DNA of 64,000 bases from Myxococcus xanthus (lineage in GTDB: Bacteria > Myxococcota > Myxococcia > Myxococcales > Myxococcaceae). Made by a program: the position numbers and the translations under genes. Below, piece by piece: positions 1-64,000 of this stretch (positions are counted from its first letter, which is position 1; every line of letters starts with the position of its first letter). The stretch is taken from the NCBI RefSeq assembly GCF_900106535.1, contig NZ_FNOH01000002.1, forward strand, positions 558,001 through 622,000, given 5' to 3'. Below the pieces are notes generated by a model that worked only from the letters and a program-made list of their open reading frames with translations, was not told where the DNA came from and ran no database searches.

Positions 1-1736
1 GTGAGCGCGGCCACGGGGCGGCCATTCTCATCCCAGCCCTTCACCTGCCCCGGGTTGAGGCGGAGGGTGAAGGTGGCGTCCGGATAACCGGAGGTGCCGT
101 ACACCGCGAGGTGCGCCTTGGCGATGCGCTCGCCATTGCGCTTGAGCACCGCCTCCACGGTGTCCTCGTAGCGCTTGCGCGCGGCGCGGGCCTCCGCGTC
201 CACCTTGCGCGCGAAGAGAATCATCGGGTCCTTGGAGGCCTCCACCGCCGCCTTGCCGCCCTTGAGCAGCGCGGCGCGCACCTTCACGTCCCGCAGCTTC
301 GTGCCACGCACCAGGGTGCGCGCCAGGTCGGCGGGCGCCTCGCGTCCGAGCACCTGCTGGACAAAGGGGTCATCCGCGCCCAGCGTCTCGCGCACGCGGG
401 TGAGGCCGAAGGTCAGCAGCGCCTGGTCCAGCTCGGGCGTCACCGGCGCGTCGCGCAGGAGCTGCTGCTCCAGCGTGGGGAGCTGGGACTGGGTGTACTC
501 GCGCAGCCGCTCCGCGTTGGGCCGCTCCTTCTCCTCGGCCACGCGCACCAGGTGCCGGGCCATGCGGAAGAGTTCGGAGGGATAGGCGTCCCCGGCCTCC
601 TTCATGCGGTAGTCGGGCAGCATGCGGCGGTACGCATCCAACGCCTGGGTGATTTCATCCCACGCGCCGTCGGTGGCGGCCTTCACCTGCGCGTTGGCGT
701 CCACCTTCTGGCGCAGCGCCGCCTCGTCCTGACGCTTGCCGGCCAGCAGCGCCGGGTCCGCCAGCGACTGGTGCCGCCCGCGCAGCGCCTTCAGGCCGTT
801 CTCCACGCCGCGAAGCATGGAGCGCGTGGTGCGGTAGCGCTCCGCCGAACCCCCGGCGTACTCGCGCAACATGCCGCGCAGCTCGGCGAGCTGGAGCAAC
901 GTGTACGGCAGGTTGACATCGCGCTGGAACTCCAGCTCGGCGACGGTCGCCTTGCGCTCGGTGCCACCCGGGTGGCCGGAGACGAAGACGAGGTCACCCT
1001 CCTTCGCGCCCTGCTTCGCCCACGGCAGGAAGTGCGGGCTCTTCGCGGGCGCATTGTCCTGCCACACACGCAGGAAGGCCGCGTCGAAGCCGAAGCGCGG
1101 GAAGTTGAAGTTGTCCGGGTCACCGCCAAAGGCGGCCATGGAGAACTCGGGCGCGAAGACGAGCCGCACGTCCTGGAAGCGACGGTACTTGTACAGGTGA
1201 TACTTGCCGCCGTTGAAGAGCGTCACCACGTCACAGCGCACGTCTCCGGACGTGGCGCAGGCGGCCTCCACCGCGGCCGTCTCCTTCTTCAACGCGGTGT
1301 TGAAGGCCGCGCCGGTGAGGCCCTTCGTCGCCGCGTTCATCTTCGCGGTGACGTCCGTCATCTCCACCAACTGGTTGGCCTCCACCTTCGGACAGCGCAG
1401 CTCCTGCGCGGCGCTCGACGCGTAGAAGCCCTTGGCCAGCAGGTCCTTCTTCGGCGAGGACAGGTCCTCGATGCAGCCGCGGATGCAGTGGTGATTGGTC
1501 ATCACCAGGCCCTCTGGCGACACGAAGCTGGCGGAGCAGCCGCCGGCCAGTCGCACCGAGCCGAGCCGGACGTGGTCCAGCCACGCCTGCGTGGGCGTGA
1601 AGCCGTAGGCCTTGTTCACCGTGTCGGAGGGAAAGGCGTCATAGGTCCACATTCCCTCGTCCGCCGAGGCGGGGAGGGACAGGAGCAGGCCGAGTGCGAG
1701 CAGTCTGCGATCCACGTGCGGGCGTCCTTCTGTCAT
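1..1736 (-). CDS. S46 family dipeptidyl-peptidase (partial, C terminus outside window)
   Basis: Reading the minus strand from ATG at 1736 gives 578 residues and the frame is still open at base 1, so the C terminus is missing. Residues 1-25 form a signal peptide ending near Ala-Ser-Ala, so the protein is exported. A GLVMTNHHC motif at about 77-84 is the His box of family S46 (DPP7/DPP11-like serine exopeptidases that remove dipeptides in the periplasm). The segment FPRFGFDAAF around 213-220 holds the expected catalytic Asp (D218). The catalytic Ser of this family lies near the C terminus and is outside the window, so activity cannot be confirmed. These chymotrypsin-fold enzymes serve peptide nutrition, which fits a predatory bacterium. 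Upstream lies a divergent esterase gene 113 bp away. The family call is confident. Confidence 0.93.
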   Translation of the reverse strand, partial: MTEGRPHVDRRLLALGLLLSLPASADEGMWTYDAFPSDTVNKAYGFTPTQAWLDHVRLGSVRLAGGCSASFVSPEGLVMTNHHCIRGCIEDLSSPKKDLLAKGFYASSAAQELRCPKVEANQLVEMTDVTAKMNAATKGLTGAAFNTALKKETAAVEAACATSGDVRCDVVTLFNGGKYHLYKYRRFQDVRLVFAPEFSMAAFGGDPDNFNFPRFGFDAAFLRVWQDNAPAKSPHFLPWAKQGAKEGDLVFVSGHPGGTERKATVAELEFQRDVNLPYTLLQLAELRGMLREYAGGSAERYRTTRSMLRGVENGLKALRGRHQSLADPALLAGKRQDEAALRQKVDANAQVKAATDGAWDEITQALDAYRRMLPDYRMKEAGDAYPSELFRMARHLVRVAEEKERPNAERLREYTQSQLPTLEQQLLRDAPVTPELDQALLTFGLTRVRETLGADDPFVQQVLGREAPADLARTLVRGTKLRDVKVRAALLKGGKAAVEASKDPMILFARKVDAEARAARKRYEDTVEAVLKRNGERIAKAHLAVYGTSGYPDATFTLRLNPGQVKGWDENGRPVAAL

Positions 1737-1849
1737 GACTGGGAGTGGGGGTTGCCGGTTCTGGACTTGACGGCCGGCGCGCGTCAACCCCCGAGCGGAG
1801 GATGCATTCCCCACGGGTATCATGCGCCGCGTCAGATATGCTGGAGGCA

Positions 1850-3004
1850 ATGCCAGGCAAGCATCGCGTCTACCTCGTCCCCGGTTTCTTCGGCTTCATC
1901 AACCTGGGCGAGCTCATCTACTTCGGCCACGCCCTGGACTATCTGAAGGACGAGCTGGCCCGCAGGCAGGTGGAGGCGGAGGTCATCATCGTCCTCTCCC
2001 ACCCCACGGCCTCCATCCGCACGCGCACCGCGGACCTGCTGAAGGCCGTGCAGGAGACGGCGTCCGGAGACGACGGCCCCATCCACCTCATCGGCCACTC
2101 GACGGGCGGGCTGGACTCGCGCCTGTTCGTCAGCCCCGGCGCGCAGGTGGCGGAGGGCGTGGACCTGGAGCCCTTCGCCAGGCGCGTGCGCACCGTGACG
2201 TCCGTGTCCACCCCGCACGCAGGCACGCCGCTGGCCACGTTCTTCATGGGCCTTTTCGGACAGCGCATCCTCAAGCTGCTGTCGCTCTTCACCGTCTACG
2301 TGCTGCGCTTCGGCAGGCTGCCGCTGCGCGTGGTGTTCCGCTTCGGCCACCTGCTGGCGCGGGCGGATGACCAGCTCGGGTGGAAGCCCACGCTGCTGGA
2401 CCAGCTCTATGATCAGCTCCTGGGGGACTTCTCCTCGGAGCGCCGTGACGCGGTGTCGAAGTTCCTCAGCGACGTGGGCAACGACACCTCGCTGATTCCA
2501 CAGCTCACGCCGGAGGGCATCGACCTGTTCAACGCCAGCACGCTGGACCGGCCCGGCGTGCGGTATGGCTCGGTGGTGACGCAGGCGCGGCCGCCATCGC
2601 TGCGCACGCGCATGGCGGCGGGGCTGGACCCCTACGCACAGCTCACGCACACCATCTACGCGCTGATGTACGGGCAGACGCAGCGGATGCCGCTCACGGC
2701 GCTGCCGCTGCACACGCCCGCGCAGACGGCGGCGCTGGTGCAGGCCTATGGCGCGATGCCCGGGCCCACGGCGTGTGACGGCATCGTCCCCACACGCTCG
2801 CAGGTGTATGGCCGGGTACTGGCCGCGGTGCGTGCGGACCACCTGGATGCGATTGGCCACTTCGACCAGCCCGCGCACCAACCGCCGCACGTGGACTGGC
2901 TCATCTCCGGCTCTGGTTTTCGCAGGCCCCAGTTCGAGTCGACGTGGAAGAGCATCGTCGACTTCATGCTGGAGGACGAGCGCCCCGGCATCACGGGGTC
3001 GTGA
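1850..3004 (+). CDS. Alpha/beta-hydrolase, lipase-like esterase
   Basis: 384 aa. The frame is open from 1745, but ATG 1850 is preferred because it follows a GGAGG-like site (ctggaggca) and begins directly at the hydrolase core. The strand MPGKHRVYLVPGFFGF carries an oxyanion-type PGFFGF loop. GHSTGG at 82-87 is the nucleophile elbow of lipases, with S84 as the likely catalytic Ser. Later acidic and His candidates (for example DGIVPT and HLDAIGHFD near the C terminus) fit the remainder of a Ser-Asp-His triad. No signal peptide is visible, so it is probably cytoplasmic or membrane-associated. The substrate is unknown; lipid esters or triglycerides are a guess from the motif. It is convergent with the TonB-like gene downstream, with a 30-bp gap. 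Confidence 0.8.
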   Translation: MPGKHRVYLVPGFFGFINLGELIYFGHALDYLKDELARRQVEAEVIIVLSHPTASIRTRTADLLKAVQETASGDDGPIHLIGHSTGGLDSRLFVSPGAQVAEGVDLEPFARRVRTVTSVSTPHAGTPLATFFMGLFGQRILKLLSLFTVYVLRFGRLPLRVVFRFGHLLARADDQLGWKPTLLDQLYDQLLGDFSSERRDAVSKFLSDVGNDTSLIPQLTPEGIDLFNASTLDRPGVRYGSVVTQARPPSLRTRMAAGLDPYAQLTHTIYALMYGQTQRMPLTALPLHTPAQTAALVQAYGAMPGPTACDGIVPTRSQVYGRVLAAVRADHLDAIGHFDQPAHQPPHVDWLISGSGFRRPQFESTWKSIVDFMLEDERPGITGS

Positions 3005-3034
3005 CGACCTCGAAGACCTCCGCGGCCGGCAGGG

Positions 3035-4168
3035 TCAGTAGACGCCCATCAGGTGAATCTGCACGCGCGGATTCCCAAGGTATTCCTCCAGCCGCCATCG
3101 GCTGCGCATGCCGTCATCACGGATGCCCAGGCCGCCTCCGGGCTTCGGCGCCTCCGCGCTGGCGAGCGCATCCCGGAGCTGGGACACGGCCCAGGAGTCG
3201 AATTTCGGGTCGCCGGAGCCTTCGAGCACCTTGAGGTCGAGCAGCTTCCCGTCGCGCGCCTGCCAGACCTCGACGATGGCCGCGAGCGCGAGCACCGGCG
3301 TGGTGACGTCCACCATGTACATGTTGGCCGCGCGTCCAGCCTCGACAGCCGCTTGCATGCGATTGCGCTGCTCCAACCGGTGGTCCCGGGGCTCGGCGGC
3401 GATGGGAGTGCCTGTCTTTCCGAAGCGCGCAATGGCATCCACCTGCTCGCGCTTCATTCGTGAGCCCAACACCTTCAGGTCTGGAGGTGGCGGGTTCACC
3501 AACTGCTTCGCGAAGCCTTCCCGCAACTTCGCGAAGTAGGGATGCGTGGCGCCGCTCGACGCGCGTGCCGTGGCGGCGGCGTCCTGGGCCCAGCCGTCCA
3601 CACGCACCCGGGCTTCCTCGGCCTGCCGGGCCGCCAGCGCCTTCGAGTCTGGGCCTTCGCCAGGGCGGAGCGTCCGTCCCGTCGAAGGGGGGCCGCCGCG
3701 CAGCATGCCGCCCCCCAGAAGGCCCTGTGACTCCAGGTTGGGACGCTGCTGTGGCTGAGGAACGTCGCGAGGGACGTCTTGCGCCAGGGCTGGCGGCGGC
3801 TCGCCGGAGCCAGTTGGGGCGACCTCGGGCGGAGGTTCCTCGGATGCGTCGGGGGCCTCCGTCGTGGTGGGGCGCGGACGCTCCGCGTGCCGAGGCGGGT
3901 CCTCCTTCTTCGAAGGCGGGCGCGGGGGCGCTTCGTCAGGAGGCGGCTGGCGGGGCTCCGGCGCTGGCGGCTCGGGAGGAGGCGTCACGTCCTGGTAGAC
4001 GACCTCCATCTCGACGGCACGTGGTTCCACGCGGCGCTGGCGGTCGTTGGGCTCGCTGCCTGACAGCGCCACGAAGAGCGCGACGTGCAGGAGCCCCGAC
4101 ACCAGGAGCATGAAAATCAGTTGAGCGCGCCGCGACACGGCGGACAGCTTGCCTCGACGCGTCGCCAC
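3035..4168 (-). CDS. TonB-like inner-membrane protein with proline-rich spacer
   Basis: 377 aa, GTG start at 4168. A single N-terminal membrane helix (about residues 17-36) follows a basic tail. A long Pro/Glu-rich stretch (about 55-150) could span the periplasm, and a C-terminal region of about 100 residues has TonB C-domain character (conserved strand pattern around LALAAIVEVWQARDGKLLDL and the FDSWAVSQL helix). The architecture matches energy-transducer TonB or TonB-like periplasmic proteins of myxobacteria. No exbB/exbD is adjacent, unlike the complete Ton system at 52.4-54.3 kb, so it would have to borrow a motor or serve another role. The C domain is more divergent than the TonB at 52368-53168, and an AgmX-like role is possible. 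Confidence 0.7.
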   Translation of the reverse strand: MATRRGKLSAVSRRAQLIFMLLVSGLLHVALFVALSGSEPNDRQRRVEPRAVEMEVVYQDVTPPPEPPAPEPRQPPPDEAPPRPPSKKEDPPRHAERPRPTTTEAPDASEEPPPEVAPTGSGEPPPALAQDVPRDVPQPQQRPNLESQGLLGGGMLRGGPPSTGRTLRPGEGPDSKALAARQAEEARVRVDGWAQDAAATARASSGATHPYFAKLREGFAKQLVNPPPPDLKVLGSRMKREQVDAIARFGKTGTPIAAEPRDHRLEQRNRMQAAVEAGRAANMYMVDVTTPVLALAAIVEVWQARDGKLLDLKVLEGSGDPKFDSWAVSQLRDALASAEAPKPGGGLGIRDDGMRSRWRLEEYLGNPRVQIHLMGVY

Positions 4169-4309
4169 AGTGAAGCAGCCCCTTTTGACGGGTGCCCGGA
4201 GCTGACTCCTGCCTGCCAGCTACTCGCCTTCACCTCCCCGCAACGCTGGCGGTCCCGAACTTCAGTGCCGCCGCCTGGCCCCAGCGCAAGGGGGCAACCC
4301 TAAGCCGCC

Positions 4310-4801
4310 TCAGGCCTTCTTCAGCACCGCCAGGAAGCGGGCATCCGCGATGTGCGTCCCCTCGAAGTCCTCCAGCCGAACGGGAATCCACTCACGGGCC
4401 TTGTCCCCCTTCTGCCGGAGCGCGGCGTCCAGGGTGTTGAACACCTCGGGAGGCGGCTCACAGATGGCGCGCACGCCGCCCTTGGCCTTCGCGTGGAAGG
4501 ACACCTGCAACTCATTCACGAGCGCCAGGTAACGGCCCGGCGGGAAGCGGCGGAAGAGCCACACGCCCATGGTCAGTTCCATCACCGTCACCTGCACGCC
4601 CAGGTACACGCTGCCCACGTGGTTGCGCGTGCGCCGCTTCAGCGGCACGGACACCTGGGCCCGAGCATCCGATGCGTCCTCCACCCGGACGCCCATCACC
4701 GAGGACAGCGGGATGATGTTCTTCACCGCCACCGTCAGCAGCGCATTCGCCGCGCTGGGAGATACCTGGCGCAGCCGTTCCACGAGGTCGAGAGCAAGCA
4801 T
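4310..4801 (-). CDS. Hotdog-fold protein, PaaI/DUF4442-like thioesterase
   Basis: 163 aa. The frame extends upstream to 5044, but ATG 4801 is preferred because the extension overlaps the divergent dps promoter and coding region and has no protein-like character. The central segment, an Asn-His-Val-Gly-Ser-Val-Tyr-Leu-Gly core followed by VTVMELTMGVWLF, is typical of the DUF4442 branch of hotdog acyl-CoA thioesterases, where the NHVG segment begins the central helix. No signal peptide is seen, so it should be cytoplasmic. Substrate is unknown; acyl-CoA hydrolysis is inferred from fold. It is divergent from dps with 118 bp between the starts. Confidence 0.72.
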   Translation of the reverse strand: MLALDLVERLRQVSPSAANALLTVAVKNIIPLSSVMGVRVEDASDARAQVSVPLKRRTRNHVGSVYLGVQVTVMELTMGVWLFRRFPPGRYLALVNELQVSFHAKAKGGVRAICEPPPEVFNTLDAALRQKGDKAREWIPVRLEDFEGTHIADARFLAVLKKA

Positions 4802-4866
4802 GGTCCGCCCATCATACCGACCGTGAGCCCGCCCGCCTGCCCCCCAGGTGCCACGCACGGGCTGGC

Positions 4867-4895
4867 ATTCCCGGCAGGAATCCCCACCTTGGAAT
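4867..4895. promoter_or_regulatory. Possible operator upstream of dps
   Basis: In the 118-bp divergent gap between the thioesterase and dps, the inverted repeat ATTCC-N5-GGAAT occupies 4867-4881, and a third copy of GGAAT lies at 4891-4895. Such spaced half-sites just upstream of the dps Shine-Dalgarno could bind a regulator. No regulator is identified and short repeats are common, so this is tentative. Confidence 0.25.
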
Positions 4896-4919
4896 GACCT
4901 TCTGGAGGAACCGCGCACC

Positions 4920-5471
4920 ATGAACTTTCCAAGCCATGTGAATCTCCCCACCGATGCACGTGAGGAGCTCATCGATTCGCTCAATACCCTGCTGGCCGAC
5001 GCCATCGACCTGCATTGGCAAATCAAACAAGCGCACTGGAACATCCGCGGCCGGCACTTCTACAGCCGCCACGAGCTGTTCGACGACCTGGCCAAGCACG
5101 TCCGCAAGCAGGCCGACGAGTTCGCCGAGCGCGCGGGCACGCTGGGCGGCTACGCCGAGGGCACCATCCGGCTGGCGGCCAAGAACAGCGAGCTGCCCGA
5201 ATACGACCTGAAGGCCGTGGACGGTGACGACCACCTCAAGGCCCTGGTGGACCGCTTCGCCCGCTACGGGGCCAGCATCCGCAACGGCATCCACCGCTCC
5301 GACGAGCTGAACGACCCCGTCACCTCCGACCTGCTCACCCAGACGCTGGGCGAGGTCGAACTGGACCTGTGGTTCCTGGAGAGCCACCTGCACGGCGAGC
5401 CCCGCGCGGGGGCGCGCCGCGGAGGGGACGTCCGGCCCCAGGACACCACCACCAGCCCCTCCAACGCCTGA
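4920..5471 (+). CDS. dps: Dps-family DNA starvation/ferritin-like protein
   Basis: 183 aa. ATG 4920 has a strong AGGAGG-type site (tctggaggaa) and begins at the conserved protein start. The ferroxidase signature is complete: a DLHWQIKQAHWNIRG helix and, about 20 residues on, HELFDDLAKHVRKQADEFAERA followed by LGG. These are the His, Asp and Glu ligands used by Dps across the dimer interface. Dps dodecamers oxidise and store iron with hydrogen peroxide and coat DNA in stationary phase. The C-terminal tail of about 25 residues is rich in Arg, Gly, Thr and Ser and might help DNA binding; that is inference. The family match is clear. Confidence 0.93.
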   Translation: MNFPSHVNLPTDAREELIDSLNTLLADAIDLHWQIKQAHWNIRGRHFYSRHELFDDLAKHVRKQADEFAERAGTLGGYAEGTIRLAAKNSELPEYDLKAVDGDDHLKALVDRFARYGASIRNGIHRSDELNDPVTSDLLTQTLGEVELDLWFLESHLHGEPRAGARRGGDVRPQDTTTSPSNA

Positions 5472-5496
5472 ACGGAGCGTTGACCACCGGAAGGCC

Positions 5497-5528
5497 CCCG
5501 CGCGCCTGCTCAAGAGCAAGCGCGCGGG
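5497..5528 (+). terminator. Terminator-like hairpin after dps
   Basis: A 9-bp stem CCCGCGCGC (5497-5505) pairs perfectly with GCGCGCGGG (5520-5528) and contains a second 5-bp stem TGCTC/GAGCA with a two-base loop. It sits 25 bp after the dps stop and before the next gene. There is no T-run, so it may need a factor to terminate. Confidence 0.5.
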
Positions 5529-5576
5529 CGGACTCCAGCGTATAGAAGGCGTCCTTTCGCGACGGAGGACGCCTTT

Positions 5577-6437
5577 TTGACTTCACAGACGCGCATGGAT
5601 GGGAAGGTGTGCCTCATCACCGGGGCCACCGGCGGCATCGGCCTGGAGGCCGCCAAGGCGCTCGCGCGCATGGGCGCCACGGTGGTGCTGGTGGGCCGGG
5701 ACGCGGGCCGCACCGAGGCGGCCGTGGCCGCCGTGAAGGAGGCCGCCCCCAGCGCCCAGGTGGACTGGCTCCGCGCCGACCTCGCCTCCCTGAAGTCCGT
5801 GCGGGAGCTGGCGCAGACCTTCCGCTCCCGCTACCCGCGCCTGGACGTGCTGCTCAACAACGCGGGGCTCATCATCGACCGGCGGCAGGTGACGGAGGAC
5901 GGGCTGGAGGCCACCATGGCCACCAACCACTTCGCGCCCTTCCTCCTGACGAACCTGCTGCTGGACGTGATGAAGGCCACCGGCCCGGCCCGCATCATCA
6001 ACGTCTCGTCCGATGCCCACGCCGCGGGCAAGCTCGACTTCGATGACCTGCAGAGCGAGCGCGGCTTCATCGGCTTCCGCGTGTACGGCACGTCGAAGCT
6101 GGCCAACATCCTGTTCACCCGCGCGCTGGCGAAGCGGCTGGAGGGTACGCAGGTGACGACCAACGCCCTGCACCCCGGCGTGGTGCGCACGGGCTTCGGT
6201 CACAACACCCAGGGCTTCTTCCGCCACCTCGTCAAGCTGGGCGCGGCGTTCATGATTTCGGCGGAGAAGGGAGCGCGGACGTCCGTGTATCTGGCGTCCT
6301 CGCCCGAAGTGGAGGCAGTGTCCGGGCAGTACTTCTACAAATGCCGTCCGAAGAAGCCGTCCTCCGCCGCGCGGAACGACGCGCTCGCGGAGCGGCTCTG
6401 GCAGGTGAGCGAGCAGCTCACGGGAGTCAAGGGATGA
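5577..6437 (+). CDS. Short-chain dehydrogenase/reductase (retinol-dehydrogenase-like)
   Basis: 286 aa. TTG 5577 is chosen because GGAGG (5564-5568) lies 8 bases upstream; ATG 5595 is in frame but lacks a site. The Rossmann motif TGATGGIG is at residues 15-22, NNAG at 94-97, catalytic Ser near 144 and the Tyr-x-x-x-Lys pair at Y170/K174. The DxxxR-type segment after beta-2 and the long substrate loop resemble the RDH/WWOX group of NADP-dependent SDRs. The substrate cannot be inferred. The stop codon overlaps the start of the following GST gene as ATGA, so the two are probably co-translated. Confidence 0.88.
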
Positions 6438-7060
6438 TCGACCTCTACACGTTCGCGACGCCCAACGGACAGAAGGTATCCATCGCCCTGGAGGAGCTGG
6501 GCCTCCAGTACAAGACGCATGTGGTGGACATCACCAAGGGCGAGCAGTTCAAGCCCGAGTTCCTGGACATCAACCCCAACAACAAGATTCCGGCCATCGT
6601 CGACCACGCGACGCAGGACCACCGTCCGCTCAAGGTCTTCGAGTCCGGCGCCATCCTCATCTACCTGGCGGAGAAGACGGGCCAGCTGCTGCCCTCCAAC
6701 CAGCGCGGCCGGGCGGAAGTGATGGAGTGGCTGATGTTCCAGATGGGCGGCGTGGGGCCCATGTTCGGCCAGCTCTACCACTTCGCCCGCTTCGCCCCCA
6801 AGAAGGTCCCCTACGGCATCGAGCGTTATCACGCCGAGTCCCGGCGGCTCGTCGGCGTGCTCGACGGGAAGCTGGGCTCCGGGGATTACGTCGCGGGCCG
6901 CTACTCCATCGCGGACATCGCGCTGTATCCCTGGGTGGCCGGCGCCCGCGCGAGCTTCCCCGAGCTGTTCCGGGGGAACAGCAACGTCGTGCAGTGGCTC
7001 CACCGCGTGGGCAGCCGGCCCGCCGTGGAGCGCGGCATGAAGGTCCCCCAGCTCAAGTAG
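6434..7060 (+). CDS. Glutathione S-transferase family protein (YfcG/YghU-like)
   Basis: 208 aa, starting at ATG 6434 inside the ATGA overlap with the SDR stop. The N-terminal thioredoxin-like domain begins [20 protein letters not shown]. The TPNG(Q)K loop is typical of Nu-class GSTs (E. coli YfcG/YghU), which bind glutathione disulfide and act as disulfide-bond reductases. [12 protein letters not shown] supplies the conserved GSH gamma-glutamate contact. The helical C-terminal domain contains the N-capping segment [12 protein letters not shown]. It is likely a cytoplasmic redox or detoxification enzyme. Coupling to the SDR suggests a shared substrate or stress response, which is inference. 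Confidence 0.88.
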
Positions 7061-7127
7061 TCCCACACAGCTTCCCGGAAGCGCGGTGGCTGGATGGCCG
7101 CCGCGCTTCCATGTGTTCTCCTCCGTC

Positions 7128-8594
7128 ATGGCCACGCTCGAACAACTCCGCTTCGACAACACCTATGCCCGCCTGCCCGCCGGGTTCGGCGCGCGCGTCC
7201 ACCCCAGTCCCTTTCCAGACGCGAAGCTGGTGAGCGTCAACCCTGCCGCCTTGAAGCTCCTGGACCTGACGCCCGAGGAGGCGCAGCGACCGGAGTTCGT
7301 TGCGGCGATGGGGGGCGCGAAGCCCCTGCCGGGGATGGAGCCCTTCGCCATGGTGTACGCGGGGCACCAGTTCGGCGTGTACGTGCCCCGGCTGGGCGAC
7401 GGCCGCGCCCTGCTGCTGGGCGAGGTCCGCGACGCCGCCGGGGCGAAGTGGGACCTGCACCTCAAGGGCGGCGGGCCCACGCCCTTCTCGCGCGGGGGTG
7501 ACGGACGCGCGGTGCTGCGCTCCACCATCCGCGAATACCTGTGCGGCGAGGCCATGCACGGCCTGGGCATCCCCACCACGCGGGGCCTGGGCATCCTCGG
7601 CAGCCAGGCCCCGGTGTACCGCGAGGCGGTGGAGACGGGCGCCATGCTGGTGCGCATGGCGCCCTCGCACGTGCGCTTCGGCACCTTCGAGTTCTTCCAC
7701 TACACCGAGCAGACCGAGCACGTGGCCACGCTGGCCGACCACGTCATCACCGAGCACTTCCCCCAACTCGCGGGCCAGGAAGGCCGCTACGCGCGCTTCT
7801 ACACGGAGGTGGTGGAGCGCACGGCGCGGCTGATTGCGCAGTGGCAGGCGGTGGGCTTCGCGCACGGGGTGATGAACACGGACAACATGTCCATCCTGGG
7901 CCTCACGCTGGACTACGGGCCCTTCGGCTTCCTGGACGACTTCGAGCCGGGCTTCATCTGCAATCACTCCGACGACCGGGGCCGCTACGCATTCGACCAG
8001 CAGCCGCGCATCGGCCTGTGGAACCTCGCGTGTCTGGGCGAAGCGCTGCTCACCCTCATCTCGGAGGATGAGGCCCGCGCCGCGCTGGCCACCTACCAGC
8101 CCGCCTACAACGCGCACTTCATGGACCGGATGCGCGCGAAGCTGGGCCTGCGGGAGACGCGCGACGAGGACCGCGAGCTGGTGAGCGACCTGTTCGCCCG
8201 CATGGCCGAAGCCCACGTGGACTACACGCGCTTCTTCCGCGCGCTGGGCCACTTCGCCTCGGCGGACGGCGCGGACACACGTCCCGTACGTGACATGTTC
8301 CCCGCCCCCGAGGGCTTCGATGCCTGGGCCGGGCGCTACCGGGCGCGGCTGGCCGCCGAGGGCAGCGTGGACGCAGAGCGCCACGCGCGCATGACGCGGG
8401 TGAACCCCAAGTACGTGCTGCGCAACTGGGTGGCGCAGGAGGCCATCTCCCGCGCGGAGGCCGGGGACTTCTCGCTCGTGGACCGGCTGCTCGGCGTGCT
8501 GTCGGACCCGTTCGCCGAACACCCCGACGCGGAGCCCTACGCGGCGGCGCCTCCCACCTGGGGCCGGCACCTGGCGGTGAGCTGCAGCTCCTGA
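7128..8594 (+). CDS. selO: SelO/YdiU protein adenylyltransferase
   Basis: 488 aa, the usual size for bacterial SelO. ATG 7128 opens the recognised N terminus (MATLEQLRFDNTYARLP). The pseudokinase core is well conserved: YAGHQFG, RLGDGRALLLGE, KGGGPTPFSRGGDGRAVLRS (ATP-binding region) and HGVMNTDNMSILGLTLDYGPF (metal-binding, equivalent to the catalytic loop). SelO transfers AMP rather than phosphate to Ser, Thr or Tyr of target proteins and takes part in the oxidative-stress response. The neighbouring GST and SDR genes are compatible with redox homeostasis. The bacterial form ends without selenocysteine; here the last residues are Ser-Cys-Ser-Ser. Confidence 0.95.
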   Translation: MATLEQLRFDNTYARLPAGFGARVHPSPFPDAKLVSVNPAALKLLDLTPEEAQRPEFVAAMGGAKPLPGMEPFAMVYAGHQFGVYVPRLGDGRALLLGEVRDAAGAKWDLHLKGGGPTPFSRGGDGRAVLRSTIREYLCGEAMHGLGIPTTRGLGILGSQAPVYREAVETGAMLVRMAPSHVRFGTFEFFHYTEQTEHVATLADHVITEHFPQLAGQEGRYARFYTEVVERTARLIAQWQAVGFAHGVMNTDNMSILGLTLDYGPFGFLDDFEPGFICNHSDDRGRYAFDQQPRIGLWNLACLGEALLTLISEDEARAALATYQPAYNAHFMDRMRAKLGLRETRDEDRELVSDLFARMAEAHVDYTRFFRALGHFASADGADTRPVRDMFPAPEGFDAWAGRYRARLAAEGSVDAERHARMTRVNPKYVLRNWVAQEAISRAEAGDFSLVDRLLGVLSDPFAEHPDAEPYAAAPPTWGRHLAVSCSS

Positions 8595-8682
8595 GGCCGC
8601 GCCACGGGCGAAGGTTGAAGAAGCGAAGATTCCGCCCGGCCACGGTTGCCGGAACACACGGCAGGCGCAACCTTTGCTGTCT

Positions 8683-9213
8683 ATGGTGACGGACCTCACC
8701 CGGTTGCCCCTGCGAGGAAAACAAGGCGCCTTTCACGTCATCGTCGAGTCTCCCCGAGGCTCCACGCTGAAGCTCAAGTACGACACGGCGCTCAAGGCCT
8801 TCAGCCTCTCACGGCCGCTTCCCAGGGGCCTGAGCTATCCCTTCGACTGGGGCTTCATCCCCTCCACCCAGGGGCCGGATGGGGACCCGCTGGATGCGAT
8901 GGTGTACTGGGACGACGCGAGCTTTCCTGGCGTGGTGCTGCCCTGCCATGCGCTCGGCGTGCTCCAGGTGGAGCAGAACACCGGTGACGGCGGACGCGAG
9001 CGCAATGACCGCATCCTCGCCGTTCCCATCACCCCGTCCCGCGCCGGACACCTGACGGACTATCAGCAACTGCCACAGCGCGAGCGAGAGGAGTTGGAGC
9101 ACTTCTTCCTCGCCGCCGTGCGCTTCGAGGACAAGGACGCGCGCATCCTGGGCTGGGAGGGGCCGGAGGGTGTCGAGCGGATGCTCCGCCAACACGGACG
9201 CACGGAGGAATAG
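8683..9213 (+). CDS. ppa: Inorganic pyrophosphatase, family I
   Basis: 176 aa from ATG 8683; a TTG at 8674 is an alternative start. Family I motifs are visible: an LPRGLSYPFDWGFIPST segment, the metal-binding DGDPLDAMV signature and the GRERNDRILAVP strand. The enzyme hydrolyses pyrophosphate to two phosphates in the cytoplasm. Several positions are diverged from the classical E. coli protein, so it may be a paralogue with a related phosphoanhydride substrate. The stop codon at 9211-9213 is directly followed by the ATG of the CHAD protein with no spacer. That pairing with a polyphosphate-binding domain suggests work on polyphosphate or pyrophosphate. Confidence 0.87.
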   Translation: MVTDLTRLPLRGKQGAFHVIVESPRGSTLKLKYDTALKAFSLSRPLPRGLSYPFDWGFIPSTQGPDGDPLDAMVYWDDASFPGVVLPCHALGVLQVEQNTGDGGRERNDRILAVPITPSRAGHLTDYQQLPQREREELEHFFLAAVRFEDKDARILGWEGPEGVERMLRQHGRTEE

Positions 9214-10110
9214 ATGGCTCAACCCACGCCCATCCGAGGGCTCGGGCCCGACAGCCGCCTGGGAGACGCCGCGCGCCGCATCCTCGCGGGCCGGCTCGCG
9301 GACGTTCGCAAACCGGAGGCCGGCTTCCAGGACGCCGTGGATGACGCGTCCGTCCATGACATGCGCGTGGCCACCCGGCGGCTTCGCGCCGCCCTCAAGG
9401 TGTTCCGCTCCCTGGGCGGCATGAAGAAGCTGGAGCGCGACGTGAAGCGCATCCAGGACGCGCTGGGGGGCGTTCGGGACGTGCACGTCCAGTCCGCGTG
9501 GCTGGAGAGCGTGGCCCGGAAGGCGAGCAAGAATCCCCAGGTGCGCGCCGGCATCCAGACCCTGCGCAAGAAGCGACTGTCCGAGCTGGAGACGCACGAG
9601 ACGCGCTTGCACGCGGAGCTGGAGCGCTGGATGGACAGGACGGTGCCCCGGCTCTTGCGCAAGCTGGATGGGCTCGATGACGGGCACCGCTTCGCCGGCC
9701 GCCGCGTCCGGGACGCGCTGCGCCAACGCCTCAAGCGCGTGCAGAAGGGAATCGACACATACGTGGACGCGGCCGACGCGGCATCCGCCCATGAGCTGCG
9801 CAAGGAGCTGAAGCGGCTGCGCTACGAGCTGGAGATCTTCCAGCCTGCCATCCGCCGCACCCTGGACGCGCTGCTGGAGGTGCTCGTGCCGCTCCAGGAT
9901 GGCCTGGGCGAGCTGCACGACGCCGACGTGCGCCTGGAGCTGTTCGAGCGGCTGGCCGCGGAGTCGGCGCCGCGCGAGCGCAAGTCCGCGCGGGCCCTGC
10001 TCCCCCTGGTCCGGGAGGAACGAACGAAGCGCGCGGCGGAGACTGCCCGCGAGGTCCAGCGGTGGCGCACGGAAGAGATTCCCAAGCGCTTGCGCCGCAT
10101 GTTGACCTGA
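9214..10110 (+). CDS. CHAD-domain protein (polyphosphate-binding helical domain)
   Basis: 298 aa. ATG 9214 immediately follows the ppa stop. The protein is almost entirely helical and rich in Arg, Lys and His. It has two repeats with the diagnostic CHAD pattern: HDMRVATRRLRAALKVF near residue 50 and AHELRKELKRLRYELEIF near 190. The conserved His and the basic ridge of CHAD domains bind inorganic polyphosphate. No CYTH (triphosphatase) domain is fused, but the adjacent pyrophosphatase may be the enzymatic partner. The family call is strong; the partnership is inferred from the zero-base spacing. Confidence 0.9.
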   Translation: MAQPTPIRGLGPDSRLGDAARRILAGRLADVRKPEAGFQDAVDDASVHDMRVATRRLRAALKVFRSLGGMKKLERDVKRIQDALGGVRDVHVQSAWLESVARKASKNPQVRAGIQTLRKKRLSELETHETRLHAELERWMDRTVPRLLRKLDGLDDGHRFAGRRVRDALRQRLKRVQKGIDTYVDAADAASAHELRKELKRLRYELEIFQPAIRRTLDALLEVLVPLQDGLGELHDADVRLELFERLAAESAPRERKSARALLPLVREERTKRAAETAREVQRWRTEEIPKRLRRMLT

Positions 10111-10193
10111 GCCCCTGTCAGCCGCCGCGCCTCACGGCTCCTGCGGGCACCCAGGGCCCGTACAGTCTGTCTAATCATTCATCGCGCATTCCG

Positions 10194-10886
10194 TTACATG
10201 TAATTGAAGGGCATGGCGACGGAGAGCGTATGGATGAGCTGCTCGGTCTCCGCATAGGGCCTGCGCGTGAAGACGTTGAGGTAGCCCACCTCCACGGAGG
10301 AGTGGTCCCCGTACTTCCAGCCCGCGCCAACGAACACGCGGTTCATGTCGAAGCCGGCGCTGGGGCCATTCGCCACCGAGCTGAGGTGGTAGAAGACCTC
10401 ATCCCAGACAATCAACGACAGCCGCCCCTCCGCGGCCACGGGGTGCGCACCGCGCAACATGACGCGGCCCCGGTGGGAGACCTCCGTCGTGCCGGGCAGG
10501 AAGCGCTGCTCCAGACGGGCGCGGAGCGTGCCCCGGACCTGGGCGAACTTCGGCGTGTAGAGGAACTGCTGGAAGAGCCGGCTTTCGCCCTGACGCAAGG
10601 CCGGGTCGCCCTCCCAGCGCCACGATGGAAACCAGCCCTGCCCCAGCCACAGCGACATGTCCTGGGCCAACCGGACGCCTCCCGCCGAGCGGAGGATGCC
10701 GCGGGCGTCGTCCTTGCCGAAGCGCGGCTGGGCCTCCAGGTAATAGAGGAGGTGTTCCCCGATGCCCCCCTGCGCCGACACCGTGTACCAGAGCTGAGCT
10801 TCCGCGCGGACGGGCCGGGCCTCCACGGTGTGACAGGGGATGACCAGCAACAGACCGATGAGGGGGAGCCAATTCTCCGTGCGCAT
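10194..10886 (-). CDS. DUF2490-type outer-membrane beta-barrel protein
   Basis: 230 aa. ATG 10886 precedes a hydrophobic signal peptide (MRTENWLPLIGLLLVIPCHT). The rest is a chain of alternating beta strands with aromatic ends: QLWYTVSAQGGI near the start, RLEQRFLP, GRVMLRG, RLSLIVWDEVFYHL, RVFVGAGWKY, VEVGYLNVF, and the C-terminal MPFNYM. This pattern and the RxEQR motif match DUF2490 proteins, small beta-barrels of unknown function thought to sit in the outer membrane. It is convergent with the CHAD gene, 83 bp apart, and has no obvious operon partner. Confidence 0.75.
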   Translation of the reverse strand: MRTENWLPLIGLLLVIPCHTVEARPVRAEAQLWYTVSAQGGIGEHLLYYLEAQPRFGKDDARGILRSAGGVRLAQDMSLWLGQGWFPSWRWEGDPALRQGESRLFQQFLYTPKFAQVRGTLRARLEQRFLPGTTEVSHRGRVMLRGAHPVAAEGRLSLIVWDEVFYHLSSVANGPSAGFDMNRVFVGAGWKYGDHSSVEVGYLNVFTRRPYAETEQLIHTLSVAMPFNYM

Positions 10887-11041
10887 GATGCGAATGCCTA
10901 GAGCACGACACGTACACCGGCTCAACTGGGCAAAGCGCGAGTGCGGTCTGACCGACGATACCGCGGCCGCTTCGCACACCCCGAGGCCGGAATGGCGCGT
11001 CCGCCCTTCACCGTGGGGGAGGGACGGACGGTCCCTGTCGC

Positions 11042-11626
11042 CTACTGCGTGGGCTGCTGGGAGCCCGGGGTGGACTGGCCACTCTCCGGCGCGGCCGGCG
11101 CCGTGGGCTGGACCTGTGAGGTCGCCTCGATGCGCACCGCCTGGGGCTCTCCGCTCTGCTCGTCGGTCCGGTACGAGGCCCGGACCTGACTGCCCTCCTG
11201 GATTTCCCCAGCGCTGGCCTGGCGCCCATCCACCATGACCTGCGTCTGCGGTGACACCTGCAGGCGCAGCTGCGGCTCGCCCTGTGAGCTGAGCAGCAGC
11301 TCGTCATCATTGGCGCTCAGCACCTCACCGACGATTTGCTGCTCCGAGCCCTGCTGGGCCTGGGCGCCCTGCGGCTCGGGCGCCACGGCCCCTGGCTGCT
11401 GTGCCTGCTGGCGAAGCTGCTCGGACTGCTGACGAGCCTGCTGGTTCTGCTGCGCCAGCGCGTCGCTCTGCTTTCGCTGCGCCTCCTGCTGGGCCTGCGG
11501 CACCTGGTCGTTCACCGCGGACTGCCCGCTTGCCTGCCCTTGGGTCCCCCGGTCGCGTTCTTCACACGCTGTCCCCAGCATCAGCGCCGCGGCGCCCGCC
11601 AACAGCCATCCCGCGCGAAATCTCAT
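11042..11626 (-). CDS. Gln-rich lipoprotein with DUF5666-like C-terminal domain
   Basis: 194 aa. ATG 11626 has a good site (GGGAGG seven bases upstream on the minus strand). A signal peptide ends in LMLGTAC, giving a lipobox Cys near residue 20. Residues about 35-95 are extremely rich in Gln, Ala and Arg (low complexity, probably extended or helical). Residues about 95-165 form a small beta domain (VGEVLSANDDELLLSS, then RLQVSPQTQVMVDG, IQEGSQVRASY) that resembles DUF5666/OB-like domains, followed by a Pro/Gln tail. It is presumably anchored in the envelope. The function is unknown. Confidence 0.72.
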   Translation of the reverse strand: MRFRAGWLLAGAAALMLGTACEERDRGTQGQASGQSAVNDQVPQAQQEAQRKQSDALAQQNQQARQQSEQLRQQAQQPGAVAPEPQGAQAQQGSEQQIVGEVLSANDDELLLSSQGEPQLRLQVSPQTQVMVDGRQASAGEIQEGSQVRASYRTDEQSGEPQAVRIEATSQVQPTAPAAPESGQSTPGSQQPTQ

Positions 11627-11793
11627 TGGACGCCTCCCGTCTCCATGCACGTCCCAGAAGGAAGATGGCGAGCGGCGTCCTCGCGCCAACCCGCATCCGA
11701 TCCAGGCGTCCGCCCTCCCGGCCGCCCTCCTCCCACTTGTTGGTGCACGAAGCGCTACCCATGGCTGGGGTTTAACGGTAAGGGGCGCCCCCC

Positions 11794-13050
11794 ATGCGTG
11801 CGTGCGGACTCGATTTCGGAACCAGCAACACCGCCGCGGCCCTGCCTGACGGCACGGTGCTGTCCCTGCAACCCAATACCTCGGAGGCCCGTCTCTTCCG
11901 CTCCGTCCTCTTCTTCCCGGACGACGAGCAGGACATCTACGCCGGCGCCGGCGCCATCCAGCGCTACCTGGAGGACAACACCGGACGCTTCATCCAGTCC
12001 GTGAAGTCCTTCCTTCACTCCAGCTCCTTCCGCGCCACCCAGGTGAAGGGGCGCACCTACACCATCGAGGAGCTGGTGGCCGTGCTGCTGCGCCGCGTGC
12101 GGGACGCCGCCGCGAGCGCCATGGGTGGCGCGCCCGAAGCCGTCGTGCTCGGCCGGCCCGCCGTCTTCACGCCGGACCCGGAGGCGGATGCCCTGGCCCA
12201 GCAGCGCCTGCTGCGCGCCGCGGAGCTCGCGGGCTTCCAGCACGTCCAGTTCCTCATCGAGCCCATCGCCGCGGCGCTCGCCTATGAGGCGCAGCTCACA
12301 CGCGACGAGCTCGTGCTGGTGGCGGACTTCGGCGCCGGCACCACCGACCTCACCCTGATGCGCCTGGGCCCCAGCCGCCGCGGCAACCCGGACCGCCGCC
12401 AGGACGTGGTGGGCTCCACGGGCGTGCGCATCGGTGGTGACCGCTTCGACGCGGAAATCATGCGCCACAAGCTGCTGCCCCGCTTCGGCGCCGGCTCCAC
12501 CTACCAGGTGCGCGGTTTCAGCGACAAGCGGCTGCCCATTCCCCAGCACATCATGGCCAAGCTGCTCACCTGGCACGAGATGTCCTTCATCCGGGAGAGG
12601 TCGACCCAGGAGCTGCTGGAGACCATGCTCAACACGAGCGACCGCAAGGCCGAAATCCAGGCCCTGTACGACCTCGTCATGGACAACCTGGGCTACCGCC
12701 TGTTCCGCGCCATTGAAGCGGCCAAGGTGCGCCTGTCCCAGGAAGACACGGCCACGGTGGACTTCGAGGAGGCCCGCATCACCCTCCACGAGCCCATCAC
12801 CCGCGAGGAGTTCGACACCTTCAGCCAACCGCTGCTGGACGAGCTGGACGCGTGCACCGCGGGCCTGCTGGAGAAGCACGCGGAGGCGAAGGACATCGAC
12901 GCGGTGTTCCTCACCGGTGGCTCGTCACAGATTCCCGCGGTGCGCCAGCTCTACATGCGCCGCTTCGGCGAGGGGCGCGTGCGCACCGCGGATGCCTTCA
13001 CCTCCGTGGCCGAAGGGCTCGGGCGCGCGGCGGCGCACCTCTCCGTCTGA
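11794..13050 (+). CDS. Hsp70-family ATPase, YegD-like
   Basis: 418 aa. It carries the actin/Hsp70 nucleotide-binding motifs: phosphate-1 GLDFGTSNTAAAL at residue 5, phosphate-2 VADFGAGTTDLTLMRL and the adenosine motif VFLTGGSSQIPAVRQL. Like E. coli YegD it has the ATPase domain with an inserted helical section (about residues 200-290) but lacks the classical DnaK substrate-binding and lid domains. It is therefore probably a cytoplasmic ATP-dependent factor of unknown client rather than a general chaperone. It is transcribed alone, divergent from the Gln-rich lipoprotein. Confidence 0.9.
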   Translation: MRACGLDFGTSNTAAALPDGTVLSLQPNTSEARLFRSVLFFPDDEQDIYAGAGAIQRYLEDNTGRFIQSVKSFLHSSSFRATQVKGRTYTIEELVAVLLRRVRDAAASAMGGAPEAVVLGRPAVFTPDPEADALAQQRLLRAAELAGFQHVQFLIEPIAAALAYEAQLTRDELVLVADFGAGTTDLTLMRLGPSRRGNPDRRQDVVGSTGVRIGGDRFDAEIMRHKLLPRFGAGSTYQVRGFSDKRLPIPQHIMAKLLTWHEMSFIRERSTQELLETMLNTSDRKAEIQALYDLVMDNLGYRLFRAIEAAKVRLSQEDTATVDFEEARITLHEPITREEFDTFSQPLLDELDACTAGLLEKHAEAKDIDAVFLTGGSSQIPAVRQLYMRRFGEGRVRTADAFTSVAEGLGRAAAHLSV

Positions 13051-13071
13051 GCCTGACGCCCGGGGCGGGGC

Positions 13072-13941
13072 CTACGGGCCCACGTCCACGGTGCGGCTGA
13101 GCCACCCCACCCCGCCCCGCCCATCCCGCGCCACCACCCAGAAGGTGACGCGCTGGGGCGTGGCGGGGGTGTCGTACGCCGACGTCGGGTCACCCGGCCG
13201 GCCTTCCACGGGCTCCTGGGAGCGGAACTCCTTCACCTCGCCGTCGCCAGTGGCGAACCAACTGAAGAAGACCTGCTCGGGGCGCGAGCCTTCGTCCGTC
13301 TCTTCGATTTCGACGCTGCCCTCGGCCAGCACCGGCGTGAAGGTCACCTCGCGCGACACGGGCAGCGGGCCGGTGAGCGGCGCGCCGTCCCACAGGACGT
13401 CCGACACCACCGGGTTCTGGTTGGGCGTGGTGGTGGCCCGCAACGTCACCCGGCGCACGCCGCGCTCCGTGCCTTCCGGTGTGCCGCTGCCGTCCGTGGC
13501 CTCGTAACCGATGAAGAGCGGAATGCCCCGGGCCAGCGCCTCGCGCAGCGCCGGGTCCTCGGGGTCCAGCGTTCCACCGCCCCCCGGATTGCCCGCGGCC
13601 AGTGCCTCCAGCAACACCGCCTGCACGTCCGGGTCCGAGAGCGACAACTCGCCGTCCGGCAACGGCACGCTGTCGTCCCCCGGGCACCGCCCGTCATAGG
13701 GATTGCCAGTGAAGCGGCACAGCGCGTAGCGGACGGTGACGGGGCGCGCGTCCGGCGTCACCGCCAGCGCGTTGAACGTCATGGGCCCGGGCAGCGTGGA
13801 GGCGTCCGGGTCCACCACCAGCTCGGCGGGCTCCGCCTGGATGGCCAGCACGCGCACGCGCCGGATTTCGCTCTGAAGCTCGAAGTCGGGCCCGCAGCCG
13901 GCGAGCAGCACCACCACGAGCGCGGGGAGGATGGAACGCAT
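13072..13941 (-). CDS. Lipoprotein partner of the upstream TonB-dependent receptor
   Basis: 289 aa. ATG 13941 lies 2 bp after the receptor stop, so the gene is the last of an ompA-receptor-lipoprotein operon. The signal peptide ends VVVLLAGCG, a lipobox. The mature protein starts with VRVLAIQAEPAELVVDP and ends with a conserved VTFWVVARDGRGGVGWL segment. Both ends match the lipoprotein at 48541-49461, which also follows a TonB-dependent receptor (there: FRVLGLATEPPEFM and VTFWAVVRDGRGGSSWL). These paired, paralogous lipoproteins may act with their receptor, for example as substrate-binding surface partners (inference). No known domain is recognised. Confidence 0.82.
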   Translation of the reverse strand: MRSILPALVVVLLAGCGPDFELQSEIRRVRVLAIQAEPAELVVDPDASTLPGPMTFNALAVTPDARPVTVRYALCRFTGNPYDGRCPGDDSVPLPDGELSLSDPDVQAVLLEALAAGNPGGGGTLDPEDPALREALARGIPLFIGYEATDGSGTPEGTERGVRRVTLRATTTPNQNPVVSDVLWDGAPLTGPLPVSREVTFTPVLAEGSVEIEETDEGSRPEQVFFSWFATGDGEVKEFRSQEPVEGRPGDPTSAYDTPATPQRVTFWVVARDGRGGVGWLSRTVDVGP

Positions 13942-13943
13942 GC

Positions 13944-16559
13944 TCAGAAGCTCCCCCGGGCGCCGATGATGGGAAGGATGGGCAGTCCTTCGAAGAAAGC
14001 GCTTTGGGTGTAGTTGTAGTTGTAGGCGATGCCTTCCACCGCCGGGTTGTTGTAGGCGTTCGTGAGGTCCAGGTAGACGTTGAGCGCCCACTTCTCGAAG
14101 GCGAAGTTCTTGTCCACGCGGATGTCCAACTGGTTGAAGGACGGCAGCCGGCGCGAGTTCACCGCCGCGTAGAGCGGGATGAAGACGTCCGACCCATCGT
14201 CGCGCACCGAGCCCACCACCGGCGTCGTGGGATTGCCCGAAGCGAAGCGCATGCGCGCACCCACCTCCCAGCCCGCCGGCAGCTTGTAGGACGCAATCGC
14301 TGTCAGCACGTGCGTCTGGTCATTGTCGAAGAGGCGCCAGCCCACGCCCGGCGCGTCCTGGCGCTCGCTGCGGCTGAGCGTGTAGGAGACCCAGCCGAAG
14401 AGCCGGTCCGTCAGCGCGCGGCGCACCAGCACCTCCAGGCCATAGATGCGGCCCACGCCGCCGTTGCTCAACCGCTCGGGCACCCGCTGGCCGTTGCGCA
14501 CCACCGTGGCGTTGGAGCGGACGATGAGCCCGTCCAGGTCGTTGTAGAAGACCTCGCCGCCCACGAACCACTCCGGCCGCGCCTGCCACTCCGCGCCCAC
14601 GCTGTACTGGAGCGACCGCTTCGCGCGCAGGTCCGGGTTGCCGAAGGCCACGCTCGGCTCATCCTGCACGGGTGGCCCGTGATAGACGCCCGCGCCGCCC
14701 TTGAGCGTCAGCGTGTCCGTCAGGCCGTAGCGGACCGCCAGACGCGGGTTGAAGGTGCGACGGGCCTGGGTCTGGTCGGTGAAGATGTAGCTCTCCGCGC
14801 GCAGGCCCGGCACCAGCAGCAGGCGCGGCACGGGGCGCCAGCGCGCCTCCACCCAGGTGGAGGGGAAGTACTGGAGGAAGTCGCCGTCCGCGGTGAGCAC
14901 GTCATCGGTGACGGTGGGCGTGGGCGGCTCCCCCTCGCGGGAGAGGCCCTGGATGCGCGCGGTGACGCGGGCGAAGTTGCTCACCACGTCGATGCCGCCC
15001 GCCAGCGTGAGCGCCTCCCCGAAGGCGTACTCCACGGTGGAGCGCAGGTTCAGGTCCGTGGAGGCGATGCGCAGGCCACGGTCGCCGATGCCAAACTGGA
15101 CCAGCGTGTTGCCCACCAGGCCGTGCGTGTCCAGGGTGAGCGCGTCCGCGCGGTACTGGTGCCGCAGGCGCAACTGGTTGAAGCCGGTGGTGACGTTCAG
15201 CCCACCGGTGACGGTGGGGTCGTCGTCCGCCGGCCGGTCGAAGACGAGCCCCAGCCTGTCTCTGGAGGTGAGTCCCTGCAGCGTGAAGGTGTGGCGCGAC
15301 CTCGGCTTCCACACCAGCTTGAGCTGCGCGTCGTAGTAACGCGGCGCCACCTGGAGGCTGGGGCCGTTGTCGCCCTGTGGCACCAGGCCCAGCACCAGGT
15401 CGATGTACGAACGCCGTCCCGCCACCGCGAAGCTCAGCGTGTCGGTGATGGGCCCCTCCACCACCGCGTTGGATTCGATGAGGCTGACGCCCACGGTGGC
15501 GTGGAGCCGGTCCGTGCGCGGCTCGCGGCTGCGCACGTTGATGACGCCGCCGGTGATATCTCCGTAGTACGCGGAGAAGTTGCCGGGCAGGTAGTCCACC
15601 GCCTCCAGCAGCTCCGAGTTGTAGACGGAGGTGAGGCCGCCGAAGTGGTAGAGCAGCGGAATCCGCTGGCCGTCGAGGAAGACGCCGGACTCCTGCGGGC
15701 CCGTGCCGCGGATGACGAGCTGGCCACCGTTGAAGGCGGGGCGCGCCACGCCGGGCAGGTTCTGCACCACCTTCAGCGTGTCACCCTGGGTGCCGGGGAC
15801 GCGCTGCACCTCGGCCAGTTGGAGCGTGGTCTGCGTCACTTCCTTGCGCTCGCGTTCGCTGCGCACCACCGTCTCGAACGCGCCGAAGATGCGCTTGCGC
15901 ACGTAGTACGTGGCGCGCGTCTCCTGGCCTTCCGTGAAGGTCTCCTCGGTGCGGAAGCGCTCGTAGCCGCTCTGCACCACCAGCACCTCATACGTGCCCA
16001 GGGGGATGCCGCGGAAGGAGAAGCGGCCTTCCTCGTCGGTGACGGTGGAGCGCTCCAGCGCGGGCAGCACCACCTCCGCGCCCAGGAGCGCGTCTCGCGT
16101 GCCCCGCTCCAGCGCCCGGCCGCTGAAGTTCACTGGAGCCTCGGGCTCCACGGCGGCGGCGTCCTCACCCTCCGGCGGCGGCGGTGGACGGAAGACGAAC
16201 TGGTAGGCGTATTCGATGCGCACCGGCGCGGGGACATCGTCCACCTCGGCGGGCTCGAACTGAAACTGGCGGACCGCCTCCACGGCGGCCTCGTCGAAGC
16301 CGTGGCCGGCGGGTTGGGACACCTCGACGTTGGAGACGGCGCCCGTCTCCGAGATGTCGACCCACATCACCACCGTGCCCTCGAGCTGCTGGGCCGCGGC
16401 TTCCGGTGGATAGAGTGCCTCCACCTGGCGCATCAGCGCGGGGGGCTTCGTCAGCACGCCCTGGGGCGCGCCGGCGTCGGCATCCGTGACGCCCGCGTCC
16501 TGCTGAGCGGCGGCGCCAGTGGCGGCGAGGAAGCAGAGGACGGCGAGGAGGATTTTCAT
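13944..16559 (-). CDS. TonB-dependent receptor with N-terminal TonB C-domain
   Basis: 871 aa. A signal peptide (1-18) is followed at about 45-123 by a segment that matches the C-terminal domain of TonB (YPPEAAAQQLEGTVVMWVDI, then FDEAAVEAVRQFQFEPAEVD), directly comparable with the TonB at 52368. Next comes a carboxypeptidase-regulatory-like beta domain (about 145-215), a plug (starting near EVQRVPGTQGDTLKVVQNLPGV) with an RGTGPQESGVFLDGQRIPLLYHFGG core, and a large outer-membrane barrel ending in a terminal Phe. Such receptors import large substrates using the Ton motor. Carrying a TonB domain on the receptor itself is unusual. The gene is in an operon with ompA upstream and a lipoprotein downstream. 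Confidence 0.9.
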   Translation of the reverse strand: MKILLAVLCFLAATGAAAQQDAGVTDADAGAPQGVLTKPPALMRQVEALYPPEAAAQQLEGTVVMWVDISETGAVSNVEVSQPAGHGFDEAAVEAVRQFQFEPAEVDDVPAPVRIEYAYQFVFRPPPPPEGEDAAAVEPEAPVNFSGRALERGTRDALLGAEVVLPALERSTVTDEEGRFSFRGIPLGTYEVLVVQSGYERFRTEETFTEGQETRATYYVRKRIFGAFETVVRSERERKEVTQTTLQLAEVQRVPGTQGDTLKVVQNLPGVARPAFNGGQLVIRGTGPQESGVFLDGQRIPLLYHFGGLTSVYNSELLEAVDYLPGNFSAYYGDITGGVINVRSREPRTDRLHATVGVSLIESNAVVEGPITDTLSFAVAGRRSYIDLVLGLVPQGDNGPSLQVAPRYYDAQLKLVWKPRSRHTFTLQGLTSRDRLGLVFDRPADDDPTVTGGLNVTTGFNQLRLRHQYRADALTLDTHGLVGNTLVQFGIGDRGLRIASTDLNLRSTVEYAFGEALTLAGGIDVVSNFARVTARIQGLSREGEPPTPTVTDDVLTADGDFLQYFPSTWVEARWRPVPRLLLVPGLRAESYIFTDQTQARRTFNPRLAVRYGLTDTLTLKGGAGVYHGPPVQDEPSVAFGNPDLRAKRSLQYSVGAEWQARPEWFVGGEVFYNDLDGLIVRSNATVVRNGQRVPERLSNGGVGRIYGLEVLVRRALTDRLFGWVSYTLSRSERQDAPGVGWRLFDNDQTHVLTAIASYKLPAGWEVGARMRFASGNPTTPVVGSVRDDGSDVFIPLYAAVNSRRLPSFNQLDIRVDKNFAFEKWALNVYLDLTNAYNNPAVEGIAYNYNYTQSAFFEGLPILPIIGARGSF

Positions 16560-16586
16560 GAGGGGCGCGGGACTCCCGCGCCCCTC
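16560..16586 (-). other. 12-bp hairpin between Shine-Dalgarno and receptor start
   Basis: GGGGCGCGGG (16562-16571) pairs with CCCGCGCCCC (16575-16584) around a three-base loop, and flanking bases extend the stem to 12 bp (16560-16586). On the transcript it abuts the receptor ATG (16559). The AGGAGG site lies at its outer edge, about 23 bases from the start codon. It could bring the distant site close to the start, attenuate transcription after ompA, or block initiation. Confidence 0.55.
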
Positions 16587-16598
16587 CTAGTGCGGCGC

Positions 16599-17402
16599 CT
16601 ACTTCGGCGCGAGCACGATTTCGATGCGGCGGTTCAGACTGCGATTCTCCGCCGAATCGTTGGCCGCGATGGGCTGGTACTGCCCATAGCCCGCGGCGGA
16701 GAGGAACGTCGGGTCCACGCCAGCGTTCTGGAGTGAACGAACCACCGCCATGGCGCGTGCAAGGCTCAGCTCCCAGTTGGACGGGAACTGACCGCCGCCG
16801 GTCGGAACGTCGTCCGTGTGGCCTTCCACGCGGATGATCTTCCCCTGCACCGTCTTGAGCGCGTCGGCGATCTTCTTCAGCGCCTCCTCGCCTTCCTTGC
16901 CGACCCGGGCGGAGCCGGAGGCGAAGAGAATCTTGTCCTTGAGCTGGACGGTCATCTTGCCCTTGAGCTCGGACAGCTCAATCTTGCCGTCGGAAATCTC
17001 CTGCTTGAGGCTCTGGGCCAGGTTCTCGTACTCGGAGCTGCGCTTCTCCAGCTCCTCCTTCGCCTGGGCCAGCTTCTTCGTGTTGCGCGCCAGCTCATCG
17101 TTGAGGGCGGCCAGTTGAGAGTTCTTCTCCTCCAACGCGCGGCGCTCCGCAGCGCCCGCGGTGAGGCGGGACTCAGCGGTGCCCAGGCGGGTGTTCAGCG
17201 CCTCCCGCTCCTGCTCCAACTCGGCAATCTTCTCTTCCAGCGCCTTCACCTTGGCTTCGGCGGCCTCGCGAGCACCCTTCTCGTCGTTGAGGCCCTTGGC
17301 GAAGTTCTCCGCCTCGAGCGCCTTGGCGTCGAACTTCCCCTGCGAAACACAGCCCGTGGTGGAGAGCGCGACGAGTGCAGCCAGAACCAGCGGTTTCCGC
17401 AT
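16599..17402 (-). CDS. OmpA-family lipoprotein with coiled coil
   Basis: 267 aa. ATG 17402 is preceded by AGGAGG. The signal peptide ends LVALSTTGC (lipobox). Residues about 30-145 form a long heptad-rich coiled coil (repeated Glu, Lys, Ala and Leu). The C-terminal OmpA/MotB peptidoglycan-binding domain begins near KILFASGSARVGKEG and contains the signature EGHTDDVP and the NWELSLARAMAVVRSL helix, ending with NRSLNRRIEIVL. It probably anchors the outer membrane to peptidoglycan. As first gene of the operon with a TonB-dependent receptor 39 bp downstream, it may stabilise the receptor or its motor contact. Confidence 0.9.
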   Translation of the reverse strand: MRKPLVLAALVALSTTGCVSQGKFDAKALEAENFAKGLNDEKGAREAAEAKVKALEEKIAELEQEREALNTRLGTAESRLTAGAAERRALEEKNSQLAALNDELARNTKKLAQAKEELEKRSSEYENLAQSLKQEISDGKIELSELKGKMTVQLKDKILFASGSARVGKEGEEALKKIADALKTVQGKIIRVEGHTDDVPTGGGQFPSNWELSLARAMAVVRSLQNAGVDPTFLSAAGYGQYQPIAANDSAENRSLNRRIEIVLAPK

Positions 17403-17534
17403 ATGTACGTGTCCTCCTGACACCTGTGAATGAAGCGCCAGCCTATCGCTGGTGGTGCTCTGGGTCAGGAAGAACCTCGCACATATTTTGTGCTGAAACG
17501 AATGAATGGCTGACGGGACAGCCCGGTGTGTCAG

Positions 17535-18089
17535 TCAGCGCGGAAAAATAGGATGAGAGTCGAGCCAGACGGAGAAGAGTGCGTCCGCGAAGTTCTTGCC
17601 GGGGATGAAGACGCCACCGGAGGCATCTCCTCCGACTTCGAGCCCGACGCCCGGGGTGTAGGTGATGACGAGGTCCTCGCCCTTCTGCACGTCCTTCAGC
17701 GACGCGAGCATGATGCGCAGGTGGTTCGCCAGCGGCCCCCGGCGCAGGGCGGGGCTGTGCTCCAACCCGTCCCGGAAGCTGCCCACGAGCTGGTCCCGGG
17801 AGATGTTGCGCAGGAAGTGGAAGTGGAGCCGCTTCACGGAGTTGGAGTTGATGGCCTCGTGCGTGGAGCGTGGCCGGTCCTCCATGTAGAGGCTCCAGAC
17901 GTAGACCTTGAAGAAGAGTTGCTTGTGCAGCTCCATGTGGGCGAGTTCGACGGTGCGCCCCTTGAGGTTCAGCGACACCGGCATGTGCACGCCGCCAACC
18001 TGCTTCTGTCCCGCCTGCGCGGCGCCCGCGACGAGCAGCATGCCCGCCACGAGACACCGCAGATTCCCACCCCACGCTTGAGTACGCAT
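17535..18089 (-). CDS. Chalcone-isomerase-like exported protein
   Basis: 184 aa. ATG 18089 precedes a signal peptide ending near GAAQAG. The mature protein begins GVHMPVSLNLKGRTVELAHM and continues with KLFFKVYVWSLYMED-like strands and an HFHFLRNISRDQLVGSFRDG segment, the pattern of the bacterial chalcone_isomerase-like family. In bacteria these proteins are not flavonoid enzymes; the fold is related to fatty-acid-binding proteins. It should be periplasmic. It lies downstream of a KAS III-like gene (168 bp), so a link to fatty-acid or polyketide handling is conceivable but unproven. Confidence 0.8.
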   Translation of the reverse strand: MRTQAWGGNLRCLVAGMLLVAGAAQAGQKQVGGVHMPVSLNLKGRTVELAHMELHKQLFFKVYVWSLYMEDRPRSTHEAINSNSVKRLHFHFLRNISRDQLVGSFRDGLEHSPALRRGPLANHLRIMLASLKDVQKGEDLVITYTPGVGLEVGGDASGGVFIPGKNFADALFSVWLDSHPIFPR

Positions 18090-18257
18090 GCGCCCGACCC
18101 CCGACCCCAGACCCCACTGAATCCGACAGGACATACGCTGCACACGCTCCCGGGCACCGCCAACGCCCGGAAGGGCAACGCTGTACAGCAGTGGACGGGG
18201 ACAGGTCCCGAGAGGCTCAACGTCGGGCAATCAACCGCGTGGGGCCCGCCGGGCGGC

Positions 18258-19262
18258 TCACTGCGCCGGGGTGCGCTCCAGCAAGGCGCCGGCCCACGTC
18301 AGGCCGCTGCCCACGACGCTCAGCACCACCGCGTCTCCCACGGCGGGGTCGTCCCAGTGCTCGCTCAGGACGCCGGGCGCGCCCGCGGCGCCGGTGTTCC
18401 CCCGGGTGTGCACGTTGAAGAAGTGCCGCGCGTCCGGCACCTCACACCGCCGCTGCACGGCCTCCAGCATGCGCAGGTTGGCCTGGTGCCCGATGAAGGA
18501 GACGGCCCCCGCGCCCTTGTCCGGGTGACGCTCCATGAAGCGCGTGCGCAGGGCCTGGAACGTCTCCCCCGCGCGGCGGATGGCGAACTTCTGCACCTCG
18601 CCGCCGTTCTGGGTGAAGTGCCCCATGCGCGGCACGCGCACCTTGTCCGCGCCCGAGGGGTCTCCGGCCAGCAGCGTCTCCGTGAGCTGCCAGCGTCCCG
18701 GCACGCGCGGCGACAGGATGGCCGCGGACGCGCCGTCTCCCCACAGCACCGCGCTGGAGCGGTCCGTGTAGTCCACTACACGCGTGGAGTTGTCCATGTT
18801 GACCACCAGCACGTAGTCCGGCAGCCGCTCCGGCCGCATGCCCGCCAGGAAGTGCAGCTGCATGCAGAAGGACGAGCAAGCGCTCTGCAGGTCCACCGCC
18901 GGCGCATGGATGTTCAGCAACTGCGCCACCCGGTTGGACTCGGCGGGAATGCACTCGTCGGGACTGCATCCGCCCGCCACCACCAACCCGATGTCGGACG
19001 GCTTCAGCCCCGCGCGCTCCAGCGCCATCAGCGCCGCGCGGCGTCCCGTCTCCGCGTTGCTGAAGAGCGCCGCCTCCTGCGCCGCGCGCACGTCGCGATT
19101 GCGCGTCTCCCGCAGGTAGTCCAGCGGCAGCACCGTGTGCCGCGTGCGGATGCCCACGCGGTCCACTATCCACGCATCGCTGGTCTCCAGCCCCAGCTCC
19201 TCGAAGAAGGCGTTGGTCAGAAGGTTGGGAGGATGGAAGTGGCCGAGCGCGTGCAGGTACAT
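18258..19262 (-). CDS. KAS III (FabH)-like beta-ketoacyl synthase family protein
   Basis: 334 aa, ATG 19262. The thiolase-fold catalytic triad of FabH-type enzymes is intact: Cys129 in LQSACSSF, His259 in FIGHQAN and Asn289 in TRGNTGAAGAP. The glycine-rich LWGDGASAAIL loop is also present. KAS III enzymes condense an acyl-CoA starter with malonyl-ACP; this divergent paralogue could also transfer acyl groups in a secondary pathway. No acyl carrier protein or other fatty-acid genes are adjacent, which argues against the housekeeping FabH. It is cytoplasmic. Downstream on the same strand lies an exported chalcone-isomerase-fold protein. Confidence 0.87.
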   Translation of the reverse strand: MYLHALGHFHPPNLLTNAFFEELGLETSDAWIVDRVGIRTRHTVLPLDYLRETRNRDVRAAQEAALFSNAETGRRAALMALERAGLKPSDIGLVVAGGCSPDECIPAESNRVAQLLNIHAPAVDLQSACSSFCMQLHFLAGMRPERLPDYVLVVNMDNSTRVVDYTDRSSAVLWGDGASAAILSPRVPGRWQLTETLLAGDPSGADKVRVPRMGHFTQNGGEVQKFAIRRAGETFQALRTRFMERHPDKGAGAVSFIGHQANLRMLEAVQRRCEVPDARHFFNVHTRGNTGAAGAPGVLSEHWDDPAVGDAVVLSVVGSGLTWAGALLERTPAQ

Positions 19263-19360
19263 TCAGAACCCTCTAACCGCGCAGCCTCCCAAAACTCTGT
19301 CAGCCGTCTGTCACGCCTCCGCGCCTTCGCGCCCAGCGGACGACCTGCCGGGCCATCCAC

Positions 19361-20272
19361 CTAACGCGCGGCGTCAGCCTTCCGGCCCATGAGCCGCAGC
19401 CGCATCGCGCCCTCGCCGCGCGCCTCGAAGCCCTGCTCGACGGCGTCGTCGGTCAGCTCCACCTTCACCGGCCCGGACAAGGTGAGCTCCAGCAACTGGA
19501 TGCCCTCCGCGAGGACGGACATCTGCCCTTGCAGCGGAATGGTCAGCAGGAACGGTGCCTTGGTTTCCTGGCGTAACACCGTCATCGCCACGTCGAAGAT
19601 GCCCACGGCGCCGCGCGGGTCCTGACGCACTTCGACCAACCGTGCGCGCGCCTGGGTGACACGGGTGTTATCGCCCTGCTCGTCCACGATTTGCTTCGCG
19701 AGCGTATCGGAGAAGCCTTCCAGGGTGGCGCCCACCGCCAGAGGATTCTTCGGAAAGGCGGCCTCCATCCGGTGGGGCTTGCCGAGCTCCGGCAGGTGCT
19801 TCGCCACCTCGTCTGCTTCCTCCTTGGGCACCGGCTTGCCCGCCGCGTTCGTGATGACCACGCGGTCCTTCTTCCACTCCGCCAGGTACGTCTTCCGGCT
19901 GATGGGGCTCGCCTTGCGCTGGACCTTGCCCTGCTGCTCGGCCACCTCGCCCACGTCGTCGAACGCCATCTTCACCTTGGAGATGACCTTCCCCTTCGCG
20001 GCCAGCACCGTCACCGTGTGGCGGCTGGACGAGGTCACCGACATCGCCACCGACATCGGCTTGTCCATGTCCGAAGCGCGCAGGTCGAGCGCCAGCCGCA
20101 TGTCCACGGCGTTGTCCAATTCCTCCTGGTACCCCACGCGGGCGTTCATCTGCTTGAACTGGATGGTCGGCGCCTTCACCTCGGCCACGGGCGCAGCCGG
20201 CGCCGCGGCATGGGCGGCGAGCGGCGCGAGCGAGAGCCCCAGGGAGACGACGAACGGATACACACGGTGCAT
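19361..20272 (-). CDS. Exported protein of unknown function
   Basis: 303 aa. ATG 20272 has a good AGGAGGG site. A signal peptide (1-23) ends at AHAAAP. I recognise no domain. The mature chain is mostly beta, with repeated short strands (QFKQMNARVGYQEELD, MRLALDLRASDMDKPMSVAM, FLLTITIP-type segments) and few Cys, and resembles a periplasmic beta protein. It contains many Lys/Glu pairs and ends in a basic tail. It is divergent from the molybdopterin oxidoreductase (161 bp between starts) and lies 98 bp upstream of the KAS III-like gene on the same strand, so it may be transcribed with it. Confidence 0.7.
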   Translation of the reverse strand: MHRVYPFVVSLGLSLAPLAAHAAAPAAPVAEVKAPTIQFKQMNARVGYQEELDNAVDMRLALDLRASDMDKPMSVAMSVTSSSRHTVTVLAAKGKVISKVKMAFDDVGEVAEQQGKVQRKASPISRKTYLAEWKKDRVVITNAAGKPVPKEEADEVAKHLPELGKPHRMEAAFPKNPLAVGATLEGFSDTLAKQIVDEQGDNTRVTQARARLVEVRQDPRGAVGIFDVAMTVLRQETKAPFLLTIPLQGQMSVLAEGIQLLELTLSGPVKVELTDDAVEQGFEARGEGAMRLRLMGRKADAAR

Positions 20273-20433
20273 GTGCTGCCCTCCTGGGACGGCATCCTTT
20301 CACGGGCCCCTCGCACGTGTGCCGCTGAAATCGTGCAGTCCGCCAGGAAGCCCATCGTCTGAACCCAGACGGATGGAAGCGCGACCCGCGCCGCCGGGCG
20401 GACGGCCCTCCGCCGCGCGCTACAGTTCCCCGA

Positions 20434-22647
20434 ATGAGCGCCGCCCCGGGTCCCCAGGTCCACTTCCGCACCTGCAACCTCTGCGAGGCCATGTGCGGCC
20501 TGCGCATCGAGCTGGACGCCGGACGCATCACCTCCATCCGGGGCGACGCGGAGGACCCCTTCAGCCGGGGCCACGTCTGTCCCAAGGCCCTGGCGCTGGA
20601 GGACCTGCACCAGGACCCGGACCGGCTGCGCGGCCCCATGCGCCGCACCGCCAGCGGTTGGGAGCCCGTCTCCTGGGACGACGCATTGGATGAGACCGCG
20701 CGCCGCCTGCATGCCATCCAACGGGAGCACGGCCGTGACGCGGTGGGCGCATATCTGGGCAACCCCAACGTCCACAACCTGGGCAACATGCTGTTCGGTC
20801 CGGAGCTGCTGCGCACGCTGCGCTCGCGCAACCGCTTCTCCGCGACGTCCGTGGACCAGCTGCCGCACCAGCTCACCGCCTACCTCATGTTCGGCCACCA
20901 GCTGATGGTGCCGATTCCCGACATCGACCACACCGGCTACATGCTCGTGCTGGGCGCCAATCCCCTGGCGTCCAATGGCAGCTTGATGACGGCGCCCGAC
21001 GTGCGCGCCCGCCTGCGTGCCATCCAGCAGCGCGGCGGCCGCATCGTCGTCATGGACCCGCGCCGCACGGAGACGGCGGCCATCGCCGACACGCACGTCT
21101 TCATCCGGCCGGGCACCGATGCGCTCGCGCTGCTCGCCCTGCTGCACGTGGCGGTGGTGGAGCACGCGCCGCGCCTGGGGCCGCTGGATGCCTTCACCGA
21201 CGGCCTGGAGACCGTGTGCGCGCTGGCCCGGGACTTTCCTCCGGAGAAGGTCTCACCGCACACGGGCGTGCCCGCGCACACCCTGCGCCGCATCGCCCGG
21301 GACTTCCTCTCCGCGCGAGCCGCCGTGTGTTACGGCCGCATGGGCGTGTCCACCCAATCCTTCGGCGCGCTCTGCCAATGGCTCATCACCGTGCTCAACG
21401 TGGTGAGCGGCAACCTGGACCGGCGCGGCGGCGCCATGTTCACCCTGCCCGCGTTCGACGTCGTCGGAGGTCCACGGGCCCTGGCCGTGGGCCGCGGCGG
21501 CTTCGGCCGCTGGAAGAGCCGCGTGCGAGGGCTTCCCGAGTTCGCGGGGGAGTTGCCCACGGCGGCGATGGCGGAGGAGATGCTCACGCCGGGCCCAGGC
21601 CGCATCCGCGCGCTGCTCACCGTCGCGGGCAACCCCGCGCTGTCCACGCCTGATGGCGCTCGGATGGAACAGGCGCTCGCGGGCCTGGACTTCATGGTGA
21701 GCATCGACCCGTACCTCAACGAGACGACGCGCCACGCGCACCTCATCCTCCCGCCGGTGTCACCGCTGGAGCGCAGCCACTACGACATCGCCTTCCACGC
21801 GCTGGCGGTGCGCAACACCGCGAAGTACTCGCCCGCCCTCTTCGAGCCCGGGCCGGGCAGCCGCCAGGACTGGCAGATTCTGCTCGCCCTCCAGCACCGG
21901 CTGCTGACGCTGCGCAAGGGCCGCCCCTCCGTGCGCGCCACGCTCAAGTACCAGGCCCTGTCCCGTCTGGGTCCGGAGCGAGTGCTGGACCTGGGCCTGC
22001 GGCTGGGGCCCTACGGCGCGCGCTTCCACCCGGCGAAGCAGGGCCTCACCCTGGAGAAGCTGCGCCAGTCGCCCCACGGCATCGACCTGGGGCCGCTCCA
22101 GTCCTGCCTGCCCCAGCGCCTCCAGACGAAGGACCGCCGCATCCACCTGGCGCCGGAGCTGCTGGTGGCGGACGTGCGACGCCTGCAAGCAGCCTTCCCC
22201 CAGGACACCGTCCCCGAGCAGCACAGTGGCGAGCTGCTGCTCATCGGCCGGCGGCACCTGCGCGACAACAACTCCTGGATGCACAACGTACCGGGCCTGC
22301 TGAAGGGCAAGCCGCGCTGCACGTTGATGATGCACCCGGAGGACGCGGCCCGGCGGGCGCTCGCCGACGGCATGGAGGCCACCGTCACCTCGCGCGTGGG
22401 CACAGTGACGGTGCCCATCCACGTGACGGACGAGGTGATGCCCGGTGTGGTGAGCCTGCCCCACGGTTACGGACATGGCCGCCAGGGCACCCGGCTCGCC
22501 GTGGCCACCGCCCACGCGGGCGCCAGCCACAACGACCTCACGGACGCGCAGGCCGTGGACGCGCTCTGCGGCAACGCCGCCTTCAGCGGCACGCCGGTGC
22601 GGGTGCTACGGGCAGCGGCGCCCGAATCCGCCACACCAGCGGGATGA
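20434..22647 (+). CDS. Molybdopterin-dependent oxidoreductase, formate-dehydrogenase-like
   Basis: 737 aa. Near the N terminus the 4Fe-4S ligands are C14, C17, C21 and C49 in the FdhF/NapA-like CxxC-xxx-C arrangement (TCNLCEAMC and HVCPKA). The protein follows the usual three-domain molybdopterin fold: RRTASGWEPVSWDDALDE, the VMDPRRTETAAIADTHVFIRPG loop that binds the cofactor, and a C-terminal dinucleotide-binding domain with SLPHGYGHGR. There is no twin-Arg signal, so it is cytoplasmic, and no electron-transfer subunits are adjacent. The substrate is not predictable; NCBI-style naming would be molybdopterin-dependent oxidoreductase. Its last 65 bp overlap tail-to-tail with the flippase-like gene on the other strand. 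Confidence 0.88.
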   Translation: MSAAPGPQVHFRTCNLCEAMCGLRIELDAGRITSIRGDAEDPFSRGHVCPKALALEDLHQDPDRLRGPMRRTASGWEPVSWDDALDETARRLHAIQREHGRDAVGAYLGNPNVHNLGNMLFGPELLRTLRSRNRFSATSVDQLPHQLTAYLMFGHQLMVPIPDIDHTGYMLVLGANPLASNGSLMTAPDVRARLRAIQQRGGRIVVMDPRRTETAAIADTHVFIRPGTDALALLALLHVAVVEHAPRLGPLDAFTDGLETVCALARDFPPEKVSPHTGVPAHTLRRIARDFLSARAAVCYGRMGVSTQSFGALCQWLITVLNVVSGNLDRRGGAMFTLPAFDVVGGPRALAVGRGGFGRWKSRVRGLPEFAGELPTAAMAEEMLTPGPGRIRALLTVAGNPALSTPDGARMEQALAGLDFMVSIDPYLNETTRHAHLILPPVSPLERSHYDIAFHALAVRNTAKYSPALFEPGPGSRQDWQILLALQHRLLTLRKGRPSVRATLKYQALSRLGPERVLDLGLRLGPYGARFHPAKQGLTLEKLRQSPHGIDLGPLQSCLPQRLQTKDRRIHLAPELLVADVRRLQAAFPQDTVPEQHSGELLLIGRRHLRDNNSWMHNVPGLLKGKPRCTLMMHPEDAARRALADGMEATVTSRVGTVTVPIHVTDEVMPGVVSLPHGYGHGRQGTRLAVATAHAGASHNDLTDAQAVDALCGNAAFSGTPVRVLRAAAPESATPAG

Positions 22648-23632
22648 GCGCCCCCACCAGCACGAACAGCAACTGCACCAGGTGCCCCAGCAGCGCCACC
22701 GACATGGCGCGCGCGGCCGTGGTGTCCAGCACGCCCGCAGCCAGCGCGAAGGCGCCGTCACTCACCCCCACCTGCCCTGGCACCAGCGAGCCCACCGCCA
22801 GCGCGCACAGGTAGAGGCCCTGGGCGAAGAACGCCTGCACCAGTGAGGTGTCGATGCCCACCGCGTAGGTCAGCACGCCGTACTGCGCCACCTGGAACAG
22901 CCGACTGCACAAGAATGCCAGCATGGGCGACCACGGCAGCAACGAGCCACACCGCGCCGAGGCCTTGAACTGCTCCGCATGGAGCGCCCAGCGGCTGAAG
23001 CGACACACCAGCCACGCACCGGGCCGCTTCGCGCGCATGCACGCGCGCACGCCCACCGACACCAGCACCAGCAACCCGCCATGCGCCAGCATGAGCATCG
23101 TGAAGAGGGACATGCCCGTCAGCATGTAGGACGCGAGGGCGCAGGGGAACGAGATGAAGCCTCCCGCCGCCAGGGACGCCGCCTGCGAGGTCGCCGCCGC
23201 CGCGGTGGCGGTTCCCCCGCCCATGTAGGGACTCAGCAGGGCCGCCTTGGTGGCCTCCGCCGCGGCGCGGCCCGCCGGGGCCATGCTGGACACCGCGGTA
23301 CCGATAAGCTGCGCGCGGGCCAGGACGCGCCAGGGCACTCGCCCCGCTCCCGGTCCATAGGCACGTCGCGTGGCCAGCCCGTCCATGCACTGCCGCCCCA
23401 GCTCCAGCAGCACCACCCACGGCAGCCAGGGCGCCGCGCCGGACAACACGGCGCCCAGCTCGCGAGGCCCGGCCTTGTGGACCAGCAACGCCAGTGTGCC
23501 AACACCCGCCAGCGCGAAGACGGGCCGAAGCCCTACCACCATCCATCGCTTCAGGACCCGCTGCGGCGCCGCTGCTCCCACAGCGCCTGCTGGCGGGGCC
23601 AGGGACAACTCCCCGTGCGCGTTGCTCACCAT
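22583..23632 (-). CDS. Polytopic membrane protein, LPG-synthase TM/flippase-like (PF03706 type)
   Basis: 349 aa. ATG 23632 has AGGAGG upstream; the longer frame to 23770 is not protein-like. About seven or eight hydrophobic segments are visible, beginning VVGLRPVFALAGVGTLALLV. A conserved GTAVSSMAPAGRAAAEATKA loop and a C-terminal SLVPGQVGVSDGAFALAAGVL motif are characteristic of the lysylphosphatidylglycerol-synthase transmembrane (UPF0104) superfamily, which includes lipid flippases and glycosylated-lipid handling proteins. The soluble aminoacyl-transferase domain of MprF is absent. It sits in the inner membrane; the substrate is unknown. It converges with the molybdopterin gene. Confidence 0.82.
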   Translation of the reverse strand: MVSNAHGELSLAPPAGAVGAAAPQRVLKRWMVVGLRPVFALAGVGTLALLVHKAGPRELGAVLSGAAPWLPWVVLLELGRQCMDGLATRRAYGPGAGRVPWRVLARAQLIGTAVSSMAPAGRAAAEATKAALLSPYMGGGTATAAAATSQAASLAAGGFISFPCALASYMLTGMSLFTMLMLAHGGLLVLVSVGVRACMRAKRPGAWLVCRFSRWALHAEQFKASARCGSLLPWSPMLAFLCSRLFQVAQYGVLTYAVGIDTSLVQAFFAQGLYLCALAVGSLVPGQVGVSDGAFALAAGVLDTTAARAMSVALLGHLVQLLFVLVGALIPLVWRIRAPLPVAPAPACR

Positions 23633-23798
23633 CGACCTCCTCGCCGTCCCGTTGCCCGCAACGGAAAGTGAGCAGCGTGGACGCGACTGGCGAGCCCCGT
23701 CTGTCCGCCTGTCCCCAGCCACGCACGGGCCGCGTCCAGCGATGGACAGGCGTGCGCCCCAGGCGGACACTGCGGTGGATCACATCGGCAGATTGGGC

Positions 23799-23818
23799 GC
23801 TCGGCGCGCTCCTCGAAG
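23799..23818. repeat. Left copy of 20-bp direct repeat flanking toxin cassette
   Basis: GCTCGGCGCGC-T-CCTCGAAG, identical at 19 of 20 positions to the copy at 26170-26189. The two copies bracket the SitA5-like toxin and Imm11-like immunity genes, 2.4 kb apart. Confidence 0.5.
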
Positions 23819-23898
23819 CGGTCAGCTCGTCTCGTCAGGCTCTTCTGGTAGTTCTGGACTTGGCCTCGTAGGAGTACGCCCGGAACCGGAGGACGAGG

Positions 23899-25245
23899 AT
23901 GAGAGCGCATGCGGTCATCTGGCTGTCGCTGGCGCTTGCCGTCACGGGCTGCTCGACAACCCGGCTCGTACGTCTGGACACAGGGGATGGGCCTTCCAGG
24001 GTCCACACGCCGTTCACGGACGATGACACCGGGCCCGTGGAGCTGGACGACGATGAATTCGAGGAGGCCATGGTGGAACTCGCCCGGGACGTGCGGCCCT
24101 TCTCCAATCCCCTGCGCGAGGCCCGCCAGCGCTTCGGAGTCCCCGAGCGAAGCGGCGTGTACCTCTACCAGCCTCGCGGCCCCCGGCTCATTCTCCAGGA
24201 AGAGAAGGACCCGGACGGCCCACGCCTCCTCGAGTCCTACGCGGATGATGAGCTGACGCGCGCCTATGGCCGCTGGTGCGAACGCAAGTCGCAGCCCGGC
24301 GACTGCCTGCGCCTGCTGGCCGAAGGCCCGCTGCTGGCCAGCGACGGCAAGTACTCGCTGGCCATGGCCATCGCCATGGACTCGGTGTGGGAAGAGACGG
24401 CCGAGGCGCTGGAGGACATGGCCGACCCGCAGGCGCTGCTGGCGACGGTGAGTGCCTCGGTCAGCATGTACCTGCTCCTCTGGTCGCTGCCCGAGCCGGT
24501 GAGCAAGGGCCTGGCAGCCCTGCTGACGGCTACGGCCATTGCCTATCTGGGCGTGGACACCGTGTGGCGCATTCTGGACGGATGGATGGCGCTGGTGCGC
24601 ACGGTGGACCGAGCCACCACCTTTGTACAGCTCAGCGAAGCGGGCGAGGCGTACGGCGAAGTGCTCGGGGAGAACGCGGCGCGCGTCTTCGTCATGCTGG
24701 CCACGGCGGCCATCGGCCATACGGCGGGACTGGCGGCGAAGGCTTCGAGGCTGCCGGGCTCAGCGCAGGCTGCGCTCGCGGTGGAGACGCAAGCGGGCTA
24801 CCAGTATGTGGCCATTGGAGGCGTGCAGTCGGTGGCGATGACGGCCGAGGGATTCACCGTCGCACTGGCGCCCAACGCGGTCGCCATGGCGGCCCGGGGT
24901 ATGAGCGGCGGCCACACCGAGGACCACCACCTGGCGACGAACAAGAACAGCGTCTCCACCGCACGCGGCGGGCCCTGGACGCCGAAGTTCGAGAAGATTT
25001 TCAGGAAAGCAGGAATGGAGTTGAAGGACCCTGAGAACATCGTGCCCATTCCGGGCCACAAAGGGCCTCATCCGCAGGAGTATCACGACCTGATCCACGA
25101 GCGGCTGTACGACGCAACCCGCCGTTGCCGTAACGTTTCTGAGTGTAGAGAAGCACTGACGAGAGCACTCAGACGGCTGGCTGCGGAAACTCGCACCGCG
25201 GGAACGCGGTTGAACCAGCTTGTCACCAAGAGCGCACAGCCCTAG
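23899..25245 (+). CDS. SitA5-like lipoprotein toxin with C-terminal AHH nuclease domain
   Basis: 448 aa. ATG 23899 follows GGAGGACGAGG. A signal peptide ends AVTGC, so Cys18 is lipidated. The middle (about 45-330) is a conserved Myxococcus-specific carrier with an RAYGRWCERKSQPGDCLRLL motif and a hydrophobic MYLLLWSLPEPVSKGLAALL helix. The C terminus (about 340-405) is an AHH/HNH-like nuclease: HH at 343-344, ATNKN, GHKGPHPQEYH (H387, H391, H396) and H400. This composition matches the SitA5 family of myxobacterial polymorphic toxins, lipoproteins passed between kin cells by outer-membrane exchange and lethal to recipients lacking immunity. The immunity-type gene starts immediately after the stop. 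Confidence 0.88.
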   Translation: MRAHAVIWLSLALAVTGCSTTRLVRLDTGDGPSRVHTPFTDDDTGPVELDDDEFEEAMVELARDVRPFSNPLREARQRFGVPERSGVYLYQPRGPRLILQEEKDPDGPRLLESYADDELTRAYGRWCERKSQPGDCLRLLAEGPLLASDGKYSLAMAIAMDSVWEETAEALEDMADPQALLATVSASVSMYLLLWSLPEPVSKGLAALLTATAIAYLGVDTVWRILDGWMALVRTVDRATTFVQLSEAGEAYGEVLGENAARVFVMLATAAIGHTAGLAAKASRLPGSAQAALAVETQAGYQYVAIGGVQSVAMTAEGFTVALAPNAVAMAARGMSGGHTEDHHLATNKNSVSTARGGPWTPKFEKIFRKAGMELKDPENIVPIPGHKGPHPQEYHDLIHERLYDATRRCRNVSECREALTRALRRLAAETRTAGTRLNQLVTKSAQP

Positions 25246-25821
25246 ATGCCCGCCATGACCCAGCGCTTCTTCAGGTTGAAGGAGGATGTCCAGGTTCCAG
25301 GCCGTTGGCATCTGGATGACCCTCTGGACCAACATGGATGCGAGGTGGACGATCCGAGAAGCTTCAATGAGGGTCGTCCGGTCCCTGTGGAGGGGCATCT
25401 CAAGATCCCTATCCAGCATGTGGGCAAGCCGCTGGATTTCACGCTGACGGCCCTGAGCGTTCCCATCATCCACGTCAGGGTCGCGGAGGTCTTCACGGAG
25501 CTTGCCCCTGACGACGTGCAGCTCATTCCCGTCGATATCCAGGGCTACCCGGACCAGTACCTGCTCTTCGTGGTCACGCAGCTCGTGCGTTGTATCGATG
25601 AGAAAGCGTCCGAAGTGCAGTTCTGGATGCCGGAGGATGGGCTGCCCGAGAAGGTGGGCCGGTATTACGCCGTCGACAACCTGCGCATCGACGCCAAGAG
25701 GACAGGTGACACCAAGGTATTCCGCACGGAGGGCTGGCCTCTGGCCCTCATCGTCTCCGAGGACATCAAACAGGCACTGGAGCGTGTGAAGGCCACCGGT
25801 GTGAAGTTCACGCCGGTGTAG
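25246..25821 (+). CDS. Imm11 (DUF1629)-like immunity protein
   Basis: 191 aa. ATG 25246 abuts the toxin stop TAG (25243-25245), so both are translated from one message. The sequence (RFFRLKEDVQVPGRWHLDDP early on, a central VPIIHVRVAEVFTELAPDDVQLIPV and a C-terminal FRTEGWPLALIVSEDIKQAL) is typical of the Imm11/DUF1629 family found beside myxobacterial toxins. It has no signal peptide, so it should act in the cytoplasm, where the AHH nuclease acts. It probably neutralises its partner by direct binding; specificity is inferred from linkage. Confidence 0.85.
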   Translation: MPAMTQRFFRLKEDVQVPGRWHLDDPLDQHGCEVDDPRSFNEGRPVPVEGHLKIPIQHVGKPLDFTLTALSVPIIHVRVAEVFTELAPDDVQLIPVDIQGYPDQYLLFVVTQLVRCIDEKASEVQFWMPEDGLPEKVGRYYAVDNLRIDAKRTGDTKVFRTEGWPLALIVSEDIKQALERVKATGVKFTPV

Positions 25822-25888
25822 CTCGTGCGACCGCCCCACACCCCTGCTGTCTGAAGCACCTGGATGCAGAGGTGTTGGGGTCCTGATG

Positions 25889-26083
25889 TCACCCGCATGG
25901 CTCGTTCGTGCTGACCGCCTCCTCAGACGCCTGGAGACCACGGGGGCGCCGCATGCACAGCTCAAGCATCACTTCGTGGGCCCGCTTCGCCATGTCGTGC
26001 AGCTCCGCCGCCGCTTCTTCCTGGCCGTAGGCATCGCCCTCTCCAAGCCAGCGGCGGAGGTCCGCCGCCAGCTCCCGCGCCAT
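25889..26083 (-). pseudogene. Possible gene remnant (helical, charged)
   Basis: A minus-strand frame from MARELAADLRRWLGEGDAYG to a stop at 25889 (64 aa) reads as a charged amphipathic helix. It could be the tail of a Hanks-type kinase (ARY... ELAADLRRW resembles the last kinase helices) or of another regulator. No upstream catalytic part is visible and the upstream frame is Pro/Arg-rich noise. It is most likely a decayed fragment or chance. Confidence 0.2.
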
Positions 26084-26169
26084 CTGGTAGCGGGCGGCCG
26101 GCGGGGCTGGAGGAACCTGCGCAGCGCCCCCCGGAAGGCAAAGCGGTGGGGCACGGCGACTGCTTGGAT

Positions 26170-26189
26170 GCTCGGCGCGCCCCTCGAAG
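26170..26189. repeat. Right copy of 20-bp direct repeat flanking toxin cassette
   Basis: GCTCGGCGCGC-C-CCTCGAAG, one mismatch from the copy at 23799-23818. On the minus strand both copies continue into similar peptides (FE-x-RAE-x-P pattern), so the similarity may extend weakly beyond the 20 bp. Confidence 0.5.
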
Positions 26190-26236
26190 GCCGCTAGGGT
26201 GCGCCCCACACTCCCACACGAAGCATGGAGCGTCCC

Positions 26237-27223
26237 ATGAAAGCAGTGCGGTTCTCAGCCTTCGGACAGCCACTGAAGGTGGTGGAAGTCGTGGAGCAGC
26301 CGGACGTGGCGCTGAAGCCGGGCGAGGCCCGGGTTGAAGTGCTGGCCACGCCCATCAATCCCTCCGACATCCTCACGCTCAGCGGCCAGTACGGGCAGCT
26401 CCCGAAGCTCCCCGCTGTGCCCGGCAACGAAGGCGTCGGCCGCGTCGTCGAGGTCCAGGACTCCAGCGCCGTGAAGGTGGGTGACATCGTATTCCTCCCG
26501 CTGGGCGCGGGCACCTGGTGCACCCACTTGGTCGCTCCCGCGGACTCGCTCCTGCGGGTGCCGCCGGGAACCGACCTGCGGCAGGCCGCCATGCTGTTCA
26601 TCAATCCTCCGACCGCGGACCTCCTGCTGCGGGACTTCATCGCGCTGCAGCCCGGCGAGTGGGTGATACAGAACGCCGCCAACTCGGCGGTGGGCCGCTC
26701 CATCATCACCCTGGCGAAGCAGGCTGGCTTCAAGACGCTGAACGTGGTGCGGCGTGAAGAGCTGGCGCCGGAGCTCACCGCGCTGGGCGCGGACGCCGTG
26801 CTGCTGGACTCGGATGAACTGCCGGAGCGCGTGCGCGAAGTGACGGGCGGCGCCAAGGTCCGGCTGGCCATCGACGCCGTCGGCGGTGAATCCACCCAAC
26901 GCCTGGGTGACGCGCTCGCGCGCGGCGGCGTGGTGGTGAACTATGGCGCGATGAGCGGAAAGGGCCCTCGGTTGTCAGCCGCCGCCACCATCTTCAAGGA
27001 CATCACCCTGCGCGGCTTCTGGCTGGTGACGTGGACGAAGAAGACACCGCGCGAGGAGCAGGGCGCCCTGTTCGCCCGGCTCGCGAAGCAGGTGGCGGAA
27101 GGCGCACTGCACGTCCCGGTAGAGGGAACCTTCCCCTTGGAGTCCATCCAGGAGGCCCTGACGCGCGCCATGGAAGGTGGGCGCGCCGGCAAGGTGCTCC
27201 TCACGCCCAACGGCCCACTCTGA
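26237..27223 (+). CDS. Zinc-free MDR oxidoreductase, 2-enoyl thioester reductase-like
   Basis: 328 aa. ATG 26237 is preferred (MKAVRFSAFGQPLKVVEVVE); an ATG 12 bases earlier is possible. It is a GroES-fold medium-chain reductase with ATPINPSDILTLSGQYG and LPAVPGNEGVGRVVEV motifs. The coenzyme domain carries VIQNAANSAVGRSIITLAK in place of the usual GAGGVG fingerprint, which is characteristic of the MECR/ETR1 trans-2-enoyl-thioester reductases. Structural-zinc Cys residues are absent. It probably reduces enoyl-CoA or enoyl-ACP with NADPH in the cytoplasm. It stands alone, with an unrelated large gene convergent 22 bp downstream. Confidence 0.85.
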   Translation: MKAVRFSAFGQPLKVVEVVEQPDVALKPGEARVEVLATPINPSDILTLSGQYGQLPKLPAVPGNEGVGRVVEVQDSSAVKVGDIVFLPLGAGTWCTHLVAPADSLLRVPPGTDLRQAAMLFINPPTADLLLRDFIALQPGEWVIQNAANSAVGRSIITLAKQAGFKTLNVVRREELAPELTALGADAVLLDSDELPERVREVTGGAKVRLAIDAVGGESTQRLGDALARGGVVVNYGAMSGKGPRLSAAATIFKDITLRGFWLVTWTKKTPREEQGALFARLAKQVAEGALHVPVEGTFPLESIQEALTRAMEGGRAGKVLLTPNGPL

Positions 27224-27245
27224 GGCGCTGAGCGCCGCCGCTCCG

Positions 27246-29690
27246 TCAGCCCCATGGCCCCTGGAACAACACCCCGAAGCGCAGGGCCAGCTCCGGACGC
27301 CGCACCAGCAGCGTCCCCCACGCGGTGGCCTCCGACGTCCAGGTGGCCACCGACAGGCCGTGCGCCTCGAACACCGCCATCACGTCGTTGTTCACGCTCA
27401 TGACCTTCAACAGCCGCGTGTAGTCCAGCAGCGTGCGCAGCCGGGCCTCCGGGAAGCACACCTCCAGGTCGAGCGGCTGCACCGGCCCGCGCGGATTCAG
27501 CAGCACCAGCGGCGTGTGCAGCGGCGCGACCTCCACGTCATGCGCGGGCGGTGACGCCTCCACCTGACGCGCCATCAACTCCCGCTGGCGCTCCAGGTCC
27601 CGCTGGCGGGACGCCTCGACCATGCGCCGAAGCTCCGCCTCGTGCGCCTGGTCCTCCCGCTGCCGCTTTCGCTCGAGGTGCTCCCGAATCAACCGGACAT
27701 CGACCTCGATGTCCTTCAGGAAGTCGCGGGAGTAGCTCCGCTCGCTCGACGTAGGTGACGCGGCGACGACACGCTCCCGGAAGCTGGGGAACCAGGCCAG
27801 GAAGCGCTCCGCGTCCGGGTCGAGCGCGTCGACGTCCCGCCTCACGGTCGCCGACAACACCGCCGCCGCGTATGACACCGCGAGCGAGGTGGCACGCGGC
27901 CACGCATCCACCCGGACCTCCGCCGCCTTCCACACCGGTTCGAGGCGGCGCGACAGGTCCTCCGAGGGCGACTGACGGACCAGCGCATCCACACGCGCCG
28001 GTAGCTGCTCCGGGTCCTCCACCGGCCACCACGTCTGGAAGCACACCACCGCGTCAGGCTCCGCCGCCTGCTGCCGTTCCCAGATTTCCGCCCTCCACGG
28101 CGTGAAGGTGGCCAACAAGTCTGTGCGCTCGTCCGGGTGCTGCTGGAAACGCCGCCACACGGCGTCGATGAACCCGGCATGCTGACTGCCGCCACTCCAC
28201 GCGCGCACCACCTTCGCCAGCGGCGCCAGCAGGCGTTCGCGGCCCTCCCCCGTCCAGAGCGCCATCAACAAACGCGCGCCCTGGCCGGGAGCGAGCGCAT
28301 CGCCCCACCGCAGCCGTGAGGACAGTGACAGCACCGCCTCCAGCAACGGCTCCGTGCACGGCGCCTCTCGACTCCACGTGTGCAACCGGGGTGCATCCTC
28401 CTCGTCAGCGAGCGAGAGGAACCGGGAGAAGGCCGCGTCCTGGAAGCGGCTGGCGCGAAGCGATGGCGGCTCTCGCGCCAGGGACTCGGACACCGCTGAG
28501 ACGAAGGCGCGCGTCTCCTCCACCCGGTCCGCGTCCCGCGCGGCGGCGGCCCACTCGAGGAAACGAAGAGCATCCTCCGCGGAGAGCCGCGCCAGCCGCG
28601 CGAGCGCCCAGTCCGCCCACAACGCTCGTTCCTCCGGCGGCAACTCCGCGAAAGGCCGGCCACGGGCCCAGCCATGCAGCGCCTCCGCCAGTCCACCCGC
28701 CACCCGGTCCGACACGGCGAGCAACGCACTCAGCGCCCCCGGAGGCGCCTGCGCGGGCAACCGCCGCAACACGTCGAGCGCGAAGTCCGCATCTCCCCGC
28801 GACGCCATCCGCTCCAGCAGTCGCACGGAGCCCCGCGACGCCAACGCCCGACGCGCCTCCGCGGCCCGCGCCAGGTCCGTGGACTCCTCGGCTGCGAGGA
28901 GGCCATCCTCGTCCTGCAAGCAGAGCGCGCATTCGAAGCGCACATCCGCGTCCGGATGGTGCAGGCCCTCACGCAGCACGAGCAGCAGGTCCACGTCCGG
29001 CGCCTGCCCTGTGGCCCGCATCCACGCCACGGCGGCGCGCGCCCCCTGCTCCGGAAACCGGACGAAGGCGGCGCGAGCGAGCCGCGCGATGCGCTCGGTG
29101 GCCACCCGGGACCTGCACGCGCTTGGCCACACCCGCCACCGGGTGAGCGCCAGCGCCGCCTCGCAGCCGAAGCGGCCGTCATCCTCCAGACACGTCAGCA
29201 CCGTGTCGAGCGCCTCGTGCGAAGGCGTCCCTTCGTGGACGTCCACCAACGCGGCGAGCCACCGCGACTCCAGCGCGGGAACGGCGGTGTGCAGCCCCTC
29301 CTCCGGCTCGGCGGCGGGCTCCTCCTCGGGCACGTGCCAGGGAAGCCGCTGGGCCCACCGGTCCTCGACCTCCTCCTCGAAGCCCCGGAGCAACAACGCC
29401 TGCTCGTAGCGCCGCACGTCGACGAGCAGGCGCCGCACATGGGCCCACATCCTTGCGTAGCGCGCCTCCAACTGCTCCGCCATGGAGGTGGGGAGGAGCA
29501 ACACCCGGTCCGCCAGCGCATACCGGTCCACCCCCGCGTGCACGAGCATCCGCGCGGCGCCATACCGCTCCGGAGGAACCGGGCCGCAGTCGCACCGAGG
29601 GCACAGGAGGCCCGGCGTGTGGAAGCGCGTGCAGGCCGGGCAGCGGACCTGGGCCCCTCGGCGGGCACCATTCTCCAGCGGGGGATGCAT
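27246..29690 (-). CDS. Unrecognised 814-aa zinc-ribbon/helical-repeat protein
   Basis: 814 aa, ATG 29690. Function not recognised. The N terminus carries two Cys pairs (VRCPACTRFH and LLCPRCDCG at about 16-35), a likely zinc ribbon. Residues about 130-560 consist of many short helical units rich in Ala, Leu, Arg and Glu with HEAT-like spacing (for example a FECALCLQDEDGLLA unit). A highly charged coiled coil near 690-740 (KRQREDQAHEAELRRMVEA) is followed by a C-terminal domain of about 95 residues. No signal peptide or membrane segment is seen, so it is cytoplasmic. The next gene upstream is a divergent small lipoprotein, so it is probably transcribed alone. Confidence 0.75.
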   Translation of the reverse strand: MHPPLENGARRGAQVRCPACTRFHTPGLLCPRCDCGPVPPERYGAARMLVHAGVDRYALADRVLLLPTSMAEQLEARYARMWAHVRRLLVDVRRYEQALLLRGFEEEVEDRWAQRLPWHVPEEEPAAEPEEGLHTAVPALESRWLAALVDVHEGTPSHEALDTVLTCLEDDGRFGCEAALALTRWRVWPSACRSRVATERIARLARAAFVRFPEQGARAAVAWMRATGQAPDVDLLLVLREGLHHPDADVRFECALCLQDEDGLLAAEESTDLARAAEARRALASRGSVRLLERMASRGDADFALDVLRRLPAQAPPGALSALLAVSDRVAGGLAEALHGWARGRPFAELPPEERALWADWALARLARLSAEDALRFLEWAAAARDADRVEETRAFVSAVSESLAREPPSLRASRFQDAAFSRFLSLADEEDAPRLHTWSREAPCTEPLLEAVLSLSSRLRWGDALAPGQGARLLMALWTGEGRERLLAPLAKVVRAWSGGSQHAGFIDAVWRRFQQHPDERTDLLATFTPWRAEIWERQQAAEPDAVVCFQTWWPVEDPEQLPARVDALVRQSPSEDLSRRLEPVWKAAEVRVDAWPRATSLAVSYAAAVLSATVRRDVDALDPDAERFLAWFPSFRERVVAASPTSSERSYSRDFLKDIEVDVRLIREHLERKRQREDQAHEAELRRMVEASRQRDLERQRELMARQVEASPPAHDVEVAPLHTPLVLLNPRGPVQPLDLEVCFPEARLRTLLDYTRLLKVMSVNNDVMAVFEAHGLSVATWTSEATAWGTLLVRRPELALRFGVLFQGPWG

Positions 29691-29907
29691 GCGTCTTCTC
29701 TACACCGACTGGGGCCACTCCGCCCCACTCCTCAACCGTCGCGACGTAATTGTACGGCAAAGCCACACGGCATCCTCGAGTCATTCGCAATGCCATGGCG
29801 CGACTGTAACGCAAAATGTTTCAATTCCTCTCAACCTCCGCGCGCACCTGAGCGGCGCTCACGCCATCTGTTGCAACCAGTAGCTCTCACCCAAGGAGAA
29901 CCACCCC

Positions 29908-30318
29908 ATGAAGCAGACCATTGCTGTCCTGGCGGCGCTCGCCGTATCCACCCTGGTGGCCTGTGGTGGCGTTGAAGCCGTGGAGCCGCGGGAGGAACTG
30001 GGGCAGGAGTCGAGCGCCCTCGTCTCCTGTTCGACGGAGTGTGCGACGGGTCCGTCGCTCTCGTGTTGGGGCACGACCTGCTCCGCATCCAACGACCACT
30101 ACGTCCAGTGTGACGGCAACTACCAGTACTGCCCCACCACGCCCCCGCCGCCGCTCGACTGCAGCCTGTCGCGAGAGGCGTGCGTGAACGTCCTCGGCCT
30201 CGCATGCTCCCCCAGCGGCTCCACGCGGAAGTGCTGCATCGAAGACATGCCCATCGGCAACTGCCAGTGCATGCACAACGGTCAGTGGACGTGCACCGTC
30301 CCGGCCGAAGACCCGTAA
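29908..30318 (+). CDS. Small Cys-rich lipoprotein
   Basis: 136 aa. ATG 29908 follows AAGGAGA. Signal peptide with lipobox STLVAC (Cys19). The mature part carries about 13 further Cys residues in regular pairs (SCSTECATG, SCWGTTCS, YCPTT, DCSLSREACV, KCCIED, NCQCMHNGQWTC), suggesting several disulfides and an extracellular or periplasmic location. A PPPP linker near residue 80 separates two halves. It is similar in style to secreted small Cys-rich myxobacterial proteins, but no family is recognised. It is followed by a strong terminator, so it is a single-gene unit. Confidence 0.75.
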   Translation: MKQTIAVLAALAVSTLVACGGVEAVEPREELGQESSALVSCSTECATGPSLSCWGTTCSASNDHYVQCDGNYQYCPTTPPPPLDCSLSREACVNVLGLACSPSGSTRKCCIEDMPIGNCQCMHNGQWTCTVPAEDP

Positions 30319-30353
30319 ACCCATCCCGCGACCCAACTGACACGTGGAAGCCC

Positions 30354-30393
30354 GGGGAGCGGGCGCGCCCGACGCGCCCGCTCCCCCTTTCTT
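30354..30393 (+). terminator. Strong Rho-independent-type terminator
   Basis: GGGGAGCGGGCGCG (30354-30367) pairs perfectly over 14 bp with CGCGCCCGCTCCCC (30373-30386), with a five-base loop, followed by CTTTCTTC. It lies 36 bp after the small lipoprotein stop and isolates the following operon from read-through. Confidence 0.85.
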
Positions 30394-30498
30394 CGCGGCA
30401 GACGCTCCCGGCACACGCCATGGGTTGAGCGCGCCAAAGGAAGTTGAAGGATGGCTCAGGTAACGAATCCGCTATTTACGTAAAAATCTGGCTATCCA

Positions 30499-30527
30499 TT
30501 GACACGCTGTCCATTGCTCGATATTTG
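30499..30527 (+). promoter_or_regulatory. Near-consensus sigma-70 promoter of the AOS operon
   Basis: TTGACA (30499-30504) is separated by exactly 17 bases from TATTTG (30522-30527). The surrounding region (about 30465-30530) is unusually AT-rich for this window, and a TTTACGTAAA palindrome lies just upstream at 30475-30484. Transcription would start near 30534-30536. Confidence 0.75.
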
Positions 30528-30560
30528 TGATTCGCCACGAATGGGGGACCGTATCGAGCA
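30515..30560. promoter_or_regulatory. Nested dyad overlapping the AOS promoter start region
   Basis: TGCTCGATA (30515-30523) and TATCGAGCA (30552-30560) form a perfect 9-bp inverted repeat with 28 bases between. Inside, ATTCG (30530-30534) and CGAAT (30538-30542) form a second inverted repeat. The outer left arm overlaps the -10 box, so the dyad could be an operator or a hairpin at the transcript 5' end. Confidence 0.6.
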
Positions 30561-30770
30561 TCCTCAGGAATGCTCAGCGGCGTGGCTGCCCAGAACTCAC
30601 ACATCGTCACAACTGCGCTGGAGACCTCTCCACGAACAGCGGCCCCCTCCTTCCGGGCCGCCGGTCAGGATTCGTACGCTCGTATCCGCGGCTTGAGTGG
30701 CGCGGAGGGTGGGACGTGTCTGTCCGGCGGACGGAAGTGCCCGCCAGACGCGCACCAGGAAGCCACCGTC
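30561..30770 (+). other. Leader of the AOS operon
   Basis: About 210 bases between the dyad and the AOS start, within a longer open frame that shows no protein-like composition. It is therefore a long leader; no riboswitch class is recognised. The Shine-Dalgarno for AOS is GGAAG at about 30759-30763. Confidence 0.45.
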
Positions 30771-32075
30771 ATGGACCCAACCCGCAATGCCTTTCCCGAG
30801 AAGAACCGCAATCTCGCCGTGGGCTCCGCCCGGCTCCAGGAAGTCCAGAAGGCGGTCCATTACTACGTGGACAACCATCACTGTGACGTCATTGGACGGG
30901 TGTTTCACGGGATGCCGGGCCGGGAGGCGCGCGTCAGCTTCAGTCCGACGCGCCGGGATGTGAGGCTGAACGCGGAGGGACCTCGGGACGTCCTCCACTT
31001 CGGCTCCTACAACTACTCCGGGCTGAACGGGCACCCGCGCGTGGTGGCCGCGGCGGAGGCGGCGCTGCGCCGCTACGGGACGACGGTCAGCGGCGTGCGT
31101 CTGCTCAACGGGACGTGTGAGCTGCACCTGGAGCTGGAGCGCGCGTTGGCGGAGTTCCTGGGCTTCGAGGACTGCGTCACCTACAGCAGCGGCTACGCGG
31201 CGAACCTGTCCGTGTTGTCCGCACTGTGTGCTGAGGGCGACGTGGTGCTGTCGGACATGCTCAACCACCAGTCCATCATCGACGGGCTGAAGCTGTCCGG
31301 CGCGGACATCCGCACCTACCGGCACAAGAGCCTGCGCAGCATCGAGTCCACGCTGAAGAAGCTGCCATACGAGCAGCGCAAGTTCATCATCACCGACGGC
31401 GTGTTCAGCATGGACGGCGACGTGGCGGACCTGCCGGGCATCGTGGCGCTGGCGGAGAGCTACAACGCCTTCATCCTCGTGGATGACGCGCACGCCACCG
31501 CCGCCATGGGGCCCAACGGCCGCGGCACCCCGGCCTATTTCGGGCTCCAGTCGCAGGTGGACGTGCTCACCGGCAGCCTCAGCAAGGGCCTGCCGGGCAT
31601 CGGTGGGTTCGCCGCCGGCTCCAAGGCCACCATCGACCTGCTGCGCTTCGGCTCCAACGGCTACATCTTCTCCGCCTCGCTGCCGCCGCCCATCGCCGCG
31701 GGCCTGCTGGAGGGCATCCGCATCCTCCAGGAGCAGCCCGAGCTCCAGGAGCGCCTGCACCACAACGAGAACTACCTGCGCGCCGGCATCCGCTCCATGG
31801 GCCTGGACTGCATGAACAGCGAGTCCCCCATCATCCCCATCCTGATGCCCGCCTACGAGAAGACGTTCGAGCTGACGCGGCTGCTCCACCTGGAGGGCAT
31901 CTACGTCAACCCGGTGGGCTACCCCGCCGTGAGCAAGAACCGCACGCGCCTGCGCATCAACGTCAGCGCCAACCTCACCCAGGCGGACCTGGACCGATTC
32001 CTGGACGCGCTGGACCGCTGCAGCCGCAAACTCAACCTCCAGGACGCGCCGCCGCTCCAGCAGACCGGCACCTGA
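30771..32075 (+). CDS. Alpha-oxoamine synthase (serine palmitoyltransferase/KBL-like), PLP-dependent
   Basis: 434 aa. ATG 30771 is chosen over the longer open frame because it follows GGAAG and starts the conserved protein. Motifs of alpha-oxoamine synthases are all present: FGSYNYSGL (79-85), SGVRLLNGTCELHLELE, the external aldimine VDDAHATAAMG (D239, H241) and the PLP lysine K272 in TGSLSKGLPGIGGF. These enzymes condense an amino acid with an acyl-CoA and release CO2, giving a 3-keto amino product. The FGSYNY motif is common in serine palmitoyltransferases. It is the first gene of a five-gene operon. A long-chain-base product is inferred, not proven. Confidence 0.88.
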   Translation: MDPTRNAFPEKNRNLAVGSARLQEVQKAVHYYVDNHHCDVIGRVFHGMPGREARVSFSPTRRDVRLNAEGPRDVLHFGSYNYSGLNGHPRVVAAAEAALRRYGTTVSGVRLLNGTCELHLELERALAEFLGFEDCVTYSSGYAANLSVLSALCAEGDVVLSDMLNHQSIIDGLKLSGADIRTYRHKSLRSIESTLKKLPYEQRKFIITDGVFSMDGDVADLPGIVALAESYNAFILVDDAHATAAMGPNGRGTPAYFGLQSQVDVLTGSLSKGLPGIGGFAAGSKATIDLLRFGSNGYIFSASLPPPIAAGLLEGIRILQEQPELQERLHHNENYLRAGIRSMGLDCMNSESPIIPILMPAYEKTFELTRLLHLEGIYVNPVGYPAVSKNRTRLRINVSANLTQADLDRFLDALDRCSRKLNLQDAPPLQQTGT

Positions 32076-32115
32076 GCCGGCGCCCTACGCCACCCACGCC
32101 ACTGGAAGACCCGCC

Positions 32116-33396
32116 ATGGACCTCAAGGAACAGCTCCTCTACGGCCTGCCCGTGTTCCTCGCTCCCATCCTCATCGAGCTGGTGGTGGGGCTCTTGCGGC
32201 GCAAGCCGGCCTACCGGCTCAATGACCTGCTCACCAACGTGACGATGAGCCTGCTCACCGTCCTGGGCAGCGTGGTCATCGCGGGCGCCACCTTCGTCTT
32301 CTACGGCTACGTCTACAAGCACCACGCCCTCTTCAGCCTGGCGAAGGACTCCGCGTGGACGTGGGTGGTGGCCTTCTTCGCCTACGACTTCTTCTATTAC
32401 TGGGCGCACCGGATGCACCACACCATGGCGTGGATGTGGGGCGTCCACGTCGCCCACCACTCCGGCGAGGACATGAACTTCGGCCTCGCGGTGCGGCAGA
32501 GCGCGCTGGGTGAGCTGACCACGTGGCCCTTCTTCGTGCCCATGGCGCTGCTGGGCATCGCGCCGGAGGTGTTCCTGGGCATCACCGGCATCCAGCTCAT
32601 CTTCCAGTACGCCATCCACAACACCTACGTGCCGCCGCTGGGCTGGCTGGAGTACGTGCTCGTCACGCCCTCCCAGCACCGCGTCCACCACAGCCGCAAC
32701 ACGCCATACATCGACAAGAACTACGGCAACATCCTCGTCGTCTGGGACCTGCTGTTCCGCACCTACCAGCCGGAGCTGAAGGACCAGCCTCCCGTCTACG
32801 GCCTGCGCAGCAGCCTGCGCTCGTGGAACCCCTTCACCGCGCACTTCCACTACTTCGTGGAGCTGTTCCAGAAGTCCGCCGCCTGCGCGCGGCTGGCCGA
32901 CAAGGTGCTGTGCTTCATCAAGGGGCCGGACTGGAACCCGCCGTCGCTGCGCCAGGAGCGCTTCACCGGCCCCCCGGATGGCGGCCCGTCCGCCACCTTC
33001 CAGAAGTACGACCCGCGCCTGCCCTTGCCCGTCACCGCCTACTGCGTGACACAGTTCTTCAGCCTGGCGGCCAGCATCCTGCTGCTCGCGTGGTACCTGG
33101 ACACGCTCAGCCCCGGGGCCCGCGCCGTAACGCTGGGGCTGGTCCTCTTCGGTACCTGGAGCCTGGGCGCGCTGATGGACTCGCGCGCCTTCGCGTGGCG
33201 GCAGGAGTTCGCGCGGCTGGCGGGTATCGCGCTGCTGGGTCCCGCCCTGGCGCTGATGGAGGGCGTTCCGCTGGTCAGCGCGCTCCCCATCCTGCTCCAC
33301 CCCGCCCTCAGCGCCGCGTGGCTGCTGCGCTTCCGCGCCGCGTTCCACGAAGGCGCTGACACCTCCACGCGAGGCTCCAGCGCCCTGGCCGCCTGA
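32116..33396 (+). CDS. Membrane di-iron hydroxylase (sterol desaturase/AGMO-like)
   Basis: 426 aa. ATG 32116 follows GGAAGA. About eight hydrophobic segments. The eight-His di-iron signature of the fatty-acid hydroxylase superfamily is present: HRMHH followed by HVAHHS and, after a membrane pair, HNTYVPPLGW and QHRVHHSR. Motif spacing resembles alkylglycerol monooxygenase and sphingoid-base C4/fatty-acid hydroxylases. It uses oxygen and a reductant to hydroxylate or desaturate a lipid chain in the membrane. It lies 40 bp after the oxoamine synthase; in this operon the likely substrate is the long-chain amino product (inference). Confidence 0.85.
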   Translation: MDLKEQLLYGLPVFLAPILIELVVGLLRRKPAYRLNDLLTNVTMSLLTVLGSVVIAGATFVFYGYVYKHHALFSLAKDSAWTWVVAFFAYDFFYYWAHRMHHTMAWMWGVHVAHHSGEDMNFGLAVRQSALGELTTWPFFVPMALLGIAPEVFLGITGIQLIFQYAIHNTYVPPLGWLEYVLVTPSQHRVHHSRNTPYIDKNYGNILVVWDLLFRTYQPELKDQPPVYGLRSSLRSWNPFTAHFHYFVELFQKSAACARLADKVLCFIKGPDWNPPSLRQERFTGPPDGGPSATFQKYDPRLPLPVTAYCVTQFFSLAASILLLAWYLDTLSPGARAVTLGLVLFGTWSLGALMDSRAFAWRQEFARLAGIALLGPALALMEGVPLVSALPILLHPALSAAWLLRFRAAFHEGADTSTRGSSALAA

Positions 33397-33440
33397 AAGC
33401 CCCGTCCCCTGTTTCGACGTCCCCAACCCACCCGAAAGAC

Positions 33441-34709
33441 ATGACCGCGTCCGCACCCGTCACCGGAAGCGCTCCCGCCTTCCACACCTTCCCGCGCCCC
33501 CTCGACGTGCGTTGGGTCGGCTCCATCAACGACATCGGCCGGGAGGACTGGCACACCTGCTTCCCACCCACCGACGTGATGCAGTCCTTCGAGCTGCACC
33601 AGGCCACCGAGGCCGCCAGCATCGAGGACGTGCGGTTCCACTACCTGGTCCTCCGGAACGAGGGCGCGGTGGTGGCCATCGTCCCCTGCTTCCGCTTCCG
33701 GATGTCGCTGACGGTCATCGCCCCGGAGAACGTCAACAAGGTGGTGTCCCAGGTCCGCCGCGCGTTCCCGGACTTCCTCTTCCTGAACGCGTTCGTCATC
33801 GGAACGCCCATCGCCATCTGCAAAGACCTGCTGGGCGTGCGCGCGGACCTGCCGAAGGCGCGGCGTGACGACGTGCTGCGCGCCATCTCCCGCGAGGTGA
33901 TTGCCCGCGCCCGGCACCTGAAGCTGGGCCTGGTCTTCATGAAGGAGTTCACCTCCCAGAAGCTGCCCGAAGTGAAGGACGTGCTGTCCCCGCGCTTCAA
34001 CTTCGTGGAGAGCGCGGCCACCACCTACCTGTACCTGGGCGAGCCCGGGAAGAGCACCTTCAAGGAGCGGCTGCGCAAGAAGTACCGCTCCCTGATGAAC
34101 AACCGCATGGCCCGCGTCCAGGAGGCGGGCATGCGCTGGGAGACCGTCTCCGACTTCTCACGCTACGCCGCGCAGATGCACCCGCTGTACCTGCAGGTCC
34201 TCAACCGCTCGAAGATTCGCTTCGAGACGCTCAGCGTGGACTTCTTCGCCCAGCTCCCCCAGCGCCTGGGCGACCGCGTCTTCGCGCTCCTGTGCTTCAA
34301 GGGCGAGCAGTTGGTGTCCTTCGAGCTGTTCCTCAAGGACGCGGAGTGGGTCCACCCCATCTACCTGGGCCTGGACTACAGCCTCCGCGACGAGGGCGCG
34401 CTGTACTTCAACAGCATCTACAAAATCGTGGAGGTGCTGGAGTCCCAGGGCAAGTCGGTGGTGCAGTTGGGACAGACGAGCTACGCGGTGAAGGCCAGCA
34501 TCGGCGCGGTGGTGGACCGGCTGTACCTGGCCGTGCACCACACGAACCCGGTGCTGGACCAGTTGCTGAAGCGCTTCGGCGCGGAGCTCTTCCCGCCCAC
34601 GCCCCTGCCCCGCTCGCAGCGCGTGTTCCGGGACATGAAGGAGAACGACGACGGCCTGGCCCGCCATGGCATCCACTTCGAGCGACTGGACGCGGAGGGC
34701 GACGAATGA
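33441..34709 (+). CDS. FemAB/GNAT-like acyltransferase 1
   Basis: 422 aa. Two tandem GNAT-type folds as in FemAB/BioF2 and PF04339-like proteins. The second half contains the signature KERLRKKYRSLMNNRMARVQ with a basic helix, then MHPLYLQV, LGLDYSLRDEG and LGQTSYAVKASIGA. The same series recurs in the next gene, so the two are paralogues. Some bacterial ceramide synthases are GNAT-superfamily proteins of this type; N-acylation of the oxoamine product is therefore plausible. No membrane helix is seen. The stop overlaps the next start as ATGA. Confidence 0.8.
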   Translation: MTASAPVTGSAPAFHTFPRPLDVRWVGSINDIGREDWHTCFPPTDVMQSFELHQATEAASIEDVRFHYLVLRNEGAVVAIVPCFRFRMSLTVIAPENVNKVVSQVRRAFPDFLFLNAFVIGTPIAICKDLLGVRADLPKARRDDVLRAISREVIARARHLKLGLVFMKEFTSQKLPEVKDVLSPRFNFVESAATTYLYLGEPGKSTFKERLRKKYRSLMNNRMARVQEAGMRWETVSDFSRYAAQMHPLYLQVLNRSKIRFETLSVDFFAQLPQRLGDRVFALLCFKGEQLVSFELFLKDAEWVHPIYLGLDYSLRDEGALYFNSIYKIVEVLESQGKSVVQLGQTSYAVKASIGAVVDRLYLAVHHTNPVLDQLLKRFGAELFPPTPLPRSQRVFRDMKENDDGLARHGIHFERLDAEGDE

Positions 34710-35899
34710 CGGCGCAGGCGGGCATCACCACGAAAGTCGTCCCTCGCATCCAGGACGTGCCCCAGGCGCTGTGGGACGACAAGGTGGCGCGGGGCCACCC
34801 CTTCAAGAGCGCCGCGTTCCTCTCCTGCCTGGAGGACTCGTTCCCGGAGCGGAAGTTCGGCTACCTCATCGTGTCGCAAGGCGCGGACGTCGTCGGACTG
34901 GCGGTCATCACCGAGGAGCGCCTGGACTTGAGCCTGCTGCTGCCGGAGCAGGTGGGCACGCTGACCAAGGGCGTGCGCAAGGTGCTGCCCGGCTTCCTGT
35001 CGCTGGGCCTGGGCATGGTGGGTACCTTCGAAACGGCGGAGCGGCACTGGTGGTACGACGCGCAGCGCGTTTCCGAGCACGACTTCGCGCGGGCGCTGCT
35101 CGCCGCTTGCGACGAGGTGTGTGGCGACGCCGCGCTGCTGCTGGTGCGCGACTTCATGGAGGCCCTGCCCGAGGACGTGCGCCTGGAGTCGTGGTTCCTC
35201 CAGCGGGGCTTCAAGCAGGTGGCCAACCACCCCATGGCCATGGTGGCGCTGGACGGGCTGAGCAGCGAGGCCCACTTCCAGCGGCTGAAGAAGAAGTCGC
35301 GGCAGAACCTGCGCAAGAAGCTGAAGGACGCAGAGGCGCTGGGCTTCCAGGTGGAGCGGGTGCGGGACTTCCGCCCCCTCATCGACGAGTGCTACCCGCT
35401 CTACCTCCAGGTCCACGAGGGCGCGTCGGAGTTCAAGCGCAACCCATTCCCTCGGGCCTTCTTCGAGACCATCGCGGAGCGGATGCCCACCACCAGCAGC
35501 TTCCTCACGCTGCGGGATTCGGCCGGGCACCTGATTGCCTTCATCCTCACGGGCACCGGGGGCGGCATCAACAACCCCTTCTGCATCGGCATGGACTACG
35601 CCCGGACGGAAGGCACGCCGGCCTACTACCTGATGATGTGGAAGGAAATCGAGCACGCGGCCCGCACGGGATGCCGCGTGGTGGACCTGGGCCTCACCAG
35701 CTACTTCGTGAAGCAGACGGTGGGCGCGGAGCTGGAGGGCATGACGATGGCCGCCCGCATCCAGTCCGCGTGGCTGCGGCCCCTGCTCAATCCCCTGCTG
35801 CCCGCGCTGCTGAGCGAGAAGCAGCCGCAGGAGCGACGGAAGTTCCGCGTCTCCACCTTCGACGACGACTCGCAGCCCCCCACTGACCAGGCCGCTTGA
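34706..35899 (+). CDS. FemAB/GNAT-like acyltransferase 2
   Basis: 397 aa. ATG 34706 overlaps the previous stop (ATGA); the open frame upstream is a shadow. It shares the order of motifs with its neighbour: a basic KKSRQNLRKKLKDAEALGF helix, YPLYLQV, a GMDYARTEGTPAYY strand-helix and DLGLTSYFVKQTVGAELEG. The N-terminal half is a second, degenerate GNAT fold. Co-occurrence of two such transferases suggests two acyl (or aminoacyl) additions or a heteromer. It probably acts on the product of the oxoamine synthase; the acyl donor is not predictable. Confidence 0.8.
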   Translation: MTAQAGITTKVVPRIQDVPQALWDDKVARGHPFKSAAFLSCLEDSFPERKFGYLIVSQGADVVGLAVITEERLDLSLLLPEQVGTLTKGVRKVLPGFLSLGLGMVGTFETAERHWWYDAQRVSEHDFARALLAACDEVCGDAALLLVRDFMEALPEDVRLESWFLQRGFKQVANHPMAMVALDGLSSEAHFQRLKKKSRQNLRKKLKDAEALGFQVERVRDFRPLIDECYPLYLQVHEGASEFKRNPFPRAFFETIAERMPTTSSFLTLRDSAGHLIAFILTGTGGGINNPFCIGMDYARTEGTPAYYLMMWKEIEHAARTGCRVVDLGLTSYFVKQTVGAELEGMTMAARIQSAWLRPLLNPLLPALLSEKQPQERRKFRVSTFDDDSQPPTDQAA

Positions 35900-35901
35900 C
35901 C

Positions 35902-36744
35902 ATGCTCCGCTTCGCCTACGGCTGCATTCCCTCCGTCATGTCCCTGTACTTCGCCAACACCCTGGTGCGGCGAGCAGGGCTGGCGCCCGCGTGCATCCTC
36001 CTGTCCGCGGGGGGCCTGCGCTTCCAGAAGAAGCGCTACACCCCGGCCCAAGTGCTGCCTGTCTTCCTGAAGCAGTTTGGCCCGCGCTTCACCGGCTACA
36101 ACGTGCTCGCCGGGCTGAGTGGCTCGCTGCCCTTCAGCATTCCCGCCTCGGGGTTGATGAGCTTCCAGGCGCTCTCCCAGGCGTATGGCATTCCGCTGGT
36201 CATCAGTGATGACTTCTCCGGAGCGGCCACGGTGAGCGAGCTCGAGCGGCACGGGGTGGAGTTGTTCCTCACCAGCATGTGCGATCAAATCATCCGGGAG
36301 CCACTGCTCAGTCTGCCGCGCCATGGCTGTTTGAACATCCACCCATCGCTGCTGCCGGAGTTCCGCGGCGTGGACTCCGTCTTCCAGGCCATGCTGAACG
36401 GCGTGTCTGAGATTGGAACGACACTCCACCGCACCACCGCGCGCATCGACGCGGGCGACGTGCTGGCCCAGAGCGCGTTCACCCGTACGGCCGCCGATTC
36501 CCACCTGGCGTTGACGGCGAAGGCGACCGCCGCGGGCATTGCCCTGCTCAAGCGGCACATGGAGACCCTGGAGCGCGGAGAGACGCCGGACGCGCGCCCC
36601 ATCGACGTGAGCCGGGCGCGATATCCCTACCGCTCCTGGCCGGAACGGGAGGAGCTGCGCCGCTTCCACGCCCAGGGGAACACCTTCTGGCGGGCGTCGG
36701 ACTTCCGCCGCCTCCTCGCCTTCGAGGACGTGCTGGCGACATAG
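35902..36744 (+). CDS. Formyltransferase-family protein (PurN/Fmt-like)
   Basis: 280 aa. ATG 35902 is used; TTG 35896 overlapping the previous stop is an alternative. The catalytic triad of 10-formyltetrahydrofolate-dependent formyltransferases is intact: N145 and H147 in CLNIHPSLLPEFRG, and D183 in RIDAGDVLAQ. The folate-binding loop region is present, but the N-terminal 85 residues diverge from PurN and Fmt, so the substrate is different. It could N-formylate an amine made by the operon, or a sugar amine. It is the last gene, followed by a strong terminator. Confidence 0.83.
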   Translation: MLRFAYGCIPSVMSLYFANTLVRRAGLAPACILLSAGGLRFQKKRYTPAQVLPVFLKQFGPRFTGYNVLAGLSGSLPFSIPASGLMSFQALSQAYGIPLVISDDFSGAATVSELERHGVELFLTSMCDQIIREPLLSLPRHGCLNIHPSLLPEFRGVDSVFQAMLNGVSEIGTTLHRTTARIDAGDVLAQSAFTRTAADSHLALTAKATAAGIALLKRHMETLERGETPDARPIDVSRARYPYRSWPEREELRRFHAQGNTFWRASDFRRLLAFEDVLAT

Positions 36745-36758
36745 CGCGACACAAACGA

Positions 36759-36791
36759 CACGCCGGGCGGGAGAGGCTCCCACCCGGCGTG
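36759..36791. terminator. Bidirectional terminator hairpin
   Basis: CACGCCGGG (36759-36767) pairs over 9 bp with CCCGGCGTG (36783-36791), and an inner 5-bp stem GGGAG/CTCCC continues it. It lies between two convergent genes and can serve both. Confidence 0.8.
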
Positions 36792-36809
36792 GATGCTTCG
36801 GACCGCTGA

Positions 36810-37628
36810 CTACTTGCCGCGGCTGATGGACTCGCTGTGGATGGTCAGCGCGCTCGCGGCGGCCGTCAGGTCGATGGCCGAGAAGCTGGTGTACGGGTAG
36901 TGGCCATCGCCCAGCTCCTCGACGAACTCGACGTGGTCACCGCTGACCTCGCGGCCGTCGAAGTCGAACGTGAAGGCTCCCGGCGTCGCACTGCGGAAGG
37001 ACCACACGCAGGCGCCCGTGGGGATGGTGTCATTGAACCCGAAGGTCATGTGGTTGCGGAAGCCGATGTGGATGGGCGTGAAGCGGATGTGGATGTCGTA
37101 CCAGGACGCATCCATCGGGAACCAGAGGCCGCGGTTGATGTGCCGACCCTGGAACTGACCGCCGTTGTACACGTACACACTGTAGGTCGAACCGCCCGGC
37201 GTGCCGGTGAACTGCGGCTGGAACGTCACCTGGCCCGGCTCACGGCCGATGCCGACCTGGACGGTGCTGACCACCTGGTCGCCATCACGCGCCGCCAGGG
37301 CGAAGCCCTGTCCGGCCTTGGCGAGGTCCTGGAAGACGGCCTTCTGCTCCCACTGCGTCGCGGCGGCGAAGTTGCTGGAGACGCCGTCGTTGGCGGCCTT
37401 CTCCAGGCCGGTGACGTTGAGGCCCTTCTCCGTGCGCTCGAGCTTCGCGTTGCCCGTGGCGCAGTTCGTGATGCCGGCGAAGGTCTCAACGCACTGCGCC
37501 TTCACAGGCGCTTCCTGGGCCGAAAGCGCGTCAGCCTCGGCAGGCTGCGACTCCTCGCCCTGGCAACCCGCGGCCGTCAGACTCAGGAGTGCTGCCGCCA
37601 TCAGGCGGCCCGTCAGCTTGATGCTCAT
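36810..37628 (-). CDS. Lipoprotein with beta-sandwich-like domain
   Basis: 272 aa. ATG 37628 precedes a signal peptide ending SLTAAGC (lipobox). The mature part has few Cys (CVETFAGITNCATG near the start and CVWSF later) and many aromatic beta strands (STYSVYVYNGGQFQGRHI, FTPIHIGFRNHMTFGF, YTSFSAIDLT), suggesting a beta-sandwich at the cell surface. I recognise no family. It is convergent with the AOS operon behind the shared terminator and has its own upstream region, so it is a single unit. Confidence 0.72.
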   Translation of the reverse strand: MSIKLTGRLMAAALLSLTAAGCQGEESQPAEADALSAQEAPVKAQCVETFAGITNCATGNAKLERTEKGLNVTGLEKAANDGVSSNFAAATQWEQKAVFQDLAKAGQGFALAARDGDQVVSTVQVGIGREPGQVTFQPQFTGTPGGSTYSVYVYNGGQFQGRHINRGLWFPMDASWYDIHIRFTPIHIGFRNHMTFGFNDTIPTGACVWSFRSATPGAFTFDFDGREVSGDHVEFVEELGDGHYPYTSFSAIDLTAAASALTIHSESISRGK

Positions 37629-38018
37629 GGATGAAAAACCTCTCGTTGGGGGATGACGACTTCCGGGTCTCCGGTGAAGACCCGGAGACCGCGTTTGCAC
37701 CCAGCGCGCCAGCGGTGGCGGACGGCGCCGCCGCTCGGTGCGGGCTCACCGGCCACCCCGCTCGCGAGCACGCGACGTAGCGCGCGACGTCACAAAAACC
37801 GGCTCCTGTGGCGAGCCCTGTTACACCCCAGGCAGCCAAGGAGCGCCTTTCATGCGGCTTCATGAAGCTCGGGGTACGGGTCCAACGAGACACCTGCCGG
37901 CAGTGTGTGCCACGGGCTGGCTGGGTTCTGGGATTTCGTACCAACCCGCCATATCCCCTATGCTTCGTCACCGTCGCCCGGGAGCCCGGCCGGACTTCCC
38001 CCCGGAGAAGGCTGGAAC
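37629..38018. other. 390-bp divergent gap
   Basis: Promoter region for the lipoprotein (minus) and the PilZ gene (plus). It contains a perfect 12-bp palindrome GCTTCATGAAGC at 37857-37868. Open frames across it have no protein-like composition. I see no gene. Confidence 0.5.
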
Positions 38019-38393
38019 ATGAACAGCGCCAGCGTGAATGAATCCCCCACGGATCGTCGTCGCTTTCCTCGGCTCGAGGCGCCGCTCTATGCCCGGCCCG
38101 CGCGACTGAGGCGCGTGGACAAGCAGCAGGTGCTGGACGCCAGCCTGGGGGGCATCCGCATCTACTCCGACGAGCAGTACACCCAGGACTCCGAGTTGGA
38201 GCTGGACCTGTTCCTGCGTGACGGCACTTCGCTGGAGTGCAAAGCGCGTGTGGCCTGGATGCGCAAGCTTCCCAAGGACGCGGTGGCGCGCTTTGAAGTC
38301 GGCCTGGCCTTCACGGACGTACCGCCGCTGGCCATGGACAAGCTCAAGTCGGTGCTCGTCGTGGATGACGAGGGCGGCCCGGCCGACTCATAG
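38019..38393 (+). CDS. PilZ-domain protein
   Basis: 124 aa. ATG 38019 follows a GGAGAAGG site. The two c-di-GMP-binding motifs are visible: RRRFPRLEAP (RxxxR type) at about 13-22 and DASLGGIRI (D/NxSxxG) near 45, followed by the beta-barrel strands ending in RFEVGLAFTDV. PilZ domains bind cyclic di-GMP and regulate motility, polysaccharide or gene expression; single-domain members act by binding a partner. It is cytoplasmic. Its last 6 bp overlap the end of the TetR gene on the other strand. Confidence 0.88.
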   Translation: MNSASVNESPTDRRRFPRLEAPLYARPARLRRVDKQQVLDASLGGIRIYSDEQYTQDSELELDLFLRDGTSLECKARVAWMRKLPKDAVARFEVGLAFTDVPPLAMDKLKSVLVVDDEGGPADS

Positions 38394-39050
38394 CTTCCCG
38401 GCTGCGGGGACGCCCGCCAGCACTTCCTCCAACACGGCCCGCAGCTCCTGCTCCAACCCTGGCACCGAGGCCCTCCGGAGCGCACCGCCGCCTCTGAAGA
38501 GGGACAGCCCCTCCAGGAATGCGACCACCAACGCCGCGCGACGCTCCAGGCGAGACGGGCTGAGCCCGGGCGCCAGTTCACGCAGCAGCGCCACGACACC
38601 CGCCCGGAAGCCCGCGTAGAAGACGGCGAGCGCGTCCGCGACCATTTCATCCCGTGCGGCGAGCGCCCACAGCTCCGCGAAGAGCTGGCAATGACGCGGC
38701 GACTCCTGGTCCTCCAGCAGGGCCTCCACCGCGCGCCGAAGCCGCTCCATCGGCGCACGGCCGCCTTCCTCCACCCGCGCATGCACCCGTTGGCTGGCGG
38801 CTTCCAGGTAGCGCGCGAGCAGCGCCCGCACCACGTCCTGCTTCGCGGGGAAGTAGTACTGGAGGTTGCCCACGCTGAGCCCCGCCCTCTGAGCCACCCG
38901 GCGCAGCGTGAGCCCCGAATGGCCCTCCTCCACCAGTGTGTCGGTGGCCGCATCGAGGATGGACGCCACCCGCTCGGTCCCCTTGGCGTGAACGGCGGTC
39001 CCCTCGCGAGGCTTCGACGACGGCAGCTTCCCCCGCGTGGCGCGTGGCAT
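38388..39050 (-). CDS. TetR/AcrR-family regulator
   Basis: 220 aa. ATG 39050 overlaps the stop of the upstream saccharopine-dehydrogenase-like gene as TGATG, so the two are coupled. The helix-turn-helix is at about 48-70 (LTLRRVAQRAGLSVGNLQYYF), a textbook TetR recognition helix with conserved Tyr/Phe. The C-terminal ligand domain is all-helical. The palindrome TAGGTC-N4-GACCTA 52 bp upstream of the first gene of the pair is its likely operator, so it probably autoregulates. The ligand may be the substrate of the neighbouring enzyme (inference). Confidence 0.9.
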   Translation of the reverse strand: MPRATRGKLPSSKPREGTAVHAKGTERVASILDAATDTLVEEGHSGLTLRRVAQRAGLSVGNLQYYFPAKQDVVRALLARYLEAASQRVHARVEEGGRAPMERLRRAVEALLEDQESPRHCQLFAELWALAARDEMVADALAVFYAGFRAGVVALLRELAPGLSPSRLERRAALVVAFLEGLSLFRGGGALRRASVPGLEQELRAVLEEVLAGVPAAGKL

Positions 39051-40141
39051 CAGGCCGCCTCCCGGCGCGATTGTTCCTCGAAGCGGACCTGGACACCGCA
39101 CCCGCGCAGGGCCGCCAGGGCCTGCTCCGGACGCGCGTCGTGCTCCGGGAACCACACGCCCGCGGCGGGAGGCGGCGCGCCATCCCATCCCAGCAGTCGC
39201 TCCGTCCCCAGCACCGCGCCCACGGCCGTGAGGTGGGCCTGTCCCTTCGGGTCCACCACTTCGATTCGCAGCGCTCCGCGAGGACCTTCCACGTCCGCCA
39301 CCCACGCCGCCTCACCGCCCGTGCCGCTGCTGGCCATCAGCGCGCGCCGCACGGACGTCAGACGGGGATGCTGGAGCAGCCGGAGCAGCCCCACCTGCTG
39401 GAGCGCCGCGAGCATCCAGGTGACGGTGCCCGAATCGAACCCCAGCCGCGTCGACACCGTACGCGCGCCCAGCACCAGCGGCAGCGTGGCCTGCTCGGGC
39501 GTGTCGAGCCGGAAGACGCGCGTGGGCCGCCCATCCGGGAACATCACCCGGCGGCCGTCCGTCAGCGGCAACACCTGCCGCTCCTTCCCTCCCTCCGTGA
39601 TGTCGAAGGCCATCCCCAGCCGGTCCATGTACTCCACCGAGTCCGGACCCGCCTGATCCGCCAGGGCGAAGCGGATGCCCACGTCGACGCGCTCGACGCC
39701 TCCCACCCGCTCCGACGCGCCCGCGACGAGCCTGGGCACCAGTCCCGCCATCCACGCGGAGCTGAGCAGGACGGGTGCCCGTGGGGGCGTCCCCGACAGC
39801 CGCAGCACCGCCGACTTCACACGCGACGTCCAGCGGGTGATGTCGAGCACCGCCACGCCTTCCCGGACCGCCGAGCGCAGCACCGCATCGTCCGGGTCAT
39901 TGACCAGCGACACCACGGCCCTGGGCCGTCCGGACAGGCACGCCAGCGGGTCGGGCGCCGTCACATCCAGCACCACGGCTTCCGCATTCCCCAGCCGCCG
40001 GGCCAACGCCTCCGCGGGCTCGCGGCGGCGGCCAGCGATGACCAGCGGAAGGTCCGGATGCCGCTCCCGCAGCAACTGCGCGAGCCACGTCCCCACCACG
40101 CCGTAGCCCCCCACCAGCACGACACTGTCCTCAGCCACCAT
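39050..40141 (-). CDS. Saccharopine-dehydrogenase-like NAD(P)-binding protein
   Basis: 363 aa. ATG 40141 has a GGAG site seven bases upstream. An N-terminal Rossmann fold has the GGYGVVGTWLAQLL fingerprint and a following GRRREPAEAL loop. The central and C-terminal parts match the Sacchrp_dh_NADP family (for example VVSLVNDPDDAVLRSAVREG and LDITRW). These reductases act on diverse substrates, including lipid or amino intermediates; bacterial members are often unassigned. It is cytoplasmic. It forms a two-gene operon with the TetR regulator that follows. Confidence 0.82.
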   Translation of the reverse strand: MVAEDSVVLVGGYGVVGTWLAQLLRERHPDLPLVIAGRRREPAEALARRLGNAEAVVLDVTAPDPLACLSGRPRAVVSLVNDPDDAVLRSAVREGVAVLDITRWTSRVKSAVLRLSGTPPRAPVLLSSAWMAGLVPRLVAGASERVGGVERVDVGIRFALADQAGPDSVEYMDRLGMAFDITEGGKERQVLPLTDGRRVMFPDGRPTRVFRLDTPEQATLPLVLGARTVSTRLGFDSGTVTWMLAALQQVGLLRLLQHPRLTSVRRALMASSGTGGEAAWVADVEGPRGALRIEVVDPKGQAHLTAVGAVLGTERLLGWDGAPPPAAGVWFPEHDARPEQALAALRGCGVQVRFEEQSRREAA

Positions 40142-40192
40142 TGCGCGCTCCACCCGCCGGCGTGGGCCATCCACGCCGCCTGGAGTCTTTAT

Positions 40193-40208
40193 TAGGTCGA
40201 TTGACCTA
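40193..40208. promoter_or_regulatory. Probable TetR operator
   Basis: TAGGTC (40193-40198) and GACCTA (40203-40208) form a perfect 6-bp inverted repeat with 4 bases between. It lies 52 bp upstream of the start of the two-gene operon that encodes the TetR protein, where its promoter is expected, in an AT-richer patch. The arrangement fits autorepression. Confidence 0.6.
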
Positions 40209-40412
40209 TATTTTCACGACAATCGTCCTGACCGTGCGGCCGGGGGGCCCACGTCCCTGGCGTCGTGCTCCAGGTCACCCAGGACTTGGGCGTGGACGCA
40301 GTGGCCCAGCGCATCCTCGGTGCGTGGCGGCAGCGCACTGGCGCCCGGGCATCCTGAGAAGCCACACGTCCGCTCGCGACGGTGATGAACCGCCGCGAGC
40401 GGACTCGCAACA

Positions 40413-42488
40413 TCACCTCGAGCGCGTCAGCGGCTCGGCCACATCCACGGTGGTGGTGCCGTGCCACACGAGACCGTACTCGTCCTTGTAGATGTCCAGG
40501 TCCACCGTGTGGCTGCCGCCGCGCGCCTCCCGTGGAATGGACTTCGTCATCGTGAAAGTGAAGGCGCCACCCGGCGGCAGGTTCACACCCCAGTCGGAAA
40601 AGGCGGTGTCCCAGGCCGACGGCAGGTTGGAATAGAAGTCGTACCAGACCCAATCACACGACGCGGAGTCGTTGTTGGTGACGTTCACCGTCCAGGTGAC
40701 ATCCGTGCCCGGCGCCGCCGTCACTGTCTGCGGTGACAGTGTGACGGTAGGCGATGCGGTGACACAACGCTCGACGATGTCGATGTCCGCTGTGCCTTGC
40801 ACCGTGTGGCCGTCTCGCGTGGCGGCCAGGCCCACGGCGTACGTGCCGGGCGCCGCGCTGTAGGGCGCATACGCCTGGAGGCCCCATGACAACGAGGCGG
40901 ACGCGGCGACAGTGACTTGCGCGGGCAGACGGTCGGAGCCCCACCCCTGCGGAAGGAGGGCGGAGACCTGGAAGGTGGACGGCGAACACGTAGGCGAGTC
41001 GTGGTTGACGAGAACGACCTCGAACTCCGGCCGGCCTCCGGGCCAGGACGTGGGGGCGAAGGACGTCACCTGCACCTCGTGGGGTGCGCGGACGCACGCG
41101 GATTGACGGTGCGCGATGCTCACGACGAGTCCCGCGGACGTCGCCGCGTTCACGGTCACGGAGAGGGTGCTGTAGGGGTCGTCCCACGTCGTGCCCGGAA
41201 GCAGGGCCGGGTCGGTCCACGATGCCGTCTGCGGCGTGAAGTCGAGCAGGTGCGAGCCACTCAGCGTCGTCGCATCCGCGTAGTGCACGAGCGCTCCGCC
41301 GAACACCTGCGGCGCCAGCGTCGCCTCATAGCCCCCCACGGGCTGGCGGTACTCCAACCACAGCCAGTCATTGCTCCCAGGCCGCCGCCGCACCTTGAGC
41401 GCCTTCAGCCCGCCCGACGCGACCACGGGCGCGAGGGTGAAGGTGCCGTCCACACCGTCCACACCGTCCACTTCGGCCACCGCGGACGCGTCCAGCCAGC
41501 CGATACGTGCCTTCTGCGGCGCCGCGTAGTGGCCCAGGTTCCACCGTCCCATCGTCGAGAAGACATCCCCGTACTCGTCGATGACACCCGTCGCCCCCGG
41601 CAGGCCCAGGGCCTCCGCGCCGAAGTCGCGCGAGCTCGCATGGCCCAACGTGAGGTTGTGCCCCGCCTCGTGCGTCACCAACTCCACGGCACTGTCGTGG
41701 ACCATCATGGACTCCGCCACGAGCCACGAAGTGGAGGCCATCACGGTACCGTCCGCCGTCTGCACCTGCCCGCAGGACACCGTGGCCTGACCGGCGTAGG
41801 AACAGCCCGCCTGCGGCCGTGGGTGGACAATGAAGATGCGGTCGTACTGCGTGAAGTCCACGTCCGCGTCCGCCGCCCGCACCGCGGCCTCACGCATGGC
41901 CGCGCCTTCACTGCATGAATAGGCGCGGTCCAGCGTGTACCCGCTCACCACGTCGCCCGTGGTGGTGGTGCGACCCTCGGACACCTCGCTCCAGTAATCC
42001 GCCAGCGAACGGCGCGTCGTGGAGAAGAACACGTCGTGGACCGCCTGCGGGGTGAGGCCGGGCCGGGCCATGCCGGGGAACTCCGTCATGATGACCAGGC
42101 TGCGCTGCACGCCGCTGACGCCACACGCGCTCGCCGTGCTCAGCGAGGACGCGGCATGGGTGTCCACGTCCACGCCCTGGGCGATGAGCTGGCCGCCCTG
42201 CTCGCGCCCACGTACCTTCACCTGGAGCCCGCTGCGCAGTCCCGGCGGCGCGCCGTGTTCGAAGCGCACCTGGCGGTGCTGGTTCCCCTGCTTCACGAAG
42301 TACTCTTCCCACGACGCGGCGGGCGCGGGCGGATCCACCACCACGACCTCCAGTTCCCCCTCCCATGACTCCTGGCGGCTCACCGTTTCGTGTGGTGGCG
42401 ACCCGTCCTGCGCTTCATCCACGTCGGAAACCTGCGCGCTACAGGCCGCGAGCCACACGGCCGATACCATGCTCCACGTGCGGGACAT
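40413..42488 (-). CDS. Secreted zinc metalloprotease with HEXXH motif (M6/M12-like lipoprotein)
   Basis: 691 aa. Start ATG 42488; signal peptide with lipobox-like VWLAAC (Cys16). Residues 270-285 contain HEAGHNLTLGH (H273, E274, H277 and third ligand H283), the metzincin-type zinc site, followed by a later Met-turn candidate (FSTMGRWN). The C-terminal half (about 455-685) has beta-sandwich repeats similar to Ig-like NEW3 domains (conserved NHDSPTCSPSTFQVSALLP and NNDSASCDWVWYDFYSNLP). It probably digests extracellular proteins of prey. A 9-bp tandem repeat at about 41449-41472 encodes a Val-Asp-Gly repeat. Cell-surface anchoring versus secretion is uncertain. Confidence 0.85.
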   Translation of the reverse strand: MSRTWSMVSAVWLAACSAQVSDVDEAQDGSPPHETVSRQESWEGELEVVVVDPPAPAASWEEYFVKQGNQHRQVRFEHGAPPGLRSGLQVKVRGREQGGQLIAQGVDVDTHAASSLSTASACGVSGVQRSLVIMTEFPGMARPGLTPQAVHDVFFSTTRRSLADYWSEVSEGRTTTTGDVVSGYTLDRAYSCSEGAAMREAAVRAADADVDFTQYDRIFIVHPRPQAGCSYAGQATVSCGQVQTADGTVMASTSWLVAESMMVHDSAVELVTHEAGHNLTLGHASSRDFGAEALGLPGATGVIDEYGDVFSTMGRWNLGHYAAPQKARIGWLDASAVAEVDGVDGVDGTFTLAPVVASGGLKALKVRRRPGSNDWLWLEYRQPVGGYEATLAPQVFGGALVHYADATTLSGSHLLDFTPQTASWTDPALLPGTTWDDPYSTLSVTVNAATSAGLVVSIAHRQSACVRAPHEVQVTSFAPTSWPGGRPEFEVVLVNHDSPTCSPSTFQVSALLPQGWGSDRLPAQVTVAASASLSWGLQAYAPYSAAPGTYAVGLAATRDGHTVQGTADIDIVERCVTASPTVTLSPQTVTAAPGTDVTWTVNVTNNDSASCDWVWYDFYSNLPSAWDTAFSDWGVNLPPGGAFTFTMTKSIPREARGGSHTVDLDIYKDEYGLVWHGTTTVDVAEPLTRSR

Positions 42489-42830
42489 TTCCCCTCCGGA
42501 AAACGGCGGCCCGGAACGGGGCGCCGCGCGCCTTGTGCACGGAGCGATTCACTCGCGCAACGCATCTCCGACGGAGCCACGAGGAATTCACGCGAAACGA
42601 TTGGAGACGCGGCGCGGTTCGCTCGCGAGGTCTAGTCGCTCACGGAGCGGAGGCTGCGCGCTCGTGGATTCGAAGCCAAGCTGCCGCGCTCAACGCCCTG
42701 GCAGGTCCACCGAGCTGCCGTGGTTCACATCCCTGTCAGCGTGGCCCAAGATGTAGAGCTCGCCACCCAGCCGCAGGTCCAGCCCCAGGGGCCCGAGGTC
42801 CTCCACGTCGGGCGCATCCTTGAGGGCGCA
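42489..42830. other. 342-bp gap with an in-frame extension of the DUF3592 gene
   Basis: Contains the promoter-side region of the metalloprotease. On the minus strand, right after the stop of the DUF3592-like gene, 46 further codons remain open (42690-42830), with protein-like composition (DVEDLGPLGLDLRLGG). This may be the truncated tail of that gene. I see no other gene. Confidence 0.4.
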
Positions 42831-43211
42831 TCAATCCCAATCCTCACCGTCGAATCTCGGAATGACGACGGCCGAGTATTGAGCCTCTGGGAGGTAGATC
42901 ACCTCCAGCTCCGTTCCTGGCGCGAGCAGGTGGCCGTGCTCGGCCCCCAGGGTCCGCTGTTGCACCAGCATCCAGGGCGCTCCCCCGTCCACGCCGTCGA
43001 CCTGGAACGTCATCACGGTGGTGCGCTGGCGGTTGCGGTCCAGGACACCGGCCTCCGCTTTCACCAGCCGGGCCCGTGCGCGCAGCCCGTGCGTCCAGAT
43101 GCTCCTGCGCTTCCGGCGCGCCAGCCTCACCGGGACGATGACGAGCGCCATGGCGGCGACGAATCCGCCCGCCCAGACAATCCACCCCGTGACGTCGTCA
43201 TGGCCAGTCAT
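42831..43211 (-). CDS. DUF3592-like membrane protein
   Basis: 126 aa, ATG 43211. One N-terminal membrane helix (about 8-30), a basic RLARRKRRSIWTHGLRARA hinge, and a beta domain with VMTFQVDGVDGG, MLVQQRTLG and TELEVIYLPEAQYSAVV, as in DUF3592 proteins. Function unknown. The frame continues past the TGA for 46 plausible codons, so the gene may have been shortened by a recent stop mutation. It is divergent from the erythromycin-esterase-like gene. Confidence 0.68.
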   Translation of the reverse strand: MTGHDDVTGWIVWAGGFVAAMALVIVPVRLARRKRRSIWTHGLRARARLVKAEAGVLDRNRQRTTVMTFQVDGVDGGAPWMLVQQRTLGAEHGHLLAPGTELEVIYLPEAQYSAVVIPRFDGEDWD

Positions 43212-43437
43212 GCAAGCGGGAGCCTACCGCCAGCACCGTGGCGGCGGGAGGCTCCGCGCCATGCTGGGAATGAGCGGGCTCCCCCTAGACTGCGATGCCT
43301 GCCCAAGGCTGGGACCCGATGGGGCGCTGGCACGCGGCCGCGTGACTGCAACGGAGGGGGCGCCTCCCCGTCCGCCGCCCAGGCTGAGGGAAAGGCACGA
43401 TGGGCACTCCGCCAGGTCCGCCCCCACCTTGTGAGGC

Positions 43438-44784
43438 ATGGGTTCAATGGAGGAGGACGCCCCGGAGGTGTCGGCCGCCCTGCTGGAGGGCATCCGAGCC
43501 GCCGCGCTCCCCGTGTCGGGCCGCGCTTCGGACCTGGACCCGCTCATCGAGAGCATCGGTGATGCGCGGTTCGTCCTGCTGGGCGAGGCCACACACGGGA
43601 CACACGAGTTCTACCAGGCACGCGCCACCCTCACCCGCCGCCTCATCGCCGAGCAGGGCTTCCACGCGCTGGTGGTGGAGGCCGACTGGCCGGCCGCCCT
43701 CCGTGTCGACGCGTTCGTGCGGGGTAACGGGCAGGACGCGACGGCCGCTGGCGCCCTGGGCAACTTCCAGCGATTCCCGCGGTGGATGTGGCGCAACCGG
43801 GAGATGGAGGAGCTGGTCACCTGGATGCGTGCCCACAACGCCACGGTTCCGCCGGAGCAGCGGGCGGGCTTCTACGGCATGGACCTGTACAGCCTTCACG
43901 ACTCCATGCGGGAGGTGGTGGCCTGGTTGGACACGGTGGACCCGGATGCCGCGCAGCGGGCCCGCGAGCGCTACGCCTGCTTCGACCACTTCGGCCCCGA
44001 GCCCCACGTCTATGGCCAGTCCACCACGTCGGGGCAGGCGGACTCGTGCGAGGAGCAGGTCTGGGCCCAGTTCGTGGAGTTGCAGCGGCGGAGGACTCGG
44101 GGGCCCGAGGACGCGGACGCCCGCTTCCACGCCGAGCAGAACGCCCGGCTCGTCGCCAACGCGGAGGCGTACTACCGCGCCGTGTATGCGGGCCGGCACG
44201 AAGGCTGGAACCTGCGTGACACGCACATGGCGGACACGGTGGACGCGCTCGCGGCGCACCTGTCACGCAGCGGTCCACCGGCCCGGTTGGTCATCTGGGC
44301 GCACAACTCCCACCTGGGTGATGCCCGCGCCACGCAGATGGGTGACCAGGGGGAGCTCAACGTGGGCCAGCTCCTTCGCGAGCGGCACGGCGCGGCCACC
44401 TACAACGTGGGCTTCACCACGTACACGGGCGTGGTCATCGCCGCGCACGAATGGGACGAGCCCGGCCTGCGACGCCGCATCCAGCCCGCCATGTCCGGCA
44501 GCTACGAGCGCCTGTTCCACGACGTGGGAATGCCCGCGTTCCTGCTGCGCATGGCCGAGCTGGGCGAAGCGGCGGGCGGCCTGCATGAGCGCCGCCTGGA
44601 GCGCGCCATCGGCGTGGTGTACGCGCCGCGCACCGAGCGGTGGAGCCACTACTTCCACGCGAACCTGCCCGCGCAGTTCGACGCGGTGCTGCACTACGAC
44701 GAGACGCGGGCATTGCGCCCGTTGGACTCGGATGCCGGGCACGGGGAAGAGGACGCGCCTGACACGTATCCCTTCGGGTTGTGA
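43438..44784 (+). CDS. Erythromycin-esterase-family protein
   Basis: 448 aa. ATG 43438 follows GTGAGG. Matches the erythromycin esterase/succinoglycan family: FVLLGEATHGTHEFYQARA, VVEADWPAALRVDAFVRG, GMDLYSLHDSM and a VIWAHNSHLGDARATQM segment with the conserved His residues (H in THGTHEF and HNSH). True Ere enzymes hydrolyse macrolide lactones; most members act on unknown esters. It is cytoplasmic. Resistance to erythromycin cannot be assumed. Confidence 0.88.
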   Translation: MGSMEEDAPEVSAALLEGIRAAALPVSGRASDLDPLIESIGDARFVLLGEATHGTHEFYQARATLTRRLIAEQGFHALVVEADWPAALRVDAFVRGNGQDATAAGALGNFQRFPRWMWRNREMEELVTWMRAHNATVPPEQRAGFYGMDLYSLHDSMREVVAWLDTVDPDAAQRARERYACFDHFGPEPHVYGQSTTSGQADSCEEQVWAQFVELQRRRTRGPEDADARFHAEQNARLVANAEAYYRAVYAGRHEGWNLRDTHMADTVDALAAHLSRSGPPARLVIWAHNSHLGDARATQMGDQGELNVGQLLRERHGAATYNVGFTTYTGVVIAAHEWDEPGLRRRIQPAMSGSYERLFHDVGMPAFLLRMAELGEAAGGLHERRLERAIGVVYAPRTERWSHYFHANLPAQFDAVLHYDETRALRPLDSDAGHGEEDAPDTYPFGL

Positions 44785-44789
44785 GGAGA

Positions 44790-45371
44790 CTAGTTCGCCT
44801 GAGCGGGCGCCCTCTCCTTGATGGGCGGCGTCTGCGGCGAGGGCACCTTCGCCGGCGGCGCCCTCCAGGTCGAGGACTTCCCGGGCGTCTTCTGGCTCCG
44901 GGCCAGTTCCCGCTCGATGCGCCGCTTCACCTCCGGCAGCACGTCGTTGGGGATGGGGATGGAGAGGTTGTACTGGGCAATCTTCCAGGTGCCGGCGTCC
45001 TTCACCAGCACGCCGCTGCCGCGGCTGGGGCCCAGGTTGGGCGTATCCAACGCCTCGTCGAACCAGGCCACCGCGCCATCCTTCGAGAGGAAGATGTGGC
45101 GTGACGTCGCCTTGAAGTTCCAGGCCTTGCCCTTGGAGAAGTACGGCTTCGCCCAGGCGCGGAATTCATCACGGGTCCAACGCTCGGTGGCGTCGGTGCC
45201 CAGGTACACCGCGTCGTCGGTGAAGTGGCCGAAGTAGCGCGCCTCGTCCGCGGCGGCGGCGGCCTGGTGCCAGTCATCCAGCACGGCGGTGATGGCTGCC
45301 TTCGAGTCGGCGGGGGCCGTGTTCGCGGGAGCGGAGGCGAGCACGAAGAGCAGCAAGGAAACGGTGGGCAC
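44790..45371 (-). CDS. Exported NTF2-like (DUF4440/SnoaL-type) protein
   Basis: 193 aa from GTG 45371, which follows a GAGG site and starts a signal peptide (VPTVSLLLFVLASAPANTA). The mature part has the NTF2 fold: ITAVLDDWHQAAAAADEARYFGHFTDDAVYLGTD, then RHIFLSKDGAVAWFDEALDT and TWKIAQYNLSIPIP. Such cone-shaped domains bind or transform small molecules. It ends in a Lys/Pro-rich tail. Periplasmic, ligand unknown. It is convergent with the preceding gene, 5 bp apart, and divergent from an alpha/beta hydrolase. Confidence 0.78.
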   Translation of the reverse strand: MPTVSLLLFVLASAPANTAPADSKAAITAVLDDWHQAAAAADEARYFGHFTDDAVYLGTDATERWTRDEFRAWAKPYFSKGKAWNFKATSRHIFLSKDGAVAWFDEALDTPNLGPSRGSGVLVKDAGTWKIAQYNLSIPIPNDVLPEVKRRIERELARSQKTPGKSSTWRAPPAKVPSPQTPPIKERAPAQAN

Positions 45372-45466
45372 GCGGAAGACCTCGTCAGGCAGGGCGTTCA
45401 AGGTATGAAGCGGCACGGCCCGCCCCGCGTCAAGGCGAACGGGGTGGAGAGAAAGGCACGAATCGC

Positions 45467-46240
45467 ATGGTCCTCGAGAGTTTCCTGGTGGGTGAGGGCG
45501 ATGTGCCCACGGTGATGCTGCACGGCTTCCTGGGCACGGGGCGCAATCTGCGCTCACTGGCGGCGGCGTGGAGCGCGGCGGACCCGAGCCGGCGCATCCT
45601 CTTGCCAGACCTCACCGGACACGGGACGTCCCCTGCGCTGCCAGCGAACTCGGACCTCTACAGCATGGCCCGGGACGTGGTGGACACGGCGCGTGCGCAG
45701 GGCTTCCAGGGTCCGTTCGACTGGGTGGGGCATTCGCTTGGAGGACGGGTGACGCTCGCGGCAAGCCTCAATGTCCCGGAGGCCGTCCGGAGCGTGTCGC
45801 TGCTGGACATCGCACCGGGGCCTGTCCCGGGAGACTTGTCGGAGAGTGGCAAGGTGCTGGGCATCCTTCTCCAGGCACCGGCTCAGGCGGAGAACCGCCG
45901 GGCGATGCGCGCGGAGCTCACGGGCCGCGGCTTGTCGGAGCCGCTGGCGGACTGGCTGCTGATGAACCTGGTGACGGAGGAGAGCGGCGTGCGCTGGCGC
46001 TTCGACCGGCAGGGACTGGCGGGCCTGCACTCGCGCGTGAATGACACAGACCTGTGGACAGCGGTGGAGCGCAAGGACCGGCCGCCGATGCGGTGCCTTC
46101 GGGGTGGCCGCTCGAAGTACGTGAGTGACGCGGACGTGGAGCGCCTGGTGGCCGCGGGCTGCCCGGTGGAGACGCTGCCGGAGGCCGGGCACTTCGTCCA
46201 CGTGGACGCGCCGCAAGCGGTGTTGGCGTGGCTGCGCTGA
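45467..46240 (+). CDS. Alpha/beta hydrolase (YbfF-like esterase)
   Basis: 257 aa, ATG 45467. Complete alpha/beta-hydrolase signature: MLHGFLGTGRNLRSLA (oxyanion loop), LPDLTGHGTS, the nucleophile elbow VGHSLGGRVTLA (Ser), and C-terminal acid/His in GHFVHVDAP. The overall length and order match YbfF-type acyl-CoA or acyl-ester hydrolases. It is cytoplasmic. Substrate unknown. It lies in a divergent pair with the NTF2-like gene and convergent with the caspase-like gene (27 bp). Confidence 0.87.
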   Translation: MVLESFLVGEGDVPTVMLHGFLGTGRNLRSLAAAWSAADPSRRILLPDLTGHGTSPALPANSDLYSMARDVVDTARAQGFQGPFDWVGHSLGGRVTLAASLNVPEAVRSVSLLDIAPGPVPGDLSESGKVLGILLQAPAQAENRRAMRAELTGRGLSEPLADWLLMNLVTEESGVRWRFDRQGLAGLHSRVNDTDLWTAVERKDRPPMRCLRGGRSKYVSDADVERLVAAGCPVETLPEAGHFVHVDAPQAVLAWLR

Positions 46241-46267
46241 GCTACTGCTGAACCTGGAGGATGCGCC

Positions 46268-48451
46268 TCAGATGCGCACGCCCAGCAGCAGGCCGGGCCA
46301 CATCCGGACGCCGCCGGGGCCGCGGCCCAGCTTCCACTGCGGCAGCCAGCTCACGTCGCGGTACTCGTCCTGGGACGACGGGTCGTACGCGTTGAGGGAC
46401 ACACCACCGAAGAGCGCGAAGCGCCGCTTGAGCTCCCACCCCAGCGTGGCGCGCATCCGGAACAGCGTGTTCTTGGGCCCCGAGCCATAGAAGTTCGGCT
46501 GCCAGCTTCCGTACGACAGGTCCACGTCCAGCGAGTAGCGGTCCGCCGCATCCAGCGGGACGTGCACGCCCAGGCCCATGTTGAGGAAGGTCCGCAGCGA
46601 GTCCTTGCCAATCCCCACGCCCGTGGTGGCCAGCACATAGACTGTCCGGCTCCCATATTTGATGCCCACCGACAGGGGCATGACGTCGTCAGCGGAGAGC
46701 TCCAGCACGAAGCGCCCCTTGCGCACGATGCTCAAGAAGCCGATGGGCACCGACACGTCATCCGCGATGTTGATGAACCCCAGTTGCACGCCGCGGACCT
46801 CGGCCGCCACGTTGATGAGGCCCACCTGCGCGCCCGCGACGTCCCCGGAGATGTTGATGAGGCCCACCTGCGCGCCCGCGAGCCGCTCCGCCAGGTTGAT
46901 GCCCACGGCCGCCTGCACGCCACGGAGGCGCGCCGCCGCGCGGTTCGCCGTGGTGCTCACCTGGAAGCCCGTGAAGTCCCGCTCGGCCATGTTGAAGACG
47001 GCGGACACCTGCCCGCCCGTCCCGCCACCGAAGGCGAGGTTGCCGCCGAACGCCGTCTGGAGACCGAAAATCTCCCCGCCCGCCACATTCGCCACGCCCG
47101 ACACCTGGAACCCCTCCACCGTCCCGTCCACCCACCCCACGCCGGCGGACACGCCCAACCCCTGAAGCTGCATCGAGCGCACGCCCAGCACACCCAGCGC
47201 CAGGTGGTTGCGCCCGACGCCCCCCCACAGCGAGGTGGTGGCCAGCGGCGGCACCAGCGACAGGTTGAAGGGCACGGAGGGCATGTCGCCGAGGACGACC
47301 GGCTCGCCGGTGGACAGGGCCTCGGCCCGCATGTCCGTCCCGCCTCGCGCCGCCGTGCGCGTGAGTGTCATGGGAACGAAGTGCTCGGCGCGCAGCTCCG
47401 AGCCCCCCTTTGGCGACACCGTCAACTCCGCTTCGAACCGCTGCGAGGGACGCTCCAGCACGACCTGATAGCGCCCCGCCTCCAGCCCCAGCGCCAGGCG
47501 CCGGCCCGCGGGCTTCTGCAGCTCCGCGACCAACTGGTTGCCCCAGTCGCGCACGAAGAGGCGGCCTTGCACGTCCTCCGCCACCGTGAGCCGCACGCGC
47601 GAGGTGCGCAGGTCCGTCAGCACCAGGTCGCCGCTACCCGCCAGTTGGATGTCATAGGCCGCGTGCTGCGGACCGCCCTGCGAGCGCTCCGTGCGCGCCA
47701 GCGTTTCATGGAAGGCGAACTGGTAGGCCTCGTGCAGGGTGACGCGGCCGTCACCGCTGGCGTCCGCCGCGCCGCGCAGGCCCGTCACCAGGAAGTGCGT
47801 GAAGAAGGACGCGCCAATGGTGTCCGACTCCTGCGCCACTTCATCCGCGGAGCTGGAGGCGAGGTACGCGTGGCCCCGCACCTGCGACGCCGCGTCCATG
47901 AGGAAGCCCGGCCGGTGCACCCCACCCTTGAAGCGCGTCACCGCGCCGGAGCCGCACGAGTCCAGAATCGCGATGCGCACGTCCACGGGCACCGCGCCCA
48001 GCCCCTGCTTCAGCGCCGCGTAGGTCAGTCGCTCACCGCGCGGCAGCAGCCCCTCCGCGTCCGAATGGCCCGAGTAGTAGAGCACCAGCTCGCTGCGAAC
48101 GCCATCTGCGGCCGCGGCCTCCACCAGCACCCGCATCCGCTCCAGCGCGCCCAGCAGGCCCTTCCGGTCCGCCTCCAGCAGCAGCACGCGGTCCGCCACC
48201 GCCACGCCGCCCAGCTCCCCCAACACGCGGGACATGGCCAGCGCATCCGAGCCCGCGTAGCGCAGCCGCTCGCGTCCCTCACCGCCCTCGCTGGAGCCCA
48301 CGAGCAGCGCGAAGCGGCGCAGCGTCACCGGGGGCTCTTCCGCCGGGGGCGGAGTGGCCGCGGCGGACACCGTGGCCCACACGCCCAGGCAGGCCGCGGC
48401 CAGCAGACCGCACCGGCGGCCCCATTCCCCAGCAGTGGTGCGTCTCATCAT
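46268..48451 (-). CDS. Secreted caspase-like (C14) protein with outer-membrane-type repeats
   Basis: 727 aa. ATG 48451 (MMRRTT) precedes a signal peptide. Residues about 45-250 form a caspase/metacaspase domain with the catalytic His129 in YYSGHSD and Cys166 in ILDSCGSG. An EF-hand-type loop DASGDGRVTLHE (230-241) lies within it, so calcium could activate it. From about residue 440 the chain has successive short beta units with the pattern G-x-Q-V-G-L-I-N (for example GAQVGLINIS and GAQVGLINVA), as in LA_2272-type surface repeats, ending in a barrel-like segment. Exported caspases are unusual. It is the last gene of a receptor-lipoprotein-caspase series. Confidence 0.82.
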   Translation of the reverse strand: MMRRTTAGEWGRRCGLLAAACLGVWATVSAAATPPPAEEPPVTLRRFALLVGSSEGGEGRERLRYAGSDALAMSRVLGELGGVAVADRVLLLEADRKGLLGALERMRVLVEAAAADGVRSELVLYYSGHSDAEGLLPRGERLTYAALKQGLGAVPVDVRIAILDSCGSGAVTRFKGGVHRPGFLMDAASQVRGHAYLASSSADEVAQESDTIGASFFTHFLVTGLRGAADASGDGRVTLHEAYQFAFHETLARTERSQGGPQHAAYDIQLAGSGDLVLTDLRTSRVRLTVAEDVQGRLFVRDWGNQLVAELQKPAGRRLALGLEAGRYQVVLERPSQRFEAELTVSPKGGSELRAEHFVPMTLTRTAARGGTDMRAEALSTGEPVVLGDMPSVPFNLSLVPPLATTSLWGGVGRNHLALGVLGVRSMQLQGLGVSAGVGWVDGTVEGFQVSGVANVAGGEIFGLQTAFGGNLAFGGGTGGQVSAVFNMAERDFTGFQVSTTANRAAARLRGVQAAVGINLAERLAGAQVGLINISGDVAGAQVGLINVAAEVRGVQLGFINIADDVSVPIGFLSIVRKGRFVLELSADDVMPLSVGIKYGSRTVYVLATTGVGIGKDSLRTFLNMGLGVHVPLDAADRYSLDVDLSYGSWQPNFYGSGPKNTLFRMRATLGWELKRRFALFGGVSLNAYDPSSQDEYRDVSWLPQWKLGRGPGGVRMWPGLLLGVRI

Positions 48452-48540
48452 CCGCGTTACACCCCACGCGTCAGGCCCGGCCCGGCCTCAAGCGAGTCCC
48501 CTCGGCATATCTCGACTGGAGGCCGGCGCGCGAGCCCGGC

Positions 48541-49461
48541 TCACGGGCTCCAGAGCGCCCGCCGCACCAACCAGGAACTGCCGCCCCGGCCGTCCCGCAC
48601 CACCGCCCAGAACGTCACCTCTTGCGCCTGCGCGCCCTCCGGCGGCTCCCACTCCGTGCGGTGCCGGCCTTCCTGCCCGCCGAAGGACGAGCCGCCCGTC
48701 TCCTGCGGCGAGAACTCGCCCAGCGTCGCGTGCCACGAAATCTCCCAGCTCTCCCGCAGCGTCACCGCCTCCAGCCGCAGCCCGGGCACCACGTACGTCT
48801 CCTGCAAGGCCACCACGTCCTCGGACGTCACCACGAAGGGCCCGGCGCCCCGAAGCTCCAGCGGCGCCTCCGCGGCCCAGGCCACGTCGTCCACGCGCAG
48901 GCCCGGAATCACCGGCTGCACGTTGGCCCGCATCCCCTCCACCGCCGGGCACCAGAAGACCATCAGCTTCTGCGCGTACACCCGCTCCTCCCCCGCCTGC
49001 GTGAAGAGGACCAGCGGCATGCGCAGGCCGCCCAGCCCCAGGTAGGGGTCCAGCGCCTGCACCCGCACCAGCAGCGGCGTGTCATCCGCCAGCGTGGCCG
49101 CGCCCGGTTGGATGCTGAGCGTCAGCTCACCGGGCGCGGTGGTGCCCTCCGCGAGCAGTACGCGGTTGGCCTCGTTCGCGCACGTCCGGTCCTCGGGGTC
49201 CGCGCACGCCCACAGCGTGTACTGGATGGGACGGCCCTCACCCGCCGGGTCCACCAGCAGCGCGCGGTATGTCACGGGCTCGGAGAGTTCATCCAGCGTC
49301 GCCGGGTTGAGCTCGCAGGCGGACGCCATGAACTCCGGCGGCTCCGTTGCGAGACCGAGCACACGGAAGTCGTGGACGCGCGAAGGCTGGTCCTCGACGT
49401 CGACACACGCGGTGGCGCCCAGCAGCAGCAACAGGCCGCCATACTCGAGCAGGGTCTTCAT
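48541..49461 (-). CDS. Lipoprotein partner of TonB-dependent receptor 2
   Basis: 306 aa. ATG 49461 lies directly after the receptor stop (49463), so the two are one operon. The lipobox is LLLGATAC. It starts FRVLGLATEPPEFM and ends VTFWAVVRDGRGGSSWLV, matching the lipoprotein at 13072-13941 at both ends. It has three or four extra Cys pairs (ASACELNPA, WACADPEDRTC, FWCPAV) likely forming disulfides. Probably a surface lipoprotein working with the receptor (inference). The caspase-like gene follows 89 bp later. Confidence 0.82.
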   Translation of the reverse strand: MKTLLEYGGLLLLLGATACVDVEDQPSRVHDFRVLGLATEPPEFMASACELNPATLDELSEPVTYRALLVDPAGEGRPIQYTLWACADPEDRTCANEANRVLLAEGTTAPGELTLSIQPGAATLADDTPLLVRVQALDPYLGLGGLRMPLVLFTQAGEERVYAQKLMVFWCPAVEGMRANVQPVIPGLRVDDVAWAAEAPLELRGAGPFVVTSEDVVALQETYVVPGLRLEAVTLRESWEISWHATLGEFSPQETGGSSFGGQEGRHRTEWEPPEGAQAQEVTFWAVVRDGRGGSSWLVRRALWSP

Positions 49462-49462
49462 C

Positions 49463-52210
49463 TCAGAAGCTTCCTTTCACACCCACCACGGGGAGGATGG
49501 GGATGCCCGGCACCTCGTACTCCCGACGGAACCGGTAGTCGTTGAAGACGAACTCGACGTTCTTCGCGTTGTAGAGGTTCTGCACGTCCAGGTAGGCCGT
49601 GAGCGTCCAGCTCTGGAACCGCCAGCTCTTGTCCACGCGCACGTCCAGCTGGTGGAAGCCGCCCGTGCGGTCGGAGAAGTAGGGACCGAACGTCGCGTTG
49701 TAGCGATTGCGGTCCGCGTCGTAGACGTCATGGCCGCTCGCCAGCGGCGTCATGGGCCGGCCGCTGGTGTAGCGGAAGCGGCCACCCAGCTCCCAGCCGT
49801 TGCCCAGCACATAGCCCGCCACCATCGTGAGGATGTGCGTCTGGTCCCAGGGGCTGAGGCCATAGGTGGAGTCGTCCGGCACGCTGCCGCCACCGAAGGC
49901 CCCTCCGCCCTGGGGCGGCGGCCCCACGCGCCCGTCCTCCGCGCGGCTGAAGGTGTACGAGAGCCAGCCGGACCACTTGTCCGTCGCGGAGGCGCGCTCC
50001 TTCTTCAGCATCACCTCCACGCCATACGCGCGGCCGATGCCGTCGTTGGAGTACGGCAGCGTGAAGACGCCGCCGCCCTCGTTGGCGACGAGCTGGCCGG
50101 GCGACACGATGTTGTTGAAGCGGCGGTTGAAGAAGCCGGTGACGTCCACGTTGAGCACGTCGGTGATGCGGTGCTCCACGCCCAGGCTGCTCTGGAACGC
50201 GCGCTGGTAGGCGAGGTCCGGGTTGCCGTAGGGCGCGGTGATGAAGCGGAACGTCTCTGGCGGCTGGCTGTAGAGGCCCAGCGAGCCCTTGAGGTTGGTG
50301 CGTGAGGTCGCCGCGTAGCGGACCCAGAGTCGCGGGTCCAGCGCCAGGTTCCGCGTGTTGCCCACCGTCTGGAGGTTGCCGCGCACGCCCGGCGTGAAGG
50401 TGAAGCGCCCCACCAGCAGGTCCGCTTCCAGGAAGAGCGCGCCGTCGAAGGCGCTCAGGGCAATCTGCTCCTCCAACTGCTGGCCCACCGGCTCGGCCCC
50501 GGGGAAGGGCACGTACTCGATGCCGCCCGGCGCGGGGAAGGACACGTCGTAGCGCTCGTGCTCGAAGACGAGGTCCAGACCCGTGCGGAGGGTGAGCGCG
50601 GAGGACAGCTCGATGCCCAGCACCTCGCGGGCGCCCAGCGTGTACGTCTTGCCCTCCTGCCGCGCGAGCCCGAAGTCGATGTTGTTGCGGTCCATGCCGA
50701 CGAAGGGCGTGAAGACGGACCACATCGCGCCCTTGCGGTAGGTCCAGTCGCCCTTCACCCGGTGGAAGTTCATGCGCGTGTCCAGCTCCAGGTCCCGCTC
50801 CGTCTCGGGGCCGGTGGACACCACGCGGAGCTGGTCATCACTGCCGAAGGCCATGATGTAGCCGGAGCTGCGCGCGCCCCCCGCCGTCACGGTTGTGTCG
50901 TCGTTGGGCGTCCCGCGCTTCGCGCCGAAGTCCACGCGCAGTTGGTAGTCCCAATAACGCGGCACCACGGAGAGCGTGCCCCCCTCCGTCTTCGGCAGGA
51001 CGGCGGGCAGAATCGCGTCGATGTACGAACGGCGGGCGGCCGCGGCCACGCTGATGCCGTCCGTAATCGGGCTCTCCAGGAAGAAGCCCGCGTCCAGCAG
51101 GTCCACCTTCACCGAGCCGTGCAGCGTGTCCGAGGCGCCCTTGCGCGTGCCCACCTCGACGATGCCGCCCACCGCGCGGCCGTACTGGCTGCCGTAACCG
51201 CCCGGGAAGAAGTCGAGCTGGTCGATGAACTCAGCGTTGACCACCGAGGGTCCGCCGAGCAGGTGGAACAGGAGGGGGATTTCGACCCCGTCCATCATCG
51301 TCGACGTCTGGCCCGGGTTCGAGCCACGCACCAGCAGCTCACCGGAGATGAAGGGCGCGCGCGCCACGCCCGGAAGCGACTGGATGACGCGGATGGGGTC
51401 GCCGAAGGAGCCCGGCGTCTTCTGCGCCTCCTCGCGAGTGATGGTGCGGCGCACCACCTCCTTCTTCGGCCGGTCGGAGCGCACCACCGTCTCCAGGCCG
51501 CCGCCCGAGGGCGCGAGGTAGAAGTTCACCTCCGTCGTCTCGTTCGCCTTCAGCTCCTCCTTCGTCTGGTAGAGCTGGAAGCCCGTGGCCACCACGCGCA
51601 CCTCGCAGGTGCCCGCGGGCACCTCGAGCGTGAAGCGGCCGTCCTCGTCGGACATCACCTCGGGCGCGTCCGCGTCGTCGCCGCAGCGCACGGTGGCGTT
51701 GGGCACGCGCGAACGGCTGCCGCGGGAGATGAGCTGACCGGTGAGCGTGGCCTTGGGCTGCTCGGCCTCCACGGCCTCGGCGCCCGCCTCCGGCTCCGGC
51801 GCGGTGAGGGTGAAGTGGTAGACATACTCCACCTGCACCGGCGCGGGCACGCCGTCGACCTCGGCGGGCGAGAAGCGGAACTGGCGCACCGCCGCGATGG
51901 CCGCCTCGTCGAAGCCGTTGCCCACCGGCTCGGTGGGCAGCACCTCGGCGACGGAGCCGTCATCCGCGATGGTGATGATGAGCCGCACGGACGCGGTGAG
52001 CCCCTGCGCGAGCGCCTCGGGCGGGTACTGCGCCTCCACCTGCTGCACCAGTTCGGGAGGCTTGGTGATGGTGGGCTGGGCCTGCGCCGCAGGTGGCGTG
52101 GCCGCGTCCGTGGGAGGCGCGCCGGCCTGGGGTGCCTGCGCGAGCACGGGCGCCGCCAGCAGGAGCGAGGCCGCGACGAGCGCGCCTCGGGCTTTCAGGG
52201 TGGAGGACAT
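49463..52210 (-). CDS. TonB-dependent receptor 2 with N-terminal TonB C-domain
   Basis: 915 aa. ATG 52210 is used; ATG 52225 (five codons longer) is possible. Domains in order: signal peptide ending VLAQA; a TonB C-domain-like segment (about 57-135: YPPEALAQGLTASVRLIITI, FDEAAIAAVRQFRFSPAEVD); a regulatory-like beta domain with VPNATVRCGDDADAPEV; plug with RGSNPGQTSTMMDGVEIPLL; and a long barrel ending in VGVKGSF. It shares all of this with receptor 1 at 13944. It sits directly downstream of tonB, so the substrate is likely imported by this dedicated Ton system. The substrate is unknown. Confidence 0.9.
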   Translation of the reverse strand: MSSTLKARGALVAASLLLAAPVLAQAPQAGAPPTDAATPPAAQAQPTITKPPELVQQVEAQYPPEALAQGLTASVRLIITIADDGSVAEVLPTEPVGNGFDEAAIAAVRQFRFSPAEVDGVPAPVQVEYVYHFTLTAPEPEAGAEAVEAEQPKATLTGQLISRGSRSRVPNATVRCGDDADAPEVMSDEDGRFTLEVPAGTCEVRVVATGFQLYQTKEELKANETTEVNFYLAPSGGGLETVVRSDRPKKEVVRRTITREEAQKTPGSFGDPIRVIQSLPGVARAPFISGELLVRGSNPGQTSTMMDGVEIPLLFHLLGGPSVVNAEFIDQLDFFPGGYGSQYGRAVGGIVEVGTRKGASDTLHGSVKVDLLDAGFFLESPITDGISVAAAARRSYIDAILPAVLPKTEGGTLSVVPRYWDYQLRVDFGAKRGTPNDDTTVTAGGARSSGYIMAFGSDDQLRVVSTGPETERDLELDTRMNFHRVKGDWTYRKGAMWSVFTPFVGMDRNNIDFGLARQEGKTYTLGAREVLGIELSSALTLRTGLDLVFEHERYDVSFPAPGGIEYVPFPGAEPVGQQLEEQIALSAFDGALFLEADLLVGRFTFTPGVRGNLQTVGNTRNLALDPRLWVRYAATSRTNLKGSLGLYSQPPETFRFITAPYGNPDLAYQRAFQSSLGVEHRITDVLNVDVTGFFNRRFNNIVSPGQLVANEGGGVFTLPYSNDGIGRAYGVEVMLKKERASATDKWSGWLSYTFSRAEDGRVGPPPQGGGAFGGGSVPDDSTYGLSPWDQTHILTMVAGYVLGNGWELGGRFRYTSGRPMTPLASGHDVYDADRNRYNATFGPYFSDRTGGFHQLDVRVDKSWRFQSWTLTAYLDVQNLYNAKNVEFVFNDYRFRREYEVPGIPILPVVGVKGSF

Positions 52211-52367
52211 GGCGTGTCCAAGCATACGGGTGAGGGGGTTGCCGCTCCCGCTGAAAGAGAGACGGAGCGATGGCGAGGTGGAATCCCGGCAATGCCCGTG
52301 GGGATGGGTACCCCTGACATGCCGGGCACGCCCGGGCTCCGCCGCTCTCCCAGCGGGAGTGGCGACA

Positions 52368-53168
52368 TCAATCGAGCAGGAAGGTGTACGAGTATTTCAT
52401 CTCCGTGGAGACAGGCTCGCCGCCCTTGATGGCGGGCTTGAAGCGGAAGCGGCGGATGGCATCCCTCGCCGCCTCGTTGAGGCCGTAGCCGGGCCCCTTG
52501 AGAATCTTCACCGCCACCACCTTGCCCTCGTGGTCGATGGTGATGGAGAGCGTGACGGTGCCCTCCACGCCCGCGCGGCGCGCTTCCTCCGGGTAGGGAA
52601 TCTTCACCTCGGAGGCCACCGTGGGCTCGGAGTCCACCTGGTAGATGGGCGCGTACTTCGGCGCGCTGTACGCCTTCACCTCCTGGGGCGCCTTCGCCGT
52701 GGGGCCCGTCCTTCCGTAGAGCGTGTTGCCCACGGCCGCCGCGAAACCTCCGGCGCTGGTGGTGGAGGACATCGACAGGCCCACCACCAGGGGCGCGGGC
52801 TTCGCGGAGGGGGGCGGGGTATCGTTGGGCGGCGGCGGCGCGTCCACGGGCGGCGGAGGCAGCGGCTTGGGCGCCTCGGCCACCTTCACCGGCGGCGGCT
52901 TCACCACCTTGGGCTTGGGAGGCGGCGGCTTGGGCGGCTCCTCCGGCTTCGGCGGCTCGGGGGGCGGCGGGGGCGGCTTCGCCACCTCCACCATCACCAT
53001 CTCCACGGGGCGCTTGGGCACGGGGCGCGAGCGCGAGTCGCCCTCCCCCAGCGCCCAGAAGCCGCCGACGTGAATCCCCAGCGACACGAGCAGGAATGCG
53101 CCCACCACGGCGAGCGAGCGGTCGTGCGTGGGCGTCGTGGGACTATTTTCGAGGACCGCCTGACTCAT
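52368..53168 (-). CDS. tonB: Energy transducer TonB
   Basis: 266 aa. N-terminal membrane helix (about 19-38), a long Pro/Lys-rich periplasmic spacer (about 60-115: PPPPPPEPPKPEEPPKPPPP type) and a C-terminal TonB domain (KIPYPEEARRAGVEGTVTLS, AARDAIRRFRFKPA). The C domain contacts the TonB box of outer-membrane receptors. It lies in the exbB-exbD-tonB operon, 16 bp after exbD. TonB transmits inner-membrane proton-motive force to the receptor. Its C domain is the reference for the N-terminal domains of the two receptors here. Confidence 0.93.
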   Translation of the reverse strand: MSQAVLENSPTTPTHDRSLAVVGAFLLVSLGIHVGGFWALGEGDSRSRPVPKRPVEMVMVEVAKPPPPPPEPPKPEEPPKPPPPKPKVVKPPPVKVAEAPKPLPPPPVDAPPPPNDTPPPSAKPAPLVVGLSMSSTTSAGGFAAAVGNTLYGRTGPTAKAPQEVKAYSAPKYAPIYQVDSEPTVASEVKIPYPEEARRAGVEGTVTLSITIDHEGKVVAVKILKGPGYGLNEAARDAIRRFRFKPAIKGGEPVSTEMKYSYTFLLD

Positions 53169-53184
53169 GCGCTGATGCCTCGCT

Positions 53185-53619
53185 TCAGGGCGCTGCGGGC
53201 GCAGCCGCGGGGGCCACGTCCTTCTCGATGTTGAGCGCGAACTTCGCGATGCCCTGACCCTTCACCACATCGATGAGCCGCATGACGCGGCCGTAGGGCA
53301 GCGACTGGTCGGCGCTGATGATGGCGCGCGTGTCCTTGTCCTTGGCCACCGCCTCGGCGACCTTCGCCTCCAACTCCTTCTCGGTCATCTCGGTGCCGTC
53401 GAAGAAGAACTTGCCCTCCTTGTCCAGCACCACGTTGACCAGGCCCTGCACCGTCTCACCGCCGTTGGCGGCTCGGGGCAGGTCCACCTCCACCGTCTCA
53501 CGGACGATGAAGTTGGCCGTCACCATGAAGATGATGAGCAGCACCAGCACCACGTCCACCAGCGGGGTGACGTTGATGCCGGTGATTTCGTCGTCGTTGT
53601 CCTGCGCGCTGCCCGCCAT
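53185..53619 (-). CDS. exbD: ExbD/TolR-family proton-channel subunit
   Basis: 144 aa. ATG 53619 starts 3 bp after the exbB stop. A single membrane helix INVTPLVDVVLVLLIIFMVT contains the conserved Asp (PLVDV) used for proton conduction. The periplasmic domain ends with IISADQSLPYGRVMRLIDVV, typical of ExbD. With ExbB it forms the motor that energises TonB. It overlaps no other gene. Confidence 0.94.
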   Translation of the reverse strand: MAGSAQDNDDEITGINVTPLVDVVLVLLIIFMVTANFIVRETVEVDLPRAANGGETVQGLVNVVLDKEGKFFFDGTEMTEKELEAKVAEAVAKDKDTRAIISADQSLPYGRVMRLIDVVKGQGIAKFALNIEKDVAPAAAPAAP

Positions 53620-53622
53620 GGC

Positions 53623-54303
53623 CTAACGGGCCTCCGAGCGAAGACTGCCCACCAGCGCGTGGCCCAGGGCATTGGCGCGGCTGGTGAGCGTCTTGAGCTG
53701 ACGGCTGAAGACGTTGAAGGCCACCACCGCCGGAATCGCCACCGCCAGACCCACGGCCGTGGCGACGAGCGCTTCGGAGATGCCGGCCATGACGGTCTGC
53801 TGCATGGCCCCGCCGCCGCCCTGGGCGTTCATCTTCCCCAGGTCATTGAAGGCCTTGATGATGCCCAGCACCGTGCCGAACAGACCGATGAACGGCGCGT
53901 TGTTGCCCAGCGTGCCCAGGTAGGACAGGAAGCGCTCGTAGCGTGGGCGCTCACGCGACAGGGTGGAGGCAATCACCTGCTCCACCGTGTCCGCGCCCTG
54001 GTCGGCGCACGCCAGCCCTTCACGCAGGATGGCGGCCTCCATGCCCTGACGCCCCTGGATGGCGGCCTTCACCGCGTCCAGCTCACCGCGCGACAGCCGC
54101 ACCGCCAGCGCCTCCGAGTCCGGCAGCCGGTGACGGGCGAAGTACACCGTGCGCTCCAGCATGATGGCGATGGAGAGCACCGACAGGCACACCAGCACCC
54201 ACAGCACCCACTCCGCGGAAGTGAGCGTCACCCCCAGCAGCTTGCTGCTGAGCCACCCCAGTTGCTCCGGGTGGGCCTGGGCGAAAACGGCGATGGACGG
54301 CAT
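53623..54303 (-). CDS. exbB: ExbB/TolQ/MotA-family motor subunit
   Basis: 226 aa. The frame is open to 54759, but ATG 54303 (MPSIAVFAQA) follows a GAGGGG site. Three membrane helices: VLWVLVCLSVLSIAIMLERTVYF, LGTLGNNAPFIGLFGTVLGIIKAF (with the conserved Gly-rich segment) and EALVATAVGLAVAIPAVVAFNVF. It forms the pentameric proton channel with ExbD. First gene of the Ton operon; the divergent SDR gene starts 113 bp away. Confidence 0.93.
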   Translation of the reverse strand: MPSIAVFAQAHPEQLGWLSSKLLGVTLTSAEWVLWVLVCLSVLSIAIMLERTVYFARHRLPDSEALAVRLSRGELDAVKAAIQGRQGMEAAILREGLACADQGADTVEQVIASTLSRERPRYERFLSYLGTLGNNAPFIGLFGTVLGIIKAFNDLGKMNAQGGGGAMQQTVMAGISEALVATAVGLAVAIPAVVAFNVFSRQLKTLTSRANALGHALVGSLRSEAR

Positions 54304-54389
54304 GGTGTCTTTCCCCTCGCGAAGCACGTTGGCGCGACCAGAACACCGGGCCCGAATTGAAGTGTCACCTGGTGGTCGGATTTTTTCCG

Positions 54390-54412
54390 GGCCCCTCTGA
54401 CGGCGAGGGGCC
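54390..54412 (+). promoter_or_regulatory. Hairpin covering the Shine-Dalgarno of the SDR gene
   Basis: GGCCCCTC (54390-54397) pairs perfectly with GAGGGGCC (54405-54412) with a 7-base loop. The 3' arm holds the GAGGGG Shine-Dalgarno of the SDR gene starting at 54416, so the site would be sequestered in this fold. A T-run lies just upstream. Confidence 0.45.
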
Positions 54413-54415
54413 AGA

Positions 54416-55225
54416 ATGCGCGCCATGCGAGGAAAAACGGTGGTCGTCACGGGCGCCTCGGCGGGCATTGGCGAGGCGCTGGCGGTGGTGCTGGCCGGAC
54501 GCGGCGCCAACCTGGTGCTGGCGGCGCGAAATGAGGAAGCGCTCCAGCGGGTGAAGGCCCGGTGCGAGTCGGCCGGCGGGCGCGCGGTGGTAGTGCCCAC
54601 CGATGTAGGTGACGCGGAGGCCTGCCGCCACCTGGTGGAGCGGGCGGTGGAGGCCTTTGGCGGCGTCGACGTGCTGGTCAACAACGCGGGCGTGACGATG
54701 GACGCGCGCGTGGACGAGGTGAAGGACCTGTCCCTCTTCGACCGGCTGATGCGCATCAACTACCTGGGCGCGGTGTACTGCACCCACCACGCCCTGCCCC
54801 ACCTCAAGGCGCGGCGCGGACTGGTGGTGGCCGTGTCGTCCCTCACGGGCAAGACGGGCGTGCCCAACCGCAGCGGCTACGCGGCCAGCAAGCACGCCAT
54901 GCACGGCTTCTTCGACTCGCTGCGCATCGAGCTGCGCGGCACCGGTGTGGACGTGACGGTGGTGTGCCCCGGCTTCGTCGCCACCAACATCCGCGACAGC
55001 GCGCTGGGCGCGGACGGCCAGCCCGTGCGGCAGAGCAAGCACGACGAGAGCGCGGGCAACATGGACGTGGACACCTGCGTGGCCATCATCCTGCGCGCCA
55101 TGGAGCGCCGCGAGCGCGAGGTGGTGATGACCACCAAGGCCCGCGTCGCCCAGTTCCTCAAGCTGGTGGCCCCGGGCGTGGTGGACCGCATCACCGCGAA
55201 GACCATCCAGGACCGGCGGCGCTGA
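54416..55225 (+). CDS. Short-chain dehydrogenase (DHRS7-like)
   Basis: 269 aa. ATG 54416 follows GAGGGG; ATG 54425 is in frame. Rossmann fingerprint TGASAGIG (12-19), NNAG, SSLTGKTGVPNRSGYAASKHAM with the Ser/Tyr-x-x-x-Lys catalytic set, and a VCPGFVATNI loop. The C-terminal VMTTKARVAQFLKLVAPG segment may associate with membrane. It probably reduces a carbonyl in lipid or ketone substrates. Cytoplasmic. Its stop is 10 bp from the convergent large membrane protein. Confidence 0.86.
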   Translation: MRAMRGKTVVVTGASAGIGEALAVVLAGRGANLVLAARNEEALQRVKARCESAGGRAVVVPTDVGDAEACRHLVERAVEAFGGVDVLVNNAGVTMDARVDEVKDLSLFDRLMRINYLGAVYCTHHALPHLKARRGLVVAVSSLTGKTGVPNRSGYAASKHAMHGFFDSLRIELRGTGVDVTVVCPGFVATNIRDSALGADGQPVRQSKHDESAGNMDVDTCVAIILRAMERREREVVMTTKARVAQFLKLVAPGVVDRITAKTIQDRRR

Positions 55226-55235
55226 TTCGCGCGGC

Positions 55236-57626
55236 TCAGGTGGCCGGCGGAGGCGTGGCCGGCCGCTCCACGCGCGTCAGCAACCCGGTGATTCCCTCGA
55301 AGGAGGCGTTGCCCACCTGGTGCAGGCCGAAGCCCCAGAGGAAGGCCGTCATGCACGCGCCGAAACCGCCCCACGTGGGCGAGAAGACATTGAGCAACTG
55401 AAGCCCCAACGCCACCGCCACCGTGGTGAGCAGCGCCAGCACGCCCAGCTCCACCAGCCACATGTGACGCGGCGACGGCAGCGGCATGCCCTCGAAGTCG
55501 CCCAGCGCGGGTGCCCCTCCGGCGGGCGCCTCCGGCAGCGCGAGGATGCTTCCACCGCTGGGCGCGGTGGGAGGAGGCACGGAGGGCGCCCCGTCGACCC
55601 CGTCGTCCGACGCGAGCGACTCCAGGTGGAAGCTCTTCGCCATCCGCTGGGACTGGCTGGCGGAGACAAACCGGACGCGCGCCTCGCCGTACTTCCCCGC
55701 GGCCTCGTGCGACGACTCCGCCACCAGAAGACCCATGGCTTCGCGCAGGAGCGCCTCCACCTCATCGAGCGCCTGCGTCTGCGCCTCGGACTCACTGACG
55801 TGCCGCGCCTCGTCCACCGCGCCGCGCAGCTCCACGATGAGCTGGCGCACATAGGCGGCATGCGCGCCCTGGTACATGCGGACGGCATCATCCACGCTGG
55901 TGTTCGCGCGCTCGCGGGCTCTCTCCAGCAGTGTGTTCACCTGCCGGGTGAGGGCCTCCCACTCCTCCTCCGTGAAGCCTCGCGGCGGCGTGCGGGACGC
56001 CAGGGCCGCGGACAGCTCCTCGCAGAGGATGTCGAAGTACGAGCGGCGAGCGAACTCCAACTGGCGCCGGGCGGCGTCCAGCGCGCCCCGCGCCAGTTCC
56101 TCCCGCACGGTCGACAGCAGGGACAGCAGTTCGTACTTGAGCCGGAAGCCCAGCGAGTCCTCACCGTGCTGCTCCACCAGCGTCCGCGCCTGACGGTCGA
56201 TGTCCTGCAACCGCGCCTCCAGCCCGGCGCGCGCCAGTCCGTCCACGTCCAGCTCCCGCACCTTGGCGGCGAGGCGGTCCAGTTGCTCGGTGGCGGTGTC
56301 CTCCGTGCGCAGCGCGCCTTCCACTTCCGCCAGCAACTGGCTCGCCTGCTCCGGACGCAGCTCGGCCGGGAGCGCATCCAGCTTGCGTGACGTGTCACAC
56401 CACGCGCCGTACAGCCTTAGACGAGGCTCCAGCGCGGTCAGGTCCCCGTCGCGCACGCGGATGCCTCGCACCGGCCGGCGAATCTCCAACGCGAGCCCGT
56501 CCACCTGGCCCAGCATCACCTGCCCTACCTCCCGCGCCCGAGCCCCCTGCCCGCTCACCACGGCCTGGAGCCGGCGGTGCAGCTCCATGACCCGCTGCAA
56601 GCGCAGCGTCCGGGGCCGGATGCGCTGCGAGTACAGGCGCACGCCGAACGACGACACGGCCCCCGCCGCGATGAGCAGCGCGCCCCACAACCAGGGCGAG
56701 CTCACCCACAAGGTGAAGGGCTGCTCCACCGGCGTGCCCGAGCGCACGGACAGGCGCACGGTGCCGGTGTACTCGCCCGGACCTTCCAGGCCCCGCAGGT
56801 TCAAGAGCAGCGCGCCGCTCCCATGCGCGCTCACGGGAATGCCGCCGTCCACCGACGTGACATCCAGGTTGCCGCCATCCGGCTTCCCGCCCTCCAGCGC
56901 GAAGCGCACGCTCTGGAAGCGCGGCTGGATGAGGGCCGAGTCCATGTCCGGTGCCTTGCGCTGCAATTGCAGCAACTGGGGCACCGACACGACACCGCCC
57001 ACGCCCGCCGTCTCCTTGAACGGCAGCCGCACGGTGGCGTCGATGGAGCCCCAGCCCCAGCCCGCGGACGTCACCGCTGGCGACGTGGCGATGAACTGCA
57101 CCGCGGGCACCGCCTGCACGCGCGTGACGATGAGCGCGGTGGTCTCCCGCCCTTGCGCGTGCACCAGCACCACATGGCCCGTGTAGTCCCCCGTGACGGG
57201 CAGGCGCCCGGACAGCTCGACGTGGATGGGGCGCCGCGTGGAGATGGGCACCGTGGCGCCCCCGGCCTCCGCTTCCTTCACCACGGCCTGCAACGGCACC
57301 TGCACGCCGTCCCGGGACTGGAGCGGATCCACCAGCACCGTCACGCCGCCGGGCAGCTCGCCGTCCACGCCTCTCGCCACGCCGCCGGCCACGGCCACGT
57401 CGCCGACCACCTCCGGCGCGCTCAGCAAATCCACGCGCAGCACGTGCCGGAAGTCCTCCGACGCTGTCCGCAGCTTCACCTCGTTGCTGGCGGAGGCACC
57501 CGCCACGCGCAGCGAGGGCTCAGCGCCGGCCCCCCAGGGAAGGATGAGCAACAGGAGCAGGGCCGGAAGACGCACGAGCCCCCACGCGGAGTGGGTGACG
57601 GCGGGACGGGTGCCAGCGGAACGCAT
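55236..57626 (-). CDS. Large membrane protein with coiled-coil cytoplasmic domain, partner of EAD1-trypsin
   Basis: 796 aa, function not recognised. N-terminal signal peptide, then a periplasmic region of about 260 residues made of beta domains (GEYTGTVRLSVRSG and similar). A membrane helix sits near 310-335 (SSPWLWGALLIAAGAVSSFG), followed by a cytoplasmic region (about 340-700) of long charged helices. Two closely spaced C-terminal helices (about 725-770) complete the anchor. It lies 44 bp after the EAD1-trypsin gene and is probably co-transcribed, so it may be the membrane partner or target of that protease (inference). Confidence 0.72.
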   Translation of the reverse strand: MRSAGTRPAVTHSAWGLVRLPALLLLLILPWGAGAEPSLRVAGASASNEVKLRTASEDFRHVLRVDLLSAPEVVGDVAVAGGVARGVDGELPGGVTVLVDPLQSRDGVQVPLQAVVKEAEAGGATVPISTRRPIHVELSGRLPVTGDYTGHVVLVHAQGRETTALIVTRVQAVPAVQFIATSPAVTSAGWGWGSIDATVRLPFKETAGVGGVVSVPQLLQLQRKAPDMDSALIQPRFQSVRFALEGGKPDGGNLDVTSVDGGIPVSAHGSGALLLNLRGLEGPGEYTGTVRLSVRSGTPVEQPFTLWVSSPWLWGALLIAAGAVSSFGVRLYSQRIRPRTLRLQRVMELHRRLQAVVSGQGARAREVGQVMLGQVDGLALEIRRPVRGIRVRDGDLTALEPRLRLYGAWCDTSRKLDALPAELRPEQASQLLAEVEGALRTEDTATEQLDRLAAKVRELDVDGLARAGLEARLQDIDRQARTLVEQHGEDSLGFRLKYELLSLLSTVREELARGALDAARRQLEFARRSYFDILCEELSAALASRTPPRGFTEEEWEALTRQVNTLLERARERANTSVDDAVRMYQGAHAAYVRQLIVELRGAVDEARHVSESEAQTQALDEVEALLREAMGLLVAESSHEAAGKYGEARVRFVSASQSQRMAKSFHLESLASDDGVDGAPSVPPPTAPSGGSILALPEAPAGGAPALGDFEGMPLPSPRHMWLVELGVLALLTTVAVALGLQLLNVFSPTWGGFGACMTAFLWGFGLHQVGNASFEGITGLLTRVERPATPPPAT

Positions 57627-57670
57627 TCACTGACTGTATCAGGCGGCCCCCATGCCTCCACTTCGCGCCC

Positions 57671-58708
57671 CTACCCCCACCCCAACTGGCTCAACATGCT
57701 CCCGGACAGGCTGCCGCGGATGGTGTCGATGGGGATGCCCTCGTTGTGTCCCACCGACGCGGACGGGACGCGAGGCCCACCGCTGTGATGCAGCGCGGCC
57801 AGCCGCAGGTCCTGGGTGAAGCAGGGTGCCCCCGAGGAGCCCGGCCCCGTGCACGCGCGGTACGCCACGCGTGTGCGGCCCGGATTGACGCCCAGGAACT
57901 CATCGAGCGCGACGCTCATCGGCTGGCCCGCCGGGTGCTGGACGATGAGCACCAGGCTGCCGGGCGTGAAGGACTCCCGCGAATCGGGCGGCTCCAGCCA
58001 GCCTCGGGGCTCCCCGTCGACCAGGTCCTCGCCGGGGACACCCGCCACCTCGAGGAAGGCGTAGTCCAGCTCGCCCGACGTGGCATCACGCGGACGCGGG
58101 TGCATCAGGTCCGCGGGGCTGTAAGGACTGCGCGCCAGACAGCGCGTCACGCGATACACCGTCCCCGGATGTAGCAGTGTCCCGTCCTGGAGGACCTTGC
58201 GGCCGAAGCGCACCCGTAGAGACTCCAGCAGCCTGTTCTCGATGACGTGGAAATTGGTGAGCACGACGCTGGGAGACACCAGGAAGCCGGTGCCCAGCGC
58301 CGCGCCCACCTCCGGCTCCACGCGGCACACCTGCCGCTCGATGGAAGTCAGGCGCTTGCGCCAGTGCTCACGCTCGGCGTCCGCCCGGCCGCTGCCGAAG
58401 ATGCGCTCCAGTCCGACACGGGGGATGCTGCGCTGGATGGACGCGAGGTACACCTGCACGAAGCGTTGGAGGCGAGGGTGTCGGGGCAGGGCCTGGTAGA
58501 CGCCGCGAATCAGCTCGCGCAGCCAGCCCTCCGCCTCCGCCATGTGGATGAGCGCGAAGACGCGCTCACGCAGCCCACCGGAGACGCCCAGCGCTTCCAA
58601 ATCCCTGCGGCAGGTGGCGGCCACGACCCGGCGAAGGTGCTCCACCGAGGCAAACGCGCTCGTCAGCGCCCGCTGTAGCTCGTCCCTCTCCGCGCCGTCG
58701 AGCTCCAT
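57671..58708 (-). CDS. EAD1-trypsin: effector-associated domain fused to a trypsin-like protease
   Basis: 345 aa. ATG 58708 starts the conserved protein; the longer frame to 58855 is not protein-like. Residues about 1-80 form a helical Effector-Associated Domain 1 (ELDGAERDELQRALTSAF, RVFALIHMAEAEGWLRELIRG). Residues about 130-320 form a trypsin fold with catalytic H154 (TNFHVI), D215 (ELDYAF) and S292 (GSSGAP). EAD1-trypsin proteins are linked to bacterial conflict systems in which a sensor recruits the protease through EAD-EAD contact. No other EAD protein is seen in this window. It is cytoplasmic and is followed by the large membrane protein. Confidence 0.85.
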   Translation of the reverse strand: MELDGAERDELQRALTSAFASVEHLRRVVAATCRRDLEALGVSGGLRERVFALIHMAEAEGWLRELIRGVYQALPRHPRLQRFVQVYLASIQRSIPRVGLERIFGSGRADAEREHWRKRLTSIERQVCRVEPEVGAALGTGFLVSPSVVLTNFHVIENRLLESLRVRFGRKVLQDGTLLHPGTVYRVTRCLARSPYSPADLMHPRPRDATSGELDYAFLEVAGVPGEDLVDGEPRGWLEPPDSRESFTPGSLVLIVQHPAGQPMSVALDEFLGVNPGRTRVAYRACTGPGSSGAPCFTQDLRLAALHHSGGPRVPSASVGHNEGIPIDTIRGSLSGSMLSQLGWG

Positions 58709-58860
58709 GCTTGCCACCCACGACGAAACAACCCTGGGAGCGGTTGCGACTCCGTGTTGCTGCTGGGAAATCTGTGCATCCCCTGCGTGAGTGCCCAGTT
58801 GGGAGCGCGGACTACATTTCTTGGAGGCCCGTGAAGTCACCACGAGTCGACACATAACGC

Positions 58861-58878
58861 GCCCCGCAGCGCCGGGGC
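58861..58878 (-). terminator. Terminator-like hairpin after the A2M genes
   Basis: GCCCCG (58861-58866) and CGGGGC (58873-58878) form a 6-bp stem with a six-base loop, 38 bp past the stop of the A2M gene and before the EAD1-trypsin gene. No T-run follows, so it may be a weak or factor-dependent terminator. Confidence 0.4.
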
Positions 58879-58915
58879 AGTGGCCCGGGGGGCAGGAAGT
58901 GCCAGCGACTTCTCC

Positions 58916-61354
58916 TCAGCGTACGGCCCACGTAGCGGGGGGTACGTAGGACACCAGGTCAGGGCGCGACAGGGCCATCAGCGACGACGCGCCTCCCTGG
59001 AGCGTGCCCGCCAGCGTCGGGATGACGCGGAAGCGCGCCTGGAAGGGCTCGCCCGGCCCTCGGGGAGGAAGCCGCAGCGTCACCGCGCCATCCTCACTCT
59101 GCCAGGACGCCACCTTCCCTTCGCGCACGAGCGCCTCCAGGCTGGCGGTGTCCACCTGCACGCCCGCGGGCAGCCCATGGCGAATCACCAGCGGCAGGCC
59201 CGACGGCGTGGAGGCCTGGAGCATCACCTCCGACGGCTGCCCTACCTTCGCGTCCGAGGGCACCTGCACGGACAACTCCAACCCGGCCTGTGCCTGCTGC
59301 GTCCACGGCACCGCGGCGCTCAACGCCAGCGCGAAGCCCAACCCGGGCACCGCGGGCTCCGCGCGCACCGTCCAGGTGTGCGCTCCGCCGGAGCCCGGCG
59401 CCGCCGCCTCCAGGGACAGCACCTCACGCAGGGCCTTGGCGTCGAAGGTGCCCTCCGTGATGACCTGGCCGTCCCGCTCCAGCACCACCCGCACCTGGGC
59501 GGGCAGCGGCTCGCGGAAGAGGGACACCACGGCCTGCAAGGCCAGGCGGTTGGCGCGCCCGTTGCCCCAGCCGTTCACCGGCTCATAGCTGGCGAGCAAC
59601 GCGGCGCCCAGGTCCGCCACGGGTGCCTTCGCGTCGCCCTCCAGGGCCAGCACGGCCAGCGCGGTGGCCTCGGCCTCCGTCGGCGTGCCGCCCGCGGCGT
59701 CCACCACGCCCGCCTCCACGGGCAGGAACGCGGCACCCTCGTCGCGCCGCTGCACGGCGTCCCGCACCTGCTCGCGCAGTGAGTCCCGCAACGAGCCCGT
59801 CACCGCGCCGCTCGCCAGCAGCGCCGCCGCGGTGTAGCCATCCTTGACGTGCGCCCGGTTGCGCTCCAGCGCACCCGAGGCCCGCGCGGTGAAGAAGGCC
59901 GCGCGGCGCTTGCCCTCCGGCGTCACCGCCGCCGCGTTCACCGCGCGCGTGCAGTCCGCGGTGGCCACCAACAACCGCTGGAGCGTCCAGCCATTGCCGC
60001 CCTGGCAGGTGCCGTCCGGGAGCTGCGCCGCCGCCACCTGCGCGGCCAGCCGCTCGCCCAGGCGGGCCAGCACGGGGTTGTCCGGATGTGCCAGCGCGCC
60101 CTCCGCCAGCAGCGCCGCCGTGGCCACGTCCGGCGCCCGGCTCCACCGCAGCGCGCGCTGGGTCGCCCGCATCAGCCCCGCTCGTACCGACTCCACGTCC
60201 ACTTCACCGGGCTCCGGGGGCACGGGCGCCTTCAGCCGCTGCCCGGGCGTGCTCAGCGCCTTCAGCGCCTCCGCGGACCGCGTCTCGCCCAGAGCGGTCA
60301 GGAGCTCCGGCGCGCGGCCCGTCAGCAGCAGCGAATAGCCCACGCCGGCCGCGTCCTCGCGCGCGCTCGCGTTCAGCAACTCCGAGCGCAACACGCCCAG
60401 CCCGCCGGGGAACACCCGCACCCGGACGCGCTCACTTCCCGGCTGCGCGTCCACCGCCCCGGTGAGCGACAACGAGCGCGGCGCCGCCAGCGTGCCACCG
60501 CGCGTCTCCACCACCGGCCGCCCCGTGGACCACACGGGGAAGTCCCGCACCACCGCGTCGGTGGCACCCAGCGTCGCGCGCACCGCCACCTGTCCCGGCG
60601 TGGCCACCCGCACCGTCACGTACTCGACCACACTGCCGCGCGCCGGAACGCGCACGGTGCGGCTGCCGCCCTCCACCAGCGCGCCCGGCACCTCCACCTT
60701 CAAGGGCGCCTCCACCGCCGCGTCCGTGGTGTTCATCACCTGCACCGGCATCCGCACGGCGTCGCCCGCGCGCAGGAAGGCCGGCAGCACCGGGTCCACG
60801 TACGTGGGCAGCGTGCCCGTGAAGGACGTCACCGCGCCGGACTGCGCGCCCGAACGCGAGTGCGCCAGCGCCAGCACCCGCCACTGCGTGAGGCGGTCCG
60901 GCACGCGCACAGGCACCGTCGCCGCGCCGGACGCGTCCGTCACCACCAGGGGCTCGAAGAGGAACGTCTCCGGGAACCAGGCACGGCTGGGCGTGGCGTC
61001 TGCCTCCGCGCCGCCTCCGCCCTTGCGTGCATCATCCTTGACCACGACGCCGCGGGCACTGCGAAGCGCGCTCGAGAACCCGAGCATCCCCCCTTCCATC
61101 TCCCCGATCTCCATCTGCGGCTCCGCCATGACCGGCGGGGGGGCCAGCACCGCTTGCACCTCGTCGTACTCGGAGTTGTTCTGTCCAAAGGTGCGGAGGC
61201 TTTTCGATGCCTGGGGCGCGGGCGCCCCCGCCAGTGCGTCAGCGGATGCGCCGAACAGGCGCCGCACGTTGTCACCGAAGAGCGCCACGAACATGACCAG
61301 TCCCACCAGACTCGCCAGGGAGCACCCCACCCCGGCGAAGAACGAGCGATTCAT
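58916..61354 (-). CDS. Alpha-2-macroglobulin-like protein, C-terminal half (separate gene)
   Basis: 812 aa. ATG 61354 overlaps the preceding stop as ATGA and has AGGAGG seven bases upstream. It begins with a membrane helix (about 5-30, FFAGVGCSLASLVGLVMFVALFG), then a linker and the A2M domain signature AWFPETFLFEPLVVTD. An alpha-alpha toroid follows (about 350-620, thioester-region equivalent), but no Cys-x-x-Gln thioester motif is visible. The C terminus is a receptor-type beta domain (LPAGVQVDTASLEALV). Bacterial A2Ms trap proteases in the periplasm and protect the envelope. Here the usual single protein is divided over two genes. Confidence 0.83.
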   Translation of the reverse strand: MNRSFFAGVGCSLASLVGLVMFVALFGDNVRRLFGASADALAGAPAPQASKSLRTFGQNNSEYDEVQAVLAPPPVMAEPQMEIGEMEGGMLGFSSALRSARGVVVKDDARKGGGGAEADATPSRAWFPETFLFEPLVVTDASGAATVPVRVPDRLTQWRVLALAHSRSGAQSGAVTSFTGTLPTYVDPVLPAFLRAGDAVRMPVQVMNTTDAAVEAPLKVEVPGALVEGGSRTVRVPARGSVVEYVTVRVATPGQVAVRATLGATDAVVRDFPVWSTGRPVVETRGGTLAAPRSLSLTGAVDAQPGSERVRVRVFPGGLGVLRSELLNASAREDAAGVGYSLLLTGRAPELLTALGETRSAEALKALSTPGQRLKAPVPPEPGEVDVESVRAGLMRATQRALRWSRAPDVATAALLAEGALAHPDNPVLARLGERLAAQVAAAQLPDGTCQGGNGWTLQRLLVATADCTRAVNAAAVTPEGKRRAAFFTARASGALERNRAHVKDGYTAAALLASGAVTGSLRDSLREQVRDAVQRRDEGAAFLPVEAGVVDAAGGTPTEAEATALAVLALEGDAKAPVADLGAALLASYEPVNGWGNGRANRLALQAVVSLFREPLPAQVRVVLERDGQVITEGTFDAKALREVLSLEAAAPGSGGAHTWTVRAEPAVPGLGFALALSAAVPWTQQAQAGLELSVQVPSDAKVGQPSEVMLQASTPSGLPLVIRHGLPAGVQVDTASLEALVREGKVASWQSEDGAVTLRLPPRGPGEPFQARFRVIPTLAGTLQGGASSLMALSRPDLVSYVPPATWAVR

Positions 61355-64000
61355 GGCGCCTCCTGGGCAACCCAAGCGTTCCAGTTCTCCACGTCCTCCG
61401 GCAGCCGCGTGCCGCTGGACACCACCGCCCGCGGGTCGGTGAGCGCCAGCAGGTCCACGGGCAGCCGCGACAGCTTCAACCGGCGGCCAAAGGCATCCGT
61501 CACCTTGTCGCCGCGCTTCTCACACGCCGCCAGCGCGCCCTCCCACAGCCGGGCCATGCCCGCGGGGTCCAGCGTCTGCCCCTGCGGCGCCTTCTCCTCC
61601 CAGGCGCGCACCTGTGCGTGCAGCTCCGCCAGCACGGTGTAGAAGGGGTCGGTCAGCTCCGACTCCGGCTCGAAGGCCGTCACCGCGTTCACCGTCACGC
61701 GGGGCTCCGTGTGCTCGCGCCGAGGCACGTCGCTCACCCGCAGCACCGCCGCCGACGCCGCGTTGGCCCCGCGAATGCGCCCCATGGCCAGCGCCTGACC
61801 GTCCAGGACACCGAAGGCCGGCGAGGCCACCGTGGGCACGGGCCGCAGTTGCCCCAGCGCGTCCGGCCCTGGCAGCGGCGCCAGCTGCGCCAGCGTCTCA
61901 TCCACGCCGAAGAGGCCCACCGCCGCCGGACCGTCCTGGCCATCCACCCGCGTCTGCAACTGGAGCCGGGCCAGCTCGCCGGGAGAGTAGCGCTGCTTGT
62001 CCGGCGTCACCTCCACGGAGAGCTGCGCGCGCGGCGCCACGTACACCCGCCCCTGCGCGCCCTCCCAGTACGTCATCGCCCAGCCCTCGAAGTCCTCGGG
62101 CAGCTTGAAGCGGACCGAGCGCGTCGCCTTGTCCACCTTCTCTTCCATTCGTTGGTTGCCCGCCTGGAGCACCAGGGTGCCGGGCAGCGGGCCCTCGAAC
62201 TGGGGGCCGCGCATCAGCTCGATGCGGACCTCCTCGCCGCCGCGCGCCAGCACCGGCGTGGCGCGCAGGCGCGTAGGTGGCACCTCCGCCGGACGCAGCA
62301 CCAGCTTCGTTTCGCCCACGACCTCACCGCCCTGCGTGCCGCTCACCTTCAGCTCGTAGCCCAGGAAGGTGGTGGCCTGGGCGACGTCCTGGTGCTCCAT
62401 TCCGGCGGATGGATGGGCGGTGAGGTACGCCACGCCCAGGGCATTCTCCGTCCGCGCCGATTCTGGCAGCCGGACGCGCGCGAAGCGCTCCTGGACGCAA
62501 GGCAGGGCTGACGCGGCCAGCGAGCCCGACTGCTTCGGCAGCGTCACCCAGGTCAGCGACTCCAGGCCTCGCTTCCCCAGCCGCCAGCTCAAGGCCGCAG
62601 ACAACGGGGCTTCCATGCCCAGGTCCCGAGGCAGACACGTGCGCGCATCACGGGCCGCGTCGGCCAGAGCCGCCACCAGCGATTCAGGCGCGCCATAGGC
62701 CGACTCCACCTCCACGGCCAACTCCGGCAGACCCGGGTCCATGACGCTCAGGCCCACGTGGAGGACCCGCTCTCGCCCAGCGGGCAGCGTGCGTGAGCGC
62801 AGCACGGAGGCCACGCAGGTGGGCAATGAGCTCGCCCCTGTCGCCACGTCCAGCACCGCGCCCGAAGCGCTCACGCGCAGGCCGAGCTCGACGTCAATCT
62901 CTCCCTGCTCGCTCGCTACGAAGCGCGCACAGGGCTCGAGCGCGGGCAACGCCTTCTCCAACGCGAGCAGATCCTCGAGCGAGGCCTCCCTCCCTGGCGC
63001 CAGCAGGTTGCGCGTCTGCCCCAGCCGCACCGTGGGCTCGGGCAGCGGCGGACGCACGGGCATGGGCGGCACCACGACGTTGACGGGAGGTCCGGGGTCG
63101 AGCTGGAAGACGGCCACGCCGTCCTCGTCCGTCATCGCGCGCACGCCTTCGTCCCGCGGATCCCAGGCGCGCTTCACCGTCAACTCCGTGCCCGGCAGCA
63201 CCTGCCCCGCGGCCGTCGTCGCGCGCACGTAGACGCGGTTGTTGAAGCCCGGCGCCAGTCCGCCCTCCACCTCCGTCACCGCCGACACCTGCAGCGCGTC
63301 CTCGGACAGCAGCAGCGACACGCCGCCTTCGATGCGGTCTCCCGCCGCGTCCCGCGCCACCAAACGCGCCACCAGTTGGGCCTGTCCGCGCAGGTCCATG
63401 GGCACACGTGGCAGCGACAGGCGGAAGCGCCCCGCGGCGTCCGTGCGCGCACGATTTGGCAGGCCTCCCGCCTGCCACTCCGTGGGCGCGGGCCAGTCAC
63501 CGTGGATGTCCCACGTCAGGCCCACCTCGATGTCGGCCACCGGCGCGCCCGAGGCATACGTCACCTGCCCATCCACCACCGGCACCTCGTCCACGCGCCA
63601 GAAGGGCCGGGCGCTGCGCGCCTCCACGCGGAAGCGCGGCAGGGTGAAGGGCTTCACCTCGAAGGACGCCGAGGCCTGCGCCCCGCCGCTCACCCAGCTC
63701 ACCGTCCAGCTTCCTTGCGGCGCGCCCCGGTCCAGCGGGAAGCGCCCGGCCACCACACCCCAGGGCCCGGCCGGCGCGCGCTCCTCCAGCACCACTTCGC
63801 CGGTGGAATCCCGCACCACCCACGTCCCCGGCCGCCCATCCAACGGCGCCAGGTCCTTGGCCCTCAGCACCACCGCGCGGAAGAGGACCTCGTGGCCCGG
63901 CTCGTACAGGGGCCGGTCCGTCAGCACATGCGCCAGGGCATTGGCATACAGCGGCAGCGGCGCATCCACGGTGTCCGTACCCAGCGGCGAGGTGACGCGG
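61351..64000 (-). CDS. Alpha-2-macroglobulin-like protein, N-terminal half (partial)
   Basis: At least 882 aa; the frame is open to the right edge, so the N terminus lies outside (a GTG at 63969 is not the true start). The sequence holds MG-type beta domains: LTDRPLYEPGHEVLFRAVVL near the start, then FRVEARSARPFWRVDEVPVV and others. It also carries two inserted segments of about 70 residues with a CV-x-x-x-L-R-x-R-x-L-P pattern (SLPTCVASVLRSRTLP and ALPCVQERFARVRLP), resembling AgmX/PglI C-terminal domains. It stops inside the ATG of the second half. The two halves are likely translated together and assemble into one inhibitor. Confidence 0.8.
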   Translation of the reverse strand, partial: RVTSPLGTDTVDAPLPLYANALAHVLTDRPLYEPGHEVLFRAVVLRAKDLAPLDGRPGTWVVRDSTGEVVLEERAPAGPWGVVAGRFPLDRGAPQGSWTVSWVSGGAQASASFEVKPFTLPRFRVEARSARPFWRVDEVPVVDGQVTYASGAPVADIEVGLTWDIHGDWPAPTEWQAGGLPNRARTDAAGRFRLSLPRVPMDLRGQAQLVARLVARDAAGDRIEGGVSLLLSEDALQVSAVTEVEGGLAPGFNNRVYVRATTAAGQVLPGTELTVKRAWDPRDEGVRAMTDEDGVAVFQLDPGPPVNVVVPPMPVRPPLPEPTVRLGQTRNLLAPGREASLEDLLALEKALPALEPCARFVASEQGEIDVELGLRVSASGAVLDVATGASSLPTCVASVLRSRTLPAGRERVLHVGLSVMDPGLPELAVEVESAYGAPESLVAALADAARDARTCLPRDLGMEAPLSAALSWRLGKRGLESLTWVTLPKQSGSLAASALPCVQERFARVRLPESARTENALGVAYLTAHPSAGMEHQDVAQATTFLGYELKVSGTQGGEVVGETKLVLRPAEVPPTRLRATPVLARGGEEVRIELMRGPQFEGPLPGTLVLQAGNQRMEEKVDKATRSVRFKLPEDFEGWAMTYWEGAQGRVYVAPRAQLSVEVTPDKQRYSPGELARLQLQTRVDGQDGPAAVGLFGVDETLAQLAPLPGPDALGQLRPVPTVASPAFGVLDGQALAMGRIRGANAASAAVLRVSDVPRREHTEPRVTVNAVTAFEPESELTDPFYTVLAELHAQVRAWEEKAPQGQTLDPAGMARLWEGALAACEKRGDKVTDAFGRRLKLSRLPVDLLALTDPRAVVSSGTRLPEDVENWNAWVAQEAP

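Follow-up and report, generated by a model that had tools for sequence, protein, structure and literature searches.

A probable structured 5′ leader between a conserved promoter and an accessory lipid-type operon of Myxococcus xanthus

The region preceding a putative lipid operon in a 64,000-nucleotide stretch of Myxococcus xanthus DNA (the whole stretch analysed, hereafter the window) is best read, from its sequence, as specifying a cis-acting, riboswitch-like structured 5′ leader. Across the loci compared, the distance from the promoter to a compact RNA domain is fixed, the reading frame through the region is not kept and the domain is restricted to this operon. That the leader is structured is probable, with substantial doubt attached to eight sequences from about three lineages, and we lean towards a joint account in which a housekeeping-type promoter and a conserved three-way-junction 5′ leader act in cis on the operon. 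According to this account, a TTGACA-N17-TANNNN promoter would start the mRNA at about position 30534 and the first ~53 nt of the transcript would fold into a three-way junction consisting of P1, a GGGA-capped P2 and P3. This domain would head an untranslated leader of ~237 nt with further hairpins and would influence operon expression in cis, the likeliest route being that its fold alters translation initiation or the stability of the mRNA.

The accessory lipid-type operon consists of five genes on the + strand downstream of the leader (30771–36744). The first gene (30771–32075) encodes a member of the alpha-oxoamine synthase family (serine palmitoyltransferase/BioF/Kbl-like). It is followed by a fatty acid hydroxylase superfamily gene (32116–33396), a FemAB-like gene (33441–34709) whose score of 22.2 bits lies under the Pfam cut-off of 27 bits, a gene without a Pfam or NCBIfam family (34666–35886) and a formyltransferase-like gene (35896–36744). 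Upstream of the leader, a small lipoprotein-like gene (29908–30318), for which the Pfam search returned no family, is ended by a strong intrinsic-terminator-like hairpin on the + strand (30354–30386; 14 pairs, 13 of them GC), and this predicted hairpin separates it from the operon.

The promoter looks real. Its −35 element, TTGACA (30499–30504, + strand), is conserved in all nine homologous loci compared, namely the eight close homologues and that of Pyxidicoccus fallax, and a TANNNN hexamer lies 17 bp downstream in 9/9, a spacing that had been preset in cutting out the loci for this comparison. The −10-like element of the window is TATTTG (30522–30527, + strand); among the nine loci the hexamer reads TATTTG in three, TATCTG in three, TAACTG in two and TATTAA in P. 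fallax. The first-pass annotation had located all of its motifs exactly, and its assignment of the promoter to an amino-lipid operon is supported by the TTGACA-N17-TANNNN arrangement in 9/9 loci and by the lipid-type genes next downstream. Its description of the promoter as near-consensus is overstated, because the −10 matches TATAAT at only 3/6 positions (against 6/6 for the −35), lacks the final T and falls below the threshold of a promoter scan of 22000–41000, which listed no promoter. Sigma-70-type promoters start transcription 6–8 nt after the −10. The present promoter resembles the housekeeping members of that type in TTGACA, the 17-bp spacing and an A+T-rich upstream stretch, but differs from them in a −10 that is TANNTG in the eight close loci, with the final T missing.

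Conservation of the promoter carries more weight than occurrence of its string. TTGACA is depleted in the window, with two copies on both strands together (at 913 and 30499), whereas 30 dinucleotide shuffles averaged 11.4. The promoter is the sole site on either strand of the window that combines a −35 match of at least 5/6 with at least 9/12 matches in all at a spacing of 16–18. In the whole genome, TTGACA-N16–18-TANNTG occurs six times and a reversed-pattern control five times, so the promoter string by itself proves nothing. Upstream of the −35, an A+T-rich stretch on the + strand (30475–30498), which holds the palindrome TTTACGTAAA (30475–30484), is a possible UP-like element; the 30 bp preceding TTGACA are 47–70% AT across the nine loci, compared with 30% for the window overall.

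Alignment of the upstream regions of seven, and then eight, loci revealed a conserved RNA domain of ~53 nt (30534–30586, + strand) that we propose to form a three-way junction. In 8/8 loci the seventh base after the −10 is the first of GCCACG, with exactly 6 nt in between, and the transcription start is predicted at 30534 from its spacing to the −10. GCCACG (30534–30539) would form the 5′ strand of P1 by pairing with CGUGGC (30581–30586). P2 is a hairpin, AUGG-GGGA-CCGU (30541–30552), that takes the form AYGG-GGGA-CCRU in most loci, and its pairs vary among UG, CG and UA at one site, between AU and GC at a second and between GC and GU at a third; we take its GGGA loop to be a GNRA-type tetraloop. 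P3 is the hairpin GAGCAUCC..GG(A)AUGCUC (30556–30575), which extends the core GAGCA/UGCUC and shows a UA/CG exchange in four of the eight loci and a change from A-U to G-U in one. The junction strand AGCGG, which reads GGCGG in the two Corallococcus loci, leads from P3 into the 3′ strand of P1 (30576–30586 for the two together). Three blocks, GCCACG, GGGGGAC and GCGGCGUGGC, are invariant in all eight loci. Invariant columns, counted on an alignment in which the L007 row was without its last columns, are most frequent at 30522–30600 (13, 12, 8 and 13 per 20-column bin). Above the promoter they drop sharply, to 0–6 per bin up to about 30480, and in bins further down the leader they reach up to 12 of 20.

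The three-helix structure, which was tested on the same eight sequences from which it was derived, is paired in 95.8% of 144 cells. Its covariation score of 0.188 was reached by none of 500 shuffles (0.128 ± 0.020), a comparison in which sequences of close kin may beat shuffles even without structure, and sliding the partner by 1–3 columns gave at most 0.073. P2 was added to the structure after it had appeared in single-sequence folds of the isolated domain, and covariation counted with P1 and P3 only is weaker than after this addition. P1 is uninformative on covariation because it is invariant; P2 and P3 alone score 0.283 compared with 0.193 (0/500 shuffles). Two other measures do not set the structure apart from shuffles: double-sided pair changes number 3 compared with 1.5 in shuffles (reached by 60/500) and further pair types 8 compared with 8.6 (reached by 476/500), in a set of eight sequences from about three lineages that consequently holds few independent changes.

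The RNAalifold energy of the domain lies at z = −3.05 relative to conservation-preserving column shuffles, of which 6 in 1000 were as low. When the two strands were put through the same comparison, the antisense strand gave z = −4.79 and the sense strand −2.82; as the antisense value is no less significant than the sense value, energy cannot tell the strand, and the sense strand is favoured by its orientation after the promoter and by the G-U pairs. Seven intervals upstream of the start, where the alignment is poor, showed no structure (z from 0.32 to 0.65). Single-sequence folding is modest, with z-scores at the eight loci of −1.78, −1.78, −1.81, −3.23, −2.50, −3.15, −1.83 and −0.80. The lowest-energy fold of the isolated 55–58-nt domain contains P1 in 8/8 loci and P2 in six, the two that lack it including the window. 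In 80-nt pieces P1 is found in the lowest-energy fold in four of the eight loci, and in the full-length leader its probability is at most 0.01 in all eight; co-transcriptional folding might give the 5′ domain an advantage. An H-type pseudoknot between GGGGG and a downstream CCC was rejected, as the loop–tail duplex was no better than with shuffled tails in 7/8 loci (p from 0.21 to 0.99) and exceeded them only in L034 (p = 0.02).

The distance from GCCACG to the synthase ATG is nearly constant, at 237 nt in four loci, 238 nt in two and 234 and 235 nt in the others. Two further hairpins are predicted on the + strand of this leader: P4 (30616–30634), which lies in a part of the leader with z = −2.85 (columns 81–138) and shows no pair-preserving change among the eight loci, and P5 (30639–30661; GCGGCCC/GGGCCGC), in which one pair changes from CG to UA in two of the eight. 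The + strand from 30534 to 30771 gave no terminator-like site. The Shine-Dalgarno and start region, GGAAGCCACCGUC (30758–30770, + strand), has a possible partner in GGCGUGGCUGCC (30579–30590). Their pairing is present in the RNAalifold consensus of the leader and in the ensembles of three of the eight loci (the window, L003 and L036; about 0.5–0.8), whereas the remaining five give it at most 0.04. Because GGCGUGGCUGCC includes the 3′ strand of P1 and could pair with the Shine-Dalgarno region, P1 would serve as an anti-sequestor, and these modelled pairings hint faintly at a translational switch that works by sequestering the Shine-Dalgarno sequence. The lack of a terminator between the domain and the gene, together with the potential of the P1 3′ strand to pair with the Shine-Dalgarno region, makes an effect on translation or mRNA stability the most plausible route.

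Homologues of the synthase are patchily distributed, being present in 12 of 96 Myxococcaceae genomes at E ≤ 1e-120. Eight of these are 89–100% identical to the synthase of the window, that of P. fallax is 81% identical and three are 66–67% identical; the loci of Myxococcus sp. CA023 and Myxococcus vastator are near-identical to the window. The domain was sought with two covariance models, with stricter filters in searches over more than 40 genomes. With model R1, 64 of the 96 family genomes match at E ≤ 1, eight of them strongly (77.6–107.2 bits), and the next match scores 26.7 bits. All eight strong matches precede the synthase on the same strand, 234–238 nt before its ATG, and the same eight are the strong ones among the 32 at E ≤ 0.1 in 195 genomes of the phylum. 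With the three-helix model R2, 28 match at E ≤ 0.5 in 39 relatives, five of them strongly, and 24 match at E ≤ 0.05 in the 195 phylum genomes, eight of them strongly (69.6–92.5 bits) and the next at 32.1 bits. Beyond the strong matches, the models found only matches below 33 bits; the alignments were viewed for 10/30 and 4/4 rows of these weak matches and the others were judged by score, and the two whose gene context was checked, L111 and L101, both lie within long open frames. The domain is single-copy in its own genome. It is absent before the synthase homologues of P. fallax and of the 66–67% group, and in the Pantoea, Pseudomonas and Xenorhabdus relatives. In P. fallax (L035, 3796–3970) the synthase homologue is preceded by TTGACA-N17-TATTAA and by a leader that is shorter and different and lacks the three-way junction.

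The proposed element resembles riboswitches and other structured leaders in several respects: it would head an operon mRNA within a long untranslated leader, its multi-helix junction has an invariant joining strand, and it may pair alternatively with the ribosome-binding site. It differs from them in having no Rfam match, in preceding a single type of operon, found in about three lineages, and in being known here from sequence alone. Purine, TPP and c-di-GMP-I riboswitches have three-way-junction aptamers built from a closing P1 and two further helices, as proposed for this domain, and the c-di-GMP-I riboswitch carries a GNRA-type tetraloop in one arm, as P2 would here. The window differs from these aptamers in its Rfam result: a cmscan at E up to 10, covering 4227 Rfam families, gave only two matches, both to other families and at chance level (AS-traI at 14.8 and Xoo1 at 14.3 bits, compared with gathering scores of 99 and 70). 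Rfam searches of L037, L034 and L033 likewise gave no credible match, and a known RNA family was rejected on the ground that no Rfam score reached the gathering threshold in the window or in these three loci. No description of the leader was found in the open-licence literature searched, including term look-ups in the main texts of PMC11109978, which gave no hit, and PMC8632094, which gave two passages on other matters. The structured leader is of a known kind, as a member apparently undescribed in Rfam and in the literature searched. Should it prove regulatory, myxobacteria would have a structured cis-element absent from Rfam and attached to an accessory lipid operon, and this would offer a handle on the timing of lipid production and possibly on the cue to which the cell responds. 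A stronger proposal, that the domain represents a new lineage-restricted riboswitch class with a GGGA-armed aptamer for one of three ligands (amino acid, acyl donor or the amino-lipid itself) that would feed back on the operon by freeing or hiding its ribosome-binding site, we consider unlikely.

The rival explanation that survives best, possible though not probable in our judgement, is a generic one: a conserved promoter followed by a G+C-rich leader whose folding is fortuitous and whose likeness across loci reflects kinship, with a 5′ hairpin that at most stabilises the mRNA. The high G+C content, the modest single-sequence z-scores, the equally good folding of the antisense strand and the small number of lineages are consistent with it. 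So is the conservation of the synthase gene: in comparisons of the window with L033, L034 and L037, its fourfold-degenerate sites show 82–85% identity. Most of the leader is no more conserved than these sites, which disfavours strong selection on the leader. However, chance folding of related sequences sits poorly with a covariation score above all 500 shuffles and a column-shuffle z of −3.05, with the position 6 nt from the −10 and near-constant leader length in all eight loci, and with the invariance of GCCACG, GGGGGAC and GCGGCGUGGC in the same eight.

An operator in the DNA is improbable. On this reading, which follows the first-pass annotation's view of a tightly regulated promoter, a repressor or activator would bind the dyads that overlap the −10 and so gate the promoter; the location, which would fit a repressor, and the A+T-rich palindrome upstream suit it. 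The outer dyad is present as described, with perfect 9-bp arms TGCTCGATA (30515–30523) and TATCGAGCA (30552–30560), and encloses an inner dyad, ATTCG (30530–30534) and CGAAT (30538–30542). Such a repeat is ordinary in the window, where 36 perfect 9-bp inverted repeats with spacers of 3–40 occur compared with 25.8 ± 5.0 in 30 shuffles, and the outer dyad is the only one of the 36 to have an arm with at most four G/C. It is exact in the window and its three nearest relatives, but keeps only 6, 5, 4 and 1 of its 9 Watson-Crick pairs in the remaining four of the eight close loci (9 of 9 in the first four). The inner dyad is broken in three of the seven loci checked, and TTTACGTAAA is exact in two of seven. 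Comparison of the upstream region in relatives, which had been suggested as a check, thus found the dyad arms neither conserved nor compensated, lack of dyad conservation being among the refuting conditions that the first-pass annotation itself had named, and because the arms diverge in this way we reject the operator dyad as the main account. A lineage-specific operator may exist as a variant of the same idea, and the conserved P1 arms GCCACG..CGTGGC could likewise be taken for an inverted repeat in the DNA, in which case the G-U pairs of P2 and P3 would count as mismatches. The right arm of the outer dyad overlaps one strand of the P3 helix, and a promoter-overlapping dyad in a single genome can be a by-product of one conserved RNA hairpin arm. 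A copy of a mobile element or repeat was also rejected: the exact dyad occurs once in the 9.26-Mb genome, the leader is single-copy, and the window has no phage match and no tRNA.

Upstream coding, as a short leader peptide or a longer synthase N-terminus from 30570, is very improbable: an open frame runs from an ATG at 30570 into the synthase in the window and also in L003 and L032, but the frame is not kept across loci, being shifted by 1-nt and 2-nt indels, the codon at 30570 is ATG, GTG or GGG, and the ATG at 30771 after GGAA is kept in 8/8.

Some observations concern the operon in other genomes. In Pantoea sp. Ap-967 and Pseudomonas cremoricolorata, homologues of the hydroxylase and FemAB-like genes flank the synthase homologue, with the hydroxylase upstream. 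The open frame around the synthase homologue of L061 (G022) spans 1316 aa with one internal TGA, so that the synthase and the next gene apparently share one frame with a single stop between them. The contig of L033 (BNCN01000015.1) is titled Comamonas sp. KCTC 72670 and carries the myxobacterial operon with a synthase 95% identical to that of the window; its title looks like a misidentification.
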